A DNA stretch of 64,000 nucleotides, taken from Liolophura sinensis. Lineage: Eukaryota; Mollusca; Polyplacophora; Chitonida; Chitonidae. The notes beneath the pieces were generated by a model that saw nothing but the letters and a program-made list of their open reading frames with translations, was not told the origin of the DNA and ran no database searches. The position numbers were made by a program, and so were the translations under genes. The stretch covers positions 31,173,385-31,237,384 of the forward strand of contig NC_088295.1 in the NCBI RefSeq assembly GCF_032854445.1, in the 5' to 3' direction. Below are positions 1-64,000 of the stretch, one piece after another. Position 1 is the first letter of the stretch. Every line of letters begins with the position of its first letter.

Positions 1-1171
1 CCGCGAACATTGGCAGCGAACATTTCAAACGATTCAGGAGATGTCGTTGCTTCACTACTGAAGTCCATACTATGACTTGTATGTCATGTTAGAATTTGAA
101 ATTTGAAATGTCCACCAAACACAATAATAGATCTTCGTTCTTCGCTAGTTGTTCTAGCTGATTATGTACCAACTCATGTAAACTCAAAACAACACAAATC
201 TTTTTTGCAACTCATAGACAATACAATGATTTCTGTAGGACTAGAAAATTCAAGCATCCCTGAAACAGTATACAATGCAAAATGCATATAAATGATTTTG
301 GCGCTCAAGTCAATCATGCTGTATAAAAACAGTCAGTTGATTTCAGTGATGATATGAGGTTTACCAATAAAGTTTCATGCAAATTTCCTTCATTGTCAGA
401 GAACTTCGTGTTGATTTGCATTTTAAAAAAAAAATCATCATATATGGTTGCAATGTAACATTAAAGTTTGGGGTCAGGAACTTGAATGTTTTTTTGACAT
501 GTCGTTAGGGCTGTGCTATTAGTAGTGAATTAAAAATCCTGATGGGATATTGGACTCCATTTGCTTCTTTGAAATGCACAGCATATATGCCCAGATTCCA
601 CCAGGCTTGTTCTCTTTGCATCTTGTCAGCAGATGTGATTTCATACACATCTGGTAATGTTGTTTTAAAATGCTAATATCATTTAAAACTACACCGGACC
701 ACTTTCCATGAGAGATCTTTCACTAAAGGCGAATGTGACCTCCATATTGTCAGATTTCAGTCATGGTAAAAGTCAAGTTGTATTACAAATCAAACCACAT
801 GTTCCATGATGGCCTTTTAAGTTTTATTATTTACACATCAGTGAATCCCCGTATTTCCTTCACTGATAAAAATTATACCTTCACTAGTTAGATATCACTT
901 TTGTTATTACATTTTGCTATTACACTGTTGGAGACCTTGACCCTTCGTGGACCTCATCACAAGGCTGAGAACTACCGCGCAATATATAGTTTTCCAAAAA
1001 AAGAGGTAGAAATTCTTCATGTGCTTAATTTTCGTAAATACCTATATTGCATGGAACATTGACGTAAACGATGGCACATTACTTTTTTTTTTTTTTAACG
1101 GATGCAAAAAATAAACTAATGCGCATTTATATAAATGTAGAGAAAATGTCAGCAAATAAATAATACATAGA

Positions 1172-1320
1172 ATATTGCACAGTGAAGATTGAATACCATA
1201 AATATTGTTCTCGCGAAAGGTAGAAATGATAACCCACTCGATACTTTGCATCATTTTGGTTATCATTTCCACCTCTCACTTGAACAATATTTACGGTATT
1301 CATCCTTCACTGTGCAATAT
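1172..1320. mobile_element. Foldback MITE (long inverted repeat)
   Basis: Arms of about 60 bp: the left arm begins TTGCACAGTGAAGATTGAAT and the right arm is its diverged reverse complement ending ATTCATCCTTCACTGTGCAA. The loop is about 20 bp around CTCGATACTTTGCATC. A related copy lies at 18445-18545. Confidence 0.8.
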
Positions 1321-2469
1321 CCTCCACGTCCTGGGACGTATACACTGATACACAACTTGATGTCATGATTTCATCTGCATGTTAGATAGCTGCAAAAAGG
1401 ACTTCGAAAGAAAAAAATTTGCTGACATTAAAAAAAAAAAATTTAAAAAATTCAGAATTCATCTTACACTGTCAGATGGTAAGTGGCTGCTTGGGATAAA
1501 TCCTGGATTTCCCTTTGCTGTTTTTTAATGCTGGTCAGGAAAAATAAGAATACATATTGCACCTGACTTAACTAGCTGTAAGTACTTAGCTGTAAGTACT
1601 GCATAAATAGACTTATTCCACTGGTGGAAAGCTCGCATGTATGTCTTTGAGGCTGCTGATATACAATGGAATCAGCATTTTGGAAGATATTCAATCCTTT
1701 CACTGTAATCTAAACAAGATTTGTTTACCCTCAGTTGATTTTAATGTGGATATGTACATTTGTTTTGTTTCCTACCTGTATCTTACACTTAGAGTGTAAT
1801 AAATGCCTTAATACTATTAGAAACTCTCAAATTTAAGATTTCAATAAAATTCCCTGCCATCCTGGGTGCAAATGTTCAACACTGATATCCAGGAGCATGA
1901 ATCAATTCTAATATGTATTATTCAAACATTCCTGGCAACGGAAAATGGTAATCTGTTCACAGCATTAGGCCAACGCACCAGCATGTGCATTAACATGTCA
2001 TTATGCACATGTAGTTAATGCATTTCCGTTTATAGGCTAATGGCATGTTAAGTATTAATGGCTCAGGTTAGCTTCATTGATATTTACTATTTCCTTATGA
2101 ATAATATGTTCCCACACTCTCAGTGACTATTATAAACTGCCTAGACTTGTTGGTGCAGTATCAAATGTCATTGTCCCATATTCTCAGTGGTTGTTGTAAA
2201 TACCTTAAGATTTCTGGTAAACATATTTTATATTCATATCTGGGTTTGTCTGAAATTGATATCTTTCAAGACATAAAGTGTATTACCAATGCCTTGGAGT
2301 GTGTTAAATTGGTACACTTTAAATTGATTTACTGTCATAAGAATAATATGTACAGTTATGAGGAGTAATGACTTCATCCACGCTTGCTGAATGATATACC
2401 GTACATGACCTAAAATTTGGGATGCTGATAAATGTCATGAACTGTTACACCTGGTGCTGAAAGTTTAAT

Positions 2470-2620
2470 ACTTTTTGCAAGTAGGATATCACCCTACCAT
2501 CCAAACAAACCTCAGAACACCTTTCTAAGGTCAATAGAACTGTCAGAATCAGGAAAAATTAGCACCTCTACCTGGACAAAGGTTTAGGTCATTTAGGGTA
2601 CTTCTACATGCAGGAGCAAT
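2470..2620 (+). repeat. Dispersed repeat shared with 40655-40800 and 56440-56520
   Basis: Common words in order: GATATCACCCTAC, CAAACAAACC, AGAACACCTTT, CTGTCAGAATCA and TAGGTCATTTA. The copies are about 150 bp and the third is truncated. They look like a non-autonomous element of unknown type. Confidence 0.65.
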
Positions 2621-2960
2621 GTGCCCATGTCGCTTAACATTTACCTTTATGATCAGAGAAACAGAATCAATTCAGAGTCCAATTTAAACTAATTCTCTGT
2701 GAAACTGACGGCTTGGTGCTCAGCATAAAGGGATAGACCATATATTGTGTGGTTGGTTCAGTGTCAATATGTTGTATCAGAAGTTATTGAGTGGGTTAGA
2801 AAAATGATTGGAAATGATCTTTGGCATGGCATGGAATATGAAATAAAGTTGTCAGTATTGTTTGTCATGATGTTTTGTGAAATAGTGTTGATTGGTGTTT
2901 AACGCCGATGCTCCAAAATTTGTCATTTATACAGTGGCTGTCAGATTTATTTTATTCCCC

Positions 2961-3651
2961 TTGACCTTGACTACAAGTAGGAGCATAAAGGAAAAACCCT
3001 GTATTATTTTCTCCTCCTGACCTTGGTTACAAGTAGGAGATTAAGCAAAGACCCTGTGTTTTTTTTCCTGATGATCTTTGCTACAAGTAGGAGCATAAGC
3101 ACAGAACCCAGTACTATTTTCTTCCCGACCTCAGTTTCAAGTAGGAACATAAGCAAAGAACCCTGTATTATTTTCTCCCTCTAAATTTGGTTACAAGTAC
3201 ATGTTGGTGCATAAGCAAAGAACCCTGTATTACATGTATTTGCTGCTTCTCTTGGTTACAGGTTGGAGCTTGAGCAAAGAACCCTGTATTTTCTGCTCCT
3301 TGGTTACAGGTTTGAGCATAGGCAAAGAATCCTTTATTTTTTTCTGTTCCTCTTGGTTACAGATTTGAGCATAGGCAAAGAACCCTGTATTATTTTCTGT
3401 TCCTCTTGATTACAGTTTTAAGCATAGGCAACAAACCCTGTGTTATTTTCTTCTCCTTTTGGTTACAGTTTTAAGCATAGGCAAAGAACCCTGTATTATT
3501 TTCTGCTCGTATTGGTTACGGATTGGAGCATGGGTAAAGAACCCTGTATTATTTTCTGCTCGTCTTGGTTACAGGTTGGAGCATCAGCAAAGAGCCCTGT
3601 ATTATTTTCTGCTTGTCTTGGTTACAGGTTGGAGCATGGGCAAGGAACCCC
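2961..3651 (+). repeat. Minisatellite (about 54 bp, about 13 copies) containing the 3' splice site of the first transporter exon
   Basis: Units run from a pyrimidine-rich stretch through TTGGTTACAGGTTGGAGCAT to AGCAAAGAACCCTGTATT. The last unit is the true acceptor (TTACAG at 3622-3627) plus the first 24 or so bases of the exon. Units nearest the exon match it best and those toward 2961 are more diverged, so the array appears to have grown leftward from the junction. Confidence 0.9.
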
Positions 3652-6600
3652 CACAACCTGTTACTGCTGATGACCATAGCTGGAGTAATCCTGGGTGTCA
3701 TCCTGGGGTTCCTGCTCAGACTGACCAAGCCCAGCCCAGAGGCCATCATGCTTGTCTCCTTCCCTGGGGATGTCCTGATGAGGATGTTAAAGATGCTTAT
3801 CCTCCCCCTCATCATATCCAGTTTGATTACAGGTATTGTATCAGTTGGAAGAAATTGTTATATTTGTTCATCAGACCATATTCACATTGAACCTAAATCA
3901 CAGTAAATAAGCAAGTTTCAATGTTAATATATTTTGAATATCAGTTTTGAAATTATTAGATTTAATTTTGGTTGCAACCTAAATTGTCCTCCCTTGTATT
4001 TCATTACACACATTGTTTGCCTCTGTGTGTATACCTTGCATTTTTCTGGTGTATATTAGGCATAACAGAAATTAGTATCTACGGCCATAATTTGTCAGTC
4101 AGTATAATACAGTAACTATTGGTCAGGCACACTGCAGAGTGGAACATCGTGATTTGCCGGCTCTTGACAGTTGATGTATGACTTCTGATGTGCACTCCTT
4201 GTACATCAATTACATGTATCTCAAGCCAACAAATCAAAGTGTTCCACTTTACAGCCTGTAATAATTGTGTATTCGAGTATTATATATGCATATACATATC
4301 AGGTAACAAGATAGAGCTGTTTTTTCTTTGCTTCTTAAGACTTAAAATGGTTGATCTAATATTACTGCATATTGAAGACAAATATTTGAAGTGTGATTGG
4401 TTTTACATAATGTATTGAAAAAAATTCATTCAGTGGGTTTGAGAGAGGAAGCAACATATGTATGTCTTTTGCTGCAGTTTTGTCTATATAAGCTTTAATA
4501 TCTACCTGTGATTACAGGTTTGGCTCACCTGGATGCCAGGTCTAGTGGTCGTATGGGACTGAGGGCATTGATCTATTACTTCTCCACCACCTTCATCGCC
4601 ATTATTACTGGTATCGTCCTCGTCACCATTATTCATCCGGGAGACAAGAGCATCAAAGAGAATGTACAATCCACAGGAACCCAGAAAGCTCAGGTGTCAT
4701 CGCTTGATGCTTTCCTGGATCTCATCAGGTTTATACTCCCAAATGTTTACCAGGTTATATGTTATATAGGAATTGTTTGTTCGATCAGTGGGCTAGATAA
4801 GGTGCAGGGAAGGGAGAATCATGTCTGAACATTGTATAAAACCATTGCACTTGCAAAGAATCTGAGAGATGTAATGAGGGGTGAAACTGAAGAGCGGTTT
4901 GAAGCAAGCATTACATATTTTGTGTAGTGTTATTCACATTGAAAACACCAGCAATAGCGGAGTTGCTAGTTCCAACTCTTTTGTCATTGAAGGTAAAAAC
5001 AGTCCTACATTGTCGTGTGACTTGTGAAAAATGCTAGGCAATCTTTGTTCACATTAATTTACTGATGACTTGTCTCACCATGTTCCAAAGTCACAAATAA
5101 CACCTCTTCCCTCTCTCAAGCTCACAAACATTCAGCACCTCAATTTTGTCCTTTGTCTATTCCACATGACATTTTTTGAAACTTTTTTTTCAGGAGCCCA
5201 TGTTATAGTAAATGTGAGCAAAAATTGTTGCCTGACATTTCTGACACATCTCGTGGTACAGCAGGACGTTTTTTACCTTCCGTGATAAAAGAGTGCAAAC
5301 TCGAAACCCCCTAGTGGAATGGGCTGGAATCTTTGTTGACAGGTCACATGAGAAAAATAGACCAATTTATCCAGTCTGAATATTTGTGGTGTTCAGCTCT
5401 GCATTTATCGGTTGTGAAAATAATGAAGCATAAGTTTGATTAGTCGTGTTTACCTTGAACATACAAGGCCCTGAATCCATCATATTGGTGCATAGATTTG
5501 TAATAATCATACATACACAAAATCAATGAACAAAGGGACACCACTCCTATCATGTTACAGTAATAATGATTGTCTGCTGGTTTTAAGATAGCTTAGGCCT
5601 ATCTTTTTGGTTGAATAGTGACTAGGCCAAGGCAAGATATAATACAGTGAAGTATTAAAACAGGAACAGATTTGTTGGATATCAAGATTTCCAGCAAATG
5701 TTTCCTCTTAACAAATATTTCATATAATATATATGAAATGTGTGTTCTGGATATTGGGCTGAGAAGTTGATTACATTAGTTATAGTTAGAGTGTATAATT
5801 TGTTATTTCATTTCACATAGCAGTATTTTTGTGTCATTTTTCACGCCATAGGAACATTTTTGCTGAAAACCTGGTCCAAGCTACTTTTCAACACACGCAG
5901 ACTGAGTATCAAACAGAAAAACAGGCAGTGGTGGAACGCTCCCAGAAGAACATGTCAGAGATGTTTAACATCACCAGTATGCTGGGCAACGACACAAATG
6001 TTACTGATGCTGATGTCCCTACCTTCCAAAAACGAAACTATGTTTACATGAACGGAATGAATGTCTTAGGTAAGTACAGATATTGTTAAACAAGTTCACC
6101 ATCAAGCCTCGTGGGAGCTGTCACATGAGAAAGCTACTGCATACTGATTTTAAACTTGCAAATAATTTTACATGTCTGAAAGAACAATGTACGGTACTGA
6201 TGCACATTTTGTTTGTCAGTGTGGTATTTCAACATTTGTTGGGGATTTTCAGTGTACATAACATAAGCTCTGTTATTATTCATATATGCTGCCTTTCATC
6301 CTGCTCACTGATGTTCCATTTGAATTTTTGTATTTTTGGGAAGTGATGTGTTATTTGAAATATTTGTGTATTGAAATAGCGATTTTAAGATTTGACCTGA
6401 CTTTACGACTCTGGCTAGTAAGGAGCAGCTACTAGAAATGACCCCTTGGAGATTAGGTAATATATTACAGTCCTGTAGCTGGTCACTCCTGTAAGACATA
6501 CTTCAGGATGAATTGTCTTCAAAATTGAGATGGTGACATTTATGTGTGTTTTCTTTTGCAGGGATCATCACATTCTGTATTGCCTTTGGTATTCTGATCA

Positions 6601-9600
6601 GCCGTATGGGAGAGAAGGCCCGCATCATGGTGGAATTCTTCACTGTCCTCAATGACATTGTCATGCAGCTTGTGGTCATCATCATGTGGTATGTACCAGC
6701 ATATAAAGGCATTCCAGCATACACAGGCATACCTGTATACACAGACATACCACTATGCGAAGGCATATCAGAATTCACAGTCAAACGAGCACACACAGGC
6801 TTACCAGCACACACAGTCATTGCAGCATACACAGGCAAACGAGCACACACAGGCACACAGGCATACCAGCACACACAGGCATACTGGCACACAGAGGCAC
6901 ACCACTATGCGCAGGCATACCAGCACACACAGGTGTACCAGCACACACAGGCATACTAGCACACACAGGCATACCAGCACACACAGGCATACCAGCACAC
7001 ACATGCTTACCAGCACACACATGCGTACCAGCACACACAGGCATACCAGCACACACATGCGTACCAGCATACACAGGCATACTAGCCCACACAGGCATAC
7101 CAGCACACACATGCATACCAGCACACACAGACATACCACTACGCGTAGGCATACCTGCACACACAGTCATACCAGCACACACAGGCATACCAGCACACAC
7201 AGACATGCCAGCATACATAGGCATGCCAGCACACACACACATACCATTATACACAGGCATACCAGCACACACAAGCATACCAGCACACACAAAAATACCA
7301 GCACACACAAGCATACCAGCACACACAAAAATACCAGCACACACAAAAATACCTAACTCATTAGGCAAATCTAGATCCACAACACCTCACTATTGGATTC
7401 TTGACTATTAAGTACACCTATGTATTCATCAATGTTGGAGAGTTGTTTTATTACACCCCATCAAATTTACTACGTTGCCCCCAGTGAAAAACACACCTAG
7501 CTATACTGTCCCAGCATCCATGGAGTCAGTATTGTCAAGGTGCTACTGCAGTGGGTGATATAGTTCATGTTTGGAACACACACAATTGAAATCAGAGCCC
7601 TTGAAATTGAGTCAAGCACAAGGGCTTGGCTTTGTCTTTGAAATATTTATTATACCCTTGTAACTTTCTGATGATTTAATCTCACATGTACCATATATTG
7701 TTATCTGTTTTCTTCAGGTACTACCCATGTACCATATATTGTTATCTGTTTTTCTTCAGGTACTCCCCATGTACCATACATTGTTATCTGTTTTTCTTCA
7801 GGTACTCCCCATGTACCATACATTGTTATCTGTTTTTCTTCAGGTACTCCCCATGTACCATATATTGTTATCTCTTTTTCTTCAGGTACTACCCATGTAC
7901 CATATATTATCTGTTTTTCTTCAGGTACTACCCATGTACCATATATTATTATCTGTTTCTTATCAGGTACTTCCCATGTACCTTACATTGTTATCTGTTT
8001 TTCTTCAGGTACTCCCCATGTACCATATATTATTATCTGTTTCTTATCAGGTACTTCCCATGTACCTTACATTGTTATCTGTTTTTCTTCAGGTACTCCC
8101 CATTCGGTATCATGTTCCTCATCATTGGAAAGATCATGGCATTGCCAGACCTGGGTGCTGTGGCTTCTCAGCTGGGTATGTACATGGTAACGGTGCTGGC
8201 AGGTTTGGTCATCCATGCTGTCATCACTCTGCCGTTGATTTACTTCATCGTCACCCGTAAAAATCCCCTGCGCTTTGTGCATGGTGTCTTACAAGCCTGG
8301 GTGACAGCCCTTGGAACAGCTTCGAGGTGAGTTAGCTGGAGGGGTTTACCATTGTGGTAGCTTATTCCTTACCTATAATATACTTTGACTGGAGCATTCA
8401 ATCACAGGAAGAGTTCATTTCACATTATTTGGGGTCTTTATATAACAGATGAACGTGCTGCAATATTGTGGTAATATTTCACATGTAAGTGTCATGTTAA
8501 GACCTAGTATAACTTAGACGAAGCAACAAACTTTCCCCCGTTTTGTAACATTGCTTTGGTGGATCAGATGAAAGGGAGAACAGACACATGAACTACCACT
8601 TAACAAAGTGGCATACTTCTCTTTTACTTATGTATTTCTTATTTATTTATTTATTTGATTGCTGTTTTACGCCATAATCAAGGGTATTTCACCAATACGA
8701 CGGCGGTCAGCACTATGGCGGAGGAAACCCTCCAGAGCCCGGGGATGCCCATGACCATCTGCAGGCTGCTGGCAGACTATGTATTTCTGGTTCTGTAGAT
8801 AAGATCACATCTCCGGTGTCAATGGTAGGAAATGTCTTCAGAAAACTTGATGCCATTAATACCAGTGCTTAAACTTCTGTGCAATATTGTCAGTGTATAA
8901 CTATTGATAACTGTCATTTGTAAATAGATGCCGTATTCATGATAAACACTCTGCTGTTTTAGTTCTGCCACATTGCCTGTGACCTTTCGTTGCCTGGAAG
9001 AAAACCTTAGCATTGACAAGCGTGTCACTCGCTTTGTGCTGCCTGTAGGTGCCACACTGAACATGGATGGCACAGCACTGTATGAAGCTGTGGCACCCAT
9101 ATTTATTGCACAGATGAATGGCATAGATCTGGGCATTGGACAGATCATTACTGTCAGGTAGGCATCATTCTTTTTCAGTTTATAATCATATAATTTGAGC
9201 CAGTATACATTATAAAGTTTGTTTTTTATTTCTTTATTTTTTTCCTAAATTACGGTTACTCTCCACTAATGTGTTTTGGCTTTTTGGGACACATAATCTT
9301 CTTCTTGTGTTATAGTTTCTCACCAGCATTATACCTCACCCAATGTGTTATAGTTTCTCACCAACTTTAGACCCCACCCCGTGTGTTATAGGTTCTCACC
9401 AACATTATACCCCACCCCACCCAATATGTTATAGTTTCTCACCAGCATTAGACCCAACCCCACTCAATGTGTTATAGGTTCTTACCAACATTATACCCCA
9501 CTCCACCCAATGTGTTATAGTTTCTCACCAACTTTAGACCCCACCCCGTGTGTTATAGGTTCTCACCAACATTATACCCCACCCCACCTAATATGTTATA

Positions 9601-12600
9601 GTTTCTCACCAGCATTAGACCCCACCCCACCCAATGTATTATAGTTTCTTACCAGCATTAGACCCCACTCCACCCAATGTGTTATAGTTTCTCACCAACA
9701 TTATACCCCACTCCGCCCAAAGTGTTATAGTTTCTCACCAACATAAAACCCCACTCCAACCAATTTTTTATAGGTTCTCACCAACATTATACCCACTTCA
9801 CCCAATGTGTTATAGGTTCTCACCAACATTAGACCCCACCTCAACCAATGTGCTATAGTTTCTCGCCAACATTATACCCCACTCCACCCAATGTTATAGG
9901 TTCTCACCAACATTAGACCCCACCCCACCCAGTGTGTTCTAGTTTCTCACCAACATTATACCCCACTTCACCCAATGTGTTATAGGTTATCACCCACATT
10001 ATACCCCACTTCACCCAATGTGTTATAGGTTCTCACCAACATTAGACCCCACTTCACCCAATGTGTTATAGGTTCTCACCAACATTATACCCCACTCCAC
10101 CCAATGTTATAGGTTCTCACCAACATTAGACCCCACCCCACCCAATGTGTTATAGTTTCTCACCAACATTATACCCCACTTCACCCAATGTGTTATAGGT
10201 TCTCGCCAACATTAGACACCACCCCACCCCTCCTAATGTGTTGTGGCCTCTCTTGACACACATAATTCTGCCTTTAATGTAGTATGGTCGATCATCCCAA
10301 AGCATATGGATAATGGATTTCAGATTCTCATTCAAGCTTACTCTCTGACCATAATCCCTCAACCTTTTCGCATGTGAAAGAGTAACAAGTGCAGTTTATT
10401 CACATTTTAAAGTCATTTTGAAGACAAAATTACATTGGCTACATGGGCCAATTTCTGGGCTTCACAAGAAGTGTAATTTTATCAGTCTACACAAAATAAT
10501 GCCTTCAGAATATGCTTGAATAAATACCTTGCAAAGATGTGAAAAGGTTGAGGAATTACAATATGTTTTTGGTCCCTAATGTCATGCACATAACTTGTAA
10601 TTGCTCATCCCAGATTATCCTTCCTTTAGTGTATTTGTTCTCATCTTATCTCATCTCACCTTTAAGTTCTCATCTAAAGCCATCCTGTCCCCAGTGTGTT
10701 TTCTGTTGTCTGTTCATGAACACAACCTATCCACTGCTATGTTTCAGTCTGACGGCCACCTGTGCCAGTATTGGAGCTGCCAGTATCCCCAGTGCTGGCC
10801 TGGTCACTATGTTAATGGTGCTTACCTCTGTTGGCCTGCCAGTTGAAGACATCAGCCTTATCCTGGCTGTTGACTGGTTTTTGTAAGTTCTTTGTGCTAA
10901 GCTTGTCATTGAAGATCCAAGATTTTGTTTTGTACATGTATATAAACAGTGAGAATTGGCCAAAGCTGTGCACCACCCTTGATAGCACAGTTGGTAGAGC
11001 GTTTTCTTCAGGGGCAGTAGATCCGGGGTCAGTCCTGGGTCAAGTCACACCTAAGACCTTCAAAGGGGAAGTTGTAACTTCCTCGCTTGGCGTTCAGCAT
11101 GTAGGGGATAGTGCAACGACTGGTTGACCCGTATCATTATAATATAGCACCAGATAAAAGAACGGTGGAAATCTGTCCTGCAACAAGGAGGCACATTACA
11201 TGCACTCTATGGATTTCTTTGTTGTCATATGACTGAAAAATTGTTAAGCTTGACGTTAAGTCCCAAGCACTCACTCACTCACACCAAAGCTGTGCATGTC
11301 ATAGCTAAGTTCAGTACAGCGCAGAGTATATGTACATATATGTACCCTTGGGGTTTTATGTTGTACTTCACAAATATAGTGCAATATATGTGTGTGTTAT
11401 TTACCTCCATGTGAGGAGCATATTCTTGAATCAGGAATACCATGAATATTTCAGAATGAAATCTGTTTTAGCTAAGCACATTAGCTGAGAAATGTCTTTC
11501 TGAGCTATTGGTCAGCTTGGGCTTGAAAACGTTAGCTGCATTACCAGATTATTATATTTATTTTATTTGATTGGTGTTTTACGCCGTACTGAAGAATATT
11601 TCACTTATACGACGGCGTCCAGCGTTATGGTGGGAGGAAACTGGGCAGAGCCTGGGGAAAACCCAGGACCATCCACAGGTTGCTGCGGACCTTCCCACGT
11701 ACAGCCGGAGAGGAAGCCAGCATGAGCTGGACTTGAACTCACGGCGACCGGATTGTTTGTTGAGAGGCTTCTGGGTCATTACTCTACGCTGGCGTGCTAA
11801 CCAGCTGAGCCACAGAGGCCCCCAGAACTCCAGAAAACTTCAACAAATGTTAATACATGGTCTAGTGATTAGAGGTGCTTACCTCGCACAAGGTGCAGGT
11901 TCAAAAGCAGCCGTGGACTGGGAATGTGAAGTTTTTCCAAAATTTTACTGCTTGTGACGCCTTTGGCGATAGAAACACAACGCCTGTACAGCGTAACATT
12001 CTTTAAAGAGAATTGTCTTGCACTAATCTGGCGTGCTAATCTGTATGTCACTTGTGGGAAAGTTTGTTAGTAACTTACCAAAGGTCAGTGGTTTACCCCG
12101 GCTACTCTGGTTTTCCATTCATAATACTAAATACCATAACATATAGGTGAAAAATTCTTGATTATGGCGCTACACAACAATCAAATAAAGAAATAAAGAT
12201 TTGGCAAAATGAGTTTATCATGCTTGATCAGAACTGAACATGTGATTCCTCATGCAGTTGTTTTACTTCTGCTTTCCTCTAATATCTAGTCTACGTACAA
12301 GTAATCTTTTCCGACATGGTTGTTCATTATCTCTTGCATATACATTTACAGGGACAGGATCCGAACCTCGATCAACGTTCTGGGCGACTCATTTGGGGCA
12401 GGTGTTGTGGAACACTTGTCTCGTCACGAACTGGAAGCCAGAAGGCAGCAGGAGGAGGAGGTGTTAGCAGAGGAGGGGCAGGGGGAAAAAGGCGAGTGTG
12501 AAAACAAGGAGCAGCCTGAGAAGGAGGAGGAGATGGGGGACAGCAAGGTGTCACTGGAGAAGAAAGAGGCCCCTGAGACACTCTACCCTAACAACTCACT

Positions 12601-12622
12601 GGATGAGGTCAAGTCAGAGTAA
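3628..12622 (+). CDS. Excitatory amino acid transporter (SLC1 family), 5' end missing
   Basis: Sodium-coupled glutamate/aspartate transporter of the plasma membrane. Exons: 3628-3832, 4518-4728, 5852-6069, 6562-6688, 8093-8326, 8963-9157, 10748-10882, 12352-12622. All have GT-AG borders and matching phases; they join to 531 residues plus stop. Family members are usually about 540-570 residues, so only the N-terminal tail is absent; no start codon was found. Visible in order: TM1 ([14 protein letters not shown]), a TM4 extracellular loop with four N-glycosylation sequons (NMS, NIT, NDT, NVT; 5950-6005), the HP1 serine motif ASSSATLP split by the 8326/8963 intron, the TM7 motif [12 protein letters not shown]2 ([12 protein letters not shown]), and TM8 [12 protein letters not shown]. 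The second arginine of DRIRT is the residue that favours acidic amino acids over the neutral ones taken by ASCT relatives. The C-terminal tail is about 65 residues, rich in Glu and Lys. Which vertebrate paralogue it matches cannot be told. Confidence 0.95.
4985..5285 (+). repeat. Dispersed repeat shared with 35505-35710
   Basis: Shared order: AGGCAA, TTGTTCACATTAATTTACTG, TTCCAAAGTCACAA, AACTCCTTG-like stretch and TGCCTGACATTTCTGA. Diverged, roughly 200-300 bp. The first copy lies in the transporter intron 4729-5851. Confidence 0.55.
6689..7355 (+). repeat. Minisatellite (about 18 bp) beginning at the donor of transporter exon 4
   Basis: The unit is close to ACCAGCACACACAGGCAT, repeated about 36 times from the exon 4 donor (6689, GTATGTACCAGCATA) to 7355. 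Because 18 is divisible by three, several frames stay open on both strands; the resulting long His/Thr-rich or Cys/Val-rich ORFs are artefacts of the repeat. Confidence 0.92.
7687..8104 (+). repeat. Minisatellite (about 42 bp, 10 copies) containing the 3' splice site of transporter exon 5
   Basis: Each unit contains TGTTATCTGTTTTTCTTCAG followed by GTACTCCCCATGTACC. The tenth copy is the real acceptor (AG at 8091-8092) and exon start GTACTCCCCATTC. Most units are 42 bp and one is 39 bp, so all keep the frame of the exon and no stop interrupts the array in that frame. Confidence 0.92.
8638..8778 (-). mobile_element. Truncated SINE, family I (3' part)
   Basis: The tail (rich in TTTATT on the plus strand) and the body up to GGTTGCTGGCAGAC-like sequence are present; the tRNA-like head is missing. 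In the transporter intron 8327-8962. Confidence 0.8.
9310..10245 (+). repeat. Minisatellite (about 41 bp, roughly two dozen copies) in the transporter intron 9158-10747
   Basis: The unit resembles TGTTATAGGTTCTCACCAAC followed by ATTATACCCCACTCCACCCAA. Copies vary between GTTATAG-TTTCTC and GTTATAG-GTTCTC and between ATTATACC and ATTAGACC. Some units are shortened (AATGTTATAGG). It lies mid-intron and does not touch either flanking exon. Confidence 0.9.
10356..10556. mobile_element. TIR MITE (CTCAACCTTTTC ends)
   Basis: It begins CCTCAACCTTTTCGCATGTG and ends with the near reverse complement AGATGTGAAAAGGTTGAGG. The interior includes AATGCCTTCAGAATATGCTT, which recurs in other copies (46385). 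In the transporter intron 9158-10747. Confidence 0.8.
10972..11290 (+). mobile_element. tRNA-derived SINE family III
   Basis: The head GATAGCACAGTTGGTAGAGC looks like a tRNA A box, and a B-box-like GGGGTCAGTCC follows at a tRNA-like distance. The body ends GACGTTAAGTCCCAAGCACT followed by CACTCACTC repeats, a different tail from families I and II. In the transporter intron 10883-12351. Confidence 0.7.
11549..11824 (-). mobile_element. Full-length tRNA-derived SINE, family I
   Basis: On the minus strand it begins GGGGGCCTCTGTGGCTCAGC, carries an A-box-like and a B-box-like segment (GTGAGTTCAAGTCC), and ends with TATTCTTCAGTACGGCGTAA, then AACACCAATCAAATAAAATA. It is the same family as the plus-strand copy at 55165. 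Confidence 0.88.
11860..12202 (+). mobile_element. SINE family II
   Basis: The head has a tRNA-like B box (AGGTGCAGGTTCAAAAGC). The middle holds ATCTGTATGTCACTTGTGGG, AAAGTTTGTTAGTAACTTAC and GGTGGTTTA-like sequence. The tail (GTGAAAAATTCTTGATTATG to CAATCAAATAAAGAAATAAA) resembles family I. In the transporter intron 10883-12351. Confidence 0.7.
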
Positions 12623-14235
12623 ACCTATCAATACAATTTCACATGCACATGCACCTATCTAATGTTGTTGTAGGCCAGTGTGACCTGTGTTCAAACCTTC
12701 ACAAGATTTGAGAATTCATTCTTTTCAAAAAAAATGGAGAAAATGGAGTTTTTTGAAAGTGGGCCCTGGAAGTATCACAAATGTTAAACCTCTGGTTTAA
12801 ATTTACATTTCTTGATGGGCATATACATGCTGTGACGGTCTACACATGTGCATTAGTATATGGGTTGTGCGTATAACATCACATTAACAGATGTATGCAC
12901 CATCCTGAATACCCTCCCATAACCCCACCCACCTCCCTCCCTCCCTCATCCCACACAGTTCAAATTATGCTATTTTGAGACACTGTTTCTTTTTTTCATA
13001 AAACTAAAGACTAAAGACAAATCACTGTGTGGCACACACACTCTGATTAATATAGAATGCCGATTGTACATTTTTTGTTTAAAATATCATTACACCAACA
13101 TGAATGTTTAAAAAGCAGGCGTGGTTGTGTTTTTCATAAGCCAGGTCTAGTAACTATATTTTCCCTTCATTGTTAATGTGATGTCATTGAAAATAAGGAA
13201 AAGGTACTGCTGAGGTGTTGTACAAAATGTCAGCCAACTGGAGATAAGCTTTAATGATGAACTTAATATATCCGTGTATGTTGTCATTAAAATTCTCTGC
13301 ATGTTTACTGAAATCACACCTGCACAGAATGAAATAGTGCTTTGAAGCTGATTTATGAATATTGTGGCAGTTAAAATAGTGGTCAACATCAAGCCTTAGT
13401 GACAGAGCATTATGTAGACTTGATGTTTGTAATTGTGTGAGAGAGCTGCATTGGGTGAAACTGGCGTTGTGTATGTAATGGATATTGGGCAAAAGTGCAT
13501 GCTACCAGTATTGTCTCGCTTAAACTTTAGTATTAAAGCTAGTCGTAAAGTTGTTAAAGACTTTACAAGGCCTGGTTATATGCTCAAATACATCTATTTT
13601 CGCACAATATATAACTTCAGACCTGTAATCACCATGTAAATATTATAGTATGTTACCATTTTATGTAAACATTAGAATATAGTAACATTCATAGGCATTT
13701 TTCTCTTAGATATAAATTAATCAACTGTAATTTTTTATCTTGGTGTATTTTTGACATATTTCTGGAACAGTGGTCAAAACTGCCTAAGACAACCTGCAAG
13801 CCCTATACAGTAGTTGGGATACAGAAGTTGTGTTTTATCTCGACATTTCTTAATTTTTAAGACATTTTACGTCATTCATTGTGGAATATAGGCCTACATG
13901 TAATTTTGTGGGCTTTACTTCATCAAGCCTGTACTCTGTAACTGGTTCAAATGCATACATAAATTGCTGCCATACATTATAAATATTTTCTCAGAATTGT
14001 TCAGCTTTCAATTCCAGGATAAGAGATTTTTTTCCTGGATTTCCCACTTTCAGTTCTTCAAGTACATATATATTTTACCAAAGGTTGAAAATTTCAGTGT
14101 ACTTCTTTACTTGACTGGAATATTAAACTCTCTGCTGATGTTTTTACTTTTTAGTCTTCAGTGCCAAATCACAACTTTATAATCCATGTACCAACAACGA
14201 ATTATTTTAACAAGTCATGCTTACCATATAGATAT

Positions 14236-14237
14236 AC

Positions 14238-14287
<50 letters not shown>
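14236..14287. repeat. (AT)n microsatellite
   Basis: An uninterrupted run of about 25 AT dinucleotides, with a shorter interrupted alternation just before it. Confidence 0.97.
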
Positions 14288-14288
<1 letters not shown>

Positions 14289-14939
14289 GATGTGTCATGT
14301 TTCTCTAAACTTCATTCTTTGAATGCTAATTTAAATTTGACACACCAAATTGTTTTGCAACCATTTCAATAAATAAATGTAGACATTTTGTCAGTTAATT
14401 GTGTACAATATGAACATTTTTTCCATGGTATTTTATACTCCATTTACCTTGTACAAAATGTGTTTCCAATGCTTCATTACTCAGTATTCTTATGGCAGCG
14501 ACTGGGCATGTACATGTTGACATGTCACAGTATAGCTTCTATACTTCTGTTTTCCCCCCAAGGGTCAGTGTGGTTTTATGGGTATCTTTCACTGACAACA
14601 TGTCTTTACTCTAATGTATTGATGCATTTTTTTTTTTTAGCATTATATTTCTGTTTCCATCTAGCATTCACCTTGTAAAGGTACACACGGAAAAAAGTTT
14701 TGGAGGTGCATAATTAATAAAAGAAAAGACCAGTTAAAACAGAATAAAGAGTATGGGGCATTATTATTTTTTTTTCCCTTTTTTTAACAATTCATAATTG
14801 AAATAAATTATATTTGGATAGGCAAATTAAAATATGATTTTAAATCATTTACAGTAGGGTAAAAAGTAACAAGTCAACAAATTATATAATTGATTAGTGG
14901 CCGGTTAATTAAAGAACAAAGCAATGGCATTAATATGTG

Positions 14940-16200
14940 CTTCTGAAAAGACTCTAGCGAGAAAACTGTTAATCATACCTCAAGTCCGTAGTGCTGTAGG
15001 AGTAGAGGATGTTTTGGGCTTTAATCTTGTGTAAGGCAACCCTTAATAAATTGTCGAGTTACATGTAAGACAATGAACTTTAAAATTTTTGAACGTACAC
15101 ATATTTCTACACTAACAGTACTCGTCCCGCTAATCATCTGCAAAAGGCAACTGGTTTGTATTGCAATCTGCATGTGTTGAATGCAGTAAATAACGCTTAA
15201 TAACAGTCAAACGGAAATAATCTGACCATCGGACCAATACAAACACAGCTACTTATAATTGCCTCCCCTACACTGACAATTGCAATGACAGCGTTGATAG
15301 CTTAAGCACTATCAATTTTGAGCCCCACAGTTTCAGCCATGGTTCACGTCGTTTGTTGTTGTAGTTATATCATTCTACGCCATCAAATACAGGACAGCAT
15401 AGCTGTATGTCATCGTACAACCGTTTCAGGAAATCACAGACAGTGTAGTGAAAAGCATAGGGTGAAATAGTATAAACCCAGTCCAGTTCCCTTCTAACTC
15501 AATGTTAAAGTAATAGGATTAGCATGTATTTCTAAAAAAATAGTGTTGTCATTTAAACTCTTCAAGCAAAAAAACTACTAATCGAAGCTCAGATCTGTTG
15601 GCATATTACTGAAAGAGCATGTCTTGGGCTACAATATGGTGCAAGTTGCACATTTTTAGCTCCCATGGTTCTTGAGTTACAGGTCATTGAAATTACGTAT
15701 CTCAAAAAGTTACAAAGATATGCACAAAATAAAAGCAGATGCGGTATCAGCTGCTCAAACTACACCAGAATACGTTAAAAAACATTCAAATTTCAAAACA
15801 ACATTCAAATTTCAAAACTTTGTGTGACGTCACAACTTCGACCAATGGCGAGCTTCCAAAGTTTTGACCGGAAGTCAACGATTTTCTCAAACTTATTGTA
15901 ACCACTAACGATCTAGATGCATATCACATTTCAGAGCAATCAGTTAAGCGGTTCTTGACAAGAAGATGTTAAAACGACTTCTTATAAAATCCAATATGGG
16001 CGCCAAACCATGTGACATAACAAAAATCGGGCTCTGTGGTGCACAACTTCAGCCATCAGAGAAAAACACTGTAAAATTTCAAGTCAAGCGGTCTAGGCTG
16101 TAGGCTGCACACAAAATTAAATATATAATAATAATAATCCGAACAAAAACAATGGGTGTCTCGCAGGACTTCCTGTGTGGACCCCTAATAAAGGCAAATA
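14940..16200. repeat. Diverged dispersed repeat block, partly duplicated
   Basis: Segments near 14960-15130 and 15560-15740 share a weak common order (TTGGGCT, AATMTKGTG, GAGTTACA, AATG/AATT, CACA). The right end at 16120-16190 reads TAATAATAATAATCCGAACA, then a GTGTCTCGCAGGACTTCCTG motif that I associate with repeats in other invertebrate genomes. No long ORF. Type unassigned. Confidence 0.4.
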
Positions 16201-17071
16201 ATCCTAACAGATACAATAGGGATTCAAGCCTTAATGGCCTGAATGGCTTGAACCTCTAAAAAGAGAGACTAAGTAAAGTTTGAAATATGAAGCCTGTTTT
16301 TTGGAATCATTTTTTTTTCATGAAATAGATAAAGATTCAGTGGACAAAGATTATGAAGAAAGATAGTTTGGAAAAAATACTTTGAACAACTTTCCCATAC
16401 TCTTTTAATATAATAACATAACAGAGGTGTAGTCTGGCAAATTCAAGAAAATCTTGTCATGGTGTGTGACAGTGTAATGGACATGTGGCCTTTGTGTATC
16501 TTGTACATTGAGTCTGATATTTGTGTAATGTTAAAATATTGAACACTAAAAACCTTCCCTAAGTCAAAGTTCTTGTCTTGATGAAGTGAGATTAAAATTC
16601 TCATTGTACATACATGTAACCTGCTAGTGTTGTGACTACAAGATGTCTTCCTGCTATCATTGATGTATATCAATTTTACCTAGGATTCATGATCATTGAA
16701 TACTATTTTGCATCTGGTATTTTGACAATTTAATGATGAAATCTATTCTTGTATGTACTACCTGTTATTTTACAATATTGCTAAGAAATCCAGTGTGAAA
16801 TTTTAGTACTTCTCTTTCTTACATTTGTAGTATTCGTAGTAATAGTTTGTAGACATAAGTGTTTATTCTTTGTCAATAAAGTATATTAAACCCTGTACAT
16901 AATTGTTTGCTCATGACTTCGGAAGATCAGTAATACGTTATTAGTACTTTCAAGGGTCAAATATCAACAAAATATGCCATAGGCCCAGCCAATAGGCCCT
17001 TCATCCTTTGGTATCTACTGGTACTCCCTGATATTGTATGTAGCTGGTTGGTTAAATAAAGTAGAGCATAA

Positions 17072-17191
17072 TTATTTATTTTATTTTATTTATTTACTTG
17101 ATTGGTGTTTTACGCCGTACTAAAGAATATTTCACTTATACAACGACGGCCAGCATTATGGTGGGTGGAAACCAGGCAGAGCCCAGGGGAA
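17072..17191 (-). mobile_element. Truncated SINE, family I (3' part)
   Basis: TTGATTGGTGTTTTACGCCG and the following CACTTATACAACGACGGCCA match the family I 3' region. The copy stops after the GCAGAGCCCAGGGG block. Confidence 0.8.
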
Positions 17192-18444
17192 TAAAGCAAA
17201 ATTAAAGTGGTGTATTAATGTTGCATGTTCAAATCCACCACCTGGAGGTTCCTCTGACATTTATCATTAGGAGGTTTGACAGGTGAAGTACAGGTAATGT
17301 ACAATGGTAAGGTTTGTCCTGAAGAAGACTAACTCTTGAGTCTACATGTACAGGTAGCTCCAGCTGGTTCAAATTCGGCTCTACATTAGGAAGTTCATCA
17401 AACATCTGGTGAGGTGAGGGGATTTTCCCCACCGAGAAATCTGACCCACATTTGACAATTCTTTAGTAATGGTGGCTGCCATATCTGACATCAAATCAAT
17501 TAAAACAGGTTTTGTTCCAGGTAAAACTGTTGTGTTCAATATACCTATAAGTTTTTTTTTTTAAATATAAACTCTGCAACCAATCCAGTCAAGAATGAGA
17601 TAACTGTGTGTACAGTTGGACAAACATTCTAAAGCTTAGCAATGACTGATGTTCAATATGTACATGTTACTTTTTTTTTTTTTTTTTAATTGTATAGGAA
17701 GTAAATGGTTTGACTCATAAACAGTATTAAGAAACTTTCAATAACCAGTGTGGAAGACTGTATACACACTTACGTAACTCCAGTGGAAACTGGTCACTGA
17801 CAGAACCATATACCAAATACAAGGGCTGACTGTTCCTCTGTCACCCCTGAAAGTTTGACATGCTCTGGTGGACAAGTAATAACTTAAAGGATTCTTATAA
17901 ATGTAAAACGTGGAATAAAAAATGAGATCTTTGTCCAAAATCTTACCTATACATGAACTTGAGTGCTGAATTATCTACAAGTACAATGTACATGTATACT
18001 GATACAAATGAACACAACACCAAATTTGTGTTTAACAGAAAAAAAATTCAACAATTCAATTTAGTATTAATACACATCCATTCTATTCCAAGAAAGCGAC
18101 ATTCAAAGACTGGAACCAACACTTATACCCATAACATTACATGCAGCTGTGCATGGAAATAATTCTAGATTTAAAGCTTTGAACTTGAAAATCTACTTAT
18201 TGATCTTTTATTAAGTATTTAGATGTGTGTTTATGAAAAAATACATCTATTGTTATGGTCATATATATAAACAACCAAACTAAAAGCATCCAATCCTATG
18301 GGGTTACATAAATAATGAAAAACTAATATTCTTGTACATGTACACTGAAGTATATATAAGGCAAGACATAAAAATTCCCAAAAAAGGAATACACACGTAA
18401 AAAAAACCTACCATGTTAAATAAATACAGGATTTTGCCCACCTT

Positions 18445-18545
18445 TCTTGAGACAGGTGTAAATGATAACCCACTCAATGCTTCACATCTTGTGGGTTATC
18501 ATTTTCACCTCTCACTCAAAAAACATTTGTGATATTCAACCTTCA
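18445..18545. mobile_element. Foldback MITE, second copy (partly decayed)
   Basis: The inner arms AGGTGTAAATGATAACCCAC and GTGGGTTATCATTTTCACCT pair almost perfectly across CTCAATGCTTCACATCTT. The outer arm survives only on the right (TGATATTCAACCTTCACTTC). Confidence 0.75.
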
Positions 18546-18890
18546 CTTCACATGTACATGCATGTAAATACCACATTTATGTATTGCTAAAATTCTATCA
18601 TATCACATATACTGTATATGTACATAACACTCCCAGATTACACAATCAGTATGTAAAATAACATGGAATTTTGCCCCTACAAATGCGTCTTTAGAGACAA
18701 ATATACATAAAATACTCATTTTTTCAATGGAATTTCATTCTACCTTCAAACCAAACACTCAAACCAAATCATTAAAGCCCTCAGTATCAGACAAAATGTG
18801 CAACTCCGTCATGATCAAAATTTTACGCCTTGAAAGTTTTGGACGTCAAATGGAATGATAACCGATATATGAATTTGAACATTACACATT

Positions 18891-20573
18891 TTACCTGCAA
18901 GTGCATAAGTTGTCCTCTTTATACAGTTTCAGAATTGTTTTCAGCTGTTTCATCAGAGCGCTAATTTCATTCTGCAGCACACCAGAAACTTGTTCCTTGT
19001 GCTTGTCAGCAAAGTCTTGCAGCTTTGCAGCATTTGACATCTCACTTTTGGACACCACTTTGTAGGGCCAGCTCAGCAAGAGAATGCTGAAGAAGTGTGC
19101 AGGTGTTAGCAGCTTCATTAACTCACAGCACTGCACATTACCTGACATACAATTCGGAATCCCAGCAGCCCGACACACCTTTTGAACCACTTCTTTAGAC
19201 TTGGTGGCTACAAAATCACAGAGAGTCAAGGACAATAATGGAAAGATGTCCAGTTTTTCCAGACTCTCCATCATGTCTTTGACTGCGCACAGGTGTCCTT
19301 CTGACACCAATTCTGGACACTTGACATCCAACTGTGACGTCAGAATGGATGCTGTCTCGGATAAAAATGACGCCCACTTTAACACTTCTAGAACTGCCTG
19401 CTGAACAATACTTTCTTGATCTTTGTCAGCGTCTGCTGGCTCAGAGAGCCACTGTAACCAAAAGTTCATGAAGGTAGTCAGCTCTGAGGACAGGCCCTGA
19501 CTAAATGTCACACTGAGTTGAGGGGAAATACGGAACAGCAACAGAGGAGTGAAATCAAAGTGTCGGGACAGCTGGATGTATCCTCTTGGCTTTCCTGAAA
19601 GGTAAATTAAAGTTTTCAATCAATTTGCAAAACAGTTTAAATCAACAACTCATTGAAATATTACATACTGTGATGGTTTATTCCTGGAGGACATAACATC
19701 AACTTCATCTTTAAGCCACGCCATCATCATGCAGCGATTAAAACATTGCTTTTGGTCAAAAATGAATATTATATAGAAAACATAATAATGACAAAACCCT
19801 CACCCCCAACAAACCCTGACCACCTCCTGTTTTTCCTTTGCTTCTTCTCTTTCAGAACTGAAAATCTGTTCAATACATGTACTCAGTGCAAACTGCATAA
19901 GTATGTTTGTGTAGACAAATATTATACCTGTGTCTGGGTCTATACTCCTCATGGCTGTGACCAGTGTGGTAACAGGTACCCAGTGAGGAGGGTATTTAAA
20001 TCTGGCTGTATCCAGCACCAGGGCCAAATCTCTACCTGGGTGGTATCCTCCAATGGGAGAAAAATGGCCATCCCCTGTCTGGTTAAGAACTTTACGGGAG
20101 TATGAAATCACCAGGACACTTTTGTCTTGCCTCGTGGTCTGCTTTACAACTTCACGAAATGTACCTTCTGAGAAATTCTCCTCTGCACGCACAGGCTGTG
20201 TGATCAGGAAGTTGCACTCTGCCAGACAGACAAAGTTATCAAACGTGATCCCTTGTTTTTTCACCAGCTGTAGAGACATACAGCAGTCCAGCATGCTCTC
20301 ATGGTACCATCTCCATGGGCCTTTCCACACTCTACCAGGGTCGACAGAGAGTGAGTTTAAAACCATAACCAAAGTGGAGAGACCACAAAATGCTGGCTCG
20401 TCTTGGGTCCTAAACTGAGCGGCCAGCTTGAAGTAACAGTCCATGTGTCCAGAGCTAAGAGCTTCTTTGAAAACCTGCTTTCCCTCTTCTGAGCTGAACT
20501 CAATACACCCAGCTGGCAGTTCTCGTCTGTAGAACTGTTTCGGTGACTGTGGTGGTGTTACATGTACGTTCAT
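18891..20573 (-). CDS. PCS: Phytochelatin synthase (glutathione gamma-glutamylcysteinyltransferase)
   Basis: Papain-like enzyme that joins gamma-Glu-Cys units from glutathione into metal-binding phytochelatins (Cd, Zn, As detoxification); cytosolic in known cases. Exon 1 runs 20573-19928 (215 codons plus 1 nt); exon 2 begins at 19594 after a TTTCAG acceptor. ATG at 20573-20571 is the first in-frame Met. The catalytic triad is complete: Cys63 in PAFCGLS, His170 in TGDGHFSPIGGY, Asp188 in ALVLDTARFKYPP. The His-Asp spacing of 18 equals that of the plant enzyme. WKGPWRW, SMLDCC and SIDPDTGKPRGY are also family hallmarks. Exon 2 encodes the variable C-terminal region, ending near CTCR. Total length to the first stop is 449 residues. 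The stop TAA overlaps a good donor (CAG/GTAAAA at 18895/18894), so the gene may instead splice to a further exon not identified here. It lies opposite in strand to its neighbours. Confidence 0.93.
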
Positions 20574-21415
20574 GGTGAAAGTATGTGCTTCTCGAACATA
20601 AGGAAAGACGTCACACTGTAAAGGTAGGTCACCATGTTACATTCTGCTATAGACCTAAAAACAAATTAAAAGACATGCTGTAAACTGGAAAGTTAACCAA
20701 AAGTTAACCATCTTGGTACACTCCATTTAGGATGAGCATTGTCTCTCAGCAATGTAAACTAATTTAGTACACTCATATAGAAAACCTTTCCCACAGAGGG
20801 ACCTACCAACATAACCTGCCTTGTGAATTTATACTCATAACTCCACACACAGCATGTGCAACATCATTTAAAATTTGATTTTTTAATGGTTAAATATTTG
20901 GTATGGTTGAGTTTTCACTGGGGTGTTTCACAAGTTATAAACCTGATTTTTCAGTGTCTTTTGGAGTTGAATGGCTGTTTGCATTAACCTTTGCCATTCT
21001 ACTGAAAAACACAACTCACTTTGAAAATTTATTATTTTTATGTCAACATATGTTGAAGTGGTTTACTTCATTGCTATATACGTCTCGACACACCTTCACA
21101 TTTTAAAGGCATGTTTCAGCCAACCAACTCTTTATCCTGCAGGTATTTCACTACAAAATATGTACAGGTTTTTAAAAGCATATTTAAGATTAAAATTTTA
21201 TCTTATAATATCTCTAAAGTATTGCAATGCCCACTGTCCATGGTTTCCTTTGCTTTTGACTGGATTATCAAATTAATTTTCGGCACCCATTAAGTTTTTA
21301 TAACAACAGATCACTTTTTGGTCGGAAAATAGTGAAATGAATATTTGTGACGTGACGTTTCTCTGTCATTTGACTTTGTAAAATGTATGTGCCAAAGTAA
21401 AAATATTTAAAGAAA

Positions 21416-21487
21416 ATGTCAGTTGTGACGGAGATGACAGGGTGTGATGTAGATGACTTTTTGTACAAAAATCAAAAGAAGGCAAAG
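21416..21487 (+). CDS. Candidate first coding exon (24 codons), unsupported by homology
   Basis: AGAAAATGTC gives an ATG in acceptable context. The frame reads MSVVTEMTGCDVDDFLYKNQ then KKAK, directly followed by the donor-like AAG/GTAAATG. No downstream partner exon was recognised. A TGACGGAGATGACA-like word here also occurs near 25450-25520, so the exon could be a repeat remnant. Confidence 0.2.
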
Positions 21488-22170
21488 GTAAATGTTTCAA
21501 GTATATTTATTTGTTAGAAATTCACACTGACAGTCTTTTAACGAATAGTTCACTCAAAAAGACAATGTGTTAAATTTAACAGAAAGTCCGAATGATGCTA
21601 GAACGTACTCTGTTATAACACAACACTCTTTTCACATTCAACATAATATCATGTTAGAATCGTAAAGGGTGAAATAAAAGAATATGTGTTATATTTAACG
21701 CAATAATCTGCTACAAGAACAGAATGCATTCTAGAACCACACACTTTCTTCTAAATTTAACAGATTAATTTTCTCAGTGTTCAGATATTTAGTTCTTCCC
21801 ATGTGGCTTTCCAATAATTCCACTTCTACATGACAGCTCCCAACACTGTTTGGCTCAGGAAAGAGGGTCACAACTTTATGTTACTTGTACCATATTCGAT
21901 CCTTCCTCATAGGCCAGCAAAAACTCTGTTGTCGCTGATCCTCAACAATGACTTTACTTCCACAGCATTGTCATCTAAATCGACTATTATTCCCGGATAG
22001 GCAATACCTTCATACTCAACAATACACCACTTTCCAAAAACGGCATCTTTCGGGGATACAACTTGAAGGTAAGTCTCAAATGCATCGTCTCCTGAAGACC
22101 CTGGTTAAAAATAAACCTGATGAGGTTAAAATGAATAGTAATGTTTAATTCTGCTGATTCTTCATTTGTC

Positions 22171-22236
22171 AATATATATATATATCTACATACATATATA
22201 TATATACGTATATATATATACACACACACACTAGTA
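22171..22236. repeat. (TA)n/(CA)n compound microsatellite
   Basis: Interrupted TATATA runs with TACA and TACG changes, ending in CACACACACAC. Confidence 0.93.
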
Positions 22237-22824
22237 ACCGAGTTATCTTGGTCTGAACAAATTTATTTATTCATTTATTTCATTGTTGTTCAAGAATTTT
22301 TCACTTCGACGATGGCGGTGGAGTGCCCCAGGTAAACCGCCAACCTTTGGTAAGTTACATTCCCAATAACGTCACAGATTCCAACAGTAAATCCATTTGT
22401 TGAAGAAGAGATAAAATTTGTATGTGTTTGGATTTATGTGGGAGGCCTTTTGATTCATAAGATACAAGACACCATTTTCCCAATCGTCAAATGTGTTCAA
22501 ATACCTTTAATAATGTTTGTGTTTTCTTGGGGACTTGTATTCATGTCACAGAGAAATTTGACCTGTTTTAATCCGAGACATTGGCAGCGAGTCCAGGTCC
22601 CATTACAGAAACAGCTTAGAATGCGGTGCCACACAGTCCCCAAGCTGACTGGCAGAAAGTGTCATCTGAAAAGAAATTTCATGGTAAATAAGTTGTTTAA
22701 CCTCACTTATTTGATTTTCATATGCTACCTTTTTTACTGTTATATAAAGCAATATTTGTGCCATATATATTTATATATATATATACATATGATTTAAGTT
22801 CAAATTGAAAAAACTGGCACAAAA

Positions 22825-22925
22825 GTCGGCGGTTTACTCCATCAACTCAAGTTTCCTCCATACACTAACCTGGCAACTAACATTTAAGTGAACACCAATT
22901 AAATAAATAAACAAATATAATAAAA
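22825..22925 (+). mobile_element. 3' fragment of a SINE (family II-like)
   Basis: GGCGGTTTACTCCATCAACT, CTCCATACACTAACCTGGCA and the tail AACACCAATTAAATAAATAA. The upstream half is missing. Confidence 0.5.
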
Positions 22926-23049
22926 AGATGGGTTATAAACAAGTATGTGTTCAGGTCTGACGGATATTCACAGTTTCCGATACTGGACGTAGCTGTGCAG
23001 GGATTATCCATAATATTTCATCATCGCTGACCAGATACAGCTAGATGGC

Positions 23050-24510
23050 TGAGTTTGGAAGCAAAGCGTGGTACAGGGATTCTCCATCAGGTATATCTTT
23101 CCCCTCAGAAACAAGAGGGGTCTGCCTTTCTCTTTAAAGCAGCTCCAATCCCCTCCGCAGCACTTTTCCCATGCCCTGCCTCATGGAAATTCCATGTTGC
23201 ATACATGTATTTGTACCCCACTTCAAGTGGGATAACTGAGGCAAAATAGACATTTTTCTTATTTTGATATTGCATTGTTGCGCCATCGCTTGTGAAGTGC
23301 ACTGATGACAATTTGTTGAATTCATGTAGTTCTCCAAGGATTGGTTTCATACGTGACCATATTGCACACGGGTCATGCCGAGTGGAATTGGACACAGAGC
23401 AGAAAGGTACGTTATCGTTAGATGTGTAGACTGTTCCTGTGTGCAATGTGGTTTTATTATGTGATGCCCCAAAATGCACACTTTGAACTTCTGCATTGTT
23501 CTTGCAAGACTAATTCTCGGAAAAAGCAATGTGAATAACAGCTTTGCCTGCTTCTAGCAAGTTTAGAGGTTCTAACATTCTGGAGTATTGACGTCTGATA
23601 TTGTATATATGGGTCATTACCTGTGGCTTGAGTTCTTCTTCAAATTTTGCATACAGCTCTGACAATCTGATGCTGATCAACTCCTCCATGGTAATTTTGA
23701 TCTGAAACTTTTCCTCACCATGTGATGTAAGTTTTGACCTTTCGTTGTGTTTGGTTACCCACTGGTGATAAGTAGCCTTGGCGTTAACCATGCTTTGATC
23801 AATCCTTGGGAGCTGTTTATCCTCACACAAGGTACATTCTCCGTACATGTATTTCTGGTTGTTGGCATCACACACTAGTTGCTTGTAATGCCTTGAGAGG
23901 CTTTTTGTTTCAGTTGCTCTCTCGCTGTGTAGCTTACTTACCATAAGTTGGATGTTGTCGAGGTGCTTACAAAGGCACGTGTCCCTGTCTGTTGACTTCG
24001 GGGTGACCACCCATTAAAGCCACAGAGAACAGAAAAAACAAATATTTGAGCTTTATTTCAGGATTGTCACACAAAAACTTGGCATGTAGAATCTTCATGT
24101 TGTCAGACAGAAGCCCCTTCTGTTTTTTCTGTTTCTTTCGTGTGAGTGTGTCTCTTTTCCCTGGCATAATTCACCTGTTGTTGTCAAGCTCAAAGAAAGA
24201 CGAAACAGCTCCCTTACTTGCCTCACTCATGGCGTTGCCTCGTTGCTTTCTTGTAAATTCATTTAAAAGCCTTTCCTTTGGGAAAATAGACAAGGCAAGG
24301 TAAGTACTTTCTGAGAATAGTGCCACGGATTAAATTTAAGATGGTTTGTTTTCCCTTCAGCTTGTCAGTAGATTTATATTTCTGTTTCAGGTGTGCAATA
24401 AGAACATTGAGAACAAGTAGTGTTCTACAGGCATTGCCAGGAACCCGTTTGTCAATACCCCTAAGCTGTCTGACTGCCTTGGAAACTTGAGAAATGGACA
24501 TTCAGGAATG
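23050..24510 (-). pseudogene. Degraded transposon-like gene of a dispersed invertebrate family
   Basis: Read on the minus strand, a single intronless coding region is recoverable from about 24500 to 23050, cut by several lesions. Order: an N-terminal segment ending KAFK (24501-24259), a basic stretch (MPGKRDTLTRKKQKKQKG, 24167 onward), a cysteine-bearing region beginning VVTPKSTDRDTCLCK (24010), then a conserved core with SVHFTSDGATMQYQNK and WNFHEAGHGKS (about 23310-23140). Lesions: a TGA shortly before 24167; a frame change plus TAA before 24010; a TAG at 23512-23510 where the frame otherwise continues; and a frame change near 23105, after which the match goes on as PLVSEGKDIPDGES. I recognise the SDG...EAGHGK pattern from multicopy uncharacterised invertebrate proteins. 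The spaced Asp and Glu suggest a DDE-like transposase, but I cannot assign a superfamily. Confidence 0.65.
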
Positions 24511-25966
24511 CCTTGATCGTTCTCTGATGTACCTTTCCCTGTAGCACTCTGATTTCCTCTTCTCATTTGCAAATTTATGTTTAAGTTGAATTATGTCACG
24601 ATATGCCTTTGACCTCTTCCGCTGCAATGACTTACACTGGTCATTAGTGAATCACTCTGGAACTGCTTTGGGAGTTGGGGGAGGAGTTTGGAGCTGTTCT
24701 TCATTGACTAAAACTTTCTAGATGCTCTTATGATTTTTTCTCCATCTTCTTCTAGTGATTCGCTGGTCCCTCTTAGTACGATCTCCAACTATACTGTCTC
24801 TTTCTTTCTGGAGAAAAGTTTCCCTTCATTCGCCTTTTTTTTCTTTCTTTGTAGCACTTAGCCCTTTCTGCAGCGGAGACTGCCATCCATGAAAAGAAAC
24901 ATTGTATCCATTAGGTGAATGTTTATTTATTTATTTATTTATTTATTACTTTGGGGTATAACACCTTATTCAAGTATTTTTCAGGCATTTGACAGTGGTC
25001 AGGTTCGCAGGTTCAGGAAATCGGAGTACTGAGAATAACCACTGCGCTTCGCTAAGTACCTAACAAACCCTTTAATATAAAGCCATAACCGAATCAGTGA
25101 AAGCTGGATTGAATCATGTGATGTCAGGGCTTTAATATTTCATCAAATTCTTTAATTACATTGCTTTGCAGTTATATTCCTTAGAGAATGCATTACTGGG
25201 TATAAAGTGTGTTCTTTGCAGGAAATGTGACCAGAAATGTCTACAATGGTTTGCCTAGAGATTTATTCAGCTTCCATACACTGATAATGTAGAGCACCAC
25301 AGCACATAAAATCCCATCTATAATAAAACCATAATCAATAACTGGTTAGATAACAAAAAATATGGTAATTAAAGCATTTGCATGTTTATAGCAAATATAG
25401 TCATCTAAGCGACCGAGAGTGTCATGTACGTGACCAGGAGTGTCATCTGTGTAACGAAAAATGTCATCTACGTCACACAAACATGTGACATTGATGACCG
25501 TGACAGAGATGACATAGAATATAGTTCAACAGTTACTGCAGGCCTATTCGATATATTGATGCAAATTACAGTAATCTAGGAGGCATTAGGGCAGTTGAAA
25601 TCAACATAATAATGTTTAGCGAACCAGACTATATCTACGATGTGTATCAAACGTTTGTTGAAGACACAGATAATGTACAATACTGGTACTGAATCATTTG
25701 ACCATAAAATGATTATAAAACTTACCTCTACATTGGTCTTCTGAGCCCACCGTGTTCAAATATAGCGCCTTGTTGAACACTTATGAACCATGAGGTTACA
25801 CATGACTCCCCTGTATCAGTCTTTATCGGGCTTTTGTCACGTGACATAGATGACAGCAACCATTTTTGTTGATAATAATTAGAAATTTATGTAATATTTT
25901 GGACATAATATATAATATATAATAAATATATCACAGAAATGGTGTTTTCTTCATACACGTTGGATT

Positions 25967-26130
25967 TATTCATTTATTTGATTAGTGTTTTATGCTGTAC
26001 TTAAGAATATTTGACTTATACGACGGCAGCTGGCATTATGGTGGGTGGAAAGCAGGCAGAGCACTGGGGAAACCCACAACCATACACAGGTTGCTGGAAG
26101 ACATTCCCACTTACGACTGGAGATCATACA
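25967..26130 (-). mobile_element. Truncated SINE, family I
   Basis: Same body and tail as the full copies (GATTAGTGTTTTATGCTGTA, CCAGCATTATGG-like block, CACAGGTTGCTGG), ending at the CGACTGGAG segment. The tRNA-like head is missing. Confidence 0.8.
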
Positions 26131-27779
26131 CATTGGATATGTGAGGTCCAGATATGCTACGTTTTTTTGCCTGCATTGTATGAGCAAGTCGTCTACCTAC
26201 CCCTGTGACTGAAATAAATAAATATCTTTAAAAATCAACGAACTATTATTATTTGCTTGCTCTCAGTAGTTATCTTGTTTTAGTTATGCAAAAAGAAACA
26301 CTCAGGAGTAATATACCGTCGACACAAACATGTGACTTTACAAAACATTGACCCAAATACAACCAAATTAATATCCATCTAATTTGAATTACAGTCCCTT
26401 TGTTTTTGACTCAAATGCCCATATATCATACCAAACAAATGCTCACATGCTTTTCGGTTTGTTTGTTTTTTTTCGTGGAAATTAATTAAATTTATGTAGA
26501 AATCATTCTACTGGCCTCCATGGTTTATGATAGGAGTAAGTTTTGTCAGTTTCGATTAACTTTAATTAAGCGAGCTAAATGATCTTATTTTCTTATTTAA
26601 CATTCTTTCATTTACCTTGTCCGATGACTGGCCGAATTAATTTCAGAAATATAAAGCATGGAGGCAGTACTTACTTTCAACGTTGTTGAATTTGATCAGT
26701 TTCATAAATACATGTAGGCCCTACTGCAGTTACGTCAACACATGAGCTTTACAATGTAAGTGATGTATCACTTCGTCTGTCATGTCTGACTCTCAGGGTA
26801 CTCTATGAACTGGTATAGCGTATATTTGCCACTAGTGACTACCAGCCTAAGGAGTAGGTCGACAAATCTTGTCGTCTGCTAGTGACTTGCCACACCGTGA
26901 GTCGATGTAGTAAGAAACACGGCGAGTGTAGTAGGACAATTCGAACGGCAAAAAACGAATACAATCAAGCCATCAACAACAGTAAAACGATCACTACTGC
27001 CATAACGGCTCATGGATACGCATCTCATGTATGTATAGGCAGTCACTCACAAAGTTTTCCAGAGAAATGTCCCTGTACCATCGTGAAAGTCTCCCTTTGA
27101 CATGTTTCCCGGATGTTGCGACTGTATGACGTTTGATTGGCTAAAGGAGACACACAGGGATCTCTCATTATCTGGGTTGAGAGCCACGTTATTCAGGTTC
27201 CTGGGCCACGCGCTCCTGCCCTGCAGTTTACTGGTACAGTGAAAACTGTCAAGGTACTCATTTCAGGTAAATTACCAATTCTTTGTTTTTCGCCCAATAC
27301 AACAATGCACAAAAAATACTAAGTTATACCTAAATTCAGCAAATATGTCAAGTCTGTGAACATGCTGAAATCGAATGTTTTTTAAAAGCGTATTCACGGT
27401 CAACGGGAACTAACTCTAGATCAGCACATAGGACGAGCTTGTTCTTAGGACCACGTGACCATCTTATCATTCTCGGCTGCTGCAAAACTGTCTTTAATTC
27501 GCCAAGTCAAACGATCTATTGCTGTTTGTCGGCAACAGGCCGGCAGTATAATTTCTTTACCCGCATTTCGAGCTCTGATCAGCCGGTGTTATGGTGTACC
27601 AGTACAGTTTTGTGTAGGTCGTAAAAACGTGCGAAATATTGATGAATATTATTTGTTATATATAGGCTAATAGGCCTACATGTATATTCCTGACTGTGCT
27701 CAGAAATGCAAAGAGCCAGACCAAATAAATGAAAGCAAACTCGGTCATCCAGGGCTACACGTACGTCTCACATGTTGCA

Positions 27780-28003
27780 GGATTTATTTATTTTATTGGT
27801 GTTATATCATGGCATACTCAAGAATATTTTACTTACCGTGTTCCAAAGCAGCCGGCATTATGATGGGAAGAAAACACGTAGAGCAGAGGGAAACCACGGT
27901 CATCCACAGGTTGCTGGAAGGCCTTCTCACATATGACCGGGGAGGAAGCCAGCATGAACTGGACTTGAACTGACTGACTCCGAAGTCATTGCACACTCTG
28001 CCG
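27780..28003 (-). mobile_element. Diverged SINE, family I
   Basis: Tail, GGCATTATGATGGGAAGAAA, CCACAGGTTGCTGGAAGG and the B-box side (ATGAACTGGACTTGAACTGA) are recognisable on the plus strand. Several point changes and small gaps. Confidence 0.78.
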
Positions 28004-28829
28004 CACTATAAACAAGTTATAGGAACAGTAAGCTTAAACTAGATAAGGATATATCCATCCCACATCTGTTATCAATTGGCGTTGTGGATAAAACTGGTTT
28101 TGAAGAAAAATCAACATTAAGAATTAATTATGCATCTTAATCAGTAACTTTCGTTTTTAGTCACCAGTTCTTATTTTTGTATCTGATTTATTCATTTTCA
28201 TATTGATTACCCCTGATGTGTAAGATCGAGAGTGTGTTTAAAATATAGTCTGAGGACAATTAAATGTATATATCGAATATAGTCAGGATCAGTCTTTTGT
28301 TTTCATTGTGGTGCTTCAACCATACATTGAGAGATACTTTGAAGAAATGGACGCATATTCAGGAAAAATCAACTGGGTTTGGCATGCTGGCTATTAACTG
28401 TTAGCTAAAACCCATTTTCCATGTCAGCCGATGTGAAGATAAACAGTTGTAAAATCTTATAAATATTGGTCTTGGGTTCGATATTATGTACAGTCAGTTC
28501 AGCTTTCAGTACACTCTTGACCTTGCATATTTATAGCCTTCAGTGTATTCTCCAAAGTTGATACTGGGCCAAAAGAGGTTGTTGTTGGGTCCTTATTGCA
28601 GCAGAGGGTAGGTCTTGATTGGGAAGTGTGGTTGAGGGTTTTGGATAAGAAACCTCTGAGGATTAATAGTCCCATATAATGTGGACAATGAGGAATATTC
28701 AATGTTGTTCACATTCAATGAAACTTTCAATTATGTCAAGTAACTTTTTACTTCAGGTTATTTTTTGAAGATTATAGAAAATGCTGCTGATTCCCATTTC
28801 CCGCATGCTGATTAAACTCTCCTCCCTGC

Positions 28830-29048
28830 CTACAATGTGATGAATGAAACAGCCATCATGAGATCAAAAATCTGTAGATTTATTTGTTTGGGTCCAACTG
28901 TTACTTTTTCAATATTATCAGCCATGTCATGACATTGTGTCTCTTTTGGTAAATGTAGCAGTTTCTTCACAAATTCTATGTGATTACATGTAGCTATATC
29001 CTCACTGAAAGGTCCTGCTGATAAACCCAAACATGACTCACCGCCCAA
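28830..29048 (-). other. Unidentified open frame, coding-like
   Basis: A 72-codon minus-strand frame without a Met start. The composition is protein-like (FSEDIATCNHIEFVKKLLHL, then PKETQCHDMADN). It ends at a TAG. It might be an exon or a fragment of the kind of transposon gene seen at 23050-24510. No family recognised. Confidence 0.25.
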
Positions 29049-29861
29049 TCAGGGTATAGTCTACTAACTACCAGCCAACAGTACTTGCAAGCTTATTCTT
29101 GCCAGATAGACAAATATAAATACAGCCTGTATTCAGGGCGAAAGATAGAGTCAAGAGTAGATAACTCTTTTCTTTTTTTAAATTTTCTTTTAAAGCTGTC
29201 AAAGCACTTACTGCCCCTTGGTCAGTCTTAGTTTTACTTTAAACCGATGTCTTTTCTTGCATGATTTGGGTAATCTGCATTCCTTCTCATGGCTAGATGC
29301 CATGTATTCTGGATTCTGTATTTATAAAGTGAACATAAATATTCTCAAATTGAGTATGCCGTCAAATTCCAAGTAATCAATCAGTTCAAATGTTGTTGCA
29401 GTGCAGGGAAACACTAGTAATATTGTCATCTTGGGGCTGTAAGCAATGTAATAATTGTTTACTTAAGGTTAAAGCTATAAAACTTTTTGTCTGTATCATA
29501 AAAACACTCATTGCTTGATCGCTTTCACTTCTTTATTCTTAAACAAATATTTGTCATGTAACAATGGTTTGTTTGATGCCAATTGTCATGTTCAAGACTA
29601 CTGACGTGTACATCTCTATACAGAGCTGCCACACTGCAGGGCCATGCCATAGACACCAGACATGAGACCCTGACACCCAGGATACAGTACACTGATGTAG
29701 CAGTTAACCTAAGTTCTTGTGCAGACTGTTACTGGTACAAGTGTTGTTTGACTGCACACCATTTCAAAGTCAAAAGCCTCCACAATGCGCATCACAATGG
29801 ACCCATAAGCGTCTCACCAATGCAGTCACCATGACTTTATGTCTGACTGCATGGACATGGG

Positions 29862-30022
29862 CATGATGAAAAGGTCTGTTAGCAGTAACCTGTGGATCAT
29901 CGTGGGTTCCCCAGGGCTCTGCTCATTTTCATCTCACCATATTGCCAGGCCACCGTAGTATAGATGAAATATTCTTGAGTATAGCGTACATGTAAATCAC
30001 CAGTAAAATAAATGAATAAAAG
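29862..30022 (+). mobile_element. Truncated SINE, family I
   Basis: GGTCTGTTAGCAGTAACCTG, GTGGGTTCCCCAGGGCTCTG and the tail GAAATATTCTTGAGTATAGC, then AATAAATGAATAAA. The tRNA-like head is absent. Confidence 0.75.
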
Positions 30023-30118
30023 TTAAAAAGGGTGTAAAACCCTCGGTTTCCATTTCATGATTCCAGCTGCCAATGTTATATGTAATCTAGCTAATATGGA
30101 GCATATTTTACGTCCTAG

Positions 30119-32570
30119 GTTTGGTTGCAGTTATTTCATCCAGCTGACAAAACAGGACAAAGTGTTGAACATGGCAACCTATTCCTGGCATTGGAAGAGA
30201 CATTTCTATCACAGAAAGGATCAGGTAATTAATGTGTCATAGTACTGAAATTTTCAACATGTAGACACCTGGTGTTAAAAGCTATGTAGTTTTGTTCTGC
30301 ATTTCTCAGAGCTTTGTGCAGATTGATATGTTCAAGAATGCCTGAGTTTCATTGTTGGCCAACCAGTCCAGATTTCTTCAGATTACGCAGTTCGCTATCT
30401 GCAAGATTTGTTTGCAGGCTTACATCAGGAGCTTTGTAATTTCAGTTAATGCCTGGTTTCCCTTTGGACTCTGGCTGGTTTCCCCCATCCATAAGTCTGT
30501 AAACTGCTATTATGAGTTACAACAGAAGAGAACTATACATGTACATGATGTATTATAACTGCAGTTATACAGAAAAATGCAGTTTTATCACACAGTTCAT
30601 TGGTCTACACTTTATATAGTAGCTGTTTTTTTTATTTTCTATGAAATGGACGAAGGCAGCAAATCTCATTGTCTTAGAATGTTTTTTCAAGCATTAAAAC
30701 ATGTCTAATCTGTCCATACTAGACTTTTTGTTAGGTAAGTCATATTGACTTACCTAACCTAAGTTGTTTTTTTTTTTTGTTTTGTTTTTTTCATTTTTCA
30801 AGTCAAATTACTTGTTACCTCACCACTTAGTAACAATATTATAATTATAATATCAGTTATGATTTTTTGGGGGGAGATACAGGTGATGCCACTTCTGTCA
30901 TCAGAAGAAAACAAGATACAATGCAAGATGGAAATTGTCAACAAATGCATCTTCTCATCAAATTAAAAGCATGGCATCTTCTGGCTGAATGTTATGTGAT
31001 AATTGGTAATGTTACTGTATTGTATGTTCAGATAATGTTACTGTATTTGTATGTTCAGGTAATGTTACTGTATTTGTATGTTCAGATAATGTTACTGTAT
31101 TTGTATGTTCAGGTAATGTTACTGTATTTGTATGTTCTGGTAATATTACTGTATTTGTATGTTCAGGTAATGTTACTGTATTGTTTGTTCAGATAATGTT
31201 ACTGTATTTGTATGTTCAGGTAATGTTACTGTATTTGTATGTTCAGATAATGTTACTGTATTTGTATGTTCAGGTAATGTTACTGTATTTGTATGTTGTG
31301 GTAATGTTACTGCATTTGTATGTTCAGATAATGTTACTGTATTTGTATGTTCAGGTAACGTTACTGTATTTATATGTTCTGGTAATGTTACTGTATTTGT
31401 ATGTTCAGCCTTTGACAACTTTTTATTTTTTACTATTAACTTTTATTTAACTGTTTATTCCACCCATGACTACATTAGCTGTATTGTATTCCTGATGAGT
31501 CACGGGGCTTGGCAACTGTCTGAGGCTCATGGAGTAACTTACTTACTGGTTTCTATAATTCTTCAACCTTTTCGCTTGCTTGAAAGGTGTTTATTCAAGC
31601 ATATTCTAAAGGCATTATTCTGTGCAAACTGCCTGAAGCTGACCAACCCAACTAGTATGGTTTTGCCACCAATATCACATTAAAAAGGTGCATAAATCGC
31701 ACTGAAAGCTGTGAAATATCTGAGGAATTAGGGAAGGTTGACATATAAGCATCTAAATGCCATCTTACGGGGTGGATGTGGGTAGCTGGGTGAGACATCT
31801 AGTAACAGCCTAAACTTGTGTCTGTGCTGAGCCAAGTATTACGATATGTAAGTATAGAAAGATAACCAGTGGGACAAAGGGAAGCTTTTTTGAGTGGAAA
31901 ATATTCAAATAAACATGTTGTACTGGTGTTCAATAAATTTGAAAGCCACATGAGTTTGTCCCTATTTTTTTTTTTAACTGGTAATGGCTGATTCTATAGT
32001 TGGGATATGATTGTGCTATTTATGAAAACTGAATCATTTAGTAAAACTTTTCAGCATTATTTACTAGCTAATATAAATCAAGTTTCCTGATATTGATTTT
32101 TCCATGACATTGTGTTGACCAACAGTTTAGTTAAGCCATTCCACTATCATAGAGGTGTTAAATGATAAGTGATATCAGTTGGTGATTGGTTCAGCTACAT
32201 GTAGATAGGAATTTTGTGCATAACTTAAGTTGTATCCTGTATGTTGATAGTGGAGTGGTTTTTCTAATGGGACTGCACACATACACATCATGTGTGTTTA
32301 CTATAAATATTGAGTACACGAATATGCACACTACAGCTTATACATGTAATATGTACTTATATGTATGTGTGAAGAATATATGTATCACGAATGATGATAA
32401 ACATTATAGACCTGATGTTTTTCTTATATTTGTCTGTGACAGAAATGACATGGGCTCACCCTAACACCCAAGACCTGTACCAATGTTTGGTGGCTGGCTT
32501 TATCTTCCCTGCACTCACGATGAGATATGACCCATTCGTTTTCGTACATCCTCCTAAGATTATGTTCTGA
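30119..32570 (+). CDS. Candidate pair of exons of an unidentified gene
   Basis: Exon 30119-30224 follows TTTTACGTCCTAG and ends CAG/GTAATT. One frame is open (VWLQLFHPADKTGQSVEHGN...) and leaves phase 1. The next piece, 32443-32570, follows TTTGTCTGTGACAG, takes phase 1 and reads EMTWAHPNTQDLYQCLV... to a TGA. The phases agree, which is weak support only. I recognise no domain, and the opposite strand of the second piece is also open. Possible further exons nearby: 33430-33483 after TTTCTCCCAACAG, ending in TAG. Confidence 0.22.
30730..30758. repeat. Perfect 13-bp inverted repeat
   Basis: Arms GTTAGGTAAGTCA and TGACTTACCTAAC, separated by TAT. Followed at once by a T-rich run. No gene is evident next to it. 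Confidence 0.85.
31005..31412 (+). repeat. Minisatellite (about 27-28 bp, about 15 copies)
   Basis: The unit is TGTTACTGTATTTGTATGTT followed by CAGGTAA, or CAGATAA in alternate copies. Units alternate between CAGGTAATG and CAGATAATG, implying a higher-order unit of two. Open frames on both strands here come from the repeat and are not taken as genes. Confidence 0.92.
31555..31740. mobile_element. TIR MITE copy, same family as 10356
   Basis: It starts ATTCTTCAACCTTTTCGCTT and carries GTGTTTATTCAAGCATATTC and the ATTATTCTGTG segment in inverse orientation to the copy at 46240. The far end is diverged (GGGAAGGTTGAC). Confidence 0.65.
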
Positions 32571-34514
32571 TAACTGTGATAAAGCTGACATAGCTGATAT
32601 GTACACAAGTATGTGGAGAAATGATCAGAGATATACACCCTGACTACTGAACCCAGGCTGTATATTAAAGCTGTCTTCCTCCCCTTCGTTGTGCACAGCC
32701 AAATCTCTGACTACCACTGTAATCAGAGAGGACATGTGACATTTCAGACATGTAACTTCATTGTTCAGTTTTTCATTTTGTTTCAGGGAAGCATTTTCCA
32801 AGTACTTCCGTCTCCTAACAGGGGTGTGGTAATGCAGATTTGGAGGGTGAGTTGGTGTCACTGTACATGAGGTAAAGGATTAATAAGCTCTGTATGATAT
32901 CAGTCTCGTATATCTTTGCAAAATATTATATTCATTTCTGAAGTGGCTGATGACGTGTATGTGGCCATTTGCGCACTTTAATATTCTTTCAAAAATCACT
33001 TGTCTTCCAGCAGTATGGGGTGCATATCTGTGGGTCATATGTGGATAAAGTTTGTTTTGTTATCCGGGACACGGTTTCTTTTACTCCTGAAACTGACCAT
33101 TATCACATAGGCCTAAGTGAAAAATTCTTGGGGCTGTTATGTATTAATTTCAGAATAATATTTAATGGATGCTCCATGTAAAAGTCACATGTGCTGTACT
33201 GAGTGCCTTTCCAGGATCTTCTCCTACCAATTTTTTTTTTTTTTTTTTTTTTAATACGTATAGCTAGTTAATGTGCGTAGACACGGAGATCTATGTCTGC
33301 TGTAGCTATGTACATGTATAGCAGGACTTGCCAGTTTTATGTGAAGTGTAATCAGATGCTGTAAGTGGGACATCCTGTCGCTGGTCTAAGCCTTCTTCAA
33401 CAACATTCTGTTTTCATTTCTCCCAACAGCTCCATGGACTTATTCAGTTAGACCCCAGGTCATTGAAGAGCCTGTTGTTTTAGCAAGGGCGCTGATGGGA
33501 GAGCAAATTCCTGAAATCAGGACAATAACATCAGGGTTTAGTGTATGTGAACTGCATTTGTCTGGAAAACTTTATGCTGTACTCTGATCAATGAGGCTCT
33601 TTCCAAGTTAGGATGGAGAAGCTCCAGGTGATTTTGGTAAGTTTAATGTACTCTACATGTTCATTTTGCTTTGAGTTACGTTAGATATTGTTTTAAGAGT
33701 AACTGCTATGTGCATCTATATAGTTTAAAGGCTTTTTGGAAAAGCAAACAAATGTGAATGTGAAATGGACATTGACCCATCAATACGTGTACATGCACTA
33801 CTTTTAAGAGAGAGATGGAATGGATTTACCCTCCTGTTAGTACATGTCGATATATTAATAGGGGGCGAAAAACCTGTTTGAATTAACAGTATAAATTTAG
33901 TGGAAGTGGTCTAAAAAGTGTGTTTGTTAGCTATTCCTGACTACATGTACAAATATAAAATTTCCAATTCAGAATTATGCTTCTGTTTTGTACATGTACA
34001 TAAAAGCTGTGTTGTCAGCCATTAAAGTGATTATTCTTGTATTATTATCACTTCATGCATTGAATGCAAAATATGTTCTGATAAAAGCACATACTAGTGG
34101 TGCAGAGGATTATTTAAAATATTCTGTGATGATAAAATTAATTATATTTGGGTGTGAACACTCAATTCTTTAATTCCTAAACTGATCTCCTGAAAACGCA
34201 TGCAAAAGAATTATGTTTTAACAGCTGGCTTGCAAGAGAAAAGATCAGGCAAAATTTTCAGGTACTGTTTTTCACCTGAAGTTTAGCTTTTTTCCAGTCA
34301 CACATTTTACTTGATCCTGTTTTCATTGATTTATCCATCTTAAAGGGCCATTGTGTTTTTTTTAGTGCAGTTGAGTCGGTTACATTTCTATCCTTGTTTC
34401 AGCGCCTTACTGAGTCAGTCAAAAAGTCTAAAAACCTTTCTTGAGGAGTTAATACGATGTACCTGTACTGAGTTAGTTTAAGTATCAGCAGGGAGAAGAC
34501 TGTAATCTACTGGT

Positions 34515-34860
34515 TGAAGGCACTTGTATTTCAGTCACTAGGACACATGAGGTGCAAGTTCAAACCAGGCCTTGGGCAGGGAATTTGTAGATTCTTTCGC
34601 TTTTGCTCCTTGTGGGACCTTGGTGGCAACAAACAGTTCACAACACATATAGCATCATATGCAGTTTATCGTTCAATGAAGACGATGCATCTTCCATCAA
34701 TAGAATGTGCATATTTGTATGTCACAAGTGAGAAAGTTTGTCAGTAATGTGCCAGAGGTTGGTGGTTTATGCTAGTTTTAATCCTCCACCCATGAAACTT
34801 ACTATTATTGCAGTAGTGAAAAATTCTTGAGTGTGGCATTGAACAACAGTTAAATTCTTA
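34515..34860 (+). mobile_element. SINE family II
   Basis: The same order as the copy at 11860: AGGTGCAAGTTCAAACCAGG, then TTGTATGTCACAAGTGAGAA, AGTTTGTCAGTAATGTGCCA, GGTTGGTGGTTTAT and a tail with AAAAATTCTTGAGTGTGGCA. The tail lacks a long AAATA run. Confidence 0.7.
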
Positions 34861-35032
34861 GCCAATATACATGTAATTGTAGCAGGAGTATTTAATTTCT
34901 TTTTTCTCACATGGTTAGACTATCTAATTAACAACATACTCTTAACTTTACTCTTCCAAAAAGCTGGGGAAAAGTGTAATATTCTGCTTTCAGCACTAGT
35001 AATATCTGTCCCAAAAATTAGAAGAATTAAGG
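34861..35032 (+). repeat. Dispersed repeat shared with 42300-42475
   Basis: Both copies begin GCCAATATA and share ATGTAATT, TTTTTTCTCACATGGT, AACAACATACTC and GTAATATTCT, in the same order over about 170 bp. The second copy is in an FN3-gene intron. No protein or structural RNA signature. Confidence 0.75.
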
Positions 35033-35139
35033 TTAGTGGTTTACCCCCGACAGTCTGATTTTGACCACCCAAACTAACGCCCATTATATAGGAGCAGAAT
35101 TTTTGAGGACACCAAACAGCATTAAGAACAAGAAGCTTG

Positions 35140-35392
35140 GAGGCCTTTGTTGGCTCAACTAGTTAAGGCACTGTCTTGCCCTTGACCAGGGAGGTCACAT
35201 TTTCAAATCTACGTAAGGCTCGCTGTTATAACTGTAGCTTTAAGTTAGGAGATTTGTGTGGTACCTGGAGAAGGTTGCGGATCTACTCCAGGCACTACGA
35301 TTTCCTCCAGCACTAAGTCTGACTGCCGAAATATAAATTAAAAATTATTGAACTCAATGTTACACACAAGTCAGATAAATAAAACTTTGGCT
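35140..35392 (+). mobile_element. tRNA-derived SINE family IV
   Basis: The head GGCCTTTGTTGGCTCAACTA (then GTTAAGGC) and a B-box-like TTTTCAAATC. The body includes GTACCTGGAGAAGGTTGCGG and the end is AAGTCAGATAAATAAAA. Only one copy seen here. Confidence 0.55.
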
Positions 35393-37539
35393 GTATTTGT
35401 TTCCCTTTGTTCTGAAATATATAATATATAATACTAGTACTATATTTGAGACACAATAGAGGAGGTTTGAGATCAAACTATTTTGTTACTAAAAGTGAAA
35501 AAAATGTCCCACTGTATCACAAAAATGTGAGGCAACTTTAGTTGACATTAATTTAGTGATCACCTGCCTTGTCGTATTCCAGAGCCACAAGTGACAACTC
35601 TTTCCCACTTCAGCTCCTCAAGTTTCTCCATCGTTGATCAATTTAAAACTCCTTGTGAAAGTATATGCAAATAGCTGCCTAACATTTCTGAGAGATCACA
35701 TGGTACACTATAGCTCTGACATTGGTTGGACATATTCATAGCTCAACTTCTATATGAACCACCCTGAATCGTTACATTCACTAAACTAGAACTTGATCCT
35801 GTCTACTGCGCTGTCCTCAAAGTGTCAAAGCTGTACGTGGTTTCCTGTAATCTAAATAAAACACTGTAATGTTTGACAGAATCCATGGAGGCAAATATAA
35901 AAGGTGCATCCACTCGAACAAAATCTGAACATCTCACACTGCCATTTTCAAATCATGTGTCTCCATTGCAACTCTGAACTCTGTTGCACTCCACAAAGTT
36001 AAGAGCATTCTTTTTTCACAGTAGTTGCTTATAGTTCCTCCTGTGTATTATGAAAAGAAAAATTAAAACTCCCAAAAAGATTGTCAGTCGTCTTTTTAAT
36101 AATATAAGCTTTTGAGTTGAAAACGTTCAGCGAGTTAATCTTTTTCCAGATGACGCCAAGTGCAGCTGATTTGCGCTGAGGGAAATTTGGCGTACTGTCA
36201 AAGCGCCAGGTACATTTGTGTTATGAAGTTACAGTCTGTATTATTCATGAATAACTAAGTGATATGAAGTCAGAGTCACAGTAGGACTAATGGAAACATG
36301 TTTTTGTAGCGTATATCTTTGACATGTTCAGGACAGTACACTTAAAAAAACGTTCCTGGCTACTAAATGGAAAAGCACAGATCTGTATTTCTGAAAGTCG
36401 ACCAGGGAAGAATGAAACAGATCTCAGATGTGTACATGTTTTTTGTTTTTTTTTTTTCAATCTTTGTGAATAAAAGAATTTAGACTTGAAACTGCCCCAT
36501 TGTCTTAATTCAGTTTTCAATATATCCCACCAAGAATGATATTTGACATCTAAACCACTTAGGAACACAAATTAAATTATATTTGAATTGCAAACTTTCT
36601 ATTAAGATTGCACCACACCCAGATCCTTTCCATTCTTTGAACTGGTTCAGAACAACATATCCCAGCAGCATGTTTAACACGTCAGGTCGCTATGATGTCA
36701 AATTTCGGAAGTTTAACCTTCATTTTGACCTGGACGTGAAGCAATCCCAGGGAATGTGAATGAGTTTGTTTACAAGCAGAGGATGGGAGATAGAATCTGT
36801 GAGCTGTGTGTTAAGAAGTGAACAGTGAGTTTAATAATGTTGGTGTGTTCAAGTAGATCAGAGGCTGTGAATGGGTTGAGTCTTAATTAAGTATAACTTC
36901 CTCCTGTAGTTGGCAGAGCTTTCCCCGCACCCTTTACCCGAGCCTCAGCTTCTTCCTGTATGAACCATTCACTGTCAGACAGCCAGCAGATAACGCATTG
37001 CGTTGTTTCCTTCAGTCATTCTTCTTGTGTCTTCTCAGTCCGTAATAGTCAGGGCGTGTGCACTCAAAATACATGTAGTTAGTCTGGTCTGAAGAAAAAA
37101 AACATAACCCTGATATAGAATCTTAGTTTCAATTTTATTTTGAGGAAAAGGTTAGTTTTATATAGTAGAAATGCAGGGAAAAAAATTCATTTTTAAATTA
37201 ATTAGAAAATGCTTCATTTTTAGGTAAAAATATATCAGTTTTAATTTGAAAATGCATCATTTGATAATAGAAAGATTTGGGCATGTGAACAATTCCTTAT
37301 GACCAATCTGATCGGCTCCCTCTCATTTGGATATGAATTTAAGTCAGTAAAGGTGGTTTAATCTCATCACTGTCCTCAGTCCATAAATTCATAAATCACT
37401 TGTTATTTATACACATGTAAATATGGAATTAAACATCAATTACATGAGTAAGTAAATGCAAAAAACTGTTTATGTAAGAATAATATGATGTTGGGAAACA
37501 CTGACCGCATACCAGCTTAACTGAGTAATTATTACGTGT

Positions 37540-37592
37540 AAAATCCTTTAGTACGGCATAAAACATCAACCAAATAAATAAATAAATTAACT
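37540..37592 (+). mobile_element. SINE 3' tail remnant
   Basis: Only the terminal GTACGGCATAAAACATCAAC plus the AAATAAATAAATAA tail remains. A similar tail remnant, with ATTCTTGAGTACAGCGCAAA, lies at 38370-38418. Confidence 0.6.
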
Positions 37593-37740
37593 GGAAGTTA
37601 AATTATTGTCCCACATTAAAAGATAGGATGTCAAGACTTTGACCCACCAACAGACAAACCAACTTACAGCGTTATTTTGTGCAGCAAAAAATCAGTGATG
37701 ACATCAGATTTTTTGAAACTACTATTTTTTTGCTTGTCAG

Positions 37741-38119
37741 GCTGTGTCTGTGGTGTTGGTATCTCACCTGTCCCACATTGGTCAGTGTCTGCCTCCATCA
37801 GGAGGCATGCAGTGGGGGAGGACAACCCACGGGTACCCTGTAGCTGATGATGAAGTCGCCACACTTGACCTTAACGAACCCATGAGTAGTCAGAGTGACA
37901 GTACAGGTGTGATGACAGACTCGTTAACCACAAGTGTGAATGGTGATACATCTGAGGTGTCCACGCTGATCCCAGAGACATCCCTACCCACAATCCCAGT
38001 CCTCGGGGGTCAGTGTGTTAATGTGTCTGACTGTGCTCAGGTTTTGAACAGCACATGTAAGGACCATACCTGTCAATGTAAGGAGGATTTTTACCAACTG
38101 AAGGGCACCTGTCTTAAAA
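37741..38119 (+). other. First recognised exon of the FN3 gene: Ser/Thr-rich segment plus EB/EGF-like module
   Basis: The acceptor TTGCTTGTCAG precedes 37741 and the donor follows 38119 (phase 1). The first residues are weakly hydrophobic (AVSVVLVSHL), but no Met or clear signal peptide is seen, so earlier exons must exist. A middle stretch of about 60 residues is rich in Ser, Thr, Asp and Glu (probable O-glycosylated stalk). The end holds six cysteines spaced C-x5-C-x7-C-x4-C-x1-C-x10-C (about 38011-38112), the pattern of invertebrate EB/EGF-like modules. Confidence 0.8.
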
Positions 38120-41100
38120 GTAAGCTCTGGTATAATTGTCTATACTAGAGTCATTGCTGACTCAAAATTGTGAACTCTTAACGATGCTTAGTTTTTGGTA
38201 CTGTAAGTTGAAATTTGAACACATTTGTCTTAAGATATCAATAATGAGGTGGATAAAATTTTAATTTCTCAAGCCCGAAAATAAGCTTTAAGGTCGTATT
38301 TCAAATTTTGACTTCAGTGAGAAATGGCTTTGTAGAATCGGGCCTCCATTTACTGGTACATACAAAAGTGAATTATTCTTGAGTACAGCGCAAAACACCA
38401 ATGAAATAAATAAATAACACATGTGTATACTCTTATTACACCAAGTGCTCACCTTAAATCAGATTTTCAGCTTTACATGCACTTATAATGTGCAGTTTAG
38501 GATGGCAAATAATGTCTACTAGTGTGCTAAGCCAGACAACCTCGGGACAAGTGGACATGGTGCATAAAGTTCAGATAATCTTCGTCATGAGAAGAGCATG
38601 CCATGATAAATTGAATTATGACTGAAATCTTTAGTGTACACCTGTGTTTGTGCGTGTAAGCATATGTTAAAACATATTATTCTTTATTCATGTTATTTCT
38701 CATTTTAGATCCAGAGATAGATCTAACACCAATCAAGGAAATGCAAAATGCATGCGAAAAACTTAATGGTACTGTTGAACTATGCATTGGCTGGAAACTA
38801 GGCCAAAGCGAAGTTACATTTAGTGATATGAATGTGAGTGTTGATGTGGTGTCTGAACACACCAACTGGACAGCCCAGGTCAGTGAAATGACTAAAGTGG
38901 CCAGTGACAACACCTCTGTCCAGTACCGAGGAGTGGTGAGGGGACTCATGCCAGGTACCTCCTATATGCTCAGGCTGACCGCTGTCTCCAATCTGTGGTC
39001 AGTGACAACATCAACAACACCAGGTTATTGCACAGGTAAGTAATATTGGTAATGAACAGGTTTGGAGATATGACCTTTAGAACAACAGAGTGGTGCCCCT
39101 TGGCGACCTGACACTTGCTTTTAATATTGTAGAGTAGGCTCAGTCTGCCAGTGAATAGCTCCAACGTACCTGATGTCCCACGACCTCTTCTTGCGACATT
39201 ACTTTTCATCCATCCCGGTGAAAGCAATTGCGTCAAGGAAAGATTGAACATTTGTAACCAATATGTGGTACATCGGGTAAACCTATTTGCAACAATACTG
39301 CTTGTGATCGGTCAGCTGTGTGTCCTTGGTTGACAGTTTGGAAAGGTCTTTTATCATAGTGATACATCTATGTGTATGGAGAGAAAGAGAAAAGACATTT
39401 CTTTTTTACAACGTGGAGGAATTCCTGATTTTTCATTCAAACTGTTCTGGATAAATGTAATGGATTTAGCTTAGAAGTAGATGTGTATTATGTTTTCATC
39501 CCAGTGTCTATCTCACTATGTACTGATTAAATTAATTGCATCAGTTACTTTCTTGGGTGGGTTTGGTTGTCAGATACTGTCAAAATAATATTCAGCCATC
39601 AGTTTGATCAAAATATGAACCCTGATTTGTTCAAATATAGTAGCCCTACCATGCCGAGAAATGGCGACATCATTTTGTACTACCATATCGTTCCGTTGTC
39701 GTGATCACATAACTATAAAACTGCGCATAGGTGGCATGCATTCTCTGAAAGTCAAAATATGCAGCATTTCCCAAGACAGCTAGACCTATCCCAAACATCC
39801 GTAGTTTGCCGAGACAAGGGCGGAACGGTTCGTTCACACTGCGTTGTTTGACCTTTCGACTTATCAAATGTTTGGTTCATGAGAAATGTGTAATAATACA
39901 GTTTCTTGGCAGACATTCATCGATAGATGTGGAGATAGGGTTATTGTTGCTTCCAGCCTTGGCATTGAATAAGCTTGGGTACATGAAGGAGTGGTAAATA
40001 CAATTACATATACATATATACTTTTTAAAAAAAATGGTGCTGGTTGATCCACTTCCAGTGTCAGCGGGGAATCCTCGAGATTCCTCCACTTTCACTGTGT
40101 CAAGCCTTGGTGGCAATATTTTGTTGACATATCACTCCTAAGGCTGTTTGAGTGGCCACCGTCCTTCAGTATGACATACACCTTCAGCTGGCTCTACATA
40201 TAGATCTGTACATTACACATGGGAAACAGTGATAGTTACTTCCCGAAGGCTGGTGGTTTATTCCAGGCACTCCTAAGGCTTCTGAGGTATCCACTGTCCA
40301 TCAGTATGACATACACCTTCAGCCGCATGGCTCTGCATGTAGAAATTTGTACATTACATGAGGGAAAGAGTGTTGGTTACTTCCCAATGGCTGGTGGTTT
40401 ATTCCAGGCACTCTAGTTTCCTCAACCCATGAAACAGACCACTGACAAATTGGTTCGCCTTTCAGAAATATGAACAGTATAAAGTGAGAATTGAGACCTA
40501 CATGCAATTGACATATGCAGTGTTTTACAGCTTTTTTTTTATATATGTATGTTATCCCTCCAAGAAGTGAATAAACTAAAATTTCGCTCAAAAAGGTGCA
40601 TTTTTAGAGGCAAAAAAAGTGTCGTAAGATTTTACTTTTTGTGGTGAAACTATGTTTTTCAAGAGGACATCATCCTACTTTCCAAACAAACCACAAAACA
40701 CCTTTGTAAGATCAGTGTGACTCTCAGAATCAAGCAAATTTTGTAAATTAGTGTGTAGTCATGGAGGACATACTAGGTCATTTACCATATGTAACAGTAA
40801 ATAAAACTGCAGATGGTATAAATGGATGATGTCTGAATTTGTTCTGAATGTAGATCACTGTAGATGCCTTAAGTTTTAGTGAATATTGTTTTAATGCACA
40901 TATTTGGAAAACTCCACATTGAATATACATGTATGTTCCTGGGATGCAAATAATATGACTGCTGGCTTTGACACAGTTGGGTACAGGTAGCTTGATTAAT
41001 ATAGATTTAGATACTTGAATTGGCTCACCAGATCACATCAGAATTCTGAACATACTATATACATTTAAAATGCTTTTTTCCACCCCATGTATGAACTGTT

Positions 41101-44100
41101 TGTTTGTGTTCTGCGCACCCAGCTCCAGTGCCCCCTAAGGTAGTAGGTCACACCTCAGAACATACCTCTGTGAACATCAGCCTGACCGGTGGGGCGGAGA
41201 CCCCCAGGTACTCTGTGCAGGCCTGCCTTGCTTCTCCCCACCTAGGTAAGATTCTCCTTATGTCTGACTGTGTTCTGAACTTGTATGCCAAAGGATTAAC
41301 AAATTTTAACCTAAAAGTTAAGTTTACTGTAACCTTCAACCTTTTCAACCACTAATGCACCTTTTTCAGTGGAATTTAATGCATACAATCATTATCAAAA
41401 TGACGCCAAGTTTTTTTGTGTCATTAAAGATGTAAACTTCACAAAACTGTGCAAATTAATTCCCAGTTACCTAATACAGGTTGCAGAGGCGGCTGAAGAG
41501 TTAAGGTATATTAATATATGAATCTGAATATAACTTGGGGAATCAGAAACCTTTTAAAATGTGATGTTTGTCAATTGTAGTTTGCTAACATTCACAAAGG
41601 CTGATGTTGCAAAAATACTTAATTTTGCAGGAGAAACTGATCCTTGTTCTGATGCTGATACTAGGCCATCTTATGCCACAGTAAAGGACTTAACACAGGG
41701 TGGCCATTACAGAGTCACTGTGGCAACAGAGTTTTGTGGCATGACAAGTGAATACAATGAGTTCAGTGCTTGGACAGGTATGGATGGAGTTTTAACTACC
41801 ATAGCACACAAGAGTTTAACTGAAAGCTGGGGATTTTCTATGTTCACACATGAAGAATTTTTGTGTAACGGTCATTACAATAGCATTAATAACAAGTCTT
41901 ACATGTACATATCTGCATGGAATGTTTTAAATTGTTTGGCACAGGACAAAATAAACAACCTTAGGTATCTAACCAGGTTTGTTTGATTTAACACAAAGCT
42001 TTTAATTTTTGCTAAATGTTGTTCACAGTCTTCCTCTCCTATGGAGTCTTATGAAGACTATAGAAGCTTTTGTTCTCAAAATTGTTCACCAGTTTTTGGT
42101 GATATATACACATTCATGACTGTGTACACAAAATTTTTTGTCCATCTATCTGAAAGCAAGTTTATTAGAGCTCATGTGGGTTAGATACACTTGCATTTGG
42201 CGAGTACATCTATCATCAGTATCTGACATGATCATTTCTGTCAGGAACTATGTGTACCCTATTTCTTCTCATTTTTGGGACACCTGGTCTGCTCATTTTA
42301 GCCAATATATATGTAATTATACCAGGAATATTGAGTTATTTTTTTTCTCACATGGTCAGACCATCTAATGAACAACATACTCATATTTTTACTTTTTCAA
42401 AAGGTTGGTAAAGAAATGTAATATTCTACTTTCAACGCTATTAACATCTCATTTTAAATCTCAAAAATTAGGGTATCCTTTTGACCATCAGTCTGTCCTG
42501 TATTTGTTCCTTAAGATGCAAAACTTAACTGAGAGTTGACCCTGAAATATGTTAATTAAAATTTTACAGCTAGAGATTACTGATGTTGAACCAGGTGTGT
42601 ATTGTTAGGTGACGAATCTGAACTCAGACTTACCTAGTCTACAAACACTGGGTAATTTTAATATCTGTATGTGCCTTTATAAACTGATCTAAATTCTGGT
42701 GTAATCAGTCCCTGAGATCTCTGAGATGTTGGTGGACTGCCACACCGGAGACTGTGAGACGAGTGGTGAAATATCATGGTGGCTGGCTGACGAGTCGTAC
42801 GCCGACGAATTCAGGGTGACAGGGAGCAACGGACTGAATTGCACTGTACCTTGGGTCTTCGAGCAATTCACATACAGCACCAATGCAGATAAACTGTCCC
42901 CTGGTCTCACCTACCACTTTACAGTGGAAGCCATTGTGAAAACTGGACAAGGTGTACTGAAAAACTTGTTTGAGGATGATTATACCACATGTAAGTAATA
43001 CAATGCAGTTGTGCATCGCTTAAATTTTCTTGTTTTTTTTTTCAGTTCATCACTGTGTTCATTTTCCTTTTAATGAAAACAAATAATTTTTAAACCCTTC
43101 TGTTCCAAAAGTCATGGAAAATGAGAACATTGATTAACATATAAAGAAGCCCAAAAAGATTTTTTGTGGAAACAGAATTTCTGTAATTCTTCAGCCATGT
43201 ATGCAAGGTGTTTATTAAAGCATATTCTTAAGGTGTTATTCTGTGTTGACTGATAAAATTATGCTTTTGCGAAACATCAACACTCACCTATCCAACCAAT
43301 GTAGTTTTGTTTCCATAATGAAATTAAAAATGTGCATAAATTACACAAATAAGTGAAAAGGTCATGAAAGTAGGGGACATGTATTAGTGATAGTGAAATA
43401 CTTTTATCTGTAGAGTAGTTAGCAAGACTTGTATTTATGAAATAATTGTGATAATAAGTAAGTTTTTTTTTTCACATTTTTTCTTTTTTCAGTGCCACCG
43501 CCTGCAGTTATCAAGAGCCACCGGATTGTTGATGAGAAAAGTGTGATACTGGAACTTTCTACCAGGATTCCTTTGAATATAACTGGTCCTTACATGTACA
43601 AATTGTTGTACTGCCTAGGTGAGTATTGTTAGGTGACTAATTTAAACTCAGATCTATCCAGTGTTTACCTGTACAAACTGATGTACTGCCCAGGTGTGTA
43701 CTGTTAGGTGTCTAATCTGAACTCATATCTACCCAGTGTTTAGCTGTAATGAACTCTAATGTGAAATCAGATCTACCCAGTGTGTACCTCCACTAACTGT
43801 CGCACAGCCCAGGTGAGTATTATTAGGTGTCTAATCTGAACTCATATCTACCCAGTGTTTAGCTGTAATGAACTCTAATGTGAAATCAGATCTACCCAGT
43901 GTGTACCTCCACTAACTGTCGCACAGCCCAGGTGAGTATTATTAGGTGTCTAATCTGAACTCAGATCTACCCAGTGTTTAATTCCACTAACTGACGTACA
44001 GCCCAGGTGTGTATTGTCAGGTGACTAATTTAAACTCAGATCTATCCAGTGTTTACCTGTACAAACTGATGTACTGCCCAGGTGTGTACTATTAGGTGTC

Positions 44101-47100
44101 TAATCTGAACTCGTATCTACTGAGTGCTTATGTGTAATGAACTCTAATCTGAAATCAGATCTACCCAGTGTTTACCTCCACTAACTGTTGCACAGACCAG
44201 GTGAGTATTATTAGGTGTCTAATCTGAACTCAGATCTACCGAGTGTTTAATTCCACTAACTGATGTATTGTTAGGTGACTAATTTGAACTCAGATTTACC
44301 CAGTCTACAAACACTGGGTATTTTTAATATTTGTATGTACTGATCTGTACTTTCCAGACCTGCCTACTTGTACGATTTTGGTGTGTTTTGTACGCCAAAC
44401 ATGTACAAAATATGACCATACCTTAAAGAGATATGAAATATGCTTATTTCCCTTACACGGAAGAAAATAAAAACCAAAGTCCGATTAAATGCAGTGATGT
44501 GCACGAAGAAAGCAGATGTAAAAGCACTAAGCCACTTACAGTGAGAAATTCTTGAACAAGCATTCCTTGATTCCCCTAGAATTGCAGCGTCACAATGCCG
44601 CGTCACAATTGGGAAATCCACATCATCACATGATGAGTATAGGTCCCCAGTCTAGAATGGCTGTAAAACTCCTTGAATATTTTATGGTATCCATATATGT
44701 GACATTTGTTCATATGTGAAATTTTTTTTGCAGTTCAATAAGCAAACCGTCAAAAAAGCCTGATCACAGAAAATATACACAACTCATCAAAGCTTATACA
44801 CCAGCTAAATATGCTATATCATTAATAACCTCATTGAAGTAGAACATGAAGAATTTTCCTCTTAACTAAGACACCAAACATGTTTTTTGTTGCCCAGTTG
44901 GGTACCTTAACCCCTTTTTTGGAAATTCCTGACATCTCTATTGTAGTGACACAAGTTACCGTAATTAAAACGTTTTTGCGTTGGTGTTTTTATTTGAAGT
45001 GATTTTTAAGAAGGATTAAAAATATATCTGCAACATTGTTGTCGCAGTTTTGTATACATATAAAATTTGATTTGTACACCTAAATATGAGTGTTTGTAGA
45101 CATTACATTCATTAGGGGTAGGCATGTCTGACTTTCTAAAATATGACAAGTAATTTACTACCCATGGCCACAGCCAGTTCTCAAAGGATCATCATCGTGA
45201 CATTGTACATATGTATCACCTTTTCCATCTTACGTATTGATTTCTTTGTAAATCATTTGTGTTGTTGATTTCTTGTTTTCTTTTTTGAAGTTGTGGATCA
45301 CCCAACAGAGTGCAGTAAAGACCAAACAAAGAAGGTGAACACACCAGGGCCAACCTACCACACACTGGAACAATTTCATCCATTTGGAAAATACAACATT
45401 TCTGTGACTTCTGCTGTGTTTGGTGAAGTTGTAGAGGAAGTCATTAACCCAAAGTCTGCATGGATTTTCATATCACTAGGTATGGACATGGTACATTTAC
45501 TATGCAGTATCTAGCTATAAAGGAAGTAATCTCTGTGTGCGAGTATGTCAGTCATTAAATTTTATCCACGACCATGCAGTGTTATATGTAGTTTCATAAA
45601 ATTTCATAAAACTTCATCAGTCAATTTTTCTCCAACTTCACTCGTAAATCACACTGTCAGATGGCATTATAACTTGGGCAAGAAAGTTGATTTTCAAACT
45701 TTTGTGAAATTGTCTCCCAAATGTAAGCTCTATTGACATTCATTATTTAAATGATTTTTCCAGAGCCTAATCTATGGGTGGCTGTGATACAATGGAAAAC
45801 AATCAGGGCTGACCAGATTGAGTGCTATGGACTCCAGCCAATGACACAAGCCTGTGTACAGTGGTCTCTATCTTTCAACATCTCTGCTCCTATAAACATC
45901 ACAGTTTACAGCAAATCTGCCATAACAGGAAGTGACCAGTCTGCGGAGCTACCTGGTGGACAAAATGAGAAGGGAGAGAACTTGTACAGAATTGAAGGGC
46001 TTAGTCCTGGCTTAGCATATAACTTCACAGTTGTGATAATGTCAGGCTTGTGGAGAAATGAGAAAACTACACAGATTTATTACACATGTAAGTGCTTGTA
46101 TACAGTAAGTCTCAGTAGGTCAATGCTCTGAACCTTGATGTGTTGGAAAGAAAGCACTATCCAGATAAAAAGTTAAGAATCATTTTCCTCCATGAATAGA
46201 GAATGGAGCGACATTATGTTTTGCAAAAATTTCACTACCCTTTTTCCTCAACCATTCAGCATATCAAAGAGCAAAGTTCATTGCAGTTTATGCACATTTT
46301 TAATTTGATTTTTGGAAACAAAAGTTCCAACAGACAAAAGCCAGTTTCAGGGCATCACAAAAAGTTTAATTTTACCAGTCAACACGGAATAATGCCTTCA
46401 GAATATGCTTGAATAAACACTTTGCAAACATGGGAAAAAGGTTAAAGAATTAAATTAATTTCAATTTAACTACATGTTAACTTAATGTAACCTGAAAAAA
46501 AAAACCTGCGGAGAAAGTGGTAATGGCCAGATTGTCCACCTTACATTATATAGCACCAACTTCCGAGGTTACTTGGGTCAACATATGTTATGTAGCATAT
46601 AGTTTGACAGTGTGGATCGTGTTTTTTGCATAAGGGTGTTTTCAAACATGTCCGGTACCTGTTTTCCTTTATTTATTTATTTGATTGGTGAAGTGAAATA
46701 TTCTTGAGTAAGGCATACAACACCAATCAAAGAAATAAATAAAAGAAATATTTGATTGGCATTCTATGCCATACTCCAGAATATTTCACTTACTTGATGG
46801 CATCTGGTCTTATGATGGCAGGAAACCAGGCAGAGCATTGGGGAAACCCACAACCATCCACAGGTTGATAGTGGATCTTCCCATGTATGACTGGAGAGGA
46901 AGCCAGAGTGACTCACTAGACTCATTCAGCCACGGCAGCCCCATCTGCTATTTTCAGGCTTGGATTTCACTGTGTTATGTCTTCTGCATCTGCAGATTTG
47001 TGTAATAGATACAATCTTCTCACAGCAGCCTTGTCTCCCCACAGATCCCTCATCCCCTGACATAATGAACCAGACCTCAGCAGATACGACCTCAGTGACT

Positions 47101-50100
47101 CTCAGCCTTAACAAAACCTCACACAAAGATGCTGAGGAGGAGTACGAAGCTAGACTCTGTGACACCTCTGTCAAAGGTAAGTTGTGTTTGTGATGTCCAT
47201 ACAGACAAATTTCTGTCTGTCTCAGTATTTCTAAGTTGAGTGGCTAACTCCAGTAACAGCAAAAATTAAAATTTCTGCATTCAAGTGGACAGTCCTTACT
47301 GGAAGTTACTTCGCAATGTAGGAGATATTGATTTGACTTGAATGAGGTTTTATACCATGTAGATATAGCAATCACTGAAATTTATTGAACATGTAAATGT
47401 ACAGGATTGGGAGTACAGTTTTCACAAGGAACATGTTATGATGTCATTGTCATCTTGATTTTGATTGGCATTATTAACATTAAGAGTGTTTTGTCTCCAG
47501 GTAGCACAAGTTAGTTGCTTCTATATATGAGATTTGTAACTTCCTGTTTTTTTACAGATTGTAAAGACAGTTGGACAGAAGATAACTTAAAGCTAAAAGT
47601 GCAGAACATGATGTTGACAATAACCGGCTTGAATCCCTCTACGAAGTACAACATATCTCTTAGAGCGGTGATAGTGAGGGGAGATAACTCCAAACTTGTT
47701 AGTCAGCGAATCACCTCAAAAATAATATACACAGGTAATAGACAAGACTAGTGCCATTTCTTAGTAAAACCTGTGTTGAGGTTACAACTGAAATATACCC
47801 AGCTCCATTTTGTTCATCGCCATAATAAAGGGAAAGACAAGATTGCCATAAGGTGTCTTGTTAAACAGCCATTTAGTAGCTTGTTATATGTAGGTGTAGC
47901 TATAAGCTGTCTGTTTTTGATTTCCCCTAGTTTTGCATACTCACTGTCATGTAGCAGTTTTGGTGACTCATTTGCAACTGTGTTTAATGTAATAAGACAG
48001 GTGTTTTGATGCCAACTGCAGGGTTCAAATTAGGATATGTCTGATGGTGTACTATGATTCTTTAGTCTTATGAATTGTACAGGTCAAATAAAAACAGGAC
48101 ATGTTAACTTTATACCAGCTAGAAAATAATTCAGTTCCTAATGGCCTACACTGTTTATGGTACTATTAACCTTTCATGTTTTTTATCGCTTGCTATTGCA
48201 AAACTGTGGTCGACTTTTCAGTTGCCAGTAATAATCAGCTGTTTTGAACCTTGGATGTGTGCTATAATTTGGGAAAGAAGTATATGACACATGGCCTAAA
48301 ATTCTGTCAATGACTAAGCCACTTATTTTACACGATTCTGAAGAGTTTTGTTGACTCTAGAAAGATATTTTGAGGCATATTTCAAAAGATCAACAAGAAA
48401 ATGTTCCAGCACCAAAAGTAACCTTTATTTACCTCTAAAAATGTGATTTTTGAGAGCAAATACAATAATATTGATAAAAATGCATGAAACAGTGTCTGCT
48501 AGCACAATCCCTTTAGTGCCCATTAATCTACCATGTCCAGCATTTCTAATTTACAGGTAAATCTCCTAAAATTACAATGATGGAACTAAGAATATTGGAA
48601 ATCCAACAATCTCCTCAGCCTACACTGATAGATTTGAGATTATTGGAAATCCAACATTCTCCTCAGCTTACACTGATAGATTTGAGATGATTGGAAATCC
48701 AACATTCTCCTCAGCCTACAGTGATAGATTTGAGATTATTGGAAATCCAACATTCTCCTCGGCTTACACTGATAGATCTGAGATTATTGGAAATCCAACA
48801 TTCTCTTCAGCTTACACTGATAGATTTGAGATTATTGGAAATCCACCATTCTCCTCAGCCTACACTGATAGATCTGAGATTATTGGAAATCCACCATTCT
48901 CCTCAGCTTACACTGATAGATTTGAGATTATTGGAAATCCAACATTCTCCTCAGCTTACACTGATAGATTTGAGATGATTGGAAATCCAACATTCTCCTC
49001 AGCTTCCACTGATGGATTTGAGATGATTGGAAATCCAACATTCTCTTCAGCTTCCACTGATAGATTTGAGATCATTGGAAATCCAACATTCTCTTCAGCT
49101 TGCACTGATTGATTTGAGATGATTGAAAATCCAACATTCTCCTCAGCCTACACTGATAGATTTGAGATTATTGGAAATCCAACATTCTCCTCAGCTTGCA
49201 CCAATAGATTTGAGATGATTGGAAATCCACCATTCTCTTCAGCTTGCACTGATAGATTTGAGATGATTGGAAATCCACCATTCTCTTCAGCCTACACTGA
49301 TAGATTTGAGATTATTGGAAATCCACCATTCTCCTCAGCTTACACTGATAGATTTGAGATTATTGGAAATCGACCAATCTCCTCAGCTTACACTGATAGA
49401 TTTGAGATTATTGGAAATCCAACATTCTCCTCAGCTTACACTGATAGATTTGAGATGATTGGAAATCCACCATTCTCCTCAGCCTACACTGATAGATTTG
49501 AGATGATTGGAAATCCAACATTCTCCTCAGCTTACACTGATAGATTTGAGATGATTGGAAATCCACCATTCTCCTCAGCCTACACTGATAGATTTGAGAT
49601 GATTGGAAATCCACCATTCTCCTCAGCTTACACTGATAGATTTGAGATTATTGGAAATCCAACATTCTCCTCAGCTTACACTGATAGATTTGAGATGATT
49701 GGAAATCCAACATTCTCTTCAGCTTACACTGATAGATTTGACATTATTGGAATTCCACCATTCTCCTCAGCTTACACTGATAGATTTGAGATGATTGGAA
49801 ATCCCACATTCTCCTCAGCTTACACTGATAGATTTGCGATTATTGGAAATCCAACGTTCTCCTTTAATAAGCCATAATGTTGCTGAACATAGAATATGTA
49901 AATTCTTCTGAACTTACATGAATTGGGTAAAGAATGTAAAGAACCTATGTTGGTGTGATAGGAAATATATGAAATGTAGCATTCTCTCAAATTTATATTG
50001 GTATAGCATATTATACCATATTATAGAAAAGTGCATGTCTGATTGAAATACACCCACCAAATGAATGTATGATCTCATCCTTCTAGCGCCCCTGGAGCCA

Positions 50101-53100
50101 TCCTCCCCGAGTTTCCAGCAAGAGTCAGACAATCTGAGGGTCACATGGAAGAACAGTCATGCCCCAAGGTACAGACTAACCTGGGGGAAATCTGAAGAGA
50201 CTGTTGTGAATTCGAAGAAGTGTACCTCAACATGTCAGACTGTGCTAAACAAGCTTCAGCGAGGAATGGTGTACAACTTCACATTGTTTGCATTCAATGG
50301 TGTGGCAAGATCAACTGGAAACAGTGTTTCTTACCCTATGGGTAAGTTGTATAGTCTACAGAGGACTTTTACCCTACATGTACTTGCATGAGTATTAAGT
50401 CTGCATTATCTGCAGGGGACTTCTAGTCTGTGAGCAAGTCTTTTACTCTGTAAGTGCATTGCTGCTCATAAGGGACTTTTACCGCATGAATATAAAGTCA
50501 CTTTCGCATTTCGGCCGGCTTTTTTTTAAGACAAAAATGTCGCGAGATCTCGCATTGCATGGGAGCTTTTTGCTAATTTTCACTCTACAGCCTATGTTTT
50601 AACCTAGCGGCAGCATGCTTACTACGTGTACATGTACTAAAATGCCAAGTAAAAGTGCCAGGTGTTACGTTTAAATGTTGCCACTTTATTGGCTGTGAGA
50701 AACAGCAGCAACCTCAAACTTCAAAGGCCCCTGTCTGCGACTGGGTGCTAATTTCAGCGCAGCTACTCTGTTGTGGTGAGTGTGGTGAGGCGCACCCTGA
50801 AATGCAGATGTTGCTCATCAGTCTACATTGTCTACATTGTCAAATGTTTATGACATCTTTTCAACAGAATTGTCTTGATCAACATCAAATCTGCCTGATT
50901 CAGCATTACAAAGGGAATATTATTATGTCACATTAGACAAATTTACACTCACTGACCAGAATTTTGTTTTGGGGGACATAACATAGCATTAGTCATCAGA
51001 AATCCTTTAGAACTTTGGTTTTTGGTCTGTTCCATAGTATTTCCTATCTATGATTCTGAAGATTTTCTCTGAGCCTGGGTTTCTCTTGACACTGAAGTAT
51101 ACATAGTTCCTTAAGTGTATAGTGGATTTTATGTCTTACTTTGTCTAATTGTGACACCATGCACTCTTAATAATAAATTTTTTTATGTCCATTAGTGCTT
51201 TGTTTTCTATACCACAAGTACTGCTTCACAGGTAATTTCTTTAATGGTACTGCATCATTGAGGATATTGGTGTTTAATTATTTTCATTACCATTTTGGTA
51301 TGCATAATTTGTGATTGGCTGTTTGTTGTTTTTAATTCGCAGTAAAGTTGTATAGTATAGTGTGTTTTTGAATATTAATAGTTTGTTGTGATGAAAAAAT
51401 ATGTTTTAGCCCCAGCTAATCCTCACCAAGGAAAGACTGCGAGAGTGACAGAGAGGAGCATCAAACTGGAGTGGTCATTTTCAGGGACAGGGGCCGAGGA
51501 ATTCCTGGTACAAGTGTGTGACATCCGTAACCCAGGGGACACAGTGAACATTACCTTACCCATGCAGCCATCCTCATTAAGCACCTACACCTACAACAAG
51601 ACAGATCTGATGGCAGGACACACCTACAATGTGTCTGTGCGATCAGTCATCAGGTTTGGAGACAACTCAGTTGTCTCCCCTGATCCCCCACTCTTCATCA
51701 CCAACAGCACTCGTAAGTTTTTCATACATGCAGGTATGAGAAGAGGAGAGTTCAAAATTGAATTGACCACATGCATTTGTGTTTAATTCTTCTTGATTGA
51801 CCAGATGTGGTTACATATACAAGATAGTGTGATCATTCCCAGAGATCTGTTGAAGTGCTACTCCACTTCAAAAAAGAGCCAAAAAATATAGGTCTCAAAA
51901 ACAGGATTGAATGATAAGGATTAAGATTCCATGGTATTAAAACAGCTGTTGTTAGTTTTGAAGGATAATATGAATGCGAAAGTTGTCTGTCGTTTTGCCT
52001 GTTGTGACATCATCGCTGATAATGTAGCCACAGTTGACATACTTTCAAACGCGCATGATGTCATTCTAGCATAACTGCCTTACTTGATGTCATATCTGCA
52101 TTATTCATAGTCACATAAAGAATGGTATCACATTACCTGAGGGAAATTTTACTTAAGCTGCCAAGAGACTTTGTTTTGAGGGATCTTAACTTATAGGTGT
52201 TTAATAGTGATATTAATCATAAATGTTATCGAACTTTGGTGTTAGTTCTGTTCCATGCGGTATCCTTCATATCATTTTAATATTTTCAACTGGCTTCTCT
52301 TTGGATTGAAGAAGCACTTTAGCAATGGTTTATGTTTTGGCTTGAGATGTTATCTTGGTTTGTTGGCATCTGTCATACGTTTTTAATTTAGAGATTTTGT
52401 GAAAGTTAACAAGTTAGGAATTAAGTTCTGTGAAAATTGTATTTCAGGACCTCTAGCCCCATCTAATTTCACCCCTATCAAGGTAGCTCCCACAGCTTTG
52501 TCGTTCGTCTTCACCAATAATAGCCTGGCTGACCAGTACCTTGTGAGGGTAGAGCCCCAGGGTGAAAGGGTTAAATGTAGATTGACATCAGCCCAGGGAG
52601 ATGAGGTGAGAGGGAAAATCACAGGCCTGTCCCCTGGCACAGACTACACCTTGACACTGACCGCTGAGTCAGGAGTGTGGAGCAGTCAGCCTTACACAGT
52701 GACCATCTCAACTAATGAAACAGGTAAGCAGTCAGTTCTCTTTGAACAGTAATACAGAACTGACGTCACTTTATATATTAACATAAGTTGATCCCTGAGA
52801 TAAAATAATGTTAAGATACAGGGTGTATTAATATTGTTATTTGATTGTATTAGTTTACCAGTGCTATACACCATACTCAAGAATGTTTCACCTGTAAAAT
52901 GGTGACCAGGTTCATGGGTGGAGGAAACAAAAAACAGTGCCTTAACTGCAGAAGCACATGAAAGACAAAAACTGAACCAGTGGAAGCTGGATTAAAATAC
53001 ACAATCCCCTCACCCACAAGCTACATAGCCCTCTTTGGGATAACTCTGTAGTCAACTCAGAAAAAACATAATTTTTCTTGTGTAGTACAAAGCTTTTCTT

Positions 53101-56100
53101 CTTGACCAGCGTTCAGAAAGCTTTAATTGCCAGTATGTGAAGATTTTTAAATTGGTGAAGATGATAAAAAAGAGGGAGTGTCAGTGAAAGAAATAAATAC
53201 ATTGTTTTCCTATCTTTTTCTGATGCACAGTCCCAGGGCCTCCCAGTAACCTAAGTCTGGCCTTTGTTAACTCCACCGTGCTACAAGTGCAGTGGTTGCA
53301 TCCTCTGTCCCCCAATGGACACCTGAAGAAGTACCATGTGAAGGTGTGGGAACAGAGGTGGTATACCCAGGCCTGGTCATTACATCAGGACGTGATGACA
53401 AATCTCACACAGTTCACCAGTGACACTCTTGTACCAGGTAAACTAGAAGTTTTGAAAACTTTTTTTCTATATATTTGTAGAAAGTTCATCTGGTAAGAAC
53501 AAACAAGTTGGTAATCCTCACACGGGCAGTATTTTAAGTGCAAGTTTTGACAAACAGACAAATAACATTGTTATTGTTGTCCAGCCCAGAAGATTGCTAT
53601 ATGTGATTAAGACACCAGTTTGACTCATCCTAGTGCCTGACCAATAAGCCCCACCCACTGTTTTTAGCCGCAACAGGATCTGGCGAACTTGGTCAAATGT
53701 TTGACATCTACTTTACCATGGGGGCCATTCATTTTACGATTGTCAACATTTTGTGAGACCGGAAAGGTGGTTTTTAGTGTCCTGTTGATGCCATGGAATT
53801 TTTATTGCAATATATCAGAAAAGAAGTGATATAATTCACTAACAGTGGATGAATAATGTATCCAAGATATTTTTGTATGAAGGATGTTGTACTCTAATGC
53901 TTTCACAAAGTTAATTTTGTTTGTGTACATGTAAGTTAATGTTGCACTTATCAATGCTAAGGTGTAGTATCTGCAAGAAAAACTGAACATGTAATAACCA
54001 GCTATTTGTACATCATGCATGTAGGAAATTTGGAAAAACTAATTAAAATGTGTCTGGGAACATTGGGATTGTCATTGAAATGCCCAGTTTTTATTTACTA
54101 TTCTGATGTGACTGTAGTGCTAAGAATGTTTCTGTGTTTATGAATTCTGGTTGTGTTTTTATGATTCCACCAAAAATGATAGACACGAAACATGTGCAAT
54201 GTGGACATTCTGACCCCTAAACCAGAGGGAAGGTCAAGAAATCATTGTAGTGAATTGCTGATAAACTCTAAATAATGTTAACAATGTGCGGCAAATCTTT
54301 AAGCGTAAGATCATTTTTTGTTTTATTTTTTCTTATTCCAGGTCAGTGTTACTCTGTCTCTGTATCAGCAGAGAATGGAGCAGGGGTTGGGAAATCTACA
54401 GACAATACAACACTGGCAACTCCTGAGACAGGTTGGTTCTGTTCTCTTTTGTAAAGCTTTAGGTGACACGGGGATGCACATCCTGCGCTCCCTTGTTCAA
54501 CTCTGGCCTTAAATCACTTTTTTTGTGTTTTTTTTTTCAGGCACCCTGAGAAAGGCTCTGGTTTATTCTGCACAGTTTAGTTTTTCTCCATCTATAAACC
54601 ACATTGGCATATGTATAAGTATATTTTCAAATAAATGTCCAATTACTCTTACCTTTAATCCTGTGAGTGGCTAAGTGTTTGTTGTACAGGTAGATGTACT
54701 TGAAGAGTTAGTCTATTCATTTCCAAGGGATCACATTTTAATTGCTATGACACAAGCAATACTGTAGGCACAAGTTCAATCAGTATCTTTGACAGAGAAT
54801 TTGTGAGCAGTAGTAGTAGCCTGCAGTCACTCTGTGGGAACCTTGGCGAACAACTCTCAGAAGACCTCTGGTCTCCCACCAGCTTGTTGTGCATATCTGT
54901 ATGTTATACATGGGATAGTTTGTCAGCAGCTCGCACCAGGTTGATGGTTTCATCACCCGGGAACTCCAGCCACCTTCAATAAAACTGACTGCTAACTAGT
55001 GTATGGATGTAAACTTCTCTTCCTAATGTATTGGTCTAAAATCAATAACTGATAAATTCTTTTGCTTAAAGTCATTTTAGTGCAGTCACATGAGATAAAG
55101 TAATAACAGTTTATACATATAACATGTGTGATACTTGCAGTTAAGATGATCTTAATGCCAAACAGGGGCCTCCGTGGCTCAGTTGGTTAGCGCGCTAGCG
55201 CAGCGTAATGGCCCAGGGGTCTCTCACCAATGCGGTCGCTGTGAGTTCAAGTCCAGCTCATGCTGGCTTCCTCTCCAGCCGTACGTGGGAAGGTCTGTCA
55301 GCAACCTGCGGATGGTCGTGGGTTTCCCCCGGGCTGTGCCTGGTTTCCACCCACCATAATGCTGGCCGCCGTTGTATAAGTGAAATATTCTTGAGTACGC
55401 TGTAAAACACCAGTCAAATAAATAAATAAATAATGCCAAACATTGGAATTGTTTTAGTGCTATTTAGATTTTTTTCTCATTAGCAAGGCTCTTCTATTGC
55501 ACCAATAATGTACCAGAGTTATAAATCATTTCCCATAACTATGTTACAGCACCCTCTCCACCTAAGATCAACATATCTAAGAATGGAGCTCACACTGTAC
55601 AGGTCAGCTGGCTACGGCCCACCCAGCCAAATGGCATCATCCGTAACTACACTGTGAGTGCCAGAGATAACCAGGGCAAAATACTACAGAAGCTGTGTTT
55701 TCAGTGTTGTGACTGCCCGCAGGATTTGTGCACCACAGGCAGTGATCAGGTATGCCATTCTCAATCTAGTTAATTTTTTTAATGAAATAGAAATTGGTTT
55801 CACATCCAGTGCTTCCATCCATCAGGTAGTGCTTCATTGAGTCCGTCATAAAACATAAAAGCATTGAAATGGTTAGTCATTCTGAAGTGAAAGTTGGTAT
55901 GGTACATGGCTTTACTTGGACAAGTTTCCTTTCTGGGACATGTTACCAGTTTGATGAGAGTATGTATTGCATTGCTGGTTTGCCGTATGTATTTTTGTGA
56001 TGAAGTTTATATCATATTCATAAAGGTATATTTTCAATAATTTTAGAACCACGATTTTGATTTTCATTTGTCAGAAAACCACTGCGGATGCCTGCAGCTC

Positions 56101-59100
56101 TGTTAAGAAGCTTATGGCTGGGGGTTTAGCTGGTCACTGTGATAAGGTAGTCTTGTACAAGCTGGGTGACGAGAACCTAAGTACCGCTGTGTTAGGTCTA
56201 CATGCGTATGCCCACTACTGTGTCGGCGTGGAGGCATGTACCAGGGCGGGGTGTCAGCAGGCGTGGGAAGATGTGGACACACAACAAGATGGTCAGATGT
56301 TACATATTCACATAATATAAACTCTTCTCATCTTTAGGGTATTGTTAAATTTACCCCCAAAATTCACCTCAAAAATTGCATTTTTGAAGACAATTAAAGG
56401 TCTTTAAATATTAATTTATTTTAGAGCTGACACTTGCATTCCCAATAAGATATCACCCTACTCTTTTTGCAAACCTCAAAACAATTTCCAACGTCAACAA
56501 AACTCTCAGAATCAGTAGTGTAATGGCCAAAAGCATTTTTTGTATCCTTTTTTTGTTTATGCGCGTGTCTAATTCATAAAAAAGGCTTTGGACTGGCCTG
56601 TTGTTCGTACAGACAGTGCTAAAGCTCTGGATGAAGCTTTCTATTTTGTTTATTGAGTGCCACAAAGTATCCAAGCCCTGAAGGTGCTCGAGTATCCGGA
56701 GAACTTAAGGAGACTGGTAAGCAAGCTCCCATTTCATCTTCATGACAAGTGGAGGATCATAGTGCAGCTTACCTGTAGACAAGGTAATACTATTCAGTTC
56801 CATCAGCTGGTGGAGTTGGTTAGATTCTATGTATGGTAGAGATGCCATGATCCAAGAGAAGAAGGCCTGGAGTGCAAAGGTACCAACAACAAGGAATGTT
56901 AAGGGTTCTAAGGGTAGCTATGCCACAGACGTAGTAGATGTAGCCAAGGCTAATCCTGAAAGAAATACTGACAATAGTAGTGGGTATAATCAGCGGAAAA
57001 CAGAGAGCCAGGACACTAGGAAACATTGTGAAGGTGCAAATCACATGATCGACAGATGTAGAAAAGTGGCCAGCTCGCCGCTCTCTGAGGGCTTCCACAT
57101 GTCTATGGAAGATCCAAAGGTCTTTGTTACAGTTGCCTTAAACCAGGCCACCAGAGCAAAGATTGTGGCCGGAAATCCATCTGTGACATCTGCAAACTTC
57201 GACACCCTACTGTCCTCCATGACAAAAGCAAGGAACGATCATTACTCCCACCCCAAAGGGAGAGTGGAGACTGTTTTAACTTTGCTAAGAATATGGAGGG
57301 CCATACACAGGCCGGAGACAGACAGTGCACGATGGTTATTGTACCGGTACAGGTGAAGCTCAGGAACAGCTTGGATGCTATCAAAACTTACACATTTTGG
57401 AATCCCGGTAGCACAGTTTCATTTTGCAGAGAGCGTCTGGCACATCATTTGGAAGCATGCAGTCATTCAGTGAAGGTCAATCTGGTCACTATGGGAAAAC
57501 CCTACATGACGAAAACTTTCGGTATCGATGGCCTTCAAATCGGAGACTTAGAGATGAAGAACTATGTCGACTTACCAAGAACACAAACCAAAGAAATCAT
57601 CCCTGTGTCGAAACACCACATTCCAAGAAACAAGGATCTGTCTAACCGGAGTCATTTAAGGGATATTATCTTGCCAGAAATAAATTCTGAGATAGATTTT
57701 CTCCTTGGAAACAACATAGCCGATGCCTACACACCATATGAGGTAAAGACGGGTCCAAAGGGCACTCCCCATGCAGCTAAAACAATGCTAGGATGGTTGT
57801 ATGGAATTTAATCCGGGATCACGACTTGAAATCGTATCGGCGGGGATGCAAGATTCTCTTGAACAAGGCAGAAATTACAGTAGCGGCAGAGATGGAACAG
57901 CTCAAGAGACTAGCAAGGGAATCCATTAATCTTGACTTTGCGCAAAGGCTTTGTAAGGACAAAACAGAGCATTCGCAAAAAGACAAGGGGTTCTTAGGGC
58001 AAGTAAGCAAGTCTGTCATTCTAACTAATGGGCACTACTGTATTGGATTACCTTTCAAGAAGGCGGACATAAAACTCCCAGACAACAAATCACAAGCATA
58101 ACAGCGACTCCACAGTTTAAGAAGAAAAATAGAGAGAAACTTTGACTTTGACGAAGACTACAGGCACTTTATGGAGGAGAAGATTATCCGTAAGGGTTAT
58201 ATAGAGAGGGTTCCTCAGATTGATCTTATTAGAAGATATGGTCCTGTGTGGTCTATACCTCATTATGGGGTGTATCATCTGCATAAGCCTGGCAAGATCT
58301 GTGTCGTGTTCGACTGCACCACAACATACATGGGATCATCCTTGAATACAGTCCTGCTCCAGGGCCCTAAATGATTAATGATTGCCAATAACAGATCGTT
58401 GTACAAAGGGAAGCTTATGCGCATATGTTTGTTTGTTTCATTGTTTGTGTGACTCGTACATTGTCATGTGTACAAATAGGCGTTTTTAAAAAGTCGTACT
58501 TTGCTTTCTTGTCGGATCCTTATTAAAATCACTGCCGATAAAAATAACGTAACTTCAGTATAATATGATTGCTCTAAGATTGCAGCCTTGTTTATCTTTG
58601 TAGTTAATCTGTTGTGGATACCAAAGGAGTTGTGCTGGTTGACTATAAGTTCAACATCAAATAAGTGCTTGGAACTGCACGGCATTCACATGTTTACTGT
58701 CTGGTGGATTCAAGTATCTTAGTCTTTGGTGAAATTTTAGGTCAAATACTGTATATCCATGTGTGCTAAAGAAAATATTGTTTGGATATTGATGGGAAAG
58801 CAAAGTTCCCAAGGTTTTTTATTTTTCTGAGAATATAGAAATTGATTAACTTGAAAAAATTCACAGTTGGTAAAATATTCATTGGCTGTTTAAATGTTAC
58901 ATTACAGCAAAAGTCCTTAGTGAGTAATTCTGCTGTCAGTATGGGGATGTTTTTTCTTTTGTCTATACTTCAGTGCATGGGTAATTCGCAGAGGTATGCA
59001 TTTTACAAGAGTATCTTCTCCTGCATTTTATATCAGTGTTTTTATTCCTTATAGCACCAACTGCACCTCTCAATGTGAAGGCTGTGGCAGTAAGTTCCAC

Positions 59101-62100
59101 CAGTATCTTCCTCAACTGGAGTCTCCCTGTAGACCAAAATGGTGTTATTCATTTCTACGAGATAACCTACAGAACCGATGGATCAACCCCAGAAGACTCC
59201 ATGCAGCAAAATACAACATCCAATGTTACCAGTTTTACCGTTTCTAAGCTGTCAAAGTGGACAAACTATACATTTTCTGTCCGTGGTTTTACCAACAAAT
59301 TTGGCAACAGTAGTGTGGCGGTAACCTGCAGAACATTAGAAGATGGTTAGTACATTATTACCTTTGCCAAGGATGGTATGTTTTTGCCAGAGTTTATTTG
59401 TCTGTCTAATTGTTTAAAAAACTTTGTCGAAAAAGATTTGCAGCAATATTTAATCAAATTTTGTGCACATGTTGGGCTTGGGATGAGGACCAATCCATAA
59501 ATTTTGGTGGGGATCCAAAGATTTTTTTAACACTTCTTCACAATTGACAGATTGGTGAAAATGCAGAGTGTTGTCTCTTTGTCTGTGGTTTAAGAGTGCT
59601 GGAGTTGATGAGGAAATATGCTAACACTATGTTACTCATAGATATGTTTATTTTCAAAATGTTTCAATGTTATTTCAATGTGCTTTCTAGTTGCAGCATT
59701 TTCGTAGGCCTGGTTATACCTTTTTCTTGGAACTCTTTGCAATGTACCTGCCAGATTGTATTAAGCAAAAAGTCAGACAATCTCGGGCCAGTCAAACATT
59801 CTTTATTATTACTTATTACACAGTTATTAAAAATTTTTAAACATATGACTTTGATACATGTATTTGATACACATTATTTTTATGGATATTGGACATATTT
59901 CTTGAATATTTCATCGTCAAATGTGGAATGCTATTAAAGCAGCTGCAAATTTAAAAGTGCATGCCTACATGAAATGTACATTGTCAAACAGAGTGGTATC
60001 AAGGATCTGAGATGTGATGTTCCTGCATGTGTTTGGTTGCTGTGGCATCTGTCACTCAAGTGAAAAACGCATTGTTATTAGTTTTTTACCCACTGGTATG
60101 ATCATGACATTTTCATGAAAATCTGTATTATCCATTAAATGGTTTTTGTCAAATATTACATAAGTCTTACATCGGAATGTTGAATAATTGGCCCATTCAA
60201 TACTCTGTTACTTAGTACAGTATTAAAATATAGTTTTGTTGATAATCAGTCAGACTTGAATGATTGCATAGATCTGATTTATTATACATATAGTTTAAAT
60301 GGAGAGTTCAAAATTCCATCATTACAAAATGAGAATTGTTACGCAGTGTTACAATTGTTTGCTTTTATTTCATGTGTTTTTTTTTTCAGTTCCTAGCACC
60401 AAACCATACCTACATGTAGAGGTCCTTAATGCTTCTGCAGTCGAACTCTCGTGGAAACCCCCGAAGGAAGCCAATGGGCTTATCCTAAAATACAACATCA
60501 CATTACACAGTCGTTCTGCCAGTGACACAAATAAAACCAGAACCTACTCTGTGGACAGAAAGACAAGCTGGATAATAATTTCTGGGCTGCAGTACTGGTC
60601 AGACTATAAGGTTTACATCTCTGCCAGGACTAGTGTAGGACAGGGTCCCAGCGCTGTGCAGGAATTCAAAACTCATGAATATGGTCAGTGATATTTCTTT
60701 GGTGTAAAATTAATTAGATATGCTTAAACAATGGAGAAGTCTCAGCCATGGTGCATTGTGCAAGTAACTAATACAATATTTCATTGTTTTGCTTTGTTAA
60801 TGTTGAACAGCCTGTGTTTGATTGGGAAGAAACAGGTAAGAATTCACTCATCCTTACTTCAATAGTAATGCTTCCAAAGTTGGATTGCCCTTAATATCTT
60901 CATGTGTAATGCTTGCAAGATCAGATTGCACAGGGGCAATATTTCCAAGGTAAGTTTGCACCTATTTTCTTCAGGGGTAATATTTCCGAGGTAAGTTTGT
61001 ACCTATTTTCTTCAAGGGGTAATGCTTCCAAAATATGTTTACACCTATTTTCTTCAGGCGGTAATGTTTCCAGTATAAGATTACACTTTTTTCCCTTTAG
61101 GGTTAATGTTTTCAAGGTGAGTTTGCACCTACTTCCTTCAGGGTAAGGCCACAAAGGTAAGATTGGTTCCATTTCTCCTCAGTAGCATGCCAGCTCTGCG
61201 TAGTGACCCCAGGAGGCTCCCTTCAATGCAGTTAAGTTATAGTCCAGCTTCCTCTCCAGCCATACGTGTGAAGGTCTCTCAGCAACCTGCCAATGGTTGT
61301 GGGTTTCACCTGGGCTCTGCCTGGTTTTCTTAAACCCTAATGCTGGCTGACGTTTTATAGGTGAAATATTCTCGAGAACAGGGTAAAACATCAATCAAAT
61401 GAATAAATAAATTTCTCATCAGTAGCATGCCAGCTTGGGGCAATGACCCAGGAGTCTTTAACCAATGCAGTTGCTGTGAGTTCAAGCTCAGCTCATGATG
61501 GCTCCCTCAGCTCATGAGTAAAACGACAGTCAAATAAATACATAAATATTTATCATCTGTGTGTGTTTATTTCTGCCTGCAGCGCCAACATCCCCACCTG
61601 AGAATCTGCGGGCCATAAGTGTTAACGCCACTGCTATTCACCTGACCTGGTTACCTCCCTCACAACCTAATGGCCACATCACACAGTACGATGTGACCTA
61701 CACAGCTGACAAGGTTCCACGGGATGAAATCCTCTGTGTGCCCAGGGACAAACATGGTGTTGTGGTGGGGCATCTGAACTACTGGACTCAATACAGTTTT
61801 GTTGTCACTGCCAGCACAGCTCAAGGGGTGGGGCCTCCGGCCACACAGTCAGAGAGGACTAAACAGTATGGTCAGTTGACGTCTTCCATTAAAATAAAAT
61901 CCTAATTGATCACCTTTTTTGCATATGAACAGCAGTTTGCAATGATTTATGCACTGGTTGAGTTGGTTGATTCTAGGGCTTTACAAAAAGTATAATTGTA
62001 TCAGTCTACATAGTATAATAATATGCGTGAATAGGCATCTATCAAACATTTGAAAAGGTTGAAGAATAATAGTACACGTATTTTTATTTAGGCCTATCCT

Positions 62101-63836
62101 TATCACAATTCAGAAAACAAATCTAGGCTGTTGATTGGTCAGTCTGCCTTGGATAAGGTACACAGTTCGCTGAGCAGCCCAGGAATACAGCCTTACATGG
62201 TGGATATTTTTCATTTGGAGAACTTCCCGTAACATCTTTTTTAAACAATTAAACTGCACACTCTTGCAAATTGAAATGAAAATGACTGACAAGCAGTCAA
62301 TCTATGGTAAGTATTTTCTCTCGGCTCAACCAAGGTCCCCCATTCAAGCTTGATGCTCTTCTACTCATTGTACATGCAGTGACATGGACAAAGTGAAAAC
62401 AAGGTTGTATTGGCTAAAATACCGGTATTAATTCAATTTAAGGTGTCCCTAGTGCTCTTCACTTAAAATTCATCATAACAGATGATATTTTGTCTTGAAG
62501 ATTATTTCCTCTTGCCCTCTGGGCTTTTGGAAATATTGATCTTCTTTTTCGAAATATTATGTGCATAAGGTAATGAAAAACATTGCATTAAAAAGAATAA
62601 GAAAAGTCTGTATTGTGTATTCCCACAGTACCAACCTCCCCGGTCACAGGTATCAAGGCTGTGAGTAAGACATCTCAGAGCGTCTACCTGAAATGGAGCC
62701 CCCCTATCACCCCTAACGGGATCATCATGAAGTACACCATCACCTACACCAGTAGAGAGCACATAACTGGCAGTAACAGAAACGTGAAATTGTCTGTCGC
62801 CACACCAGATAACCAGCCACAATACAACCTGACCAGACTGCACCAGTACTGGTGGTACACTGTCACTGTACAGGCCTTCACTGTGATGGGACAGGGTAAG
62901 AATAACAGCGAGCCGTACAAAGTGCAGACAGCAGAGGCAGGTAAGACATTTGAATTTTTACCTTAGTTATGTATGTTTACTTGTGTTCAGAATCACAAGA
63001 CATTTAACATTGGCACAGTTAAAGTGCCCCTGACTTGATATGGTTTTCAGAATTCCAAAAAGAATGTTATCTGATAAAACTAACAGAATGCATCTACTCC
63101 TTTGCAACCACTGAAGAACGATTTTTGCAGTGGAATTTATGCATACAGTTATTATGAAAATGGTGCTAAAATTGATAAGTTTTTGTCATTAACAGATGTT
63201 AGCATGATAAAACTATTCAAGTTATTCCTTTACTTCCCATAATTTGTTTCTCCAAGAATGTTCCAAAATATTGCTTGCAGAGGCGGTTGAAAAGGTTGAA
63301 GAATTAGTTTGTTGTAATGGGTTAATTAAAGCCACAAAACGTGACTTTCTCCATTCCCTGAGTGAACAACTGCCATCATGTTAGGCCTAAGTCTACACAG
63401 CATTTGAAGTCATAAGTTAATAAGATTGGAGAAAATTTGCTCTCTCAGAGTGATCATAAGACTGTAAAATTCAAAGCCACCAAATTTTAATATTATTGAG
63501 GATTGTTGTTATGTGCATTGGATTGTAATGATGCATGTAGATCATGTGGAATTCTTCCTCCAGTTCCCGGCCCACCTGAAGATGTTAAACCCACACCTGT
63601 CAACAGCACCAGTGTCAAGTTATCATGGAAACCTCCTACTTTTCCCAATGGTGAAATTATGGAATATACCATTTATCACAATCAGTCAAAACGTTCACAC
63701 CGTGTGAAATCAGACCAGAACTCTGTTGTGATTGGTGGATTAAAGATTTGGACTGTGTACAACTTTACCATCTCTGCGAGGACCAAGGCCGGTGCAGGCC
63801 AGCGAGTCAGTGTGACCTGTAGGACAAAAGAAGCAG
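37741..63836 (+). CDS. Giant fibronectin type III repeat protein, extracellular, 3' end beyond window
   Basis: Twenty-two exons join without a frame break into about 1,737 residues: 37741-38119, 38709-39035, 41123-41245, 41631-41777, 42709-42990, 43493-43618, 45291-45479, 45764-46087, 47045-47176, 47558-47734, 50087-50341, 51410-51712, 52448-52723, 53231-53437, 54342-54431, 55550-55749, 56075-56291, 59055-59345, 60390-60683, 61583-61870, 62629-62940, 63564-63836. Every intron is phase 1 except the one after 55749 (phase 0). The layout is a Ser/Thr-rich segment, a six-cysteine EB/EGF-like module, then 16 FN3 domains. Many NxS/T sequons point to a secreted or surface location. Long FN3 ectodomains occur in receptor tyrosine phosphatases (PTPRB/PTPRQ type), sidekick-like adhesion molecules and matrix proteins. 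No kinase, phosphatase or membrane segment lies inside the window, so the class is open. The signal-peptide exon was not found. Introns hold minisatellites, MITEs, SINEs and a retrotransposon fragment. Confidence 0.93.
40141..40440 (+). repeat. SINE family II core, tandemly duplicated
   Basis: A block of about 135 bp containing CAGTATGACATACACCTTCA, GGCTCTACATATAGATCTGT, GTTACTTCCCGAAGGCTGG and TGGTTTATTCCAGGCACTC occurs twice in direct succession (40160-40280 and 40300-40415). The core matches the central part of family II. In the FN3-gene intron 39036-41122. Confidence 0.7.
41330..41510. mobile_element. TIR MITE copy in an FN3-gene intron
   Basis: The ends ACCTTCAACCTTTTCAACCA and GCAGAGGCGGCTGAAGAGTT form a diverged inverted repeat. 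The interior GTGGAATTTAATGCATACAA is shared with the copy at 63085. Confidence 0.65.
43185..43365. mobile_element. TIR MITE copy in an FN3-gene intron
   Basis: GTAATTCTTCAGCCATGTAT and GGTGTTTATTAAAGCATATT, TTCTGTGTTGACTGATAAAA match the family interior. The right end is worn. Confidence 0.6.
43597..44345 (+). repeat. Tandem repeat (units of about 75 and 119 bp) made from the 5' splice site of the FN3 exon ending at 43618
   Basis: The end of the real exon (ACATGTACAAATTGTTGTAC then TGCCTAG) and its donor GTGAGTATTGTTAGG recur in diverged form at about 43670, 43800, 43920, 44000, 44070 and 44190 as TGTACTGCCCAG/GTGTGTA or CACAGCCCAG/GTGAGTA. Each is followed by TTAGGTGTCTAATCTGAACT. A related copy also sits in an earlier intron at 42591-42690. 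Confidence 0.85.
46240..46458. mobile_element. TIR MITE copy in an FN3-gene intron
   Basis: CCTCAACCATTCAGC at the left, GGAAAAAGGTTAAAGAATTA at the right, and the interior AATGCCTTCAGAATATGCTT identical to the copy at 10356. Confidence 0.7.
46676..46935 (-). mobile_element. Rearranged SINE, family I, with an inverted second tail
   Basis: A minus-strand body (46755-46935) is preceded by a short opposite-orientation tail (GTGAAATATTCTTGAGTAAG to AATAAATAAA, 46690-46742) and by another tail start at 46676. The two tails form an inverted repeat of about 20 bp. In the FN3-gene intron 46088-47044. Confidence 0.72.
48585..49868 (+). repeat. 48-bp minisatellite, about 27 copies, in the FN3-gene intron 47735-50086
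   Basis: The unit is TTGGAAATCCAACATTCTCC then TCAGCTTACACTGATAGATTTGAGATGA, very uniform. As 48 = 16 codons, the plus frame reads GNPTFSSAYTDRFEII repeatedly, with one break: AGA is replaced by TGA near 49110. Other frames on both strands are also open, so coding is not assumed. No splice borders are evident at its ends. Confidence 0.93.
52838..52965 (-). mobile_element. Diverged 3' fragment of SINE family I
   Basis: ACCATACTCAAGAATGTTTC and GGGTGGAGGAAAC correspond to the tail-proximal part of the family. Strongly diverged. In an FN3-gene intron. Confidence 0.55.
54825..55010 (+). mobile_element. Diverged SINE family II fragment
   Basis: CATATCTGTATGTTATACAT, GGGATAGTTTGTCAGCAGCT and GGTTGATGGTTTCATC match the family II core. 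No head or tail is clear. Confidence 0.55.
55165..55432 (+). mobile_element. Full-length tRNA-derived SINE, family I, in an FN3-gene intron
   Basis: It starts GGGGCCTCCGTGGCTCAGTT (tRNA-like A box TGGCTCAGTTGG), with the B box GAGTTCAAGTCC about 50 bp on. A conserved body follows (ACGTGGGAAGGTCTGTCAGC, then AACCTGCGGATGG). The tail GTGAAATATTCTTGAGTACG and CTGTAAAACACCAGTCAAAT ends in repeated AAAT. This is the best reference copy in the window. Confidence 0.92.
56640..58376 (+). mobile_element. Broken BEL/Pao-type LTR retrotransposon fragment
   Basis: Inside the FN3-gene intron between 56291 and 59055. Pieces in order: the end of a Gag domain (about 56660-56840), a CCHC zinc knuckle (57125-57166) followed by a second Cys/His cluster, a retropepsin-like region (about 57340-57800), a linker to the reverse transcriptase (57793-58101), and the first part of the reverse transcriptase (58171-58374, with PHYGVYH and VVFDC). 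The pieces lie in different reading frames, so the copy has frameshifts. The protease active-site triplet region reads NPGS at 57401, with Asn where Asp is expected. The rest of the reverse transcriptase, RNase H, integrase and both LTRs are absent. It is dead, and lies on the same strand as the host gene. Confidence 0.85.
60828..61165 (+). repeat. Minisatellite (about 38-41 bp, about 8 copies) whose unit contains both splice signals
   Basis: Units read GTAAGTTTGCACCTATTTTC then TTCAGGGGTAATGTTTCCAAG. GTAAGTTTG matches a 5' splice site and TTTTCTTCAG a 3' splice site. Located in the FN3-gene intron 60684-61582, about 150 bp after the exon. Left-hand copies are more diverged. Confidence 0.85.
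61186..61555 (+). mobile_element. Two adjacent partial copies of SINE family I
   Basis: The first copy (61186-61412) has the B-box side, CCAGCTTCCTCTCCAGCCAT, AAGGTCTCTCAGCAACCTGC and a tail ending in AATGAATAAATAAA. The second (61413-61555) repeats AGTAGCATGCCAGCT, GCTGTGAGTTCAAG and a shortened tail with an internal deletion. Both lie just before the exon at 61583. Confidence 0.78.
61895..62075. mobile_element. TIR MITE copy in an FN3-gene intron
   Basis: It ends ATTTGAAAAGGTTGAAGAAT. The interior ATTGTATCAGTCTACATAGT and TGCGTGAATAGGCATC correspond to the family. The left end is diverged. Confidence 0.6.
63085..63308. mobile_element. TIR MITE copy in an FN3-gene intron
   Basis: CTTTGCAACCACTGAAGAAC at the left and GAGGCGGTTGAAAAGGTTGA at the right. 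The interior GTGGAATTTATGCATACAGT is shared with the copy at 41330. Confidence 0.7.
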
Positions 63837-64000
63837 GTGAGCTGGTACAAAATGCCTGTACCACAGCTGAAAATGTCGTAATATTAGATATGAAATACAC
63901 TTTCGTTGAAACAGTGGCATCCTTGGTTTTTTTCAGGCTTTTCAGCAGATTTTCTTGAAAGATTTTCATGTCCTTGATCATTCTTGAAAATCAGTTTGTT

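Follow-up and report, generated by a model that had tools for sequence, protein, structure and literature searches.

A minisatellite across a 3′ splice site of a glutamate transporter gene in the mollusc Liolophura sinensis

One exon of a glutamate transporter gene in Liolophura sinensis is preceded by a row of strong and almost interchangeable acceptors. Such a row could serve the protein, endanger its splicing, or do neither. The window analysed here is a stretch of 64,000 nucleotides (NCBI RefSeq assembly GCF_032854445.1, contig NC_088295.1, positions 31,173,385 to 31,237,384 of the forward strand), and all positions given below are those of the window unless a locus is named (Table 1). A first, sequence-only reading had proposed that the row could be a built-in generator of protein length variants, or a splicing hazard under selection to stay in frame. 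In our analysis, the array is very probably a neutral minisatellite overlapping an exon edge, of the kind known in amphioxus as mirages.

The array and its host gene

The host gene is an EAAT-like member of the SLC1A family. Once the exons are joined by hand, the predicted protein matches PF00375 with 390 bits over profile positions 1-386 of 387, and its nearest solved structure is EAAT2 (E 1.1e-82). The SDF domain and the close match to EAATs place it among the SDF glutamate transporters, as the first reading had supposed. Joining the exon before the array intron to the acceptor at 8093 gives the sequence IIMW/YSPFG, and 186 residues of the joined protein then align to EAAT2 with zero gaps. 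Because of this gap-free alignment, acceptor 8093 is taken as canonical and is, as read from the protein, probably the site in use.

Tandem Repeats Finder (TRF) describes the array as 10.1 copies of a 42-bp period with 90% matches. The unit is made up of a pyrimidine tract, followed by CAG and 11 bases from the start of the exon. CAG/GTAC (the slash marks the boundary) occurs ten times, with site starts from 7715 to 8090, and the nine units between acceptors are all 42 bp long except for a single one of 39 bp. The reading frame of the exon is open from 7680 through the exon end. Upstream acceptors are predicted to add 14, 28, 42, 56, 69, 83, 97, 111 or 125 residues at the W/YSPFG junction. Copy number, unit lengths and the open frame agree with the sequence-only reading, and its proposed point of insertion holds as a prediction.

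The mean pairwise divergence between units is 8%. Between units 6-7 and units 8-9, 83 of 84 bases agree, which makes the used acceptor part of a recently duplicated block; the working splice site of the exon thus appears to turn over together with its decoys. In this one assembly, the array therefore displays the concerted turnover that characterises mirages. CAG/GTAC is preserved at 10/10 sites despite at least nine substitutions over the 42 columns, and simple arithmetic puts the chance of sparing these seven bases at about 0.19; to that extent the preservation counts against a neutral array. A dispersed repeat family as the source of the array was rejected, as a query of two units (84 bases, with very common words skipped) matched the array locus alone in the genome.

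Table 1. Positions of the features discussed (window coordinates, except for locus L031)
Feature	Position	Strand	Remarks
42-bp minisatellite (one 39-bp unit)	7685..8103	+	copies the acceptor together with exon bases 1-11
First base after CAG, ten acceptors	7718, 7760, 7802, 7844, 7886, 7925, 7967, 8009, 8051, 8093		
Nine units 5′ of the acceptor taken as used	7718..8092	+	nine strong upstream CAG/GTAC, including the acceptor before 7718
84-bp duplication adjoining the exon	7925..8092	+	units 6-7 versus units 8-9
Branch-like CTTAC (putative, weak)	8066..8070	+	A at -24 of acceptor 8093
Second CTTAC copy	7982-7986	+	before acceptor 8009
SLC1A exon starts recognised	3628, 4518, 5852, 6562, 8093, 8963, 10748, 12352		
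SLC1A exon before the array intron	6562..6688	+	ends within the W codon; donor 6689, phase 2
SLC1A exon YSPFG...GTAS	8093..8326	+	acceptor is the last repeat copy; canonical protein
Second acceptor array, same gene	2972..3650	+	12.5 copies of a 53-bp unit; the last 23 bases lie in exon 3628
18-bp minisatellite	6694..7345	+	starts 5 bases into the array intron, adjoining donor 6689; one forward frame fully open
Further minisatellites	43590-44267, 48589-49863, 9306-10229, 31005-31408		
Phytochelatin synthase exon	19800-20636	-	PF05023, 285.5 bits
Acceptor array, 46 bp x 4.3	L031, about 810-1005		GH18 chitinase-like exon

Other repeats in the window have features of their own. A 42-bp array at 60931-61143, inside an intron of an FN3-containing gene, carries in its units a donor-like AAGGTAAGT and an acceptor-like TTCTTCAGG that flank some 16 bases, and its units resemble repeated micro-exons. 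Among the four further minisatellites, one with a 48-bp unit (26.6 copies) has open frames of 180 and 254 codons. Translations of 56763-58374 give the impression of retroelement-like open frames; a weak zinc-knuckle match there narrowly misses the cut-off of its family.

Reading frame and splice signals

A working generator of transporter length variants would occasionally use upstream acceptors and so insert 13- or 14-residue units in the membrane region. The ten strong acceptors fit this proposal, as do the nine inserts, which are all in frame and open; furthermore, the human ABCA7 VNTR mis-splices unit by unit according to the available text, though on the donor side and out of frame (PMC5954066). 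Openness is, however, not a property of the exon frame in particular, since each of the three forward frames has 0 stops in 139 codons. The sequence-only reading had suggested a count of stops against simulated neutral arrays, and this comparison lends no weight to a generator. At the observed divergence of 0.08, 0.58 of 3000 neutral runs leave the exon frame free of stops and 0.24 leave all three frames so; the share of simulated arrays with an open exon frame falls to 0.43 at a divergence of 0.12 and to 0.34 at 0.15. Only 0.12 of shuffled units are stop-free in all three frames. When arrays are grown from shuffled units at the mutation rate that gave a divergence of 0.12, 0.31 of them have an open exon frame and 0.012 are open in every frame. 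A unit that is stop-free in every frame is therefore unusual, yet this is not specific to the frame of the exon.

Distinct changes from the consensus, read in the exon frame, comprise 2 silent and 7 replacing ones against 25 and 93 possible, which is the neutral ratio. Seven other arrays of the window were tested, and two of them, at 6694-7345 and 60931-61143, likewise have a forward frame without stops. No frame-specific constraint on the inserts, by which functional in-frame tandem acceptors would be recognised, was detected in these few changes of low power. Selection on the frame, considered as a candidate explanation, is thus unsupported by the stop counts in all frames, by the neutral simulation and by the silent-to-replacing ratio, and the array data do not call for it, though so few changes give little power.

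The competing splice signals were scored with an acceptor matrix built from 29 acceptors (21 of the window and 8 of paralogues). The ten array acceptors score between 11.8 and 14.2, whereas the reference acceptors have a leave-one-out median of 5.9 and extend from -3.2 to 17.6. Five of the upstream acceptors tie with 8093 at 14.2 and the other four are slightly lower. Across the window, 9 of 3713 plus-strand AGs reach or exceed the score of 8093, counting 8093 itself and the five ties.

A sequence element that could discriminate between these acceptors is the branch-like motif YTNAY, which is found at -18 to -40 in 49 of 72 introns and, among the ten acceptors, before 7718, 8009 and 8093 only. 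Its density per intron is 0.46 at -30 to -21 and 0.15-0.35 per ten bases farther upstream, but it is still 0.44 in the pyrimidine tract. In addition, CTTAC, the form preceding 8009 and 8093, is not enriched by acceptors (1 near, 6 far, ratio 0.78). As a pointer to usable acceptors, YTNAY is thus a weak hint.

These signals bear on the possibility that the array is a mild splicing hazard, in which upstream acceptors are used at a low level, the transporter so produced is inactive and the array is under weak selection. The strengths of the acceptors and the distribution of YTNAY among them are in line with such a hazard. Selection on the frame, however, leaves no trace, arrays that break the frame have persisted at the corresponding boundary of a paralogue (see below) and, with the 53-bp acceptor array, in this same gene, the YTNAY excess runs on into the pyrimidine tract and CTTAC is unenriched. 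We consider this explanation unlikely, although clearly worth keeping in mind; it overlaps with that of a neutral minisatellite, which admits leakage without selection on the frame. Of the hazard under frame selection proposed by the first reading, the hazard itself is plausible in view of the acceptor ties and of ABCA7, as far as the latter is described in the available text, while the frame selection finds no support.

Boundary arrays in paralogues and in the genome

The 8093 exon was located at 17 places in the genome, and ten loci were cut, one being the window's own. In 10/10 of them the exon starts with AG/G-TAY at the same position and in the same phase. Eight of the ten are without an acceptor array of TRF score at least 50; one of these (L019) was counted as array-free, though a two-copy 13-bp row of score 40 covers its acceptor. 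A paralogue on contig C14 (L020) carries a different array at the same boundary, with 49-bp units (one of 48) and 15 acceptors. Its unit has 16 exact bases in common with the exon start, and the intron part gave no convincing alignment with the 42-bp unit in an informal comparison. None of its 14 upstream acceptors yields an open in-frame insert. That two paralogues bear arrays at homologous boundaries could point to a predisposed site. The C14 paralogue (L020/L028/L082/L083, C14:1246000-1274000) sits in DNA of which 45% is tandem arrays.

The paralogues speak to two of the alternatives. A generator of length variants is opposed by the frame-breaking array at the same site and by the eight loci without an array of the above score there, in addition to the equally open frames, the neutral silent-to-replacing ratio and the gap-free alignment to EAAT2 at the point of insertion; we regard it as very unlikely, and the first reading's proposal of such a generator is not upheld. 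The array could also be a nascent intron that arose by AGGT tandem duplication (the Rogers model), as AG/GT in each unit offers a possible acceptor and donor. Yet position and phase are common to 10/10 loci cut, of 17 places, so that the intron is not novel relative to its homologues, and with eight of them array-free it looks old. Furthermore, the units are weak as donors: they score 2.2-4.6, whereas 22 donors of the window have a leave-one-out median of 8.3 and extend from 0.5 to 13.4. A nascent intron is therefore extremely improbable.

Arrays at acceptors are not confined to this exon. In the 53-bp array of the same gene, the similarity of the copies on the whole falls with distance from exon 3628. 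The three further boundary arrays have periods of 53, 49 and 46, none of them divisible by three, and the 3n period of the 42-bp array would be a chance outcome.

Do arrays favour acceptors? Of 23 window acceptors, 2 have tandem copies within 3 kb, compared with 107 of 1160 background 40-mers within 1.5 kb; the window lists omit an FN3-gene exon whose acceptor is unclear, as well as the phytochelatin synthase gene on the minus strand. Among genes with FN3 domains on C4, C7 and C6, copies occur at 0/49 acceptors, where the background (25/1174) predicts about one. This sample covers 52 of 80 listed matches, with 150 of 443 candidates scored; three acceptors and two donors that lacked a positive score, likewise without copies, were left out, and a few of the kept acceptors are probably wrong where two domains share one exon. 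Donor mirages were sought as well and rejected, with copies at 0/22 donors of the window (within 3 kb) and 0/50 in the FN3 genes.

Array coverage differs strongly between regions, from 1.0% in the C4 FN3 gene to 27.6% in the window gene and 45% around the C14 paralogue. For the window gene, this coverage would place about two of the eight acceptors within arrays, and by eye two do lie there; for C14, nearly three of six acceptors located by tblastn are expected and one is seen by eye. Arrays thus cover acceptors about as often as the local repeat coverage predicts. Genome-wide, triplets of an acceptor-like word gave 385 matches and those of the reversed word 390, and a second variant gave 366 and 383; these match counts speak against a strong preference for acceptors. 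Counted by hand and without normalisation to word frequency, the clusters on C1-C3 number 24 for the acceptor word and 13 for the backward word. With one founding unit per array placed at random in two gene spans, 0.39 boundary-spanning founders are expected for seven arrays and two are seen (P(>=2) 0.049), a value that is post hoc because the window was selected for the 42-bp array. A mild preference is possible on the basis of the founder count and the clusters.

For the acceptor word, 26 loci found by the word search were cut, comprising each of the 24 clusters on C1-C3 plus two from C4; for the backward word there were 20, of which 12 came from the 13 clusters on C1-C3 and eight from later contigs. 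Six stretches chosen by eye among 159 open frames near array edges were compared with Pfam, a choice by which exons of no obvious look may be missed. Three of the stretches exceeded the cut-offs, with matches to GH18 in L031 (40.6 bits against 29.6), to REJ in L029 and to gelsolin in the backward-word locus L067; an LRP2-type EGF match in L039 (29.4 bits) fell just below its cut-off of 30, and two of the six gave no match. The array crosses the acceptor into the exon in L031 only; in L029, L039 and L067, whose exon edges are not precisely called, the exon as judged by eye lies near the array and does not overlap it. Arrays may crowd by exon edges at these three loci (REJ, EGF-like and gelsolin, respectively).

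Origin of the array and comparison with known systems

The neutral minisatellite would have originated in one tandem duplication spanning the acceptor and the first exon bases, and would have grown by unequal exchange or slippage. The founding duplication was presumably almost silent for the mRNA, since the exon-proximal copy would still splice and give the normal product. As long as splicing keeps to this copy, neutral expansion would be tolerated and the intronic copies change free of coding constraint, as the neutral stop count and silent-to-replacing ratio indicate. The spliceosome would most likely choose acceptor 8093, because the full exon follows there only. Leaky use of an upstream acceptor is possible; the first candidates, if any, would be 8009 (+28 residues) and 7718 (+125), which with 8093 are the sole carriers of the weak YTNAY signal at the distance given above.

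A more elaborate proposal adds to this picture the recurrent colonisation of one acceptor in paralogous transporter genes by boundary minisatellites, with the working site and its decoys turning over in concert and with low-level in-frame use, foremost of 8009, making transporter variants with 28-residue (or longer or shorter) inserts. The lack of CTTAC enrichment by acceptors lowers its odds, and we judge this combination improbable. As a source of protein diversity, the array is without support. Nevertheless, its ten near-equal acceptors and the fifteen frame-breaking ones of the paralogue would provide a natural test of 3′ splice site choice.

Several known systems resemble the array in part, as far as the available text of the sources describes them. 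NAGNAG-type tandem acceptors also compete in frame; the 42-bp array differs in its spacing, its ten copies and its origin as a repeat, and its alternative use is hypothetical. In AGGT tandem-duplication intron gain (PMC3443670), AGGT is likewise present in each unit, whereas the array intron is common to paralogues and a new intron is not evident. The VNTR in intron 18 of human ABCA7 has a 25-bp unit and takes in the donor, and some of the transcripts contain one additional unit (PMC5954066). A real splice site lies inside the repeat unit in both cases (in ABCA7, the first unit), but ABCA7 concerns the donor side, its shorter unit shifts the frame and unit-wise mis-splicing has been observed there. 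Papers on DDX3Y and haemocyanin, considered as further boundary-array cases, are not such cases in the text available. Within the accessible parts of the open-licence literature, boundary mirages come from amphioxus only, next to the donor case of ABCA7, and a molluscan case was not found.

The closest likeness is to the amphioxus mirages, which the available text of two papers describes as minisatellite-like duplications of intron/exon boundaries in Adh3, the globins BflGb6 and BflGb9, troponin C and PGBD5 (PMC3087553; PMC3902484). Adh3 data and globin RT-PCR suggested that mirages leave regular splicing undisturbed, and mirages vary in length, at Adh3 even somatically (PMC3087553). As far as these descriptions go, splicing and length polymorphism were tested in amphioxus, whereas the 42-bp array is known from the sequence of one assembly alone. 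In BflGb6, the cluster boundaries are reported as excluded from homogenisation, whereas the exon-proximal copy of the 42-bp array lies inside the 84-bp duplication. The array is also molluscan and its unit in frame, unlike those of the amphioxus cases described. Amphioxus itself was rejected as the source of the DNA on the strength of eight consecutive matches on C8 to the haemocyanin beta-sandwich family (PF14830), a marker of molluscs. The two share the tandem duplication of a boundary, many units bearing AG/GT, similar units within the cluster and the location at an acceptor, mirages occurring also at donors. With a minisatellite-like tandem repeat whose unit spans the boundary and carries the splice signal, the 42-bp array is, by its sequence features, of the mirage class, here in a mollusc.
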